Shown one piece after another: positions 1 to 64,000 of a stretch of 64,000 nucleotides of DNA. How positions within the stretch are numbered: the first letter of the stretch is position 1; each line of letters opens with the position of its first letter. The notes below the pieces were generated by a model. It ran no database searches. It saw only the letters and a program-made list of their open reading frames with translations, and had not been told where the DNA came from. The stretch lies in assembly GCF_963678975.1 (NCBI RefSeq), contig NC_089278.1, positions 9,141,479 to 9,205,478 on the forward strand, read 5' to 3'. Origin of the DNA: Dysidea avara. Its lineage: Eukaryota; Porifera; Demospongiae; Dictyoceratida; Dysideidae. A program made the position numbers and the translations under genes.

Positions 1-429
1 ACACTGCTCCTCTGAAGAATACTATGACTGCTCTATTAGAGTATATCGATCTTTTAAACAGGTATTCGGGGGGCCCTTCATGGCCTTTCAGGCTGGGGCC
101 TGGGGCAAAATGCCCCAGTTGCCCCCCCCCACCCGTGGGCAGCCCTGTTTATGCCATTCAAGTGGCTACTGCTTGTCAATAACTGTTTGAGCAGGCTGCT
201 CATATTGCCATCGCCTGCTCATACAGGATTTTTAATTCTACCTTACTGGGATCTATTATTTTTGTATTGTAATTTAATTTTCTTTGCCAGTGCTCCTGTA
301 CAGACCAATTTGTGCCAGCATGGTTACCCCCGAGTCTAGGCCCCTGTACGTAGTATATCATCTTAATATATAAGACATCCTTCATCATCAATCTGTAACA
401 TACAAAATGAACAATTACTGAGGGATTAG
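1..429. repeat. Dispersed repeat sequence downstream of POT1
   Basis: No gene is seen. Bases 26-50 contain the dispersed motif TGCTCTATTAGAGTA found at three other places in the window. Bases 60-145 are G/C-tract rich (GGGGCAAAATGCCCC type). Bases about 170-370 resemble 49130-49400, so this is a decayed interspersed repeat present at least twice here. Confidence 0.6.
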
Positions 430-3400
430 TTATTTTATAATAAAAATAGTGTCAAATACTCTATGTCCAATTTTGTGCTTATCATTGGAGCCTTTGGGCT
501 TGCCACCAATGTAATATGTCTTAATACAACAGTCGAGCCATGGTCTATTATAAGACTTCATGGAAGCAACTGGGGTATCAAAGGGGTTTGCTCCACCACA
601 CAAGTAAGACAATCGTTTTAGTAGCTCATCCCGAGTTGTATGGTCCACGTACAAGTTTGCAGCTGGAAGATCAGGAAACATGTGTGCCTATAAAAGGGAC
701 CAAGAATATTCAGTGTAGATGGTTTAGATGCATCATCTTACAGCATCTTCTTCCACAAGGAAGGCATTTAAAGTACCAGTGTAATCTTCTAGTATCAATT
801 CCAGCATGTAGGCATACTTGAGTGTTGGTATTACTATATTGGGTACATAGTTACATGTATATCACTTTATACTGTTACCTTGTGGTGTTGGTGTACGGTC
901 ATGACAAGCTGCTACACACTGTTCTCCAGCATCGTGTACTCTTCTTGTATCATCAGTAGAATCTCCTCTGGCTATGTCATATCTGAGGTGGTTATAATTA
1001 ATATCCTCATTAGTTTTGTGGTTGTCACTGGAAGTTACCTTGCTCTACATTGTGGACAGTACAGTTTGACCATCATCTCAATATTGGGTGGGAGCACTTG
1101 AGTAACTTGTGCTCTACAATGGTGTTTACAGGGAACCTGGATTGAACAGCTTACAACATGTCTTAAGTCATCAATTAGCACCTTGGAGTTGTGAATGTTA
1201 GCAATTGTCTCAAGGGGTCTGTTGGGATGGAGCGTTACTAGAGGAGGACAGGTGTTGTAAAGTTCACTAATCATCACCTTTATTGTTACTAACCACTAGC
1301 TACATCTGATGACTCCTCTGCTTGGTGACTGCTGCTGGTGTCTTCAATTCTCCCCAAAACTCTTTGACAAAAATTATCATAAATACTTTAAAATGAACAC
1401 TGACATACTGCTTCAACTTCAGTACATCTGGATCATTAGGCGAATACTTGAATACTCCACCTCCTGAGACAGACCTGTGAATACACAGGTTGACTATGTC
1501 ACCGGAGTAGTTGGCAGCATGGACATTTTGAAGTCGAACAAAATCACAACACTACAATGCATTCACATAGAGGAAGGTTAAAACACAGTTCACTCTGACC
1601 TCAAGCCTTCGAATTCTGTCTATGTGGTTGTCATACATAGTTATGTTGACCATCAAATCTCCAGCTCTGGCAGCCAAACTAGCATCAACTCTTTTGTGGT
1701 ATACAAACTAGATAGTCAGGCCACTTGAATCACTATCATTACCTTGGTCTTACTACTTGTTCAGTTGTTTGTACATGCCTAAAAGTGTATTCATACAATA
1801 ACATTAGTAAATGAATACCCAAGAATGCAGCTGTTAGCCATTCCTCTTACTCCCAGGAATCTTTACAGTTGCACATACCAAATATTCATTTCTGTTCATG
1901 GGAAAGTTAGGTATAAAGAATCCATTCTTTGGTGCAGAAATGTTTCAAAGATAATGTACATAAAATATGTAAATGTGCTATAATATTAACGTATATAAAT
2001 TAAATGTGTGTGTGTGTCTGTAGTTCAAGGCCATTCATCTAATACAGTTGTCCTCAATAAAGCTTCTGATACTTGGTAAGGATCACAATTGCTTGATGGC
2101 CGCCTATCTTCTAGATAACCTTTCTTGTCTTTATCTACTTGACGAGGAATACGAATGCTGGCTCCACGATGTGCCACACCACTGGAAAACGTTTTGATAT
2201 CAGCTGTCTCATGTTGACCAGTGAGACGGCGTGCATTATCCTTCCCTCCATAAGGGTCATACCACGCAATATGTTGGTCTTGTTTTTTAGACAGCTTCTC
2301 AACAGCTGCATGAATCACATCAATCCCACCATCTTCTCTCATAGCTTTTGTACTGTAGTTACAGTGGGCACCAGCACCATTCCAACCCTTCAAAGGCTTG
2401 GGATCTAATGAACACACAACTCCAAAATCTTCACAAACACGATGCAAGATGTACCGCGATACCCACAGTTCATCTCCTATTGAAACTCCTTCACAAGGTC
2501 CTACTTGATATTCCCACTAAAAGGAACAAACAATGATATCATAAGATAACAAAAATACAATTTTACTTGAGATGGCATCACTTCAGCATTGGTTCCACAT
2601 ATCTTAATGCCAGCATACAGACAGGCCTTGTAGTGTGCCTCCATTATGGCCCTCCCGTATGCTCTATCTGCTCCTACAGAACAGTAGTAAGGACCCTGTG
2701 GGCCTGGATAACCGTTCTTGGGCCAACCAAAGGGATGCCCTTCGAGATTCATCAACGTGTACTCTTGCTCTATCCCAAACCACGGCTTCTCATCTTTACA
2801 ACGTTCCATCACTTTCATACAAGAGTCCCGATGGTTGGTTTCAGCAGGACTGTCATCCGGCTTGAGTGTTTCGCACATCACCAAAATGTTACCAGCTTTC
2901 ATGAACGGGTCTTTGTATATGGCGACCGGTTTTACGTATATATCGCTATTATGGCCAGATGACTGTCCTGTACTAGATCCATCGAAATTCCACACTGGTA
3001 ATTCTGCAGCTGATGACGGTGTTTTGTCTAACGTCTTCGTTTTGCCTCGCAGTCCTTCTCCCGTCCCGTCAATCCATATGTACGTAGCCAACACTTTACC
3101 ATGCTGGTCTAAATCATGGTAGTGTTTCAGTAATAACTGGTTCAGTGCCATTTCTTATCAAGGTCACTTCAAATGCCGCGTAAAAACAATCGCCACGTGC
3201 TTTATACTTGATGCCACGTGCGCGTGTTAATGACGCAACAACGGTATCTAGATACTGCCCCATCAACCACAAAGGTGAATGGAATGTCAGCAAAGCACGT
3301 GATAAGCGGAACCTAGGTGTATAAAAAAAAACTTCATTTGGTAAAGACCACTAGAAAGTAGTTGGTGAGATTCACTGAAGATGTTACAAGGAAGTTAACA

Positions 3401-6099
3401 CACATTCAGTGTCTAATTAGGATCACCAACATAGAAATTTACAACAGAAACTGAAAAGTATAGTACAGCTCAATCCTCAACATCACAAGATAACTAAGTG
3501 ACTACTTGGTGTCATAGGTGGATCTGAGGGGAAAGCTTTGCACTCCCTGGCCCTTCTCTAGACTTGCAGAGGAATCATGCACTCACACACACTGTATTCA
3601 GAAGTACAGAATTCCAATGAGCAAAATAGAAGAAAACAGTTATAAATGCACTTTACAATTTACAATACTCTCAAATTCAAACCTAGGAGGTCTAATTAAA
3701 AAAAAAAAAAGGATTCAACTACAATATACAATGGCGGATCCAGGATGGGGCATTTGGGGCAAATGCCCCCCCCTCGTGGAGGAGCCAGCCATGCTTCTGA
3801 TTAAAACAGCTAGTAAATTTTATGTCAGGCCAACAGAGATCAGTTTAAAACTTATGAAAATATGCACATTTTACTAGCATTTATTACAAATTCACCTGAG
3901 ACCAAAGCGAACCAAAGTCAAACTAACTGTAAAATAGTCACCCAGCACCTTTGTGCATACTAAGTGCATCTAAAAATAATTATTGTGTTGCTGTTATTTA
4001 AGACATTCAGAGCCTTTTAAACAGTTTTTAAGACTTCACAACCATCTGAAAAGGCCAAAATGGCAAATATCAACAGTGAAACACCACTAAGAGGTGATTA
4101 TTTGCTGCTTTAAAAAAGCAGCACTGAACTATAGAGAATATGGTTCTCCCCATGCATGCAACCACCTACAACTTACCCTATTTGTGCCCCTCCCCTAGCC
4201 AGCTCCTGGATCCGCCCCTGATATAGAGTCTTACTCAGACTGAACGTGTATGCATCCAGCTATATCAAACAAAGTTATGCAAATGAGTATAACTTGTGTA
4301 CTAGAGTTCCTAGTGGAATAAACACTAAAACTTCTTACCCCCCTTAGCACCTCCTAACAGTGTCTCCTAGATCCACCTACGATTGGTGTGACAGGTTGAA
4401 AAAAAAAAATTTTGCTTATAAAATTGTGGATTTGGTAGCTGCATCAATTGCTCTAACAGAACATACACATTGAAGGTTTAAAGTTCTAATCTATGCAAGA
4501 GTTACTAACGAAAGCATGCAGGATTCTGACACAATTTCTAAGGAAAAGGAAATCCAAAATAAACAACATTTAACTTACAGAGAAGTTTTTGTTCCATCCC
4601 ACACACTTAAGTGAGCTTGTTGGTTGATTTCATCAATACCAATTGAAACAATCTGAAAACATTGAAAATAGACATTTTTTTCAGTTTCTCCAGTACCTGA
4701 CAAATCAGATCAAATCGAGAACCCTTATCAATTGATGACAATTTCATACAGGGTTGTGTGTCATCCTGTTGTGCAGCCCATTCTCGTAATTCCTGTACCT
4801 GTTAAAAAGTATTGGCTGGTACTAACCAAAACCTGTAGTTACCCTCTGCTTATCGTAATCAGTAAACTGAAATGATGAGCTACTAGTACGAGGTGTCATG
4901 TCTGCACCAGGCCTGCCATCAAATACAACATTAGAACAGCCTCTCTTCTTCAACCCAACTCCTTGCTTATTTCCACAATGATCTTTAATCTATACTAACA
5001 CACGTCTAGATTCCATCTAAATCACTTTCCCTCACCATAACCCGATGTAATCTCAAAATATCACCAACTGACTTTACTTGTGGCAGTCCCATAGGGCTGG
5101 GATCAAAGAGATTACAGCTCAACTCAGCCTCAGACTCATCAGTTAAGACCAGTGTTGAATAATAATCTGAATACATTGAGGGTGACACAATGTATAATGA
5201 CACAGAGTTTACCTTGACCATTAGATTTTCGAACATCTTTAAATGCTTTGACTATTCCATACACATTAACTGTAGCGCCAGTCTGTAAACTGTCAAGTGA
5301 TAGGTATCCCATCTAACATGCAACACATGTATACCATCTACATATATATGTATCGGTGTACCTTCTGTTTCTTACACGGAGGAGCTGAGTCTTCTGTTTG
5401 ACCTATCATATAAGAGTCTCACACACCACATAAGCCACACAGTAGATTTACCATTGGAGTTGTGGACTTTCCTCTTGACCAACTAAAATATGTGTGCACA
5501 CTTAACAAACCACTAACTATATAGTTGTGCTTACCCAAATAGCTGGAGAACTGACGTTACTGTTACAAGTTATACAAAAGTCATGAGACTGCGTAGGATT
5601 AGTCATGTTTTCTGTTATGCTGCACTCAAGTATGTATATAGCACTCTGTAATCAAGTATGCATAGCTTAATTGCAATATAGAAGTTGCTGCTCACCCCAA
5701 CAGCCTCCAAAGGGAAGTTGTTAGCTATAGTACCCACCAGGTGCACTGTGATGTACTTCCCATCTGGTAATGATTCATCTATGACATTGAAATAGTGCAG
5801 CTGGTGAGAATTAACCAATGAAAGATTTGCAACTACCTCTCATTGCGAATTCTACTTGTTTACCCACAACATTTGAATGTATGGGTGGCCATTGTGTTAT
5901 AATCGTCCCCTATAAGCAACATAGCTTGTATGTAAAGTATGATACTTTAATTAAAGCGCACCTTAATGTACTTGTCACCTAGTTGAACACAACACTGATC
6001 TATAGTATTCAACTCTAGTCTAGTTTGGTTAGACAGCTGTGCACAAAATAATTTCTCTTTTTGAGGAAGAAGACACACCAGTCCATCAGAACCCGCCAT
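430..6099 (-). CDS. POT1: Protection of telomeres protein 1 (POT1), 17 exons
   Basis: POT1 binds single-stranded telomeric DNA in the nucleus as part of shelterin. My splice model is 5962-6099, 5837-5909, 5696-5778, 5535-5645, 5452-5482, 5362-5402, 5213-5312, 5036-5166, 4843-4989, 4697-4798, 4579-4652, 1600-1690, 1405-1551, 1039-1277, 879-982, 742-833 and 430-687. It sums to 1962 bases in one frame (653 residues; human about 634). Recognisable matches to human POT1: [13 protein letters not shown] and GDILRLHRV (first OB fold), [24 protein letters not shown] and HRSVSGGG (second OB fold), VKLYCPQC (start of third), and [11 protein letters not shown] with RVFDT at the end. Exons 1-6 add an unusual N-terminus of about 159 residues; the ATG at 5310-5312 in exon 7 may be the usual start. 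Intron 11 (1691-4578) holds a glutamine synthetase gene. The acceptor of exon 12 is weak. Confidence 0.88.
2025..3151 (-). CDS. GLUL: Glutamine synthetase, copy 1, nested in POT1 intron 11
   Basis: This enzyme makes glutamine from glutamate, ammonia and ATP. It has two exons (about 2569-3151 and 2025-2518) with a 50-base GT-AG intron, coding for roughly 357 residues, slightly under the usual eukaryotic type II length of about 370. Family signatures are visible: [10 protein letters not shown], the catalytic [23 protein letters not shown], the ATP-site [16 protein letters not shown], then GASIRIPR and [12 protein letters not shown] near the end. The start ATG at 3151 gives [12 protein letters not shown], matching the family N-terminus. 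The gene lies on the same strand as POT1, wholly inside one POT1 intron. Three CACGTG boxes lie within 150 bases upstream. Copy 2 at 10055-11177 is about 97 percent identical in protein. Confidence 0.95.
3194..3301. promoter_or_regulatory. Three CACGTG E-boxes upstream of glutamine synthetase copy 1
   Basis: CACGTG occurs at 3194-3199, 3215-3220 and 3296-3301, 43 to 150 bases upstream of the start codon. The second unit also has three CACGTG boxes in the same interval although the spacing differs. bHLH-zip factors (USF, MYC, TFEB types) bind this hexamer; actual use here is inference. Confidence 0.55.
3510..4390. mobile_element. Nested inverted-repeat elements in POT1 intron 11
   Basis: An inner element (about 3729-4222) begins CAATGGCGGATCCAGG and ends CCTGGATCCGCCCCTG, a hAT-type terminal inverted repeat common in small non-autonomous elements. 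No clean target duplication was found. It sits inside a wider stretch bounded by TAGGTGGATCT and AGATCCACCTA. There is no transposase reading frame. The second tandem unit lacks about 820 bases here, so this part differs between copies. Confidence 0.55.
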
Positions 6100-6183
6100 A
6101 TTTTCGCATTTTACGCATGCGTATTAAATAATCTATGGGGCGTAGCTCTCGCTCGTCATAACACCTACTATAAAACTCGCTTT
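6100..6183. promoter_or_regulatory. Bidirectional POT1/MANBAL promoter with NRF1-like palindrome
   Basis: Only 84 bases separate the divergent POT1 and MANBAL start codons. The palindrome ACGCATGCGT at 6113-6122 resembles the NRF1 site, a common feature of animal bidirectional promoters. In the second unit this site has changed and a LINE fragment has been inserted beside it. Confidence 0.6.
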
Positions 6184-6426
6184 ATGGAGATGTGGGATCT
6201 GTTAGACGAAGTCCTTCGCTATGGTTTATTTCTAGGAGCAATATTTCAGATCATCGCAATTGCAGCTATAGTCGTTATTCCTCCCAAAGACACGAAAGAC
6301 ATAGGAGAGCACGAAGAGACTTTAGAAGAGCCAGCGAAGACCAAAAGCAGCAGTAAGCAAGAAAGTAAACAGCAGTCGACTGTTTCGTCACTGCGAAAAA
6401 GAACTAAAGATAAAAAGAAAAGATGA
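6184..6426 (+). CDS. MANBAL: MANBAL-like small membrane protein, copy 1
   Basis: Eighty residues. The core LRYGLFLGAIFQIIAIAAIVV followed by a PP(K) segment closely matches human MANBAL, an 85-residue single-pass membrane protein of unknown function. One hydrophobic segment spans about residues 14-32. The tail is rich in K, S, E and Q and ends in a basic cluster (KDKKKR), as in the human protein. The in-frame upstream ATG at 6061 lies antisense to POT1 exon 1 and would overlap that coding exon; the ATG at 6184 fits the family length and leaves a clean divergent promoter. The gene is a single exon. Confidence 0.85.
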   Translation: MEMWDLLDEVLRYGLFLGAIFQIIAIAAIVVIPPKDTKDIGEHEETLEEPAKTKSSSKQESKQQSTVSSLRKRTKDKKKR

Positions 6427-6705
6427 AGAATATAAAGTATGCTCTATTTAGAGTATAACATTCATTCAATATTTTTAAACACATATTCAGACATTCAACT
6501 TTTTAATGCTATAATCTACAGTGTATATGCGTATGTGTGTGCCATTCATTCCATATTGTATAAATGGGTAAAGCTATACTGCTATATCACAACTCCAATA
6601 TACTACAATGAATTAGCTTCAGGTGTATCTTATATCTAAGGGAGGTACTAGGCTGTTATAATAAACAATAGCAATCATATGTACATATGTAAAAATATCA
6701 ATACA

Positions 6706-9388
6706 TTAAGTGGCCGTGACCAGTAGTTTCTCATGTTTAACATCTTCATGTGCAGTTGCAAGTACTCGTAGGAATCTTTCTCTTTCTTCATAACTTTGTA
6801 CGGACAGATGCCAGGTGGCCAGTCCACGTATGGCTGAGATACTTGCAGTAGCTGAACGGCTTAATCTCTTCACAGCTTTGTCTATTTTAATTGACTCCAT
6901 TAGTTCTGATATTAAGCTGTCATCGTCTGATAGTTCCAAGGGGGGTGGGTTATCAGGTAACTTCAATTTACCTTCTGTACAAACTATAGTGAAACTACAT
7001 GCCTGTCTTCTTTTGGTTTCAACCCTGACAATGTTATGAAGTGTACAAGATTTGAGTATGGAATATTGTGGACTATCAGGAAGAAGAGCAAATGATAATT
7101 GCGGCCAGTGGATGAAGTCCTCACCAACAATGTATAGTTTATGCGTAGTTAGTACCATACTACACGTAATGGTAGTGGTGTCATCTGTTAATTCTACTAC
7201 CATATATTTGCATCTTCTCCTGTTGGTGATTCACTGAGGGTTGATAGTACTGCATTAGGTTCCTGGTAGGATGTTTTACAAATGATCACATTTTCTGCTT
7301 CATTGTTAACTGGTAGTGGTGTTGAGAATGGCCTTCCCTTGTCAGTTTGGTGTCGGTCAATAGAATGTTGTGTTAATAGTTTAGTGAAAGAATCGTCTAC
7401 TGAATCTTCTCTTGGCCTTATGCTTGGTAGTGCTTCTAAAAATTTGCTGGTGATATCGTAGTTCTGCGTGATGAATGTAAATGTACTGGAAGAGTTGCCC
7501 CCACTGATCCTAAAGAACTGATAGAATAGGCCAACGTTAACATCTTTCAGCTGTTGAAAGGCAATGTACTGAAAACAAAGAGGTCTACAATGCTGTTCTG
7601 GGTTGTTGTATAAGTGAGAAGCAAAAGGACATTTTCCACCATCTTCTATCCACTGTTTCATACTCTGTGGGTCAGTAAGTAAATAAATTGCTTGAGTGCT
7701 GACAAACACAAATGTTTGTATATTTGTATTGGATGCTATGAATGGAATACACATGCAACTAAAAGTGAATTTCACTTTTTCTTTGCTGGGAAACTGAGAG
7801 ATGTACCTGTGGAAGTATTCTTCTTGTTTGTCAAATGCAACCTCATTAAGATCTATTTTGATATCATGATCAGGAGTGGTTAATGTTGCAACATTCTCTG
7901 GTGTTTTTGAGACAGTTTTGGCACTTACTACTGTTGAGAAGGTCTTCATATTAACGGATGGGTGCCTGTTAGCTAGTTCAGGCCATAACAAACTGGTGAT
8001 ACTGCCCACAGGAACAACAGATGCTGGGCTGGATTCAATGACAGCCACGAAAGACTGTAACTGACCAATACCTTGTAGACAAAAGTACCATCCGGTCTCT
8101 GTTTTCTCCCCAAATTCACCAGTGTGGGAAAATATCACGACTACTTCGTGTACTCCATTCCTTGTGTCTCCCACAAGACATGGCTCACGACATACCTCCA
8201 ACTTGTTCACATCACTTAACAGCTCTGACTGTAGCACTTGTACCTTGTTAGTAATGGGGGTCACATTCATAGATAATGGTGGTGGCCAGCATAAATGATC
8301 CTCATCACACATAAACAATTTCTCATCAGTAATCACCAATGTTCTGTGACAAAATTCAGTGCCACCTTCTTGCAACACAGAGACACAAAGGTAGGCACAA
8401 ACATTAGTGGTTGCAGCAGTTGCAATAATATTTGCTTGTATGCTTTCCTCAGGGGACAGAGTAGTGCTATAGCTTGTGGCGTGCTGTGAGCTCAGTTGGT
8501 CAATGACGTCTTCTTGAACAAGTTGTCTCTTTAAAACACACTCGTCTGTTTCATCAAGCACAATAATGCTACAAACATCTCCAGTAATGCGGTTCTCTGT
8601 AGTTCAGTGCTTGTGTAGACATTGTATTTCACCTGTTCACCATCCATAGCTGCCTTCAAGGTCTCTGCCAAGCTAGTAGTGTGTTCAGCATTATGGATTA
8701 GCAATATACAAATGATGTCTTCCAAGTGACTAGTCTCTAGACGCAATGACTGCTTCTCCAAACCAATCACAGTTTGCTTGAGTTCACCATAATAGTTATA
8801 GAATGTGATGGCACTAGAGGTAGATTGTCAGTCTCCCATGAAAAAAATGAAGATTTGTACGTGCTAGTTATATTCAGAAAGTGTATGGATTTACTGGTAA
8901 TGAGTACAGTCACATCTTTCTCATGATCAGGTGAAGTCCATAGTACACAACTACACCACAGCATGTACATTAAGACTTCATCATTGTGTACTTGTTTTGT
9001 GGCTTGTAGGTGAGCAAAGAACTTGTGCATCAGGTCACTGTCCAGCATTGGCAAGGGTAGTGAACATTTTTGAAGGAATGGAGGAGGAGGGGTAGGGGGT
9101 GGGGCTGGTGCAGATACTTCAAGTACTTCTGGTTCAGCTCTGCAAAAAAAATTAAAAAATCTAAATGCACATATAAAAAAATCTGTTGACATTTCACAAG
9201 AGTCACTTTCTTCGGTCTTTTTCTTACTCGACTTGCCCTTTCGGTGCTTCTCACGTGGACTATTCTAGATCAACACACAACGGTGCTATCAGCTGTATGT
9301 ATCAACAGTGAAGTACCTTGTGAGATTTTTGCTCTTTCTTAGCATTGAGCGTGGAGAGCCATTTGTCTCCACCTTCCTTACGCATTGT
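6706..9388 (-). pseudogene. NISCH: Truncated nischarin copy from the tandem duplication
   Basis: This is the 3' part of nischarin, matching 14873-17569 along its length. Compared with the intact copy it has a 10-base loss near 7217, a one-base loss near 8587 and a two-base gain near 8790, all shifting frame, plus two three-base gains. It is cut off at the duplication junction (about 9388), so the PX and LRR exons are missing and POT1-derived sequence follows instead. The last open stretch (6706-7203) still encodes the C-terminus ending VTAT. No start or promoter is expected. It is a decaying partial duplicate of a host gene. Confidence 0.88.
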
Positions 9389-9760
9389 TTACTTTAAAAT
9401 AAACACTGACATACTGCTTCAACTTCAGTACATCTGGATCATTAGGCGAATACTTGAATACTCTACCTCCAGAGACAGACCTGTGGATACATATGTCACT
9501 GGAATAGTTGGCAGCATGGACATTTTGAAGTCGAACAAAATCACAACACTACATACAATGCATTCACATAGAGGAAGGTTAAAGCACGCGGTTCACTTTG
9601 ACCTCAAGCCTTCAAACTCTTTCCATGTGGTTGTCATACATAGTTATGTTGACCACCAAATCTCCAGCTCTGGCAGCCAAACTAGCATCAACTCTTTTGT
9701 GGTATAAACTAGATAGTCAGGCCACTTGAATCATTACCTTGATCTTACTACTTGCTCAGT
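9389..9760 (-). pseudogene. POT1: POT1 second-OB exons, duplicated fragment
   Basis: This matches POT1 exons 12 and 13 (1405-1690) with small changes, including loss of part of the exon 13 coding sequence near 9490. The fragment starts at the duplication junction, so all exons for the third OB fold are absent downstream. Together with 12740-13512 it is the remains of a POT1 copy lacking exons 4-11 in full or nearly so. It cannot encode POT1. Confidence 0.85.
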
Positions 9761-10054
9761 TGTTTGTACATGCCTAAAAGTGTATTCATACAATAACATT
9801 AGTAAATGAATACCCAAGAATGCAGCTGTTTAGCCATTCCTCTTACTCCTGGGAACCTTTAGTTTCACATACCAAATATTCATTTCTTTCTGGGAATCTT
9901 TAGTTTCACATACCAAATATTCATTTCCGTTCATGGGAAAGTTAGGTATAAATTCATTCATTCTTTGGTGCAGAAATGTTTCAAAGATAATGTACATAAA
10001 ATACGTAAATGTGTTATAATATTAACATAAATTAAATGTGTGTGTGTCTGTAGT

Positions 10055-11177
10055 TCAAGGCCATTCATCTAATACAGTTGTCCTCAATAAAGCTTCTGCT
10101 ACTCGGTAAGGGTCACAATTGCTAGATGGCCGCCTATCTTCTAGATAACCTTTCTTGTCTTTATCTACTTGACGAGGAATACGAATGCTGGCTCCACGAT
10201 GTGCCACACCACTGGAAAACGTCTTGATATCAGCTGTCTCATGTTGACCAGTGAGACGGCGTTCATTATCCTTCCCTCCATAAGGGTCATACCATGCAAT
10301 ATGTTGGTCTTGTTTTTTAGACAGTTTCTCAACAGCTGCAAGAATCACATCAATCCCACCATCTTCTCTCATAGCTTTTGTACTGTAGTTACAGTGGGCA
10401 CCAGCACCACTCCAATTCTTCAAAGGCTTGGGATCTAATGAACACACAACTCCAAAATCTTCACAAACACGATGCAAGATGTACCGCGATACCCACAATT
10501 CATCTCCTATTGAAACTCCTTCACAAGGTCCTACTTGATATTCCCACTATAAGGAACAAACAATATCATAAGATAACAAAAACACATTTTACTTCAGATG
10601 GCATCACTTCAGCATTGGTTCCACATATCTTAATGCCAGCATACAGGCAGGCCTTGTAGTGTGCCTCCATTATGGCCCTCCCGTATGCCCTATCTGCTCC
10701 TACAGAACAGTAGTAAGGACCCTGTGGGCCTGGATAACCGTTCTTGGGCCAACCAAAGGGATGCCCTTCGAGATTCATCAACGTGTACTCTTGCTCTATC
10801 CCAAACCACGGCTTCTCATCTTTACAACGTTCCATCACTTTCATACAAGAGTCCCGATGGTTGGTTTCAGCAGGACTGTCATCCGGCTTGAGTGTTTCGC
10901 ACATCACCAAAATGTTACCAGCTTTCATGAACGGGTCTTTGTATATGGCGACCGGTTTCAAGTATATATCGCTATTATGGCCAGATGACTGTCCTGTACT
11001 AGATCCATCGAAATTCCACACTGGTAATTTTGCAGCTGACGACGGTGTTTTGTCTAACGTCTTCGTTTTGCCTCGCAGTCCTTCTCCCGTCCCGTCAATC
11101 CATATGTACGTAGCCAACACTTTACCATGCTGGTCTAAATCATGGTAGTGTTCCAATAATAACTGGTCCTGCGCCAT
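10055..11177 (-). CDS. GLUL: Glutamine synthetase, copy 2
   Basis: This is the second tandem copy of the two-exon glutamine synthetase, fully open over both exons (10055 to about 10547, and about 10596-11177) with a shorter intron of the same position. All catalytic signatures listed for copy 1 are kept. About eleven residues differ, for example [12 protein letters not shown] at the start, NWSG for GWNG before the ATP loop, and YRVAEA for YQVSEA near the end. Conservation of all motifs while its surroundings decay suggests it is a functional second gene. Three CACGTG boxes (11219-11224, 11225-11230, 11240-11245) lie upstream. Confidence 0.95.
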
Positions 11178-11218
11178 TTCTTATCAAGGTCATTTCAAAA
11201 GCCGCGTAAAACAATCGT

Positions 11219-11245
11219 CACGTGCACGTGCCAGCAAAGCACGTG
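11219..11245. promoter_or_regulatory. Three CACGTG E-boxes upstream of glutamine synthetase copy 2
   Basis: CACGTG occurs at 11219-11224, 11225-11230 and 11240-11245. Part of the copy 1 upstream sequence has been lost here, bringing the boxes closer together, yet three boxes remain. A regulatory role is inferred. Confidence 0.5.
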
Positions 11246-11290
11246 ATAAGCAGAACCTATAGGTGTATAAAATTTTTCATTTGGTAAAGA

Positions 11291-11468
11291 ACACTAGCCG
11301 AGGGGTCGCCAACGCCCACGAAAACTTCTATTGTGTACGAGAGTCTCAATATTTAAGTGTTTCAAACGTATTTCTGCATTATTTCAATAAATATTTCATG
11401 TATTTATAATTGGATTTCTCAGATAGTGTACGAGAGTCCCAAGCCGTTAGCTACCTCTCGACACTAGC
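11291..11468. mobile_element. MITE with 8-base target duplication, inserted after the tandem duplication
   Basis: The target duplication ACACTAGC stands at 11291-11298 and 11461-11468. The 162-base element between has imperfect terminal inverted repeats (CGAGGGGTCGCCAACG and the complement of CGTTAGCTACCTCTCG). The matching place in unit 1 (about 3349-3357) reads CCACTAG without the insert, an empty site. Eight-base duplications fit the hAT superfamily. Confidence 0.85.
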
Positions 11469-11655
11469 AAATAGTTGGTGAGATTCACTGAAGCCAAGGT
11501 CCAATGTTACAGGGTTACAAGGAAGTTAACACACATTCAGTGTCTAATTAGGATCCCCAACATAGAAATTTACAAATAAAGTTATGCAAATAAGTATAAC
11601 TTGTGTACTAGAGTTCTTAGTGGAATAAACACTAAACCTTCTTGCTCCCCTTAGC

Positions 11656-12560
11656 CCCCCCCAGGGGCGGATCTAGGATTTATAAAAGAGGGGGGGCTAA
11701 CTCAAGGTATTAATCTCTTGGGTAGAGGTGTGCAAAGCACACTTCCCAGCATGCAAAGCATGCTGTAACTAGGGGGTCTGGGGGCATGCCCCCCCCAGGA
11801 AATTTTTGAAAAATAGATGCTAAAATACTGCAATTTGGAGATATTTCCACATAAAATTCATAATATTTTCTGCCTGTAGATATTTTATATAGCTACCGCC
11901 TTTAGATTATAGGTATGGCTCTTTGAAGCATTTTGTTAATGGAAAAGTTTGGGTAGGTACAGACAACCAAGTACATGATGCTCCCTCTCACAATTGCACA
12001 ACACTGAATAGGTGCATATTAGAATAATAATGTTGAAAGTGGAAAATTTTGAAATTTGAAGAATACAAGATTGAATCTGAGAGCATTTTCAATGGAAATT
12101 GTGTAGCTACCTGAATTAAGTATTGCCATACATATTAACTACATGAGTAGATGAATGAAGCCCTTTAAACAAACCAATACACTTCATTGTATGTATAGGT
12201 GCAGGCATATTTGGAAAAATTCCATAACAGAACCAACTATATGCTTCCAGTGAATGTTCTATTAGAGTAGTTAGCTGACTGCTCTATTAGAGTATCTCAA
12301 TCTTGTACACCTCCAATGCTGATACGGGTCCTTGTTGCATAAACTTTAGCATAAATCCACTGACAATACCTTGGAAAGATGTTTATAAAGTGGTTTTATG
12401 AGTATTTGTATTATTAGTGATCATATAATTATGCTAAGACAAAATTTCATTATAATACTCAGCATATTGATCAAGTAAAGCCTAAAAGTGAAGGGGGGGC
12501 TTCAGCCCCCAAATCCCCCCCCCCCCCCCAACAGTGTCTCCTAGATCCGCCTATATGATT
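11656..12560. mobile_element. hAT-like non-autonomous element in unit 2
   Basis: It begins CAGGGGCGGATCTAGG and ends near CCTAGATCCGCC with G-rich and C-rich tracts just inside both ends. There is no transposase frame. The interior carries two head-to-tail copies of the TGCTCTATTAGAGTA motif (about 12255-12295). Unit 1 has only short sequence at this place. Confidence 0.6.
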
Positions 12561-12739
12561 GGTGTGACAGGTTGAAAAAAATCTTCCTTATAAAATTGTG
12601 AATTTGGTAGCTGCATCAATTGCTCTAACAGAACATACACATTGAAGGTTTAAAGTTTGCTTTAAACTAATCTATGCAAGAACGAAAGCATGCAGGATTC
12701 TGACACAATTTCTAAGGAAAAGAAGATCCAAAATAAACA

Positions 12740-13512
12740 ACGGATTGGTTGTGTTTTCTGTTATGCTGCACTCCTGTATGTATATAGCACTCTGTAATCA
12801 AGTATGTATAGCTTGCAATATTGAAGTTATTGCTCACCCCAACAGCCTCCAGAATGAAGTTGTTAGCTATGGTACCCACCAGGTGCACTGTAATGTGCTT
12901 CCCATCCAGTAATTGTAATTTGTAATTGTAATTGTAATTTGTAATTGTAATTGTAATTTGTAATTGTAATTGTAAATTTTGGATAGAGGCGCGCGTAGCC
13001 TGTACATCCAAATCATACACACAAAAAAAGTAACTATACCCATTAAAAATCATACATTACTATAGTGTCTGTCCAGCAGATTCTTAAATTGAATAGGGGA
13101 GTTGGAGTCAATCACTGATTGGGGTAAAGAATTCCAATCATTAATCACTCTAATTGAAAAGAAGGATCTTGATAAGCAATTTGTATGTTTCATCTATGAC
13201 ATTGAAATAGTGCAGCTGGTGAGAACCAATGAAAGATTTACAACTACCTCTCATTGTGAATTCTACTTGTTTACCCACAACACTTGAATATATGGGTGGT
13301 CATTGTATTATAATCATTCCCTATAAGTAACATAGCTTGTATGTAAAGTATGATAAAGTGCACCTTATTGTAGTGACTTGTCACCTAGTTGATCACAAGA
13401 TATTCACAACACTGATCTACAGTATTCAACTCTAGTCTAGTTTGGTTAGACAGCTGTGCACAAAATAATTTCTCTTTTTGAGGAAGAAGATACACCAGTC
13501 CATCAGTACCCG
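12740..13512 (-). pseudogene. POT1: POT1 N-terminal exons, duplicated and interrupted
   Basis: This matches POT1 exons 1-4 of unit 1 (about 5620-6099). The exon 3 equivalent is split by a LINE tail (12905-13190) and extra bases occur in the exon 1 equivalent (near 13400). Exons 5-11 are missing between here and the glutamine synthetase copy. It is dead as POT1. Confidence 0.82.
12905..13190 (-). mobile_element. CR1/L2-like LINE 3' end fragment in the POT1 copy
   Basis: Read on the minus strand, this encodes a reverse-transcriptase C-terminal piece containing RVINDWNSLPQSV, typical of the CR1/L2/Jockey group, and it ends in a run of TAATTGTAATT-type repeats that serve as the 3' tail. It is strongly 5'-truncated and splits the exon 3 equivalent of the unit 2 POT1 fragment. 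Confidence 0.75.
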
Positions 13513-13542
13513 CCATCTTTTCACATTTTTATGCATGCGTAA

Positions 13543-14423
13543 TCCAGTAGAATGGACTAAACAGTGGCAAATGATATTGAACTCTGCCAAATGTGTTACT
13601 TTAAACTGTACTTGATCTTTATCAGCTTCCTATTCTATCAATAATACACTCTTACAATCAGTGGAACAACATAAATACCTAGGTGTGCTGTTACATAACT
13701 CCATGTCCAGGTCTAAACACATTCAAGAAGTAATCAATAAGGCAAGCAAGACATTAAATTTTGTGAAACAAACATTATACCAGTGCGAACCATCTGTCAA
13801 AGTTGCTGCCGCATATACCAAATCAGTGAGACCGATACTGGAATATGCAAATGTTGTATAAAATCCATACCAACAATACCTAATTGATAGCATTGAAATG
13901 GTACAACGGCGAGCAGCTAGGTGGGTCAAACAAGATTACAGACTAACAATCTGAAATGATAAATGATCTCCATTGGTCTACCCTACATGAACGCAGAAAG
14001 TTTAGCAGATTGATTATTTTTTATAATTTTTTACATTAAGATCCACCTGATATAAGTATCCTAGAGCATTACTCACATCACTCCTTGTCTCACTTTCCGC
14101 AATTATCTCACCATCAACAATTAATATCACCTTTAATGACATATAACTATTATCAGAAAAGCTTCTTCCCTCACGCCATGATTGATTGGGACAATTTACC
14201 AAATGAAATAATTGAATGCTATACCCTAGATGAATTCTTGTATCACCTAAGTTTTGTATGATCATGTATGAATAGCGGATGGACCAAACATTTAGACAAT
14301 CATATAACTTTGATTTACACTGAATGTATTGTGCTTATTATTTGGGGTTGTGCAGTTGCACCCCCGTGTTGTATCAGCCTTATATGGCTGCCTTACACAG
14401 TATAATAAATCCAAATCCAATCC
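13543..14423 (+). mobile_element. 5'-truncated LINE in the unit 2 POT1/MANBAL promoter
   Basis: The plus strand encodes the end of a reverse transcriptase: HKYLGVLLHNSMS, then VRPILEYANVV, VQRRAARWV and a LPNEIIECY-like C-terminus, in several shifted frames. The 3' end is a tail AATAAATCCAAATCCAATCC. It lies exactly between the NRF1-like site and the MANBAL start of unit 2, so the divergent promoter there is broken. The family is CR1/L2/Jockey-like. Confidence 0.8.
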
Positions 14424-14471
14424 ATGGGGCGTAGCTCTCGACTGTCATAACACTGCTACAAAACTTGCTTT

Positions 14472-14744
14472 ATGGAGATGTGGGATCTGTTAGACAAAGC
14501 CCTTCACTATGGTTTATTTCTAGGAGCAATATTTCAGATCATCGCAATTGCAGCGATAGTTGTTATTCCTCCCAAAGACACAAAAGACATAGAAGAGCAT
14601 GAAGAGACTTTAGAAGAGCTAGCGAAGACCAAAAGCAGCAGTAAGCAAGAAAGTAAACAGCAGTCAATTGTTTTGTCACTGCGAAAAAGAACTAAAGATA
14701 TGCGTATGTGTGTGCCATTCATTCCATATTGTATAAATGGGTAA
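14472..14744 (+). CDS. MANBAL: MANBAL-like copy 2 with altered C-terminus
   Basis: Ninety residues. The first 76 follow copy 1 including the membrane segment YGLFLGAIFQIIAIAAIVV. A deletion of about 118 bases then removes the stop and basic tail, joining to former 3' UTR sequence so that the protein ends in a new stretch (MRMCVPFIPYCING). Upstream, most of the shared promoter is separated from the gene by a LINE fragment. The reading frame is open, but loss of the promoter and basic tail suggests a pseudogene in the making or a changed product. Confidence 0.65.
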   Translation: MEMWDLLDKALHYGLFLGAIFQIIAIAAIVVIPPKDTKDIEEHEETLEELAKTKSSSKQESKQQSIVLSLRKRTKDMRMCVPFIPYCING

Positions 14745-14872
14745 AGCTATACTGCTATTTCACAACCCCAATATACTAGCTTCAGGTGTATCTTATATCT
14801 AAGGGAGGTACTAGGCTGTTATAACTGATAAACAATAGCAATCATATGTACATATGTAAAAATATCAATACA

Positions 14873-17800
14873 TTAAGTGGCCGTGACCAGTAGTTTCTCA
14901 TGTTTAACATCTTCATATGCAGTTGCAAGTACTCGTAGGAATCTTTCTCTTTCTTCATAACTTTGTACGGACAGATGCCAGGTGGCCAGTCCACGTATGG
15001 CTGAGATACTTGCAGTAGCTGAACGGCTTAATCTCTTCACAGCTTTGTCTATTTTAATTGACTCCATTAGTTCTGATATTAAGCTGTCATCGTCTGATAG
15101 TTCCAAGGGGGGTGGGTTATCAGGTAACTTCAATTTACCTTCTGTACAAACTATAGTGAAACTACATGCCTGTCTTCTTTTGGTTTCAACCCTGACAATG
15201 TTATGAAGTGTACAAGATTTGAGTATGGAATATTGTGGACTATCAGGAAGAAGAGCAAATGATAATTGCGGCCAGTGGATGAAGTCCTCACCAACAATGT
15301 ATAGTTTATGTGTAGTTAGTACCATACTACACGTAATGGTAGTGGTGTCATCTGTTAATTCTATTACCATATATTTGAGGATCATTACATCTTCTCCTGT
15401 TGGTGATTCACTGAGGGTTGATAGTACTGCATTAGGTTCCTGGTAGGATGTTTTACAAATGATCACATCTTCTGCTTCATTGTTAACTGGTAGTGGTGTT
15501 GAGAATGGCCTTCTCTTGTCAGTTTTGTGTTGGCCAATAGAATATTGTGTTAATAGTTTAGTGAAAGAATCATCTACTGAATCTTCTCTTGGCCTCATGC
15601 TTGGTAGTGCTTCTAAAAATTTGCTGGTGATATCGTAGTTCTGCGTGATGAATGTAAATGTACTGGAAGAGTTGCCCCCACTGATCCTAAAGAACTGATA
15701 GAATAGGCCAACGTTAACATCTTTCAGCTGTTGAAAGGCAATGTACTGAAAACAAAGAGGTCTACAATGCTGTTCTGGGTTGTTGTATAAGTGAGAAGCA
15801 AAAGGACATTTTCCACCATCTTCTATCCACTGTTTCATACTCTGTGGGTCAGTAAGTAAATAAATTGCTTGAGTGCTGACAAACACAAATGTTTGTATAT
15901 TTGTATTGGATGCTATGAATGGAATACACATGCAACTAAAAGTGAATTTCACTTTTTCTTTGCTGGGAAACTGAGAGATATACCTGTGGAAGTATTCTTC
16001 TTGTTTGTCAAATGTAACCTCATTAAGATCTATTTTGATATCATGATCAGGAGTGGTTAATGTTGCAACATTCTCTGGTGTTTTTGAGACAGTTTTGGCA
16101 CTTACTACTGTTGAGAAGGTCTTCATATTAACGGATGGGTGCCTGTTAGCTAGTTCAGGCCATAACAAACTGGTGATACTGCCCACAGGAACAACAGATG
16201 CTGGGCTGGATTCAATGACAGCCATGAAAGACTGTAACTGACCAATACCTTGTAGACAAAAGTACCATCCGGTCTCTGTTTTCTCCCCAAATTCACCAGT
16301 GTGGGAAAATATCACGACTACTTCGTGTACTCCATTCCTTGTGTCTCCCACAAGACATGGCTCACGACATACCTCCAACTTGTTCACATCACTTAACAGC
16401 TCTGACTGTAGCACTTGTACCTTGTTAGTAATGGGGGTCACATTCATAGATAATGGTGGTGGCCAGCATAAATGATCCTCATCACACATAAACAATTTCT
16501 CATCAGTGATCACCAATGTTCTGTGACAAAATTCAGTGCCACCTTCTTGCAACACAGAGACACAAAGGTAGGCACAAACATTAGTGGCTGCAGCAGTTGT
16601 AATAATATTTGCTTGTATGCTTTCCTCAGGGGACAGAGTAGTGCTATAGCTTGTGGCGTGCTGTGAGCTCAGTTGGTCAATGACGTCTTCTTGAACAAGT
16701 TGTCTCTTTAAAACACACTCGTCTGTTTCATCAAGCACAATAATGCTACAAACATCTCCAATAATGCGGTTCTTCTGTAGTTCAGTGCTTGTGTAGACAT
16801 TGTATTTCACCTGTTCACCATCCATAGCTGCCTTCAAGGTCTCTGCCAAGCTAGTAGTGTGTTCAGCATTATGGATTAGCAATACAATGATGTCTTCCAA
16901 GTGACTAGTCTCTAGACGCAATGACTGCTTCTCCAAACCAATCACAATTTGTTTGAGTTCACCATATGTTATAGAATGTGATGGCACTAGAGGTAGATTG
17001 TCAGTCTCCCATGAAAATGAAGATTTGTACGTGCTAGTTATATTCAGAAAGTGTATGGATTTGCTGGTAATGAGTACAGTCACATCTTTCTCATGATCAG
17101 GTGAAGTCCATAGTACACAACTACACCACAGCACGTACATTAAGACTTCATCATTGTGTACTTGTTTTGTGGCTTGTAAGTGAGCAAAGAACTTGTGCAT
17201 CAGGTCACTGTCCAGCATTGGCAAGGGTAGTGAACATTTTTGAAAGAATGGAGGAGGAGGGGTAGGGGGTGGGGCTGGTGGTGGTGGTGCAGATACTTCA
17301 AGTACTTCTGGTTCAGCTCTGCAAAAAAGATAAAAAATCTACATGCACATATAAAAAAATCAGCTGACATTTCACAAGAGTCACTTTCTTCGGTCTTCTT
17401 TTTCTTACTCGACTTGCCCTTTCGTTGCTTCTTGCGTGGACTATTCTAGATCAACACACAACAGTGCTATCAGCCGTATGCATCAACAGTGAAATACCTT
17501 GTGAGATTTTTGTTCTTCCTCAGCATTAAGCATGGAGAGCCATTTGTCTCCACCTTCCTTGCGCATTGTCTCCATCTTAATTTTAAGAGCTACAAGTAGC
17601 ATACATGAGAGCTGGAATGGCAGAAATTTAATAATATTTACCAGCAGCTCTGCTCAAAGAAACACAGTCAACATCTTCAGACAATGTTGTCATCTATTGT
17701 AATAATACGTATGTACCACTGCAACGTAATACATAACGTCAACCTTCTTGCCACTCAACGGTGATCTTTTGATCTGCTGCAGTTGTTGCCGCTGTGGACT

Positions 17801-20800
17801 CTCCATACAATCAGTGATATTGTCACTTGACTGTTGTTGAACACCCATAGCATCCTGTGTGCATACTAATAGGTAGGTCTGTAAATGTAAACGATAGCAC
17901 AAATTACCAACTCCTCTGTGGTGGCTTCAAGTCCATCTAAACTTAGCTGTAAGACATACGTATGACTACAACATATTTGAAAATCACATTTTCATACCTG
18001 CTTCTGTGTGTTAGGTAGTAACTTGAAGACTTCAATTCTGTAATCAGTAACATTAGTTAGGGGATTACCCTTTAGTAGAAGGTGCTCCAGGCAATCCAAG
18101 TTAGAGAGGTGATCGACTTCTTTAACCTATAAGTTGACAGTGATATACCCCTTGGTGTGTATTAGCTACTCACATCTACAATGCTATTCTGATTGAGGTT
18201 CAAATACACCAGAGAAAACATCTTCTTTAACCCTAACAATAACCAAAAGGTGTTAACAAGACACGTACAGGACACACATGCTCAGCTCCCTTTACCTTCC
18301 ATTGAGGTGATCTGATTATTGGCCAGACTGAGTTTGGAAATGTTGCCAAGTTTTGAGCTGAGGTTGTCTAGCCTGCTAATCTGGTTGTAGCCAAGATCTA
18401 AAGTAGTCAATTCTGAAAGCTCCTAAAGCATAGTCAGTACTCTAATATAGGACAACGCATACTTTACAACTCACAGATAAATTTTCTACAGTATCAATTG
18501 TATTATGAGACAGGTCCAGTTCTACAAGATTGGGCAGTAGTCGCTAAATAAAATTTATGATATAATTTTCACTTTTTAAGGTGTTCACTTACTAAGCTCT
18601 CATCAATCTTTTCTAAATTGTTGTACTTGAATATAAGTCGCTGTAGCTGAGGCCATTGACATGATTTCTTGACCACATCCTCTGTCAGTCCATTTTGACC
18701 TTCCAGTGAGTCATCAAGATCATCACTTGATTGATGGTTGATATCACTTTGACCCTTGACATCATCTGAAGGTTGACTATCCACCACAAGAAACTCCTGG
18801 AGACACATAATATTGCCACAAAAAATACATTTTTTTTTGTCAGAAAAATCAAAATAGTGTTCATATTGCATGATTGGTTTCATCATAAAAGACTGGCACT
18901 TAATTCATAAAGTGGATATTTATCATTCAAGACACACGTATAAGTATAGGACTCACCCAGAGTACACTTTTACTTCTGTAAACCTCCAAACAGACCAGCT
19001 GTGTGTATAGACACTCTAGACCAACACAGTACTCAACTTCTAATGCTTCCAACTGGTACAAAGAAAAGGATAATGATAGACCTTTAATGATATACTCACT
19101 CTTAAAGAAATAAGTGATTTGAATGGTGCCAGGTCAACCTTGACATCTGCAGTCAATGTTACAGTTTGGTTGAGAGCTGGGGCTATCTACACAAGTATTA
19201 CTGTCAATGGCACAATGCATAGTAGCACAAGAGACAACAACACCTTCAATCTTTGGAGCTGGTAAAAGAAATCGTATAGTTGAGTAATATCATCTTTGTC
19301 ATGGTAGCTAGCTACAAAATTTGAACACAATAATAATAATAATAATAAGTTGATAGTAACTTACAGCATGCCTCAATTGGGATTTGCAGCCTCCGCTGGA
19401 TACAGTACACTTGTACTGGAGTGAGACTGATAAAGCCTCCACTTGATAAAATAGCATCACCTGTGACAAAACAGGGTATTATTATTATTATTTGTTTACT
19501 GTACAGAAACCTCCATATGGAGTATATAGTACAACAGATTAAATTAAGAATAATTGTAGTGATTGTACTTAGCTATAATTAATACATTGTTTAAATGTGC
19601 TTAAGGTAGGTGATTCCACAGTACTGCTAGATAGGTTATTCCATAATTTAATTGTAGAGGGGTAATAAGAGTAAAGGTAAGAGTCAATTCTGGAGTGTGG
19701 CTGTAAAAATCGTTGATCGTGACCTCGTGTTTGGCTTGCTGTTGGGGATTAAATAGTTTCTATTATCGATGTGAACTTGTCTATGCACCATTTTATACAT
19801 CGTAACTAGCTTCAAATTGTTCTGTCGCTGTTCAAGAGTTGGTAGATTCAGGTGATCTAGTATCTCAGTTACAGGGTGAATAATTGTTTGTAATAAACCT
19901 TGCAGCTCTTCGTTGGACCATTTCTAACTAGTAGATGTTACTGTTAGTGTATGGAGACTAGACAGTTGATGCATACTCTAAGATAGGACGTACTATTGCT
20001 AGATAACACAGCTTCTTAGTTTGTTGAGTGCAAGAGCTAATATTACGTCGTAAAAAGGCATTGGCTGAGTTCGCTTTACAGGTAACATGTTGGATATGGT
20101 TTGATTGGATTGGAGTTTGATTGGATTGGTACACATTGTGTACAGCAGAAGCCAAACATTGACTCACTCTGATTACAGAAAGTGGCAGACAGTTGTTGAA
20201 TGATGCTCATCACGTCCTATGAGAACATCGGAATAATGACGATACACACACAGTGAGTACCTACATAGACTGGGTATTGTAGAAACTTCAGCAACTCCAG
20301 TGGAGGGGATGGAAGTATCCTGATCAGCTCCTTGAGGTATTCATCTAGTTTTACTTTTCTCAATGATGTATAGTGTTCCGTCTTACTGCGAAATACTTTC
20401 TTAGGTGGCAACAATTTCTTCTCAACATTGTATTGCTTAACAAGCTACGAAACAATACACACATGTTGTTAGGTGTTTCTCATTGAACTTCAGCACACAA
20501 GGATGCTCATATCTGGCTATAAATATGACTTTTTAAAAGCTCCAGTATTTTTCTAATCTAAAGCTAACACATACTTATAGTATCAGCCACGCAGATCGGG
20601 ATGAGACCACTTTCCTTCAGGGGAAAGTGGTCTGGCCACAAAAGAAGTTACACACATACAACCAACTAATCATAGTACTGTATGAACTAACCATTTCATG
20701 CAAATCATCAAATTCTCTGTACCTCCTGGCCACAAGCCACTGACAATCACCCACCACAACTTGGATCACATACACCTATATGAGATGATCATTGCAGATC

Positions 20801-21049
20801 CTGCAGATCTTATACAATATTTACCGTGTGGTCTTCTACTTTCCTCGTCTCAATAATGGAGACATCACATAGTATGCAGCTATCGAAGATCGCCTCTTGT
20901 ATTATCGGTTCCTGGATGATCAATTCTGCAGCATCTCCACTAGTGATGGAGGGTACCCAACCCCAGTCTCGCTCTATGCTGTCTGGAAGAATATTTACAC
21001 AACCTTTGAGGGCCGGTACGAATGAAGGGACTGGAGTGCGCGATGCCAT
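14873..21049 (-). CDS. NISCH: Nischarin (PX and leucine-rich repeat protein)
   Basis: Nischarin is an endosomal scaffold that binds phosphoinositides through a PX domain and interacts with integrin alpha-5, Rac and PAK in vertebrates. Exon 1 (20825-21049) starts MASRTPVPSFVPALKG. Exons 2 and 3 (20692-20775, 20265-20444) encode the PX domain with ARRYREFDDLHEM and LLPPKKVFRSK. Exons 4 (20168-20216) and 5 (19375-19460; ISLTPVQVY matches human IGPLQLYAV) follow. Several short exons between 18000 and 19300 carry leucine-rich repeats such as LVELDLSHN and TTLDLGYNQI. The last exon (14873 to about 17318) is one open frame of over 800 residues including a proline-rich start, DVNVGLFYQFFRISGG and the C-terminal WHLSVQSYEERERFL, all paralleling human nischarin. 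A LINE fragment sits in intron 4. The 3' half is duplicated at 6706-9388. Confidence 0.9.
19480..20165 (-). mobile_element. 5'-truncated CR1-like LINE in nischarin intron 4
   Basis: The minus strand encodes a reverse-transcriptase tail (CYLAIVRPILEYASTV followed by a QRRAA-type segment), with small shifts, and ends in an ATT repeat at 19482-19492. The element has the same orientation as the gene and lies between exon 4 and exon 5, so it need not harm splicing. Confidence 0.75.
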
Positions 21050-21240
21050 TAATTACTCCATGGCATAATTTCCCGAGTAATTGTAAACGAGGACCTTTTA
21101 AAGTATTAAACCATTTCCGGTTTCGAACAAATACGGACGGTCGGGCGGCGGGTCTCCACCTTTCATGCGAACGAACAGATCAGATCTCGGATCAGATTCT
21201 GTAATTATACTTTTAACATACAAATTTAAAATTGAGAAAT

Positions 21241-22274
21241 TTAAGAAGATGAGCAACAGGAACGTTTATTTGGTCCATTTTCTTCTGCAGGTAGCTGCTC
21301 AACTGGTCTTGATAATCTGATAGTATCTGTGTGAGGTGGAGCTATTAATACTTTGAGCATGGCTTTAATGAGGTGCCTAGAATCAAGAACACACAACATA
21401 CAGATACTCCACATTTTTCGTACTCATACGTGATGGATTCTTCAACATTAGAGTATGTTTTTACTGATATGTAATTCCAATAAATAAATCCGTTGTCTTT
21501 AGAAAACTTCTCAATGGAGTCTTGTGAAATAGTTTTGTCGACTAAATCAGACTGGAAGATAACATGTATACAATAGTACAAAAAACACACACTGAATACT
21601 TTATTGGCCAGTAAAATACTAGGAACGGGGTCTCCATTTGCTTGTGTCACTCTTGTGTCTACCTCCTTCTTCCATTTTGCACAACTTTCTAATGATTTTT
21701 GGTTGGTGACGTCGAACAGCACACAACAGCCAGATGCACCCTGATAGTAACTTCTACACATCACTTGAAACTGATCTTGTCCTGTATGACCATACATACA
21801 TATACACACACAATGCAACAGTGAATAGTACTATACCACGGCTAAAAGTACATCCTACTACCCAAATTTTCCCTCTACTGTTTTCATTTTTGTGATATAT
21901 GGTATATTCAAGGCATGAATAAATTGTACTTACCTGCCATGTCCCAGAGCTAAATAAAAGACAAAATTTCAGTAAATAAACTTTCTTTGAACCCTTACAT
22001 GTAATCGGATGACGTCACTTTCTGACCATCTTATACTTCTCTGGTGATACTCAGCTACACACAGACAACATCATTCTTTTACAATGAATATTGTAAATCA
22101 TTATATACCTCCAAAGGTTGGTTTATAGTGGGGTAGCCAGCGTCTGTTGACGTATCGCTCTACAAATGATGTTTTACCTGCAAGCATATCATGATAAATT
22201 ATCCTGTACATAACTTGATGTATACCTGTGCTTGGGTCTCCAATAATTAATACCTTGAATTGTGTTTCAGTCAT
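21241..22274 (-). CDS. Rab32/Rab38/Rab29-like small GTPase A
   Basis: Exons: 22225-22274 (MTETQFKVLIIGDPSTG), about 22104-22177 (KTSFVERYVNRRWLPHYKPTFGG), a short exon ending SDVIRLH, a very short LWDMAG exon, then two more from about 21785 to 21241. G1 is GDPSTGKTS and G3 is LWDMAGQDQF. The stretch VLFDVTNQKSLESCAKWKKEVD with NGDPVPSILLANKSDL is characteristic of the Rab32/38/29 group, which acts in lysosome-related organelle and endosome traffic. The C-terminus KRSCCSSS gives two cysteines for prenylation. It stands tail-to-head upstream of nischarin and divergent from a second Rab of the same group. Confidence 0.85.
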
Positions 22275-22331
22275 AGCATTGCTATATGAATAGAAAAATG
22301 AAGAGTACATTAAAATACATGGTTGATTTTA

Positions 22332-22652
22332 TGCACCTATCAATGTTAAGCCCCACTACCCCCCCTCCCGGGCTTACTAAGGGATTAGTGGGGGATTTTC
22401 GCTGATTTGATCAGAGATTTTGCCCCACTAGTGGGGCATTTGACCATTCAAAATTTTAGGCGTTTGCTTTAGCTTGCAAGCTATGAAAATTAATCTGTTT
22501 CCTAAAGTTTATTCCAGCGATACTACATGGAGATTTGACCACTAGTTGTTCCCCAGTGGGTGGAGAATTTGATTTTTCAAAAAGTCAAATCCCCACCATT
22601 TCCCCCACTACGCCCGGGAGGGGGGAGGTGGGGGATAACATTGATAGGTGCA
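22332..22652. mobile_element. MITE, family copy 1 (TGCACCTATCAATGTTA ends)
   Basis: Terminal inverted repeats begin TGCACCTATCAATGTTA and continue with C-rich CCCCACTACC-type sequence; the other end is the complement of TGCACCTATCAATGTTATCC. Flanks read TTA on both sides, compatible with a three-base TWA duplication as in PIF/Harbinger elements. A second copy is at 48375-48621. Confidence 0.8.
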
Positions 22653-22823
22653 TTAGGTTTAGTACGTATTCAGACTCCCTTACAATAATTATATAGCTAC
22701 TGCAGTACCAACACATGTCATATAGACTCATATACAAGCAAAATGATTACGTTTTACCCTAGTGCTAAAAACGCATAACATAGTTCAGGCCAATGCTGAC
22801 ATCTTTAAAATAGATTCTAGTTA

Positions 22824-23500
22824 TTAGGCCACCGATTGTAGATTCCTTGTTTCCTGCCACCCACCCGCATGGTAATTTTAGAGCCGCATGCAAATTTATT
22901 ATTGCGTTTGATAGTCACGTGACCTGAATATTAATACTGGCAGGCAGTTCAGTTGTGTGGTCGTGTCATTGGGATGAAGACTAGGTTATTGGATAGGTGG
23001 ACTCTGATGTGAGCATCTGATGTTATTTAGTGCATGGCATCCGGCCTAATACTAGCAGTGAATCCTAGCTTCAAGTAGCCATTGGTAAACTTGAGATGCG
23101 CATCAACTCTCAATCTGTTGTGTCGAAAAATTCGTACTGTTGAAGCTGATGGTACAGAGTCAGGCTAGTAAGTACAGTACTAGCTAGCACGTGTCACTGC
23201 AAGCATGGCAAACCCAGCAGCTCTATACGCAAATGCCTTTCTGGCTGCTCAGGAAACACTGCAACACTTCAAATCTAACCTTCTAGAGGTTTGAATCTTA
23301 GCAAATTACAACTAACCTTGAATCTAGCTCTCCTGAATTTAAGAGAAAAAAGCTATTTGGAGTTAACGGGCTCCCTTCAATATCCTTAATATTAAATAAT
23401 AGATTTTAGCAATATAATAAATAATAGCCAGCCGTCCGCCCGCATGGTATTTTTAGTCTGACTAGGACGGGAAACAAGGCATTTACAATTGTTGGCCTAA
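22824..23500. mobile_element. Inverted-repeat element with TTAGGCCA ends
   Basis: The ends TTAGGCCACCGATTGTAGAT and the complement of TACAATTGTTGGCCTAA pair, and the match continues through CCTTGTTTCC and CCCGCATGGT segments. Inside is a short open segment at 23204-23287 starting MANPAALYANAF and followed by a GT. No transposase frame is seen, and the target duplication is not clear. Confidence 0.65.
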
Positions 23501-24649
23501 CACTAGCTGTCACTACCTGCATAATAAATAGTTCAATGTTTTTCAGTACTTTGTGACATGACTCCTTGCTATAGTTTTGTGCAACATAGTGATATGGATG
23601 TGTCTATCAAGCAAGACACTTCTATCATGGCTGTCTATAGTGTGTAGTCAAGCAACTACAAAGCAAGGCTGACTGAGGTACTGTGCAATTCAATCATGGT
23701 TCATGGTTTCAGTAGCCTTGCCAGTATTTTTTCTGTAAATACAGGCTGGCTAGCAAGACTTTGAATTACACACAGCATAATTTGCAATCCATTGTAAGGA
23801 TCTACTTCTTACAATATAAGCCTTTACACTGATGCTTTGAATTCAGTCATAGTGGAGAGGAACTCTCAATAATAAGTTATTAACAAAGCAAACTGCATAA
23901 GTCAACATTTAAAGAGTCCATAATGGGACTCTGATGGACCCTTGCTTAAACTGAATGTTGCAATCTGATGTACAAAAGCCTCGGAAGATGAAGGGGTTAG
24001 TCACTTGGAAATTCCTTGACAAAATTTGAAATCTGGCATTAATTAAAATTTCCCTCATATTTTACTGAAGAAAACCATGGAAGATCTCGCTTGTAATTTA
24101 ATTTATGACTGTTTAATATATTAAGTTACGTGGAAATATTAGCATCTGACAAATTTCATAATTTCAGCATTTTCACTAAGTGATGGACCCCCCAAAGATT
24201 GATTTATGTAGCTGACCTACGCCTTGACACTGACTTCTACAGAATGGCATAGGCACGGGTCTAGTCCTTCTGTGCTTCGGGGGAATTAGCTACCCCTTGT
24301 AACTTATATTCCCTAGCGCTAAATACTAACTTTACCTTGTGGTGTTCAGATGCACTTCCTATACCTTCAGGGAAGATTACATATTAGCTAAACGTAGCCT
24401 GGCCATTAGGCCAAAGTTCCTTGGCCACACCCCCTCCTTAGCTCTAGTCGCAAGTAATGCACAACACAGCTCACGACACAGCTCACGACACAGCTCACAA
24501 CATACACCATACACACTAGTAATATACAATACACACATTTCACATAACCGAACTGGAACAACACAAAAATAGAAGTCCACTCACGTGAAAACCTTGTGAT
24601 CTCGAGAGCTGGTGATGGAGTGCTTTAGATAGAGAAAATACCAGCAGCG

Positions 24650-26701
24650 ATGAATGAGAAAAGCTTTAAAGTTATTATTGTAGGTGACTTAGAAGTAGGG
24701 AAGACCAGCTTCATTATCAAATATACGCAGAATAAATTTTCCCAAAAGTACAAAGCAACCCTTGGAAGTAAGACGTTAAATATATAATACGTAAAGTTCG
24801 TTAAAGCCACCGTTCTGTTTTAGTGGACTGCGTCACATCAGAAGTACGAAAAACACCTACGGACGTAATCAGAGTAGCAGTGAGTTGATGTGATTGTATT
24901 ATAAGTGCAATATACCTCATAGCCATGGTTTATATATTGAACTCATGATCATGAATCCCCTTTCATTATTTGCTACACTACTGCAGAAATAGTTAACTAC
25001 ATTAGAACATTAAATTTACAAAACACTAGATTGATATCAAGATTTTATTATGAATTGCACATATTTCGACATGTGAAGGTTTAGAATTGGTTGCTAGTAT
25101 AATCAATCAAAAGTGTTCTAGTGGAGAAAACTCACTGAAAGGGTGCATGGTTTTGCTTGTGCCCAAGCCTGGTACGTACATTGGAATAACAACCTTACTG
25201 TTGATCTTCGGAGCTCAAGCTCCCAACACAGCAATTGCTGTGAATTGCATGGTTATACCAACATGTCGTGTTCAATCAGAAAATTTGGTTGCTTGTTCAA
25301 TAGAAACCTTGACTTCAATATCACCATATACCTGCCTTAGAATTGTTATGGCAATATTGAAGTCAAGGTTTCTAACTGAACAAGCAGCCCAATTTTGTAA
25401 TTAATTATAAGATGTTGTTAATCGATTCACAGCAATGTTGTATTTGGAGTTTGATTTCTGAAGTTTTAACAGTAAAATTGTTATACCGATATCTGTACCA
25501 GGCTTGGGCACAAGAAAAATCACCCTCTTAACAAGTTATCTCACTAAATATCCCACTAGAACGTTTTCAATTACATTAGTAACCAAGTTTATACCATAAG
25601 AGCACCTGCTAAAGCTGCTTTTTCACTTTTTATAGTAACCTCATGGATTTTTATATCCAATTTTAGTCAGCTTTATTTATGTTCCGAATATCTCGAAGTA
25701 TATTTATGCAAATCACAAATTTCCCTATGATTCACTGTAGGGATGTCACAACATAGAAATTTTTATTTCACATGTCATAGAGGTTTATGTCACGACATGT
25801 CGTATGTCATGACAAAATATCAACTTAACATCAGCAATATTAACTATGATATCAACAGCCAACATTGCTCATACTTATCAATTTTTCTCATATTGATTGC
25901 ATCATATTTGATCAAAAAAGCATTATTATTATTATAAGTGTGCATTATTAGGATATATTTATGTCACGACATAAAGAAGCCTATATCATATCATGGAGCT
26001 TTATGTCATGACATGTCGAATGTCACGATCATCGTAGCATCCCTAATTCACTACTGCTGGTCCCTTGATATTTTATTAGGCAGCTGTTGTATTAACATCT
26101 AGTTTAATGGACATATAGTGTAATATGTGTATAAAATACAACTTATAATATAGCTCTGGGATATTTGTGGCCAGGAGAGCAGTCGTGTTGCATTAATGCC
26201 ACAGTTCTGTAGAGGAGCACATGCCTGTATCGTAATGGTAGATATCACGAGACAGTCAACTCTAGATGGAGCAATACAGTGGAAAAAGACAGTAGACAAG
26301 CAGGCACTGTTACCTAATGGTAGTTCTATACCATGTCTCCTATTAGCCAATAAAGTATAAAATTTGCATCCTATTTAACAAAGTTTAACTTCAGATTTTT
26401 TTTAGTGTGATTTACCTGTGGGTAATGTAGCAAAAGAAGATATCGTTAAAGTCAGTGAAGAGCACAATTTTCTTAAATCAGTAGAAATCTCAGTTAAGGA
26501 AAATCAAAATGTTGCAGAATCTATAGAGTGAGTCAGCGATATAGTTGATACAGTATGTGTTATTAATATTACAGGTATTTAGTTGATGTAATGTTAGCAC
26601 AAGAAGCAAACTCTACCAAACTTAGCAGAGATGAAGTGGATAGTGCAATAAGAGACTTGGAATTTCCTCCTCAAAAGCAAAGAAATGTTTGTTGTAATTG
26701 A
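24650..26701 (+). CDS. Rab32/Rab38/Rab29-like small GTPase B
   Basis: Exons 24650-24767, 24824-24879, 26154-26354, 26406-26527 and 26575-26701 join in frame. G1 is GDLEVGKTS, and switch I is YKATLGMDC, like the Rab32 sequence YKATIGVDF. G3 reads LWDICGQESS, where most Rabs have DTAGQE and Rab32 has DIAGQE; the alanine-to-cysteine change is unusual. WKKTVDKQALLPNGSSIPC and LLLANKCDLP match the Rab32/38 group. The C-terminus NVCCN gives two cysteines for prenylation. Intron 2 (1274 bases) contains two DNA-transposon remains. It is divergent from Rab A; the two are probably an old local duplication. Confidence 0.82.
25114..25562. mobile_element. Long foldback MITE in the Rab B intron
   Basis: The ends GTTCTAGTGG and CCACTAGAAC are perfect complements. 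Farther in, TGTGCCCAAGCCTGGTAC pairs with GTACCAGGCTTGGGCACA, and near the centre GAAACCTTGACTTCAATA pairs with a downstream complement. Nearly the whole element can fold on itself. No coding capacity was seen. Confidence 0.75.
25730..26053. mobile_element. hAT-like element with near-perfect 8-base target duplication
   Basis: The target duplication is ATTCACTG at 25730-25737 and ATTCACTA at 26046-26053. The element (25738-26045) begins TAGGGATG and ends CATCCCTA. Inside, palindromes of the type ATGTCRTGACAT are repeated several times near both ends. It is non-autonomous. Confidence 0.75.
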
Positions 26702-26774
26702 GTTAAATTATGTACATTTACACCATTATAATAAAGTATCTTCACACACCAATGCAGCCAGGTTCTATTGTAGC

Positions 26775-27385
26775 CTAACCAATTTCCCAGTCCAACACGT
26801 TAAACCAGTAATATGTCATGTGGTAGCCTTCTCTGGACTCTGCATTGAAGCACCCAGGTAAGAGTGATGGTTTACAATTGCAGTTTGATAAAGGCACTGG
26901 TTCAGTGTACTTGTAGTCCCACAAGATACGGCAATTTGGGTGAGATGCATCCACAATTACAGACGAGTAGAAAATGACATCAATATAGGTGTGCTCTTTA
27001 CTGTCTAAACAAAACAACTATTGTCAGAAGTAATAATTAATGCACATACCATCTAACTCTTTTGATATTGTGTATGTGAGGGGTCCATGATCACACTCGC
27101 CCACTTGAATCTTGATGGAATCTGTCCACGATGTGTTTGGCTTCAATGGCGGGGTCTTTACTGTATGCAGACACTTCTTTCCATTGTTTTCTCCCGGGTA
27201 CCACGTGTCGTTCACTGTTAGAAGAAACGTGACAGATAGTACTTCGCCGCTGCTAGCTGATTCCAGCTTCGTTCCTGCATACGCATTTTACATTGAAGCG
27301 ATTCGATTAGCTATATTTTCTGACCTTCAGCCAGCAAACATGGTGCAGCAAACGCCAGTAAAATTATAATACACGATCGATTCAT
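26775..27385 (-). CDS. Small secreted cysteine-containing protein, family unknown
   Basis: Three exons (27325-27385, 27050-27274, 26775-27004) join in frame to 171 residues. The start MNRSCIIILLAFAAPCLLAEG is a convincing signal peptide, with cleavage probably near residue 19. The mature part is about 150 residues with seven cysteines, NDT and NTS glycosylation sequons, and aromatic-rich segments (TYIDVIFYSS, YHMTYYWFNVLDWEIG). I do not recognise the family. An ML-domain (NPC2-like) lipid binder was considered because of length and signal peptide, but the cysteine pattern was not convincing. It is convergent with Rab B (73-base gap) and lies just beyond the 3' end of PSMA5. Confidence 0.75.
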
Positions 27386-27511
27386 TGTGTTATCTTGCAA
27401 CCTTTGCAAGCAATCACGTGTGACCTCCACTAGCCACTCCCCACAGCGCGGTACTTTACGAAAGATGAATAATAATGACTATACATAATATCCTATAGTG
27501 ATTGCAGTGTT

Positions 27512-29006
<1,495 letters not shown>

Positions 29007-29230
29007 TGTGATGGTATGTCAGCTGGATAGGCACATAACACAAAATTTTATATGTAATAAAGTATTGCACAAAGAACATGTGGTAGTTAATATATTGCAG
29101 GTGACCATCAAATCAATGACTATGATAGCACAATAGGTCTACACACACGACGTCTCTTACTAGTATCTTGTACAAGGATGAAAGTAGCAACGTTGATGCA
29201 CGTGACTTTTAATTAATGCGCACTATCAAA
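29007..29230. promoter_or_regulatory. Divergent PSMA5/PMPCB promoter with E-box
   Basis: The stretch just before PMPCB-A carries AGCAACGTTGATGCACGTGA and TAATTAATGCGC. The same string of elements precedes PMPCB-B (48033-48083) and, partly decayed, the orphan exon (44090-44135). The CACGTGAC core (29199-29206) is a USF-type E-box. Conservation across three copies marks it as the PMPCB core promoter. Confidence 0.6.
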
Positions 29231-32200
29231 ATGGCTGCTGCAAGAGTAGGAAGATTTTGCAGACCGTTAATACGACCTGCTAGGAAGGTAAGAGAGAACA
29301 GCTATATTGAATTAGTTGTAATTAGGTGTTATTCACTCAGCTATTGTTACCTAGAGGATCTGCTGCCTCAACAGCCACAAATGCGTTAACTTATCAAGAG
29401 GTATATCGTGTGTTAGTAGACAAACGTCATAATTTTCATTGTAACAGTCACTATTCAATGTACCAGAGACTAAAGTGTCACAACTCAAGAATGGTTTAGC
29501 TGTTGCATCAGAAGACAGTGGAATTGGCACTTGTACAGTGAGTGTCAGTACAGGTGTCCTTTAACACTAACCACTCTAAGCTAGGTTGGACTATGGATTG
29601 ACAGCGGTAGTCGATTTGAAACATTAGAGACAAATGGGGTAGCACATTTTTTGGAACACATGGCTTTTAAGGTAAGAGCTTTGTTACATAATGATTTCAA
29701 TTTTTTTACTTATTTCCTACTGTCGCAATCATATTGAATAGAATAGTGTAGTTAAATTTAGTATGTTGCATGTTAGGGGACAAACAGAAGGAGCCAAACA
29801 CAGCTGGAGTTAGAGATAGAAAATATGGGAGGTCACCTCAATGCTTACACATCCAGAGAACAGACAGCTTACTATGCCAAGGTGTTCTCCAAAGATCTTC
29901 CTCAAGGTAAAATGTTACAGCTTATGTTGTAAGTATGTGTAATGTGTGTTGTTTTGCCATCAGCTGTGGACATATTGTCTGATATGTTGCTGGATTCCAC
30001 TCTTGGTGAAAGAGAAATACAAAGAGAGCGAAGTGTTATTTTAAGAGAAATGCAGGTTAGTTATCATGTGTAGTTGTAATAGAACTAAAATACTATACGG
30101 TACACAGTGTATTTTAAAGTATACACTATATCAACTCAAGCATGTGTAGAAAGAATTAAGGCTATGATAGATAAAAAGCTGTTCTCATTTTCACAGTGAA
30201 GTTGCAAGCATGCTATACATGCATTCAGAGCAGATTATAACTATCGTTTATCTGACATTATGTCAGATCAAAGTCTAAGTTGATCTGACGTGACCTGACA
30301 TTGTATAACAATGAATGTGCAAGGTAGCCAATCTACTCTAGGGATTTTAAATGCTTTGACATTGCAAATGATGATTATTTTGACACCTAAAACTCCTTAC
30401 ACTGCATCATTGTTAAGCCACCACATAATGAATCTATAGTAGTATTGACGATGATGAAAATCCATCCCAATGCAATTTTTTGTTTAGCTAGATCTAGAAT
30501 TTTAAACAGGGGTAGAGAAACATTATGCGTATGAGTTATACTGGGATTGAAATTAGTAAGCAATGAAGTGGATGGGCATAATTATTCTAGCTAGTAATCA
30601 TTATCATACTGCAGGACATTTAAAAGGCTGTTGAAGCCATTTGGACAGTGTCTGAACTTGATGCAGAATACACACTTTGTTGAAAGGTGAATGAGACTTT
30701 TTTTTTCAGCACTGATTGCTCTATTAGAGTAGCTGACTGCTCTATTTTAGAGTATTTTGATCCTTTTTTTTTTTAGCAGAAAGTGGTCGGCCATCCTTGA
30801 CCAATTTAGTAGGTAATCAGGCAGTCTTCAAGCTAATATATCTGATATCCAACTGCTCTGCATGCATTTATATCAATGTCTGGTCTGGTTCATAATTACA
30901 GTGAAATCTCTAATCTAATTAAGGACTAGTTTATGTCATTGGTCTCTCTACTGCTACACACATTTTTGTACTGGGTCATTATTAGGAGGTTGAAACACAA
31001 GTGGAAGAAGTGATTTTCGACCATCTCCACTCCATTGCTTATCAAGATACTCCACTGGGCTGGACCATATTAGGCCCATCAGAAAATATCAGGTAGAGCT
31101 ATATCAGTGTGATGGTATCTTAATAGTTAGTTGTGTTGTTCTTGTAGGAGCATCAGTCGTAAAGATCTTGTGGATTACATCTCCACTCACTACACTGCTC
31201 CTCACATGGTGCTGGCTGCAGCTGGAGGTGTGTGTGTGTGTGTGTGCGTGCATGCGTGCGTGTGTACATGCTTTGTTATATGAAATACAGTGATTGTGTA
31301 TGCTAGGTGTGAGCCATGAAGAATTAGTCTCACTTGCTGAGAAACACTTTGCTGGCCTATCGTCACGTGACGAATATGTTGATATTACACCTTGTAGATA
31401 CACTGGTAGTGAGGTATGTCTGTCTGTAGTATATGTACTAGTAAGAGTAAATAATGGAAGAGAGAGTATCCAACTGCCATTACTGCATCAAAAATGAGCA
31501 CATCAAGTAGAGAAGCCATCCTGGAGTGCTATCAAAGTAAGTGTTGAATGAAGTAATAAACACCTTCTAGCTCAGACTGTTTGACTTCAAATCATGCCTG
31601 GGCACTTCAAACAATCTGAGCTAGAAGGTGTTTATTACTTCATTCAACGTTTTCTTTGAAAGCACTACAGGATGGCTTCTCTACTTGAGTGCTCATTTTT
31701 GATGCAGTATATGGCAGTTGGATACTCTCTCTTCCATTATTTACTCTTGGTACTAGTGTACATAATTAAAAATGAATTAGGGATCCAAGCGATAAAAGCT
31801 ATTGAAGCAAGAGAAATGTTCCCTCACATCTATTCTTCATTGTTTCTACTGCTGCGGCATGGGCACTAGTTGGCCAGTCGCTTCGTATAGATAGATAGAT
31901 ATTTTTAACTCCACACAATCGGCTTCCTTACAGGAGAACATATTACAATATACATACGTACTATATTACAAAAACAAACACTACAGTTAGCTACAGTTAC
32001 AAGTTCAGTTACAAACAGGACAATACATACACAAAATGATCATTACAAAAACTATTCAAATAGTGTTTGGTAGTGCTATTGTGGAGGGAAGCTGGTACAA
32101 TGGGATGCTTTATATCTAAAGAATCACTGTGAGAAGGTAAAGTTGTATCGATATGGAGATTGGAGACATTAAAAAATGGCTTAACCCTTGTATGATAATG

Positions 32201-32446
32201 GGTTTAGGTGCTACCAAAGTGAATGGGTGGCTCCAAGGGGATACATCTAGTATGATGGTATTGGTGTAACATTACAGACAGGATGACATTGAATGAGATA
32301 TTGAAATGGCAGCCACTGCAAATGCTGGCAATACAGCGACATAATTAATGATCTCAAGGATTTAAATTTTCATTATCAGACGAATATGAATGAATGAGAT
32401 GTATCGATATATGAATGATGATATTACAACCTTGGGAAGACCCCTA

Positions 32447-32480
<34 letters not shown>

Positions 32481-35400
32481 GCTTTATGGTGTAAACACAC
32501 CAAAGGTCTGTTGGTAACATGTACCAACAGCCGCGAAAGTACATTACATTACATTACTTATTTACCTACTTACTTACTTACTTATATACACACATACATA
32601 CAGATTCTACAAGTAGTTCAGGTTTGAGGTGGGTGGATGTGACTGGTGGCATCTTGAGCAAGGACAGAGATAGTGCAATGAGCAATTGTTGTTATCTTCA
32701 AAGTTAGTTATAAAATGATCCCAGGGAAAAGTTTTTAGTTTTGATTTTAGCAGAGGAAACGTTAGATCCAAGTTAAGGATAGGCATGGCATTCCAGAGAG
32801 TTGGTAATCTATGGAAATAAGAATGTCTAGATACGTTATTTAAATGATGAGGGATGATCAATTTGTTGCTAGTATTAGCTGAGCTGAAGTTGATATGATC
32901 ATGAATATTGAACTGTTTAGATTGTACCTTGATTGATTTGATTGCAAATAATATATCTTGTAACTCGAACAGGTACATCAGAGGAAGGATCCTTAGTTTT
33001 ACTAGACGGGTTTTGTAACTACTGGTGTAATCATTTAATAGATACTTAGTGGCACGGTGCTGGATTTGCTCGAGAGTTAAAATGTCTTTCATCAGGTGTG
33101 GACGCCATAGTTGGGTGCAATAGAGCAGCTGAGATCGAACCATTGAAATATATAATGTGACCAATGTAGAAGTAGAATGGGTAGAAGCAATAGTACGACG
33201 TATTAGTCCCAATACCTTATATGCACGAGCAGAGATTGATTTGTAGTGTTTGTCCCAACTTAGATTCTCAGATAATATGAGCCCTAAGTCCTTGTGTGAG
33301 TCATTATGTGGTATAGTAATATCCGAAATGGTGTAGGTGGTTTCTAACTTGCATTTAAATGATAAATGTACGAATTTTTTTAGATTAAAATTCAGATCTG
33401 TCTCTCTGGACCAAGTAAATAAAGCGATGATATCTTCTTGCAGAGCGATGTAGTCAGATGTAGTACAGATGTGCATGAAACACTTGGTATCATCGGCAAA
33501 TTTTAGGAGTTGGTTTTGGTGTATATATGATGTCATGTCATTTATATAAATTAGAAATAGCATGGGGCCAAGTATGCTGCCCTGGGGCACACCTGAGAGA
33601 ACTGGCAGTAAATCGGAGTAACAGTTGTTAATGCAAACACGTTGATATCGATCAGTCAGATATTCCCCGAACCAAGCCCAGAGTGTACCAGTTATTCCAG
33701 CAGACCAAAGCTTGTTGAGCAAGATGGCATGAGATACGGTATCGAAGGCTTTACTGATATCGAAGTACACCACATCAGTTTGTGAGGGGCTGTTAATTAT
33801 GTAGTCTAGGAAAATTAGCATTTGTTGTAAGGTTGAACAGTTTTTAGTGAAACCAAACTGAGAACAACTAATATATTTACTAATGTGAGTGATAATTTTG
33901 TTGTAGATTAGTCTTTCAAGAACTTTAGATGTGTTGGATAGGAGCGAGATGGGACGATAATTTCTTACAGAACAATGGTCGCCAGCTTTGAAGATAGGTA
34001 TTACTTTGTGAATTTTCCAGCTAGAAGGTAAGGTGGCATGACGTAGTGACATGGAAAACAGATGATGTAGTAGCTCACACAGAGGTCCTGCACAGCTGTG
34101 AAGTACTTTAGGAGCAATTCTGTCAATGCCGCAAGATTTCTCAACATCTAATGAAATGAGAGCTTCAAAAACATCAGTGACAGTAATAGTTATGGAGTTT
34201 AAGGATTCATGTGTGGTGGGTAATTGTCATGGTTTGCTGGTGAAGATGAATTGTGAAAAACAGAGTGGAAATATTGATTAAACAAATTGGCCTTGCTGGA
34301 GTCAGTGCTAGCAGATGAAGAGTCAAAGTTCATGATAGGAGGATTAGTATTAGACTTAGTGATAGATTTTAGATATTTAAATATTTTGTTGTTGTTAGTT
34401 GGGGCAGAGGTGAAATTCATAGTTCTGTTTGGCTGCTTTTATTTTGTCTTGAAGAGAGTTCTCAAGGGAGTCAATGATATGGGAAATGTGATATGTTGGG
34501 TGCCGCTTATTTCTACGTCGAAGAGTTCTGAGACGTTTGATGCAGTGCCTTATTTCTGAATTGAACCATATGGGGTGTCGGTCTGAATGAACTTTATTTA
34601 CAGGAACGAACAGTTCCATGGCTGTAATTATCTGATATTCAACAATGTGCCATATATACTCAACGTCATCACTTGAATAGCATGATGTAAAGTCAGAGCA
34701 ACATAGGTAGCCATGTAAACCTTGGTAGTCACCTTTGGAATAACCAAATGTAAAGTAAGTGGTTGGCCTAGAAGACATTGTAGTACTTGTAGACAGTGAA
34801 AAGGTAATGTTGAAGTGATCAGATGGTAGTAGTGGAGTTGAATGGACTTGTAAATTGGAATATTGTCATCTAAATTAGTAAGAACCAGGTCTAGTATGTT
34901 GCCATGATTATGGGTAGGTATGTCAATGAGCTGACTTAAACCAGTCTGGAAAACCAGATCACAAAACTGATTGGAAGGAAGAGAATGACTTGACAATGAG
35001 TCCCAGTCTATGTCTGGAAAGTTAAAATCACCAAGAATGATTAATTGATCAGAAGCATTAGATAAATTTGAAAGAAAATCGAACAGGGTTTCATAATAAG
35101 TAGCAGTACTGTTGGGAGGTACGTAAACTGTGCAAACGGTGACAGGATTAGGTAGATTCAGTATGACACATATGGCTTCCAAGTTTACAGGTGAAGTTAA
35201 CTTCTGGGAGGAGATTTTGTCGTTGACTGCAATGAGGACCCCACCACCACGAGATTGACGATCGTGACGAAACAGGGTATAATTGGAGGGTAGAATTTCA
35301 TTATCAAATATGCTATCGGAAAGCCAAGTTTCTGTTAAACCAATTATATCAAACCATTTAGAGTAAACTACAGATTGGAATTTCTGGAGTTTATTTACTA

Positions 35401-38400
35401 TACTTCTGGAATTGGTATAAAAAAAAGAGAGTCATTGAGAGGTAGGTGTGACAACTTCCATTGTAGAATTACTATTAGAAGTGTTTGATGCTTCAGATCT
35501 AGATTTAGGTACAAAGGTTGAATCAACTAGTTCACCATGTATTTGGTTTTTAACGTAAATTTTAGTGCCACGAATTTTAATGTGTTTTTTATCAGTTCCT
35601 GAACTAATCAGGCTCCAACGTTCCTTTAATAGTAGTTGCTCTCTCAGCTTTTCTTCTTTGCTCATATCCGGTTTGACTTGTGTGCCTTCGGGGATTTTGG
35701 ATCTATTGTAAAGGATAGTATTTACATCAAAAGCACGAGATAATTTCACAAGTAGAGGTCTTGGCTTTGTTCTAGTTGAATCGAACTTTCCCAGTCGGAA
35801 GCAGTCTCTAATAGACTGTTCAGTGATGTCATTATTTGCTTCCTTCAAAATGTGGACACAACAATCGATATCTGACTTAGTGCGGGCACTCCTAGGAGTG
35901 CCAGTGGGTTTCTCTTTGATGCCATAAACCACGACATTGAATTTGCGATCTATGGGATTGTCAGGCACAGCTACATGTTTGTTGTTTGGTGAAGGAGTAG
36001 ACTGTGATTTGCTGGTAGAAGGTTCTGAAGTGATCAGTTGTGGCTCTGGAATGATATGTTGAGTGATACCAACAATTTTCTTGGGTTGGGGACTTTCAGC
36101 TTTCAAGTCTGTGACTTCTTTTTTGAGGCTATCAATGGCGGATGTAAGCTCATGTAGTTGCTGCTCTTGAATGGCTAGGCGACAGTGGGGACAGTAGAAT
36201 GGATCATCTCCATCTTGGTAGACTTTATAAAGTGTTTGTGAGAGACCGGCACACTGCCTGTGAATCCAGGCGTTGCAGGTACTTTCACAGTATATGGCTT
36301 CTTGTCCTTCTGCATCTTTTGTGGCATCTATGATAGGGTCCAAACAGATTGGACAGATCGTTGCATCAGAATCACCAGGTGAGTTTGGCGGTGGTCGCTT
36401 CCTCTTGGAACGTGGGGTTGTTGTCATTTTGCCGCCTCAATCTAAATAAAGAACACCATGAAGAAAAAACGAACCTGAAATCACAGTGACTAGCCTTAGG
36501 TGGTACCGTTATTAATAACATGCCACGGTACAACAGCGTCTCAACGTAGTGGCGGAGAACACGACAGGAAACAGTCCTGAGCAAAAACAGCATAAACGTT
36601 TCCCACCAGATCACGTACATTAACATGTAACAATTATTTTGTTCAATGCCAAAGTAATTTTCCCACATGGCGATGTTGTAATACCATCATTCGTATGTCT
36701 TGTCGCAATAGTTTTTATCGCTTGGATCCCTACTTCATTTTTAAATTTAAGTTTTTAAATACATGTAGCTATGATATACGTTTGTGACTGTTCTATTAGA
36801 ATATTAAACATGCTAGTGTGACTGCAGCTAGTTTATTAGAGTATCTCTAGTGAAATACACAGGACGTGTAATGTTATCTATGTGGAATACTGGGCAATGG
36901 CACAATGCCACCTTAATGACCATTCTACAGTCAACACGCATGCATGAAATTAACAATTGCAACACATAAAGCTACTACTATTAAAGCCTACAATGTTAAC
37001 TAAATACAGTCAGTATTACTGTTACATATGCAAGCATGGTCGCTTTATATAATTTCGTTGTGTCTAAATACGGAACATGTTGACACATGCCTTGATATGG
37101 CTTCGTTGTATGAAGATGACAACCAGCATGATTAAAAATAAAATGAAAAGCAAGGTGCAGACGACAGGCACTTGTTGGAACCCCAAAAGGCACATGCCAC
37201 TGGTGAGTTTGTTATTGTGGCTAGTGCTGGGCGATAGCAAAATTTTCACAAGATGATTGATAGTAATGAAAATATTACAATAACAATATTATTGTATCAC
37301 GATAGTATCTCAATGACAGATCAGTAGTTAGCTGCTTGTACAATTGAGAATTTTATACCTAATCATTGCTCCTTTCTTGTGAAAAGACAAGAATATGGTT
37401 TATGAATAGAACTACTTAGTAGTCATTTAGTGTTACATTCATCACTATAGTGTAGAGGCTAAATGCCACGAAAATTAATATCACGATTCTCGATATTTTT
37501 AGACTATTGCCCAGCTCTATTGATTGTGGTGTAAATATGTTGGTCATTTGATGCATTATTTAGCCTCTAGCTTTGTGACTGTGGTCAGGCAAGACAGTAA
37601 GGAAGACAGACTAAAATTCTAGTTTGGGTGTTGTTTTTTTCTTCTGTAAGAGTTTTATTGTTATTTCTGGCATTAGTAATTACCACTAAAACTCGTGCTT
37701 TTCATCGCATAAGATATTTGGTGAGTTTTTATGGGCAGGAATTATGGGAGCATGTGCCACTTGGGGGGGGGGGTACTACTGTATTGTATGATAATCATGT
37801 GTGTACTTGTTCCATTATTGTTTTTATAGACCAGGATCCGTGATGATGACATGCCATATGCCCATGTTGTGATTGCTGTAGAGGTAAGAATCACTTTGTC
37901 ATTGGGTGTGTAGCATATGGCTTCATGCAGTTGTGAATGTACCCTATAGTAGGAAATTTTTGAAAGGTTAAATTTTCAGAAAAGAGTGCCTGATTATAAG
38001 TTTGAAATAATATTTTCAAAAATTACCACGCTGCACCTTAGATAATTAACTAGAAGGGTTTGTGAATTCCGCGCACTAGTTAAGTGGAGGAAGCTAACAA
38101 TAGTTGCATCAATCATTTACATTAGAATATTATGTTGCTGTGATTGTAGCTACAGTTAAGTTCAACGACCATCTGCATGGCTTTGGTAGAATCGTGTCCA
38201 GTTACCCTTTCCTCTTTCGTAGCTTGACTGAACCGTGTTGTTGGACTATTTCAACTGGTCTGCAGATTGAGCTATGGCTAGTTGACTTTCTTAGCCCTTC
38301 CAGCTATTTTCACTTTGGCTAGGATAACAAGACTTCAAGATTCGTGGTCTCACTTGCGATCAAGCTCGCAATCGTGTGAAGTTGAATCGGCTTCAGTGCC

Positions 38401-41400
38401 TAGCTAGCTACTGAGGTCTGTATAGTAGCTAACTAACCAATATAGTAAACAAACACTCGAACTTTGTTTATACAGCACTTCTAAGATGTAATATTGGTCA
38501 TTGTAGCTAGCTTCGGATAAATTATGAAAAATCATTTCAAAAACACATTGTTATTTTAATTTTTTCGAAAATTTAACCTTTTGAAAATTTCCCACTATAT
38601 TATATAGTTATACAACGGCCACGAGTGCTCTGCCTGATATAAACGCACGAGCCTGAGGGCCGTCAGGCCCGAAGGCAAGTGCGTTTATACAGGCAGAGCA
38701 CGAGTGCACGTTGTATAACTGTTATGTACCACTCACCTAATAGGTGGGGAGAGTCTCACAAGACAGCTGTAACACTTATAAAGGCCAGGTTTCTAACATC
38801 GATTGTGGGTAACCAAGCCAGACGTTGCGATGATGTTCTCCCTGCAGTACTGCAGCCACCTGAGATATTGAGAGCTAGTACGCTATGGGTTATATCACTA
38901 ACCTGCATTCGCTGTTCGACTCTCATCATGTAGTGCTCAGCATGCCAGCGTGCCATATAGACTAAGCACCAGACTAATCACCAGTGATTCTCTCGAGCGA
39001 AAAAAAGCAGCTAAATAGACGGTTTAAGTAAACAAAACCTAACTACTAAACGATACTAGTCTAATTCTTACTATTCACACTGGCTAAACTCGAATCTGGT
39101 GGCATGACAAAACTGGTTCCCACAATCGAACGTAAAGGTTAGTATTATTTAGAATATATTTGTTTTATTGAGTCATTGTCGAAGTGGACTACAGTTTAAT
39201 CTGGGCTAAGGTGGCACCAGACTAGTAAGGTGTAAAAGTACGTTTATATATATGTAGACTAGAGTTGTGGCCACCCGCGTTGGCTTTTTCGATTGCCATT
39301 GGCTGCTGTAAACATTATACGTATTGGTGACGTTATGGCCCACAATCGACCTTTACATGTCAGGCTATAAAAGAATTCGAGTGATCTGTGAAATGTCTTT
39401 CCTCCTATTAGGTGAGGTGTCGTAGTGGTCTTCGCCACCGGCACTTGTGCTATACTGCACAAAACCGCAGCCAGTGCAATATCTGTATATTGCACTGCGG
39501 TCAGTGCATTATAACTTATAATGCACTCGTTGTGGTCTACAAAACCGCAACCAGTGCGTTATAAGTTATAATGCACTCGCTGCGGTCTGCAGCAGTGCAA
39601 TATACAAATTATGGCACTGGCGGTGCCTTTGAACTGCCCACGCAGAGTGGTATATATATATATATTATATATAGTATCAGGATAGCCAATTAACAGATCT
39701 GCTGCATGTTAACACTGGTATGCTGTATTTTCTTCATACCACACAATATTGCAGCAGCAAAGTATAAAGTCTAAGCATGATACTTGGTCCCATTGAAATT
39801 GATAATTTTGAAGGGCCTGAAGTTAAATTTGAGTGAGATGAGCAAATGTAACACTGGTATTTCCTTCTTATTGCACAGCAACTTTGTAACTCTTACTATA
39901 ACACTATAAACAAAACAAAACATGTTCCAGTCCTATTTCCAGAGATCATGTGAACCCGATCGACTTTGCTGTGCTTGAGCATTCAGTGGCGAGATATGTA
40001 GAGAGCAAGTGGAACACAAGGAATGGGTTGGCTGCTTTTTGCCATTGCTCATCTCACTCATTATAAGCCTTTCATCAAATTAGGTCCCAAATCAACACTG
40101 GTAGAATTAAAGCGTAGAGAAAAGCAGCAAACCTCTAAGAAACAAGCATTAATGGTATACATCATTTTATCATGTCCAGCATGTCAGAATACATTACCTG
40201 GAACTGAACACACAAACAACCTTATCACTATAAACCCTATAGCTTGGCACCCATAAACAAAACACCAAGGTCACCACTACCAGGAGCCCATAAGTGCTGT
40301 GAGGCACCTTGTGGAGCTTATGAGCTCCTACTAGCATTACAAAAGCAATTGACACAAAGTGTTTTTGGAGGTCTAGCCAACAGCAGGTAACTAACCCAGG
40401 AATCATTCCTTCAGGCCACAGGCCAGTACACAACAAAGGCCACTAGATGATCACACAGGGCAACAACGACATGGGGCAAAGTCCATTTGTCAGACATCTT
40501 ACTATCCCCATCTCTTTCTGTGGCATAGCCATTGTTTGAAGTAGAACCTCTGGAATCCGTGCTCCAATCTGCAGTCCATAGTATGTCAGTCATGAGAACC
40601 CCATTCTCAGCTGCTGGTGTACTGAAAGCTCCACAGACTGAGTGGTGTGCCAACCATGAGAGGTAATTGCCTTGTGGTGTTGATGTAAGGGGTTAGCTCC
40701 ACTTGAGTGAAACTGACTGGTTTTGTCTTCATAGCGTCTTGAGCACTCAGTTTCTTGTCCCAAGTAAATGCCTGGGGGGTGCTCCAACAGTCTTCTTCTT
40801 CCATAGATAGGTGGATGCTATCTGGTCAATATAACCAAAGTCTTAGGTATAGTGCTTGGAGCTCTGACACCCTGTTAACACTCACAAGGGCCATTTGGTT
40901 GACAAGTCTATGACTCAGTTAGGGACAGGTCCCCAAGGTGTTGTGCCACCACTACATGCCCCACCCCCCAACCAGTACAAATCTAACAGTGTTGTGGATG
41001 GTCATGAAAATAAAACAGCTTTAATTTTAATGGAGTATACACTAGGTATAAGGCTAATTGGTATGACCATGTGACAGTACCTTGTAATGACATCATTTTC
41101 TTCCTTTTATAATGATCCTACAATAAGTTAAACATGTTGATAGCATTCTGAAATGGGTAATTGTTCCATCATGATGTGTGTACCATATAGGGTGTGGGTT
41201 GGGCACATCCAGACTACATCCCATTGATGATAGCTAGTATGGTAAGGTCCATACTGTTATGGTTGAGTTGTGTTATCACTCATCTCAGCTGGTAGGCAAC
41301 TGGGATCGATCATTAGGTAGTGGTACTCAGATGGCCAGCAGACTTGCTCAGGTGTGTGTGTGTATGCGTGCGTGTGTTGTGTGTGAGTGTCTGTTGTTGA

Positions 41401-43932
41401 ATAATATGATATTGTGTTCTCCATTTAGCATGTTGCTTCTGGCAGTTCTGCTCGTGGCTTCATGTCTTTCAACACATGCTACACAGACACTGGTTTATGG
41501 TTAGTGTAATGTACACAACCATGTGATGTGTATCTTTAATTATCAGGGGTATTTACTTTGTGGCTGATCGTATGCACATTGATGATTTTGTGTGGAAAGT
41601 TCAGGAGGAATGGTGAGGTTACTACTTTGTTATGCTCTGTCAATATGATGGTGTTCTGGTAGGAAACACATTTGTACACATGTGACAGAAGCTGAAGTTG
41701 CTAGAGCAAGGAATGTATTTAAAACCAGCCTCTTCATGCAGTTAGATGGTGTGTGTTTGTGTGTCTGTGCTTGTGTCTGCATCTGTGTAATAAGACCAGA
41801 GATAAAATTTGTGCATGAATTATAAGAGACATGGCAATAGGCTTTCTTTTGGTAACACTCTCCTAACAAAATGATGTTGATGATGTGTGTGTCAGTTGGT
41901 GGAGGTTTCTTCATACTAATGACCAATGTGATGAGGTCCCTAATACAGGATCGGTGATCATATGAGTGAGATGAGCAAATGTAACATAAGGGTGCATGCA
42001 CCCTTGGCATGAAATAGAAGCTTGCTTATAAAAATAATATCCATTGCAGCATATCCTTCACCTAATGGAAGTCACAGGTTTGTGGGACTTGACATGAAAT
42101 TCTCCAGCCTACTTATACAGCCATTTTCTCATACTGATGAAGGCAGTCCATTATGCAGAACCGCTTGTCCCATGGAAAGGGTCCAAATTTGGTTGCATCC
42201 CCACTTAGGCTAAGCAACCTAAAGAGCATGTCTTCTGCTTTTACCATTATCTCAAGGTTTGGCTTGCAGATACTACATAAACATAACCAACTTCCATCAT
42301 CTTGCTGCAGTGTGGCAGACTAATTCACTATGAAGCCCAGTCAAGTGACCTCTTGAGCTGGAGTACTCTACTGTTCCAACCCACTTGTCTCACTAGCCAG
42401 TTACCTGTCTTGACGACTCTTGAGCCATCAAAAGCAGATAATTGGCCCTGTCTTCTTGACTTTACATGATTTGTAAGGCTTAAAGCTACTTTTTCCAGGG
42501 CAGCAACTAGAATCTACAAGATTATGTATGGAAATCACCTAATTTTAAATGACAAGCTTTGAAGTACAGCTTGTATAAGAATAGTTGAGCTGTATTTTGT
42601 AGCTGGTCTTAATTTTTCATGCTTTATTCTGGAATGTATCTGGATATTGAAATTCCTTCTCATAATTCCTGCAAGCCTAATTGGGAAAGATGCACAGCTG
42701 ATAACCGTTTAAGTCATCCGTTATGCATCCAGCTCTCAGTTTATTAAAGAGTACCCAAATATTACTGTAATCCTGGGATATTGTTAGAGAGGTCAACAAA
42801 AATCAGAGGTACAGTACTATTGCCTGAGCCTCTTGGACTTCTGAATAACTTTCTACAGAACAGATAAGCCCTACCAAGCCACCACCATCTCCATGATCTT
42901 TCTGGAATGTTGTAAAACATCTTGGAATAGTAATCCCCAAATTCAGGTAGAGTAAATTTCACCATACCATCAAGTTCAAGTGCTGAACCTTCCACTGGCT
43001 TTCAGGAATGCTTTTGGAGTAAAAAAACTGAATAGGATTTGATCATCGGTATAACAGTACAGTAACTCCTGTTTTGGCATCATGAGTTTCAGGTTGATCT
43101 CGTTGCAAGTTATCTTGGTGAAATGTTGTGAGAGATATTCCTAAGGCTCAATGGTGCTATCTGTTCATATGTGACAACATGGTTTGGGTGAGCTTCCCAG
43201 AAGCACACTAGGACTGAAACAAGCTGCTCTGTCTCCCATAAACATGTCACCTCACAGGGATGACTCAACCTCTCCTCAAACCCTTGCGGTGTTCTGAAGG
43301 ATGTTGTTGATAACATTGCCCTACCAGCCACCAGATTCTTTCCATCGTCTGTTGCTTCTCATTTTAACACTGCTGATCTTCAAACTCCTCAGCATTAAAT
43401 ATCAACCAGTCTGAGGTACAAAGGACTTGTATGAGCAATCCATGTAGTTGCAGATGTGTTTTAGCTGTTTACAGCCTTACTGTATTTTATAATGATTCAT
43501 AGATAACATAGCCCCTGAATCATCCTCTGGTATGTTTGTATAACCTGATCATCTTCATTGTGTACAGGCTCTACACCAGTGTGTGAAGACATTGGAAGGT
43601 AACTGTGCTGTGTATATCTTGCTACACTTTTGATCTCAAACCATAGACAAATGCTGACGTATGGTAGAAGAATTCCTCTTCCAGAGTTAGATTATCGTAT
43701 TGAGGTAACAGTGAACTGTTTTGAGTTGCTTAACACTTCTGTATATGCAAGCAGCAAGTAGATGCCAAGGCAGTTAGAGACGTAATGGCCAGATATTTGA
43801 GGGACAAATCCCCAACAGTAGTGGCAATTGGTAAGCTGAGTATTGTCATATCTTTGTATTAACCACTTCTCTTTTTCAGGTCCCATAGAACAGTTACCTG
43901 ACTACACCCACATTAGAGCCAACATGTCATAG
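29231..43932 (+). CDS. PMPCB: Mitochondrial processing peptidase beta subunit (PMPCB-A)
   Basis: This is the catalytic subunit that cuts targeting peptides in the mitochondrial matrix. Nineteen exons: 29231-29287, 29341-29400, 29448-29537, 29585-29671, 29777-29906, 29964-30055, 30986-31092, 31148-31227, 31317-31413, 37830-37883, 41191-41241, 41289-41351, 41429-41499, 41547-41612, 41663-41748, 43568-43598, 43647-43704, 43755-43830 and 43880-43932. The N-terminus [19 protein letters not shown] is a basic targeting sequence. The M16 zinc motif is present as HFLEH, with the distal acidic segment in [74 protein letters not shown] and GPIEQLPDY match human PMPCB in order. Introns 6, 9, 10 and 15 are swollen by repeats; the smaller ones stay near 50 bases. 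Confidence 0.95.
30056..30985 (+). other. PMPCB-A intron 6
   Basis: This is a 930-base intron without coding signal. It has paired copies of the TGCTCTATTAGAGTA motif at about 30715-30755 between T-runs, and palindromic TGTCAGATC-type sequence near 30250-30295. Confidence 0.5.
31432..31764. repeat. Near-perfect foldback palindrome in PMPCB-A intron 9
   Basis: Arms of about 150 bases read ATGTACTAGTAAGAGTAAAT inward and are answered by ATTTACTCTTGGTACTAGTG at the far end, with few mismatches. The centre is near 31590 and holds the pair TCTAGCTCAGA / TCTGAGCTAGA. Transcribed RNA would form a long hairpin. It is probably a foldback transposon. Confidence 0.8.
31880..32440. repeat. Unclassified interspersed repeat with GATA run
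   Basis: This starts with a short GATA microsatellite (about 31888-31902) and continues into AT-rich sequence without an open frame. The layout resembles a LINE 3' end with a simple-repeat tail on the minus strand, but no reverse-transcriptase motif was identified. Confidence 0.4.
32445..36660 (-). mobile_element. Nearly full-length CR1/L2-like LINE in PMPCB-A intron 9
   Basis: ORF1 (35432-36427, 331 residues, open) has a PHD-type zinc finger ([25 protein letters not shown]), a coiled-coil-like segment and an RRM-like C-terminal half ([17 protein letters not shown]). ORF2 follows with an AP endonuclease ([23 protein letters not shown]) and reverse transcriptase (32607-34052, 481 residues open; [38 protein letters not shown]). 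ORF2 is broken by about three shifts, near 35430, 34800-34630 and 34400-34100. The 3' end is an AAT run (32450-32480 on this strand). Orientation is opposite to PMPCB-A. The long open frames suggest recent insertion. Confidence 0.9.
35432..36427 (-). CDS. LINE ORF1 protein with PHD finger
   Basis: The 331-residue frame starts [15 protein letters not shown] cysteine/histidine finger spans about residues 24-82 ([23 protein letters not shown]), typical of ORF1 proteins in CR1-group LINEs. A heptad-like segment follows (about 83-105), then a conserved block with VVVYGIKE and CFRLGKF around residues 165-215 and a lysine-rich end. It probably coats LINE RNA. The frame is intact although the partner ORF2 is broken. 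Confidence 0.82.
   Translation of the reverse strand: MTTTPRSKRKRPPPNSPGDSDATICPICLDPIIDATKDAEGQEAIYCESTCNAWIHRQCAGLSQTLYKVYQDGDDPFYCPHCRLAIQEQQLHELTSAIDSLKKEVTDLKAESPQPKKIVGITQHIIPEPQLITSEPSTSKSQSTPSPNNKHVAVPDNPIDRKFNVVVYGIKEKPTGTPRSARTKSDIDCCVHILKEANNDITEQSIRDCFRLGKFDSTRTKPRPLLVKLSRAFDVNTILYNRSKIPEGTQVKPDMSKEEKLREQLLLKERWSLISSGTDKKHIKIRGTKIYVKNQIHGELVDSTFVPKSRSEASNTSNSNSTMEVVTPTSQ
37214..37530. mobile_element. hAT MITE with TAGTGCTGGGCGAT terminus
   Basis: The element begins TAGTGCTGGGCGATA at 37222 and ends with the near-complement TATTGCCCAGCTCTA by 37519. ATTGTGGC (37214-37221) and ATTGTGGT (37523-37530) look like an eight-base target duplication with three extra bases at the 3' end. 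The inside is AT-rich with CGATA-type repeats. Confidence 0.72.
37950..38596. mobile_element. Inverted-repeat element in PMPCB-A intron 10
   Basis: The ends AGTAGGAAATTTTTGAAAGG and the complement of CCTTTTGAAAATTTCCCACT pair over about 30 bases, flanked by TA-rich sequence. No transposase frame is present. Confidence 0.65.
38606..39645. repeat. Cluster of strong hairpins and inverted repeats
   Basis: A hairpin of about 115 bases (38606-38722) pairs GTGCTCTGCCTG with CAGGCAGAGCAC and GTTATACAACG with CGTTGTATAAC. Then ACTCACCTAATAGG (about 38730) pairs with CCTATTAGGTGAG (about 39405), enclosing about 690 bases. From 39450 to 39610, repeated units of the type CAGTGCATTATAACTTATAATGCACT form further hairpins. 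No coding signal was seen. It is probably one or more foldback DNA elements inside PMPCB-A intron 10. Confidence 0.65.
39650..41190. other. Remainder of PMPCB-A intron 10
   Basis: There is a TA microsatellite at about 39652-39672, then decayed sequence with only short open frames and no recognised motif. The string GAGTGAGATGAGCAAATGTA near 39832 recurs near 41963 in intron 15. Confidence 0.45.
41749..43567. other. PMPCB-A intron 15
   Basis: This 1.8-kb intron has a GT-rich simple repeat at its start and shares a 20-base string with intron 10. Short open frames on both strands show no recognised family; a decayed transposon is possible but unproven. Confidence 0.4.
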
Positions 43933-44412
43933 GGTGTTAATTGAAGACTGCATTAATCATACAGAATATAGTACATGTTTATTTGTGTATATTTGTACTG
44001 TGTTATCTGTTGTATCCAATAAAGCACACAAAATCAATAGTGCAGAACAAAACATGCCTATACAGTAATGAAGGACAGGGTATCGTGACTATAACAACAT
44101 TACTTTATGTGACTCCTAATTCATATTAGTACTTTACAGTGTCCAGCACTGAAGGTCTGACAGCAACATGTGCTGCAGCCTTTGGATTATCCTAACCTAA
44201 CAAGAACTGGAGACTTTTGTAATGATTACTTAACTTAGCAAACAATAAGGTGAAACAGAAAAGAGCCAAAGAAAGGAAAAAAAATCCCTCCTACCCCAGG
44301 ATTCAAACTGCAGGCCACCCAATGTCTAGTCAAGCGCCACACTCAGTCTACAGGAGGGATGGATTTTCTTCCTTTAAACCTAAGTATTTATTCTTGTACA
44401 CTACGGTACAAA

Positions 44413-44469
44413 ATGGCTGTTGTAGGGTTGCATAGATTTGGTGCACCACTGATTCGCCCGACCAGGAAG
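44413..44469 (+). pseudogene. PMPCB: Orphan PMPCB first exon with partial promoter
   Basis: This encodes [19 protein letters not shown] followed by GTAAAC, nearly the same as exon 1 of PMPCB-B. A decayed copy of the PMPCB promoter lies at about 44090-44135, separated from the exon by an inserted stretch of about 260 bases. No second exon is found before the PMPCB-B promoter. It may be a leftover of a third tandem copy; it could in principle splice to PMPCB-B exon 2. Confidence 0.8.
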
Positions 44470-47400
44470 GTAAACAGGCTGTGACAAAGGAATGCCGGTA
44501 ATACAAGTTTGTTACTGTGGTGATGCAGTTTGGTAGCAAGTCATTTTTTTGTCAGAGTACACACAACTACTTGTCCTTGGGTCTACAAGAGTTATAATGT
44601 TGTCATCCATTGGTATATGCTGGGGCTCTGGGTACTTGAACGTGTTTGATGGACCGTATGGATACAGAAATGTCAGCTTCACTTGTCACTGCAAACTTCA
44701 AACACACAAGCTAACCACTGATTCTCTTTATGTCAACAAGTGACAAATCCAGCAATCGAATCTGGTGAAGCTTCATTCTTTGATAGAGCAACTCTCTCTT
44801 TCCTGAAAACATCAGATTATGAGTAAAATTCTATTTCCACTCTGCTATTTGAGATTGGCACAAGAGTGCAGTTTTCTGGTACCATGGATTGTATGTGAGA
44901 GTTGAAAGCAACATCCCTGTTGTCTTGAATAATCTTCATTGTTACAATACCCAAAGTAAGCAGCAGGTATGTTGCTTCATGCTCAATTTAACAACTGACA
45001 CGGTGTCATTAGCTGGTCATGGTATTGCCTTTGCAAGCTATATAAGCTGGCCACATTTGAAAACTATACAACTAAATAAATTTCAACACAAAGGTGGTCT
45101 TTCAATACAGGTGGTCACTAATACAGGTTGCACTGTGCTTGGACGCCTTCATTGTGTAAGAAAGTTGGCATGGTCTTATCAGCAGTGGCTATTAGAGGTG
45201 TACACTCCCATATGGCAATAATAGACTACAAAATTCCACTATATACCACAACAAATTTAATTATATCTCTTGAATCCATTCTGGCCCCACCACAAAAATT
45301 TTACCAACAATAGACCATAACCTAATTATTATTTACTACAAAATTCAAAGAATTTGAAGCAGCACTTTTTGAAATATTAAGGATTAAAGTTTTAATAGAG
45401 CCTTTTGAACCTTAATTAAATTGATATCCCATAGTTTATGGATTACTTGAAAGATCAATTAACAGTCTTTGATTGCTGAAAATTTTATTTTAAAAATATT
45501 AACACAGTGGTGAGCTACAGTTGATTTTGTAACTCAAGACAGACCAATTTTTCATGAAATATTCAAAATATTTGTGGTCATAAATCAGAAACTATGTGGT
45601 GTATGAGGCTAAAAATTGGAATGGGTGATGAGCACCACAGGTACTACAAACACAAGTTTTGTCAAAATCTGAGAGGTGACCCTACAATTTCTCGGTGACT
45701 TGACATGGAATGACCCTAAACCCAAGAAGTTGGCATTAAGGGGAGCATTTGCCATAATCTCCACCAAGTCATCTTGATCTTCTGTCCAGATGTAGAAACA
45801 CTTGCTGTCGGCCTAACTAGAATGCCAGCTGCTTCATCAATAAACTACAAACAAAAAGATACTGTCATCACAAAGTGTGCCATTGCATGTAGAGACTTAC
45901 GCATCATGTTTGGCTGAAAGAAAGAACTCCCTTATGAGATCAAGATCATTCAGCTGTAGGGCTAGTTATAGTGCCTTAGAGTAATGGTTGAACTTGTGGT
46001 AAATTTTTTAAGCTGGTGGTCAAAAATATGGAGTCCTCTGGCTCCAGAACATATTTAACACGACTACAGTGAATTATATAACTCTCAACTATTCATATCG
46101 TCCATCCTTTCTTACCTAGATAAGCACAGACAGACTCCATGATGATCCTCAGTAATTTTTCAATAGTCAACTTGTCTGCTACAAAAATCTTATCAGTTTC
46201 AATGTGAGATGAATCTTTCACAGCAACAAACACTGCCACTGTATTCCTTGACAAGTGGTAGAAAGACACAGCACAGGAAGAGTTTTGTTGACTGTCTACA
46301 TAAAGATAGCAAATGCAACACTAAAATTGTACAATGTACAGTGGAACCTGTCCTGTATAGAAAGGTCACCTCTCTAAAATAGCCTAATTGGCCAACTTTA
46401 ATTCCTTTAGTGAGGCAGCTATACACTAGCCCATTGTGTAAAAAGCAAACATCAAGAAATGTTGGCCTGAAGATGACCGGCTTAGGACAGGTTCCTCTGT
46501 ACATCAAACACATTGATGTCATGCATTCACAATGCAACAATCAAAAGAGAGGGAAATCGCAGTAATCATATACTGTACTGTGCTAAGCAGAAATGCCGTG
46601 TATATTTATCACCACTACTCTTGCCACTGCTATGGTACATTCACTTTAAGGTAAGTGAGGGTGGGTAATTCTGGACACTTAGCTTGTCTTCAGCAATGGA
46701 AGAGTCCCACAATGGCTAATGTATTACAACAAAAAATTGTACTGTAAATGCATCATAAGATAGGCCTTGCAACCATATAGCTACAGTTACTGTTAACTCA
46801 TCAATGGAATATGCTGCAGTTGTTTTAGGACTGGTACCCATATCATTAGTCTCACATGGCCAGACCACTTTTTTCCTCTTTGTCACTGGGTAGGGAGAGA
46901 AAGGGTCTGATCTGTTTCGAATCCCCCAATTGTCTTGATATTAGACACCAACTGGATTATAAATGGTTCAAATATTTCATTACAATGGAAAGATTACCAT
47001 CAATGTCGTTGTTTCATTCTCCCAAACTCCTCTACCTATTTCTACCTATCAAGGAGGTGTCACGTCTGCTCACGCTGTAGGTAGATCTGCGACCGCAGTC
47101 AAAGTCTTGACCGGGAAAATTTCACCTTGACCCTTGACTTGCAGCGTTTATTGTTTTTGACCGGTGACTTGAGCATTTCTTGTCAAACTTTTGACCTACA
47201 TTCATTTCTCTATTTTCCTATACGCACCTGCGCTTGTAACCTAGTATAATATTTTCTTAGTGCGTGCTACCAGCAGCTGGGAGAGAAAAATCATTATAAT
47301 TACGGCGAAATGCCTGTTGGAGCTTTAAAACATCTTAGAGATCCTTACTTCTTGTGAGTTACGTATAATCCCTAAACTTGATTATAACTACGTATAGTTT

Positions 47401-48083
47401 TCGATTGTGGGTTTCGAACCTTCTGTATCGTCTTGACCCTTGACCCACTGTAAGAGCTATTTAGTGGCCTTGACCGTTGACTTACAGTTTGACCGCGGTC
47501 GCAGATCTACCTACAGCAAGAGCCTGAGTGACACCCCTTGCCTATCTAGTCTACCTATTTCCTAGCCATATCACCTGTGCTGTCTACTCTGTAACAATAA
47601 TGTACATACCATTGTGTCTGAGCATGGTCTGAGTAATTGCCGATTCCTGTCGAGTTCACCTGGTCAACTAAACTCCAAATAATGCCTTCATTTAGTAAAC
47701 CTACGAAATACGAAATGTTGAGTTAAGTAGCCTTTATTATCTCTATTAGCTAGCTATGAACTCACAAGAAAAAGAAAAGAATCAAAACCAGGTAACTACT
47801 TGCCTGGCTAGGCGCTTCGCTGTCATAAGGGTGCGCTCCAACGAGAATCAGAATAGACTACTCGAGTTTGGATAAAAACCCGCGTTTCCAATCCCGGGTA
47901 CGTAGTATATATAATCTAAAATTTAGATTTAAGATTAGGTACTGGGCAGTCAGCTCAGCTGGTTTGCAAATGGTACAATCAAATACATAATCTATGATCA
48001 AGTACAAGGTGTCATTTCTTGAGTAACTATAGCAACGTTATTTCACGTGACTCCTAATTAATTAATGCGCTTTACGATACAAA
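44470..48083. other. Spacer between the orphan exon and PMPCB-B
   Basis: No gene is recognised. Apart from the inverted-repeat element at 47055-47537, the stretch is AT-rich with short frames only. Confidence 0.5.
47055..47537. mobile_element. Inverted-repeat element with GTAGGTAGATCTGCGACCGC ends
   Basis: Ends of about 45 bases pair: AGGTGTCAC, then CTGTAGGTAGATCTGCGACC, against the complement at 47490-47537. Further in, CTTGACCCTTGAC repeats occur near both ends. The middle holds a short open segment (47310-47355, MPVGALKHLRDPYF) directly followed by GTGAGT, which looks like a first exon with a donor site. No transposase is present. Confidence 0.75.
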
Positions 48084-51000
48084 ATGGCCGCTGTAGGGTT
48101 GCATAGATTTGGTGCACCACTGATACGCCCGGCCAGGAAGGTAATGATGAACCATGGCTTGAATAGTTAATTTAGCGACTGTTCACTTAGCTGTTGTTAC
48201 CAAGATGGTCTACTGCCGCAGGAGCCGCGCAGTCTCAAGAGGTATTGTGTTCTCGTAAAGCCAATCTTTTGTGTGTGCGTGGGTATTAAAAAAAGTGTCT
48301 GGTATAAACCTTCGCCAATTTTGGTGGCAGGCTATATTGAAACGTCTCACGTGAGACTGCCCTACAAAATACTATGCACCTATCCATATTATCCCCCACC
48401 TGGGGGAAAAGGTGGGGATTTGACTTTTAAAAAATCAAATTCTCCACCCATGGGGGCAAGACTAGTGGTCAAATCCCCACATACTATGGCTACAGTACAA
48501 TTTAGGAAATGGGTTAGTTTGAAAGTACAGTCAAATGTCCCAGAATTTCAAATCAGATACAGGCCATAATCCCCTAGTAATTCTGGGAGGGGGATAGTGG
48601 GGCTTAATATTGATAGGTGCATAAGAGTAAGACTAAAAAGGTAGTCCTGGTTACCTTAGCCAATTAGCTATACCGTTGGGCAGTAAATTTTCGTGGATTA
48701 CTAAAATGTGGTAAACTCAGTAAATTTTGTGGAACAAATTTTTGTGGTTTAGACATTGATCTCCATACAACTTGTACAAGAACTACAAAAGATTTAATCT
48801 TCGTGGATAAGACGTCCACAAAATCCACGAAAATTTGTACCCTACAAAATTTTCTTGCCCTACAGTATTTATTGTCTTTCTTCCACCCTTAGCAGGCCTG
48901 ACTTGGCATTAGTTTCTAATAATTGCATCTGTTTGTTCGAACTAACTATCCCTACCAATACCCAGCAACATCTTTTGGTTGCTAGAGCTTGGAAGGAAGA
49001 TCGATATAGCTGTTTACAACATGACCTTCAGCTTTTTGGCTGCTCTGTTATTCTGAGATTGGTCGTTTAGGCTGGGCACATTGCCCAAGTGGCTAATGCT
49101 TATGAAGTGACAAAGAAGACTACAAGATTCCTGTTTGAGCAGGCTGCTTGCATTGCTGTCCCCTTCTCATACAGGATTTTTAATTCTAGAGCCTCCCCGG
49201 GCTGGTATTGATCTATTGGTTTGAGCATGCTATAATCATTATTTTTGTATTGTAATTTAATAGTGCAAGTCTTGCCATGGCTCCTGTACTGTCCACCCTG
49301 TGGGTATCAGTGCATGGTACCCCCCTGTGGGTATCAGTGCATGGTACCCCCCAAGTCTAAATCCCTGATTTTATGTAGTATATTGTTTTAACAAAATAAG
49401 ACTTCTCATAATCAAACATCTGATGTGTGACTGCCCCACAAAATACTAAGAGTAATAGTCTTTACACCATATTCCCTAACCACCCTCTTTTAACCCCTGT
49501 TATCATACATAGGATCAAAAGGTTTGGCTGGCATTCCTCATGTTTCCTTTGAAATGGCCACAAACTTTTGTACAAGTTATTTCTGTTAGTGGCTGAATCC
49601 ATTTATTTTTGACAGCATATTTGGGTATATTGTTATGAATTGGTGATATAATTCAAAACATCACGAAATGGTTCAAAGACAAACCACAGCACCAAAGAAC
49701 ATTCTGAGTATGTAAGTGAAAATTGGTGATTCTTCGAAGCATTTGTCTGAAATACATACACTAAAAATGACTCGCCAGGAATTAAACATAGAAACCAGCT
49801 TGTTTCCCTAACTTTCGCCAACAAATAATTTACAATGTATAGATACAACTTAGTAACATTTCAGCTCAACAAAGATGATGTTTACTTCACAACCAGTGCT
49901 ACAAACCAAAAACAGTACAAGAAGCACCTCTGCAATAAATCCACTGACTACAGATGATTCTTCGCTACCCTGTAGGGTTTGATTTAAGGTAGTGCATTAT
50001 GGGTTTCAGTGTTGACTATCACTATAGAAATGGGACACAAAGAAGGATCCCTCTCAGATGTAAAATTACCTTAGTGTGGTAATGAACTTGTCCTGAAATT
50101 ATTTGCTATGAAAGTTTGTTACCTTGCGAGTATAGCTACGGTTCAAAAGCATGTGTATGTTGTCCTTTAGCCATCATATAGTTGGTGTGTGTTGTACAGA
50201 GGTTACTAAATGATGTAAGCCGTGAGGGATTATGGCATAGTGTCCTTAATTAGGAGGTGGAGTGTCCATTAACGGAGGTCTGCAACCGCCAAGTCCCTTC
50301 TTCATTGTCTGGTGAAGTTATTCAAAATATGCTACTGGTACCTTGCTTGCTTGGTTAAAGATTTAGCAGTGCTAGGACCTCGAATTGTTGATGGGTGGAA
50401 GTTGATGCGATTCTATGCCCATATAACAAATCTGCTGGGGTTACAACATGTGATGGTCCTCCATACAAGTACGTGACCGGTCTATTATTCAGAGTTGATT
50501 TGACCTCTGTCAGGATTGTAGCCAACTCATCAAACATTAGTGTGGACTGTCCAATGGTCTTTCTCAGACAACGCTTAACACTTTGAATCAGCCTCTCCCA
50601 ATAGCCCCCCCACCAAGGGGCCTTCTCCGCAATGAATCGCCATTCAATCTGTTTACTGGTCAAGTGATTACAGACTTCTGCTTGAGTGGCGATTTCTTTT
50701 GAACAATGCTTGAACGTTTTGGCATTGTCAGACGTAATCACCAAAGGCAAACCTCTTCGTCCACAAAATCGTCTGAAGCCAAGCAAGAATAAGGTGGCTG
50801 ACAATTCCCTGGTTAACTCCAGATGGACAGCTCTCGTCAAGGCGCATGTAAACAAGCAAACATACACCTTGCAGCTACATTCCTTACTGTCTGGGCTACG
50901 TACGTAGAGTGGTCCAGCAAAGTCAATTCCAGTGGTGCTGAACAGTGGAACCTCACTGACTCATTCAGCTGGTAGATCTGGTACTATTGGGGAGGGAAAA

Positions 51001-54000
51001 GGTTTCCCATCATATTGTCTGCAAATATATGGATTTTTGTATCACCTTCTTCACCACAACACGACCCTTAACAATCCACTATCATTCCCTCACTGCTGCC
51101 AAGGTCTCGGGTGTACCATTGTGATGCACCTCATTGTGTCTCTCCATCACCAGTAGCTCTGTGAATCGATGCTTAGTGGGAAGCAAAATCGATTCTTCAT
51201 ACTGGTTGACAAATCTGACTGATTTAAACGACCCTTACAGCAGATGATCTGTTCATCATTCGAAAAGAGTATCAATTGCCCCTTGTAATGTACAGTGTCT
51301 CCAGCTTGGTACTCCTCCGTGAATGTGTTTCTTTGTATTGACTTTACCCAACTGTCCTCAGCCTCCTTCCATTCAGCGGCAGTTGGATCCTTCATGTTAT
51401 TGTCTCGAACTTGTTTCCTGGCCTTCAGGTAAGCTACAAATCTCAACACTAATGAAGTTATTCTCAACAGCCTCAGCTTGAAATTGTACCTTTCAATATC
51501 TATGACAGAGTAAAAGTGCTCAGAGCAGGTGTCAATGATGGCAGAGAAAGTACAATATCTGGAGGAGGATTTCTTACTTGTTCCTCCTGTGCTTCAGATG
51601 GATCATATCTTGTAGGCATATTCAGCCACGCTTCGGAAGATTTCTTCAAAAATTCTGGTCCTTCCCACTGCAACTTATTGTGGACTAGTTCCCTGACTCT
51701 ACAAGATCTAGAGGGGAGGTCTGCAGGGTTATTCCCACCTGGACAGAATATGCACCTGTCAAGCTCTGTATCTCTTGTACACAATCTCTTGTTGTTCTGT
51801 AACCAACACAAAACTGTAAACGAATCAGTCCGGCAATATGTGTTTTGGTCCAAATTAGGAGCCTTACAAACACGGGTCACCAACCCCGGGACAAAATCGT
51901 GGTTCCCAGCAGTTACAGTCGAGGGATAGTTTGAGTCTTCAATGGAGCTACTCTTGTCTTTGAAGAAGTTAAACACACACTCACTTGTCGATCTTCATAT
52001 TCAGTATGCAAGTACACAACAGCAGCATATCCTTGCACCGAAGCATCACTGAATCCGTGTAACTAACTGTTGTGAAATAATGCAGTGCTTCTGTAGCTCA
52101 AAATAACATTGAGGTATACTTATCTATGAAATTGCTTCAAACTCCTCTGTCAGATGTTGCCATTGGCGTAACAAATGCCCCTCCAGAATGGAGTCCCAAT
52201 CAAGTTTACTCTTACACAAAGTTTGGAACAACATCTTGGTTCCAATAACAAATGGGCTCAGCAACCCCATTGGATCAAACACCTTGGCAGATATTTGTAA
52301 AATAGAGTGCTTCGTTGGTGGCAATGACTTCATAAAATCAGTGACTTTCTTAACATCAAAGTGGAATGTGTCGAGCTCTGCATTCCACTTCACTCCTAGC
52401 AACTTCACCTCCTGTGTCTCAGACTCTTCTCCTACTGTGGCATTGATTTTCTGTTGCAAGGGTTTAGAATTAGTTTTCTACTTGCATAGATTGAACCCTC
52501 CTTGCATTATTAACTGCCGTCTCTTCTGGTAGAGGTTGAAACCTTCTTCAGTTGTCTGCGCCCCACTCGTGAAATCGTCCACATAGAATCCACTGACCAA
52601 ATTCTCAGCTATATTGGGTTCAGTCATCAGGTAGCGAGTGACATCTTGATGAGTTGTTTCAGCCAAAATAGCTGGACTAGGGGTTAGTCCGAACATTAGA
52701 CGACAAAAACGGTACTGGACAATCTGTGGATCAGGTAAGTCAATATCATCAAACTACAGAAACTTAAGCATGTTACGGTCATCGGGTTTCACTACAATCT
52801 GATGAAATGCCTTTTCCACGTCAGCCACAATACCAATAGGGTAACTTCTACATTTTATCAATATGTCCAAAATGTGAGGAGTGGTATTGGGTTCCTTCTC
52901 AAGGCAATCATTTAATGACAGATCCTTCAATCCATCCTTAGCTGACCCATCAAACACAACTCTTGTGTTTGGTAGTTTCCTTGTCCTCACGTATCACTCC
53001 ATGATGTGGCAGGAAATGGCATCCATTTAATTTCTCCTGATTCTGTGGGACTTGCTCTATGATACCATCATTCAGCTGCTTACGAAACACTCCATCATAG
53101 TCCTATAAAATTAATTCATTCTTCAGTAATTTCTTGTGTAATTCATTCAGCCCACCCACACACATGACAATCAGATTGTGGTCTGGCTTTAGTTAATAGT
53201 TATACTTGCTGATATATACACCTGGCTGCAGGTGTATTGTCTGTTGTAGTGTTGTTTATATTCATCTTTGTTGTGTTGTAATTACTTAGTGGTTTTTTGT
53301 CATGCACACAATCAATATAAGTAAGTTTGTAAGTCTATAGCAATAATTTGAGGTTTGAGCATACAGATATTGTACTAGGAAATCCATGTAGGCCTCCTGG
53401 AAGTGAATATCAATATGTGGGAAAATCCCTACTTTAATATTGAACAGATGTTGGTAACACACTAATGTGGGGACACATAAGTATTGTTGTCATTCATATC
53501 TCTTGCTTCACTACTTTTTATTGCTAGAATCCTACTTCATTTAATAATTTTAATTTCACTAGTACATAGTAATCATTCTTTATACAGTATGGTGCCTAGT
53601 AGCTGGCACAGTGGTGGTCGCCAATCCTTCTTGTTTATTTCTAATCTCAACTTGTCTGTTATTGCCAAAGCTAAGGGATCACATCCATATGTAGTAGGTT
53701 ATAACAGCTACCTAACATAGTCATGAGACAAGAGCTAGATAGTGATTTTTGATGAAAAGCTTGGGGGGAAAAAAAACTGTCCCAGTTAAAATATTTTTGG
53801 GTAAAAAAAAATGCATGAATGTAATCACATTTTATTTTAATTGAAAATTTCTGATTTAACCTATATTCCAGACAACTGGATTAAAATGCATGTCTGGTAT
53901 AAAGCATTGTGACTTTTGAAGTGTCAGTCCTATGGTAATAATTTCTAGACCTACAGTATCTTTGTGGAGGATAGTAATATATGACAAGTGCCCAAAAAAA

Positions 54001-57000
54001 ATTTTGGAATTTTCAACTAGAGTAGGGTGGACCATATATAGCACATCGATAAAAAGTACTGAAACAAACTGGAGTAGTGCATGATCACAGTAAAACAATA
54101 AGAAGCGTTATATCCCTAAGATACCATAATGGAAATGCACAGTAGGAATATAATACTTCTTATTGTTTTACTGTGATTTAATATCATGCACTACTCCAGC
54201 TTGTTTCAGTACTTTTATCGATGTGCTATGGTCCCTACTCTAGTTGAAAATTATACTTGTTCGTTAACTTTTTTTGTAAATAATAATTATGACTGGTGAA
54301 CCCACACATAGCACATCAAAATTATGCTGTGCACCCCAGCTATATCACTTATCATCTGAAAAGTGAAGTATCCATTACACTATGTTGTCAGCTATGTTCA
54401 GCCGGTTAAACAGCATTACGAATTAAGAACAGTTCAACAAAAAAGCACCTCTGTAATCAAAGTAGCCACTATGAAAAATACGGACAATTTCTGTTATGAA
54501 GGGAAGCCATCACATGCTACCACCAAATCGACACCTTTCACTGTCAGCAAAGATGAATGGGACACAAAGGAGGACACTGGTAAGTCCATGAAGAATGCAT
54601 TGTACGCACTGCAGTATGCCGAAAGGCACGTGTCCAGCTGAAGCAACATCGAACAGTGAAAAAATCAAGCCCGTAGCTTTAGCTGTTATCGAGTTATGCT
54701 TGTCTGAAGGTATCAGTCAGCCATTAAATTCTGTAGCAACTAGTTGAAAGCGTTTTGGGTCAATCTGAAGGCTTGTTTTGGTTTTACCTAACCAATACTG
54801 CTTCATCATCATCAGGGAAAGGTGAGGCTGGTATTTGCATGATGTTTTTCATGGGCCACACCCACACCTTTGTGGTCCCTAAACTATACGGCACTATCAT
54901 ACTGTATGATACTGGGACACCATATTTGAACTTATCCTGTAACGTTAGTATAGCAGTTTCATGCAAATTATTTGATTCAACTCCTGATAATAGTTCCTAG
55001 TACTAGGGGTGTTGTGTATGTTAGCAGTAATGGATTGTGTCTTATTGTAGGTACCTGTGAGTGATCCTGAGACAAAAGTTACACGTCTCAGTAATGGCTT
55101 AACTGTTGCGTCTCAAGATAATAAAGACTTTCCTACTTGTACAGTGAGTGTGACCCTCTATCTTATAACATCAACTACACTTATCATGACAGGTTGGACT
55201 ATGGATTGACAGTGGAAGTCGATTCGAAACACGTGAAACAAATGGAGTAGCCAATTTTGTGGAACGCATGCTTGTTAAGGTAAAACCATTTCAGTCTACA
55301 TGGGAAACCACATCCTACCACAGTTACAATTGTGTGGTGATTACAATGTTAGGGGACAAAGAGACAAGAGGTAAATGCCTACACATCCAGAGAGCAGACT
55401 GCATATTATGCTAGAGTGTTGCCTAAAGATCTCCCTCAAGGTAAAACACATTGTACGTGCGTGTATTATAATTTTGCCAACAGCTGTGGACACATTATCT
55501 GATATGGTGCAAAATTCCACACTTGATGAAAAGGAAATAGAAAAAGAACGGGGCATCATTTTGAAGGATATTCAGGTCAGTTATTGTTGTTTTGTAGTAG
55601 AATTAAAGCACGGTGCATAGTTTGTACAATAGCTTGTGGTGTGTATACATGACAGCAACATTGACATGGTACAAGCAAGTAAAGTAGTAGAGTGTGTAAC
55701 TAGTGACAGAGTCTTTGTACTGTACTATAATGGCCATATACTGCTATTTAACCTTCTCAGTTTCTTTATGATGTCATTTATCGCTGTCTGCATGGTTCCA
55801 CTAAGTCATGTGTGTGGTTAACCATGCCTTGGTTACATACACAATTCATTAATGCTACCATTAATGAGCATTATGGTATAAGATTGCTCACCTTAACTTG
55901 CAGAAAATACATGCAGTATCATATCACACAATTGGCACATATGCTTAGTCAGCTGTGAACGTAATCCTGATAAAATTACAATTGATCATGAGTTCTTCAG
56001 TAGTCAGCCATACTATGAATTTGATATTTACACCTTACTGGTGGATGATCTGTGCTGTCGCACTTTATTATTCATGTCAAGTGTGTTGTGTAATTTGTAG
56101 AAATTACAAACAAAAGTTGAAGAGGCAGTCTTTGAACATCTCCACTTCATTGCTTACCAAGACACTCCTATGTCCTGGCCCACACTAGGCACATCAGAGA
56201 ATGTTGTGTAAGCTCATTATTGTGATGATGTCTGTACAGTTAGTTGTGTTGTTCTGTAGGAATATCAGTCGTAAAGATCTTGCGGATTACATCTCCACTC
56301 ACTACACTGCTCCTCGTATGGTGCTGGCTGCAGCTGGAGGTGTGTGAGCGTGCATACATGTGTTGGCTGTAATCTAAGCTTCAATGATTGTGTATGTTAG
56401 GTGTGAACCATGAAGCATTAGTCTCACTTGCTGAGAAGCGCTTCTCTGGCCTGTCATCCAACAAACATGTTGAAGTTGCACCATGTTGGTACACTGGTAG
56501 TGAGGTGTGTTTGGTTTGTCTGTTGTCATATTTTGCTGTATGTATAGTCAGTATGTACTTGTTTTATAGGTCAGGATCCGTGATGATGACATGCCATATG
56601 CCCATGTTGTGCTTGCTGTGGAGGTAAACATCCCAACATGAGTACTGTATGACATGAGCATGCATGTAAACACTGGTTTAAAAAAATCTTTTTTGCACAA
56701 ATTCCAACAGCCCAGTTGTGCATGTCTAATTCAATCTTAGAGGTCCTCTTTTTGAGACATTTTTCATGCTGTGCTATATCCCGAGAAGGGCAACTAAACT
56801 ATGTCACTCCCACAGCCTCCCATTGTTAGCAGTCATTACAGGGACACTTCACTATGACCCACCTTTTCTGTCATTTTTCTCAAGAGAAAGAACCTGGAGA
56901 TCCATTTGTGTTTACCCTACGATAATCTGTAATTGATCTATACTGCAAGCTTAGGATAAAAATTATTTCCTAACAGAAAGAGCAGTTCCCTAAAAAAATA

Positions 57001-58426
57001 ATTCAGATATGTTATCATTTGAGGCAATGCCAATATTCTGATGCAAAAGCATGGATGACTGTGCAGTGTTAACTTGTGACCTTATCTTTTGACAAGGATG
57101 GCATAATCAAAAATCATTTCTCACCATAAATAGAAATGTACATGATACTATAAATAGTAACAGTGTTAACAAATGTCCAAAGTAATTACACAACTTAATA
57201 TGGTACTACCAATATCCTCTTTTTGACGGACGTTCTCGTCCTCTGCATATCAGTGTTTACTGGCAGTCATGTGCTCCTGCTACCACCCATAATAATATTT
57301 GATCTCCCTACAGTTGTATTGTTAACATCAAAGCAGTGTGTGTTACTGTGTAGGGTGTGGGCTGGACGCATCCGAACTATATTCCCATGATGATAGCCAG
57401 ACAGGTTTGATCCATATTGTAATGATCGAGTAGTGTACCTGTCATCTTAGTTGGTGGACAACTGGGACCGGTCTGTGATATATGATACTAGTTCTGGTCA
57501 CTTTCCTAACAGATTAGTACGGGTTAGTGTGTGTGTGTTTGCTATTTTGCGCGCACATTTCATGTTTTTCCTTTCAGAATATTTCTCCTAGTAATGGTGC
57601 TCGCAGCTTCATGTCTTTCAACAGGAGTTACACTGACACAGGCTTATGGTTAGTGTGATACAACTACCATATTGCTCATAACATACACTAGCATTTCTAC
57701 CCAACTTTTAATTTTTCAACAAGTGTATTTATGTTGTTACCTTAATGTCAGGGGTATTTACTTTGTGGCTGATCGTATGCACATTGAAGATTTTGTGTGG
57801 AACATTAAGGAAGAATGGTGAGGTCATTTTGTATCACACTCTAAGGAATTGTATGTGTCAGGCATCGTATACGTACCGGGGCGTCTCATGCTGAAGTTGC
57901 TAGAGCAAAGAATGCTTTAAAACAGAACCTCTTGAAGCAGTTAGATAGTGAGTGTGTATATGAGTGGAGGTAGTATCTATGTATATGACTATATTAGCTG
58001 TGTGTAGCTTGTAATCACGTGATTCAAATATCTTCCACAGGTTCTACGCCAGTCTGTGATGACATAGGAAGGTAACTACTACATCTTGTATTTCTCTCCT
58101 ACTATACTGTGTTACTTTCTTACCATAGACAAATGCTTGCATATGGAAGGAGGATTCCTCTTTCTGAGTGGTACGATCGTATTGAGGTATCAATGATTTG
58201 TGTTATCATATGGTCAGGCACTTTTGTATGTTTGAATAGCAAGTGGATGCTAAGGCAGTGACTAAAGCAATGGATGAACATATGTGGGACAAGTGCCCAG
58301 TAGTAGTTGGGATAGGTGAGTCAGGACCTGTAACTGCTCACTCTAATAATCTGTTCATTAGGTCCCATAGAACAACTGCCTGAATACATTCGACTGAGAG
58401 GTGACATGAAATGGAGGAGGTTATAA
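48084..58426 (+). CDS. PMPCB-B, paralogue lacking the zinc motif
   Basis: Nineteen exons match PMPCB-A one to one: 48084-48140, 48191-48241, 55051-55143, 55193-55279, 55353-55440, 55484-55575, 56101-56207, 56260-56339, 56401-56504, 56570-56623, 57354-57404, 57451-57522, 57578-57648, 57752-57817, 57862-57947, 58041-58071, 58129-58186, 58240-58315 and 58362-58426. All splice phases agree and I find no stop or shift. Exon 4 reads ANFVERML where the active copy has AHFLEHMA, so all three conserved residues of HxxEH except the glutamate are lost. Exon 5 lacks 42 bases (14 codons, the [10 protein letters not shown] region). It keeps a basic N-terminus ([19 protein letters not shown]). It may act as a structural paralogue, as the inactive core protein UQCRC1 does in complex III, or may be in early decay. 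Confidence 0.85.
48375..48621. mobile_element. MITE, family copy 2 (TGCACCTATC ends)
   Basis: This is the same family as 22332-22652: it starts TGCACCTATCCATATTATCC, has the G-rich AAAAGGTGGGGATTTGACTT interior and ends with the complement TATTGATAGGTGCA. It lies in PMPCB-B intron 2. Flanks contain TA on both sides. Confidence 0.8.
48855..49440 (+). repeat. Decayed retroelement-like fragment
   Basis: The piece [20 protein letters not shown] followed by an ARAWKEDRY-like segment resembles the RPD...ELTVP endonuclease-like motif found in some retroelements. The following part (about 49130-49400) matches the repeat at the start of the window (about 170-370). A short tandem repeat of about 28 bases (GTGGGTATCAGTGCATGGTA) occurs near 49300-49350. 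The family is uncertain. Confidence 0.5.
50340..53110 (-). mobile_element. BEL/Pao LTR-retrotransposon fossil in PMPCB-B intron 2
   Basis: On the minus strand the pol parts appear in the order reverse transcriptase, RNase H and integrase, with BEL/Pao-type sequence. The element is broken in roughly half a dozen places and 5' parts (gag, protease) and both LTRs were not recognised. It is probably an old, truncated copy. It lies opposite to the host gene inside a 6.8-kb intron. Confidence 0.85.
53110..55050. other. Remainder of PMPCB-B intron 2
   Basis: No gene is recognised. A 92-codon open frame at 54363-54641 has no known motif. A foldback repeat lies at about 54010-54250. Confidence 0.45.
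54010..54250. repeat. Foldback repeat in PMPCB-B intron 2
   Basis: The arms pair TTTCAACTAGAGTAGGGTGG and AAAAAGTACTGAAACAAACT with their complements near 54190-54250; between them ACAGTAAAACAATAAGAAG pairs with CTTCTTATTGTTTTACTGT. The arm length is about 95 bases with a loop of about 45. Confidence 0.75.
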
Positions 58427-58887
58427 TAACCAAATGGGACTATCATATAGAACATTGTACAATATATAATATTTAATAGGCATTTTTCTAAATGTAGTTA
58501 GTTGGGTTGTACCACTCACTGGCAGTCCAACATAGGCCGGATAAAAATTTGTTTCTCACCCTCCCATTTCGTTAGTTTCATTGACCAGATTTGTTTCAGC
58601 ACAGGGGCTAGCTTGTGTGCTAAATTAGAGGTCTTGGGTCTGTCCATTGATGGTGTACTAAAAAGTAGCTACATGAGATTCACCAAACATTACACTGTTA
58701 CTGAGGACCTGCACTTTACAGCTAAGAAGCCACAAAATCCTGTATTATTATGTGCAGCAAATCTCATGAAATATAACTAAGTTGCAATGAAGTACACTAA
58801 ATATATCCACCTGTATTTTTGAACTGTTGGAAATGTACAATAAATGAAGTGTTCTGCAGTACAAATGAATCAAAGACACTGAAGTAG
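58427..58887. other. Convergent spacer between PMPCB-B and the F-box gene
   Basis: This holds the 3' ends of both genes. An AATAAA signal for PMPCB-B lies near 58840, or earlier AT-rich variants may be used. No other feature was seen. Confidence 0.5.
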
Positions 58888-60549
58888 TTAAATGTTCATT
58901 AAATACAATTCATGATTTGTACAAGAATACATTAGTGTAAGCAGCTTTGATTGGTGGCTGCTGCCTTGTACTGGTATTTGCTCATAGTCTTCTAAAAAGT
59001 TACGTGGACAGGCATTTGAGTAAGGATTCATTCGAATTCCCTTGAAAGAGAGTAGCTTTTGTACCGTAACATCTCCATTGATAGAAGAAGGAAAGAAAAC
59101 AATATACAGCTCCTCACAGAATTCTTCACTCACAATTACAATGGCATAAAATGGGGTCACTACTTGTAGCTGAAAACTTGCACTCAGGTGTGAAGTAATA
59201 AAGGGAAGAGGACATGATGAAGCTTCTGAAGGATTATAAATGTTATGTATTTTCAGGGTGCCCTGTTTGCTGCACAATGTAGCAACAGATCTGCTATCAT
59301 ACTCGGCAAAAGGAGGGCAGTTTCTACCAACATTCAGCATGGCTTTTGGCAAGACTGTACAGTCACTGACAGACATCATGTATATTTGATAAATGATAAT
59401 ACTTGTTAGACCATGTACTAACAGATCGTGCCGAGGACAAACTTCTTGTTTACAATTTCTGATTGGAAGTAGGGCCAGTCTTTTGACAGAGTTGCTATTA
59501 CACGTGATATCACTCACATCCTCAGAATGTACAATAGAAAAGCTAATACTTGTGATGTCACCTTCACCACATTGATATAATGCATAAACTTTCTGTAGAC
59601 CTCCTAATCTTTCAGGAGGATCAGTGATATACACTACAGCTCCACAAGAACTACAAGTAGCCATTTCAAAACAACACTGATCTGATACAGTTCCAGTGTA
59701 CGGCTGGTGAATGTGTTTGCCATCATGTAGAGACAGAGTATTCCACTGACACAAATTTTCTTCATCCCCAAACAGTCCCTTACAGGTCACAATAATCTGA
59801 CTATTCTCCCGAATGACGTTCACACATACCTGAGAGGTGCACATGATTGATTCACCAACTGGAAAAAGTTCAGAGAACGGAACTACCCAGACAGTGGAAA
59901 ACTGATTATGGCTCCTCTGACTGACATGTGACTCAAGTTTCCACAAATGGAGGTGATCCTTTAGTAGATGTTTCATCCACACCAAAACATACCCTCCAGA
60001 CAGAGGGTACACCTGTCTATATTCCATGTATGGCTTCACAGAATCATTGATAATGGAAATAAATTGTATGTTCTCTTTTATTGGGTAGCTTTTTAAATGA
60101 TGCACTCGCCTACATGCTTCAAGCAGGATGCTTTTCCATGTACATTGGTACTCTATTAACTTGGTATTACAAATGACCACATCAAGCCACACACTGGCAC
60201 ACGCACGTTTCCAGACCCTATCCAGATCTGTGGCCCTTTGACACCATGTGGAGCTAACCCTGCAGGCTAGACTAAGGGACTTGTGATCAAGATAGGTCAA
60301 AATTAGCTCAGCAATTTCCAGTGGCAGTTCAGCAATGAAATCAACCTTGATACAGTACGTCCAACCATTACGGGCAGGATCAGTAGCAACTATTCTTTCT
60401 CCAGTGCTCGACCTATTACCCTGTATATAATTAAATAGTTCAAAACCCACCTCAACTTTTAATACAGTGTAATATAATAATATCTATCTATTTTTACTTA
60501 CCATTCCAAGCAAACGAAACAGTAAGTTAGTCATGCTTACGGACAACAT
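58888..60549 (-). CDS. F-box protein of about 526 residues
   Basis: Exon 1 (60502-60549) encodes MLSVSMTNLLFRLLGM and ends in a GTAAGT donor. Exon 2 (58888-60420) continues GNRSSTGERIVATD and runs open to the stop. An F-box spans about residues 40-80 (FIAELPLEIAELILTYLDHK, then RVSSTWCQRATDLDRVWK), which binds SKP1 in SCF ubiquitin ligases. The remaining 430 residues look like a beta-rich substrate-binding part with no repeat I can assign; they are not clear WD or LRR repeats. The ATG inside intron 1 (60450) is open to exon 2 too, but the spliced start removes the intron neatly. It is convergent with PMPCB-B. Confidence 0.8.
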
Positions 60550-60976
60550 GATTAAAATTATATAACTTACACTAGTGTTTTATGCTAGTTATCAGACGAA
60601 GTGTCTATCATACCACATCGTATGAGAGTCGCGCCACTACATATTTCGCTGAAATACACTGTATTTATATACCAGATTTTTCACGCTTTAAAAATGAAAT
60701 TATTAGAATAACACGATTCAAAATAATATAAAATAGCTATTTATGTGCATGTGACACTTCAGCAACTAAAAATATTCCTAACAACAATAATAAATATAAT
60801 ATGGGTACAATGTACATCTTTTCTAGGAGGTTCCAAATAAATACAATGACTGAACATGAAAAAAAGCATTTTACAAGTGCTTTAACTACAGCAGTATACA
60901 ACAGTGCGATCAATTAAGAATAATATTTCAATTTTAAAATGTTTTTGCTTGTAAATACATAATAATATTATGTTTG

Positions 60977-61543
60977 CTAGAGAATAGAACATCTTCGAGA
61001 ACGTTTACCCCTTTTCGACAACGCTGCACGTGTTGCAGCTTCAAAAACTTCTCTGACACCATCTCGCTTTTTTGATGAACATTCTAAGTAATGGTAGGCA
61101 CCAATTTTTTCTGCCATAGCTCTGCCTTGTTCTGTTTTGATAATGGGCTCTGACTTGTCAACAGTAGGATCGTTCCGTAAGTCTGATTTTGTGGCTACTA
61201 ACAGAAAAGGAACATTAGGACAAAAGTGCTGAACTTCAGGTGTCCACTTTGCTGGAATATTGTCCAAACTATCAGAACTGTCAACAGAAAAACACATCAA
61301 AATGACGTCGGTGTCTGGATAGGAGAGTGGCCGCAGTCTGTCATAATCCTCTTGCCCAGCCGTGTCCCACAATGCCAACTCAACACACTTGTTGTCCACC
61401 TCAATGTCCGATACATAATTCTCAAATACTGTGGGTACATACTTGTCAGGGAACTCATCTTTTGTGAACACAAACAAAAGGCAAGTCTTTCCACAGGCAC
61501 CATCTCCCACTATTACAAGCTTTTTTCGCAGGGGCCCCGACAT
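60977..61543 (-). CDS. Diverged Rho-family GTPase
   Basis: The 188-residue protein starts [20 protein letters not shown]. Switch I ([16 protein letters not shown]) and G3 ([22 protein letters not shown]) are those of RhoA-type proteins. The usual G4 NKKD is TKSD here (LLVATKSDL), and G5 SAK is SSK ([10 protein letters not shown]). The Rho insert region is a few residues shorter than in RhoA. The CAAX box is CSIL. An upstream in-frame ATG at 61564 lies in a likely 5' UTR intron, so the start at 61543 is preferred. It is divergent from RhoA at 62741, suggesting a local duplication followed by divergence. Confidence 0.9.
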
Positions 61544-62740
61544 GACAAAACCTATAAAAAACATTCAGATGTGCTTAACAGTGTAAAATGCAAGTAACAA
61601 GGTGTTTACTACTTCATTAACATAATAGTTTCCACCTTTATAAAATGACAACCTTGCCAAAGCTAATGAACAACAAATCGAGAACACGAAAGATGGCACA
61701 CAACTAGAAGTGGGTGTTACTTACCGTTTCTTCTTACCTTTTTTATTAAAATGCAATAGTAGTTTCGTAGATGCCCACACGAGCGCCCTATTTATACTGT
61801 CCTTGGAAAATGAAGTGACCTTGTTAGATAATCCTCGCGATCCTCTTCTGCCCGAATAGTTGCAGGCTTCCTTCCGTATCCTAACACCGTGACCGGAAAA
61901 ATCGTTGCTATTTTTAATACTCATGTTACTATTTTTAGCACATATAATCTATTTTTAGTATATATTTGGCACTGTGTACCTATTTATAGCAGCATCTAAA
62001 ATTAGCAACAAATTTTGCGCATGCGGATCCGTACTTTATTCCGTTTCTCACCTTCTTCAAAAGATTTGCAAGCGGCCGATCCTACTCAGAATAACGTAGA
62101 GTTGTGAGCGAGGATCCATCTTAAGAAGTTACAATTCTTTTACGCTGTGAGTTGTAACAACTGATTGTTGTATCGAAATTGTGTGTGTAAATCTTCATGT
62201 ATGGTTGCCATATATTTTGATTTTATTATTTTTATAGCATGGCCAGCCTTAATCAATGGTTCTATAACCATTTTACGTGGTGGTTTTATTGCGTGTTTTG
62301 TTTGCTATTGATTCTTTGAACAGCATTAATTTGAATCGCGGTCACCGCCTGGTACCAAGTACCCACCCTTGCGTTTACGTTCCATGTGGCGTGCTACTTT
62401 AAGGTTGTTCTGTTTTTATTGCGCAGGTTTTGCTTAACAGTCTTTTACATCTGAAAGGAATTCTTCCCAAGAACGTATTTGGAACTAGAAGCCATTGGTA
62501 ATGCTTGGGAAGATATTTAACAATGGTCGAGCCTTTTTTTCCCTTGGGAGCAATTTTAAATGCTTATGATTAATCTGGTAGCACAGTAAAATGATAGACA
62601 ACAACTTTATTGTTTGATTTTTTTGGTGTAAATGTGATGTAATTGTTAGAAGGAAATGACCATTTATTTAAACATAATATTTACACATGAATTTCATAAA
62701 GAGTGCAAGATTTATTTCATTGTTATTCTACAGGTGTATC
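61544..62740. promoter_or_regulatory. Divergent region between the two Rho genes
   Basis: Both genes appear to have a non-coding first exon. On the minus strand GTAAGT at about 61730 may join to the acceptor before 61550. On the plus strand GTGAGT near 62147 may join to the acceptor TTCTACAG at 62725-62732. An NRF1-like palindrome TGCGCATGCG stands at 62016-62025. The rest is AT-rich. Confidence 0.55.
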
Positions 62741-63319
62741 ATGACTAGCGTACGCAAGAAGCTTGTAATTGTAGGCGATGGTGCTTGTGGCAAGACATGT
62801 CTCCTGATTGTGTTCTCAAAGGATCAGTTCCCTGAAGTATATGTTCCTACTGTCTTTGAGAACTACGTCGCTGATATTGAAGTGGATGGGAAGTGTGTTG
62901 AGCTAGCTTTATGGGACACAGCTGGGCAAGAAGATTACGATCGGCTGCGTCCACTATCTTATCCAGATACTGATGTAATTTTGATGTGTTTCGCCATTGA
63001 TAGCCCTGACAGCCTGGAGAATATTCCAGAGAAATGGACTCCTGAAGTTCGACATTTTTGCCCAACAGTCCCTATTGTCTTAGTAGGGAATAAGAAGGAT
63101 CTACGGTTTGATGAGGCTACCAGAAAAGAGCTTACCAAGAGCAAGCAAGAGCCCGTAAAAACAGAAGAGGGACGTGCAATGGCGGATAAGATTGGGGCGT
63201 ATGATTTCTTAGAGTGCTCGGCAAAAACAAATGAGGGTGTGAGAGAAGTATTTGAAACAGCAACACGGGCTGCACTGCAGACGAAAAAGAAGAAAAGAGG
63301 AATTTGCACCTTGCTGTAA
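62741..63319 (+). CDS. RHOA: RhoA small GTPase
   Basis: The 192-residue protein [19 protein letters not shown] is very close to human RhoA. It has G1 GDGACGKT, the effector loop [18 protein letters not shown]3 [18 protein letters not shown], canonical G4 NKKD, the Rho insert helix ([19 protein letters not shown]), G5 ECSAK, and a basic tail KKKKRG with CAAX CTLL for geranylgeranylation. It controls actomyosin through ROCK and formins. The coding part is one exon. The start at 62741 is chosen over the in-frame 62687 because the splice acceptor at 62732 lies between them. Confidence 0.96.
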
Positions 63320-63564
63320 AAAGAGTTTTGTTTTTGCTGGGATATTCTCTTGTGTATCATGCTTTATAAATATATAATATTAATGACTGTAGTTCACACT
63401 AATATGTATACTAGTAGATTGAATCGTAAAATCATTGTCAACAGATAAAAATCCATTTTTGCATTTAGTTGTATTGTGAAACCGTATTAAATATTTCTGT
63501 GCACTCTAAAACTTTGGTGCTGGTGTTACAGAATTCGAGTGTATGGTGTGGTTTATATGGAGTA
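63320..63564. other. Spacer between RhoA and MON2
   Basis: This 245-base tandem spacer carries the RhoA 3' end, with an AT-rich poly(A)-type region near 63365-63380, and the MON2 5' region. No further element was identified. Confidence 0.45.
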
Positions 63565-64000
63565 ATGGCTTCCCTGGATCAAAACAGTGTGAAGAATTTA
63601 TTGGAACATTTACAGGGAGATTTCAAAGCAATATCAGGGGAAGCAAAGAAAAAATTTCCTGCGGTGAAAGAGGCAAGATAGTAGAATAAATATAATACAG
63701 AATTAGTAAATGATTTTCGTGGCTTACAGGCTAAATAATAAACAGCCAAGACAGTCACGGGTATTGAAAACATTCGCACTAAAAATTCTAGAGTATAGTA
63801 GTAGTTAGTGAATGTGTGTACACCCGTGTAGGCTGCTGAGAGAGGATTTATACGAATCAGAACCATCAACTCACACGATGAAGCTGTAAATGGTATAAAG
63901 TTTACCATTTTACATGTTGAATAATACTATTACACTATTGCAGTGTTAACTAGTACAGATGATTTAATTCATCCACTGCTGTTCTCTTGCGAATCCAAGA
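63565..64000 (+). CDS. MON2: MON2 homologue, first three exons (runs off the window)
   Basis: MON2 is a large Sec7-related Golgi/endosome trafficking scaffold that regulates Arf/Arl1 pathways. Exon 1 (63565-63672) encodes MASLDQNSVKNLLEHLQGDF and ends KKKFPAVKE, matching the human start VKKLLENMQSDL...KKKFPPVKE. Exon 2 (63832-63892) gives AAERGFIRIRTINSHDEAVN, matching AAESGIIKVKTIAARNTE. Exon 3 (from 63944) gives VLTSTDDLIHPLLFSCESK, matching the next human segment. The first intron appears to use a GC donor (GAG|GCAAGA) with a normal AG acceptor; no GT donor fits. The human protein is about 1,700 residues, so nearly all of the gene lies beyond the edge. Confidence 0.88.

Follow-up and report, generated by a model that had tools for sequence, protein, structure and literature searches.

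PMPCB encodes MPP-beta, the beta subunit of the mitochondrial processing peptidase, which trims proteins on import into mitochondria. In animals, core protein 1 of complex III, UQCRC1, is related to MPP-beta and is non-catalytic or nearly so. It has lost the first His of the HxxEH motif, and the bovine protein reads YFVEH at this site, as given in a passage of PMC12731061 and also in the PDB chain sequence. MPP-alpha (PMPCA, yeast Mas2) is an inactive M16B half, for which the motif is tabulated as HxxDRx76D (table in PMC11266112). In yeast, COR1 is a separate non-catalytic core-1 gene that exists alongside the catalytic MPP-beta gene (Mas1, structure 1hr6), and a passage of PMC9291397 puts it on a different branch from human UQCRC1 and PMPCB.

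The window analysed here, a stretch of 64,000 nucleotides from the sponge Dysidea avara (NC_089278.1, positions 9,141,479 to 9,205,478), holds two PMPCB-like genes, A and B, which are sisters and have the 19-exon layout and the domains PF00675 and PF05193 in common. A has all three zinc ligands and lacks the C-terminal tail, whereas in B the tail is present and every ligand is missing. Like UQCRC1, B has lost the first His and carries the same tail; unlike B, UQCRC1 still has the second His as well as the third ligand, the 14 codons absent from B are present in it, and it forms a separate clade. With three metal ligands gone versus one in bovine core 1, B is a clear M16 pseudo-peptidase. B resembles the tabulated alpha-MPP motif in that Arg replaces its second His and Asp its third ligand (PMC11266112), but it belongs to the beta side, with E-values of 1.4e-131 to 2.7e-74 to animal core-1/MPP-beta versus 1.4e-43 to 8.2e-30 to MPP-alpha among the best 60 of 77 matches. 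The pair of A and B is comparable to MPP-beta and COR1 in yeast; however, COR1 is far diverged (1e-58 to 1.2e-55 between B and yeast core-1 chains, best 60 of 77 matches), whereas B is a tandem copy with a dS of 0.79 to A.

Gene structure and zinc site of the second copy

B is an intact gene model. All 18 introns are GT-AG and the exons join into a single open frame with 462 codons and a stop, which agrees with the first-pass annotation of 19 in-frame exons with intact splice sites. The exon phases of B are the same as those of A, and each exon length difference between them is a multiple of three. Residues 1–36 contain five R/K and one D/E, a presequence-like N-terminus. Both Pfam profiles scored above the curated cut-offs (Peptidase_M16, PF00675, 7.8e-39, 133.4 bits versus 22.3; Peptidase_M16_C, PF05193, 3.2e-35, 122.1 bits versus 23), which places B in the M16 fold family.

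The replacement of HFLEH by NFVER and an in-frame loss of 14 codons near the active site, both claimed at first reading, were found again, the latter as a net 42 nt in exon 5, adjacent to the zinc helix. The loss of both His ligands also stood, but the earlier count was incomplete, having overlooked the third ligand, Glu in A and Asp in B (D154), so that all three of the three ligands are replaced. In A, E170 follows the second His by 76 residues; in B, D154 follows at 62, which is 76 minus 14. The signature of catalytic MPP-beta (three ligands and the base, as HxxEH plus a Glu 76 residues on) is therefore absent from B, which reads NxxER with an Asp 62 residues on. At the sequence level, it is well supported that B is a catalytically dead pseudo-peptidase. 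Consistently, the conserved columns lost on the B lineage concentrate at catalytic elements (11 of 22, versus 13 of 61 elsewhere, p = 0.013), and the clustering is weaker when the deleted columns are removed (8 of 19, p = 0.07). Bovine UQCRC1 lost four of the 22 catalytic columns.

Among the printed MPP-alpha chains, Arg occupies the second position in four of five. The four plant-type chains still carry Glu at the third ligand, and in the remaining chain the two positions read Val and Gln; the Arg-Asp pair is therefore not general in MPP-alpha. These residues bear on a rather unlikely reading, in which B would be a non-cleaving partner of MPP-alpha or a decoy that forms the heterodimer, perhaps binds presequences, and tunes or competes with the A-alpha peptidase. 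B has acidic E164 and E168 at the positions of E180 and D184 of A, which we take to contact the presequence arginine. It also retains a 12-residue stretch assigned here to beta4, the strand along which MPP binds substrate according to a passage of PMC12731061, and its changes to Arg and Asp at two of the ligand sites agree with the tabulated alpha-MPP motif (PMC11266112). However, the third position is still Glu in plant-type alpha chains, and a beta subunit with a dominant-negative effect would be costly if more than a few cells expressed it; no sign of restriction to certain tissues is seen in the sequence, and A and B have the proximal upstream region in common.

Table 1. Positions of the features of genes A and B within the window (position 1 is its first letter)
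Feature	Position	Strand	Basis or remark
Gene A, intact PMPCB, 19 exons, 472 aa	29231..43932	+	gene model + Pfam PF00675, PF05193
A, HFLEH	29645..29659	+	
A, 14 codons S104-G117, absent from B	29792..29833	+	A/B alignment
A, E170, third zinc ligand	30047..30049	+	
A, stop TAG at the codon matching TGG (Trp) of B	43930..43932	+	A without C-terminal tail
Orphan exon 1 copy, open frame, GT donor	44413..44469	+	53/57 bases identical to B exon 1
B, proximal upstream region; GCAACGTT, CACGTGACT, TTAATTAATGCGC common to A	48030..48083	+	
Gene B, PMPCB-like, 19 exons, all three zinc ligands replaced	48084..58426	+	gene model + Pfam
B exon 1, presequence start (19 residues)	48084..48140	+	gene model
B exon 2	48191..48241	+	gene model
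B intron 2, 6809 bp	48242..55050	+	retroelement-like ORFs on - strand, ~50355..52000
B exon 3	55051..55143	+	gene model
B exon 4, altered zinc motif	55193..55279	+	gene model
B, NFVER replacing HFLEH; base Glu kept	55253..55267	+	
B exon 5, 42 nt less than in A	55353..55440	+	gene model, alignment
B, point of net 14-codon loss, between Q101 and E102	55367..55368	+	alignment; exact break not fixed by alignment
B exon 6	55484..55575	+	gene model
B, D154 codon, site of third zinc ligand	55567..55569	+	
B exon 7	56101..56207	+	gene model
B exon 8, likely gene-conversion tract	56260..56339	+	96% identity with A over 78 bases
B exon 9	56401..56504	+	gene model
B exon 10	56570..56623	+	96% identity with A over 53 bases
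B exon 11	57354..57404	+	gene model
B exon 12, three codons more than A	57451..57522	+	gene model, alignment
B exon 13	57578..57648	+	gene model
B exon 14, likely gene-conversion tract	57752..57817	+	93% identity with A
B exon 15	57862..57947	+	gene model
B exon 16	58041..58071	+	gene model
B exon 17	58129..58186	+	gene model
B exon 18	58240..58315	+	gene model
B exon 19, including stop	58362..58426	+	gene model
B, C-terminal tail MKWRRL, kept	58406..58423	+	
AATAAA, first one 3' of the B stop	58839..58844	+	

Selection and decay

The pairwise dN/dS of A and B is 0.30 (bootstrap 95% 0.22 to 0.41) at an unsaturated dS. A fixed omega of 0.5, the lowest value expected with a neutral B, was rejected (p = 4.5e-4), and in simulations of a neutral B under two settings none of 100 replicates in each was as low as the observed value. 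The first-pass annotation had named a ratio near one as the mark of simple decay, and the ratio is not near one. No stop, frameshift or broken splice site was found in the 462 codons and 18 introns of B, and for stops about 21 would be expected had B been neutral throughout (P(0) 6e-10). Under simple assumptions (splice bases set to 72, and 0.1 indel for each substitution), the 95% limit on neutral drift of B is about 14% of the time elapsed after the duplication from stops alone, and about 6% when splice sites are added. For the 13 short introns compared, of 18 in all, the similarity between A and B was within 0.06 of shuffled sequence in seven and above it by 0.08 to 0.14 in the other six, while the exons are still alignable. 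These results indicate that B is under a purifying selection that, as read from its codons, is real but weakened.

The weakening is seen in several measures. B has accumulated 2 to 5 times more changes than A in six relative-rate tests, from which exons 1 and 2 were left out. The omega on B was estimated at about 0.40 to 0.54, indirectly and not by a direct fit, by dividing the pairwise dN in proportion to the changes that fell on A and on B (1:2 to 1:9) and halving dS evenly. B has lost 24 of 83 conserved columns, versus nine of 83 for A. Beyond the catalytic segment, the two copies differ at 25 of 98 columns of high conservation and at 42 of 99 of weak conservation, and the correlation between conservation and B-A difference is slight (rho -0.13, p = 0.02). 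When all 338 columns are taken, it is -0.11 (p = 0.052). Column conservation was taken from bacterial homologues, the best 80 of 377, of which 73 ORFs were kept by a blastp filter of 1e-20 and seven were dropped.

The same measures, namely the faster change of B, an inferred omega near 0.5 and conserved residues lost in many parts of the protein, would also be expected if B had recently lost its function and were in early decay, and its 6.8-kb intron 2 contains retroelement-like ORFs. Two of these ORFs matched no family when tested against Pfam, and the type of element is unproven. Early decay is nevertheless unlikely: the reading frame and splice sites are whole, drift is confined to the small fraction of time given above, and a duplicated 821-codon ORF in the same window is already broken in one copy. 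Signs of gene conversion between A and B were detected with four window sizes (permutation p 0.0002 to 0.011). Exons 8, 10 and 14 of B look gene-converted, judging from their near identity to A, and they therefore say little about selection on B.

Phylogenetic position and C-terminal tail

A and B are sisters in the trees, with support of 100/100 over the whole length, 100/99 without exons 8, 9, 10 and 14, and 99/97 when the human sequence, which is provisional, was also removed. They group with animal sequences, away from four fungal and 8zno MPP-beta rows (98/96). A clade of B and UQCRC1, the latter represented by three rows only, which we take to be mammalian, was rejected without exons 8, 9, 10 and 14 (p-AU 0.0008; 0.021 also without the provisional human sequence). 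The earlier proposal that B is a tandem copy close to PMPCB-A and independent of UQCRC1 in origin is borne out by these trees. Human PMPCB groups with UQCRC1 and not with A (93/89), a placement that rests on the provisional human sequence and whose alternative is not rejected (p-AU 0.066); if it is true, the UQCRC1 split is younger than the split from the A/B lineage.

That B is the animal UQCRC1 orthologue was tried as a candidate for its UQCRC1-like exons 17–19 and was rejected by the same p-AU values. A form of this idea, in which a true UQCRC1 orthologue still lies beside PMPCB and was made A-like by gene conversion, is very improbable. The UQCRC1-like residues are IPLSEW, DKCP and the tail MKWRR, the conversion signs between A and B would fit, and the derived residues shared with UQCRC1 number seven for B versus two for A in a strict count, or 11 versus eight in a looser count that includes the presequence. 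However, A and B are still sisters without exons 8, 9, 10 and 14, and the shared residues are few when the greater branch length of B is considered and do not exceed what B has in common with other lineages. No clear excess of convergence of B on UQCRC1 was found: the shared changes were 22 of 75, and in five other lineages they ranged from 12 of 79 to 22 of 84.

A comparison of the C-terminal 59 residues of B with the PDB gave 34 matching sequences with E-values of 0.01 or less, and 32 of the 34 alignments reach the last or next-to-last residue. The matched chains presumably come from complex III structures. Among the PDB entries used in the analysis, 1sqb is taken as bovine, 5gup and 9cg3 as mammalian, 8q1b as S. 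pombe and 8ab6 as Yarrowia. When full-length B was compared with the yeast soluble MPP-beta 1hr6, the alignment ended early, at residue 432 of 443. As a mark the tail is weak and does not define core 1, because human PMPCB, which is soluble, presumably ends in a similar one (provisional sequence), two of the 34 matches end short, and the tail matches include neither 1hr6 nor 7rja_A, 9fq7_3A and 7tgh_3B, which are core-1 or MPP-beta chains.

Proposed role of the second copy

The reading we tentatively favour, at somewhat short of even confidence, is that B is an intact tandem PMPCB duplicate that has lost its metal site and catalysis, is under weak purifying selection and would serve as a core-1-like structural subunit of complex III, with A as the soluble peptidase. 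The B protein would be imported into the matrix and take the half-clamshell fold of M16B proteins, with Arg92 and Asp154, which stand where two of the ligands used to be, filling the metal site as an ion pair. It would then pair with an alpha/core-2 type partner and take a structural place in complex III, and A would have specialised as the soluble peptidase. Counting against the core-1 role, the omega of 0.40 to 0.54 inferred for B and the changes in conserved columns amount to weak constraint for a complex III subunit.

It is doubtful that a bifunctional MPP-beta/core-1 gene was split anew in this animal lineage through complementary losses. A would have kept the peptidase and lost the tail to a stop at a conserved Trp, B would have kept the tail and exchanged its zinc site for an Arg-Asp pair like that tabulated for alpha-MPP, and there would be no separate UQCRC1. 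Such a split would be a newer repeat of the event behind yeast COR1 and animal UQCRC1. To our knowledge, all known examples of a two-job gene becoming two genes are very old. A tandem pair with intact exon layout, the zinc site dismantled in one copy and the tail truncated in the other, would let the split be dated and tested by residue. No sponge PMPCB or UQCRC1 duplicate is reported in the titles or abstract starts among the literature matches listed. In viral contigs, 20 distant relatives at 25 to 35% were picked up and set aside.

Two smaller observations concern the surroundings of the pair. No exons were found downstream that would belong to the orphan copy of exon 1. In the duplicated 821-codon ORF, the broken copy lies in four pieces in three frames, with 80 to 99% protein identity.

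Gene structure and zinc site of gene B

Gene B, the PMPCB-like gene with 19 exons, and its neighbour gene A both encode proteins whose scores for the two M16 domains of Pfam exceed the curated cut-offs by a wide margin. All 19 exons of gene B were placed, with GT-AG introns in the same phases as those of gene A and one uninterrupted reading frame of 462 codons, which bears out the first-pass annotation that frame and splice sites are kept. Gene A encodes an intact PMPCB of 472 residues. The N-terminus of B is basic and of the presequence type (5 R/K versus 1 D/E in 36 residues), and GCAACGTT, CACGTGACT and TTAATTAATGCGC are common to the upstream regions of both genes. Beyond A and B, the window yielded one further match to the family at E up to 0.01, a stray copy of exon 1 (the orphan exon 1).

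In gene A, the motif HFLEH provides H90 and H94, and the third ligand E170 is located 76 residues past H94. Gene B has NFVER in its place, and the third-ligand place is occupied by D154, 62 residues past R92, equal to 76 minus the 14 missing codons. The first-pass annotation had correctly reported the in-frame loss of 14 codons near the active site and two ligand changes, but missed the third, from Glu to D154. All three zinc ligands are thus replaced in B, and the base Glu alone remains. A table in a 2024 review gives the alpha-MPP motif as HxxDRx76D (PMC11266112), with Arg and Asp at the same two ligand places as R92 and D154 of B, so an inactive partner subunit can carry these residues. Among five MPP-alpha chains compared, four combine Arg with a retained Glu as third ligand and the fifth carries Val and Gln, so Arg and Asp are no rule for MPP-alpha. 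Arg92 and Asp154 of B may pair, judging from the metal site common to them.

Conservation was assessed at 83 columns defined from 73 bacterial sequences (from the best 80 of 377 relatives) and four MPP-beta proteins. B lost 11 of the 22 columns in the catalytic segment versus 13 of 61 elsewhere (p = 0.013), or 8/19 in the segment without the deleted columns (p = 0.07). A lost 0/22 and 9/61, respectively. In contrast to B, bovine UQCRC1 lost only 4/22 catalytic columns, with 19/61 lost elsewhere.

Origin of gene B and selection on it

The protein trees took in A, B, three UQCRC1 and four MPP-beta chains, with animal PMPCB other than A represented by a provisional human sequence. A and B were sisters with support of 100/100 for the whole proteins, 100/99 without exons 8, 9, 10 and 14, and 99/97 when human PMPCB was dropped too. 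Grouping B with the three UQCRC1 rows was rejected (p-AU 0.0008; 0.021 without human PMPCB). The earlier view that B is close to A and independent of UQCRC1 in origin is therefore upheld. The end branch of A measured 0.05 and that of B 0.45, and relative-rate tests found more changes in B with all six outgroups (B:A 44:22 to 72:15, all p < 0.01), the UQCRC1 outgroup giving 47:24. The dS between A and B was 0.09 in exons 8, 10 and 14 and 0.79 in the rest. Windows spanning exons 8-9 and 13-14 showed greater similarity than expected from shuffled codons (p 0.0002 to 0.011, four window sizes). Together these suggest gene conversion between A and B.

Without exons 8, 10 and 14 (387 codons), the pairwise omega was 0.30 (dN 0.237, dS 0.787; bootstrap range 0.22 to 0.41), when a neutral B is expected to give at least 0.5. 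An omega fixed at 0.5 was rejected (p = 4.5e-4), and 0/100 simulated neutral B sequences were as low as observed in each of two settings. The dN/dS near one that the first-pass annotation took as the sign of simple decay was not found. With an A:B change share of 1:2 to 1:9, the implied omega on B is about 0.40 to 0.54, which implies relaxed constraint rather than neutrality. No stops were found in B versus about 21 expected under neutrality throughout. Seven of the 13 short introns compared between A and B aligned to within 0.06 of shuffled sequence, and six exceeded it by 0.08 to 0.14. The constraint on B seems modest, since outside the catalytic part B differs from A at 25/98 highly conserved versus 42/99 weakly conserved columns, and the trend over all 338 columns is borderline (p = 0.052). 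We consider it likely from these sequence comparisons that B is a maintained pseudo-peptidase.

C-terminal tail and possible role of B

With E-values up to 0.01, the last 59 residues of B matched 34 PDB sequences. Their names are core 1, complex III subunit, MPP-beta or M16 protein, except for one that has no functional name, and the match reaches the last or next-to-last residue in 32 of them. We take all 34 to stem from complex III structures. Soluble yeast MPP-beta was absent from these matches, which means little alone because 7rja_A, 9fq7_3A and 7tgh_3B (core-1 or MPP-beta chains) were equally missing. When full-length B is aligned, the match runs to residue 432 of 443 in yeast MPP-beta, to 437 of 439 in 7rja_A and to 453 of 454 in 9fq7_3A. 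A TAG in gene A stands exactly at a TGG codon of B, so A lacks the C-terminal tail that B keeps. Human PMPCB presumably carries a similar tail, and the tail of B is therefore at most suggestive as a core-1 mark.

UQCRC1-like residues in B showed no clear excess over other lineages, which speaks against a detailed reading of B as another UQCRC1. Depending on the lineage, MPP-beta and core 1 are a single protein or two separate ones, with plant MPP within complex III and a separate soluble MPP in yeast and vertebrates (PMC12731061); a figure legend names one beta-side gene in Drosophila (PMC9291397). In that light, the simplest account, offered tentatively, would be a split of duties with a complex III role for B. 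A would be the peptidase and B the structural half, for which fold and tail would be needed and the metal would not. The main rival is that B acts as a partner or decoy of MPP-alpha.

Other features in the window

Features in the window, with coordinates
Feature	Coordinates	Strand	Description
Tandem duplication	2025..9264 / 10055..17338		eight aligned blocks, 87 to 98% identity; longest 96.9% over 2891 bases
Gene A	29231..43932	+	19 exons
Nested inverted repeats	31436..31755		intron 9 of A; near-perfect
LINE-like element	32607..36436	-	intron 9 of A; reverse transcriptase and endonuclease domains
Upstream of orphan exon 1	44085..44124		resembles B promoter, 82.5%; TATGTG in place of CACGTG
Orphan exon 1 copy	44413..44469		between A and B; matches B exon 1 at 53/57 bases; frame intact, GT donor kept
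Gene B	48084..58426	+	19 exons
Nested inverted repeats	54008..54252		intron 2 of B; near-perfect
Rho-family GTPase-like ORF	60977..61564	-	named by eye
Rho-family GTPase-like ORF	62678..63319	+	named by eye

The orphan exon 1 may serve B as an alternative first exon, or it may remain from an unequal crossing-over. Within the large tandem duplication, two ORFs look glutamine-synthetase-like by eye, and an ORF of 821 codons with Nischarin C-terminal PH and PLEKHM2 PH-like domains is present twice. In contrast to the intact B, the first copy of the latter lies in four pieces over three frames, which could reflect decay or sequence error. The LINE-like element may be broken, since its ORFs overlap in different frames; a PHD-type domain was also matched among its neighbouring ORFs, though weakly and under the curated cut-off. 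The inverted repeats, whose arms are 91 to 100% complementary, form long hairpins of the type left by short DNA transposons and lie in separate introns.
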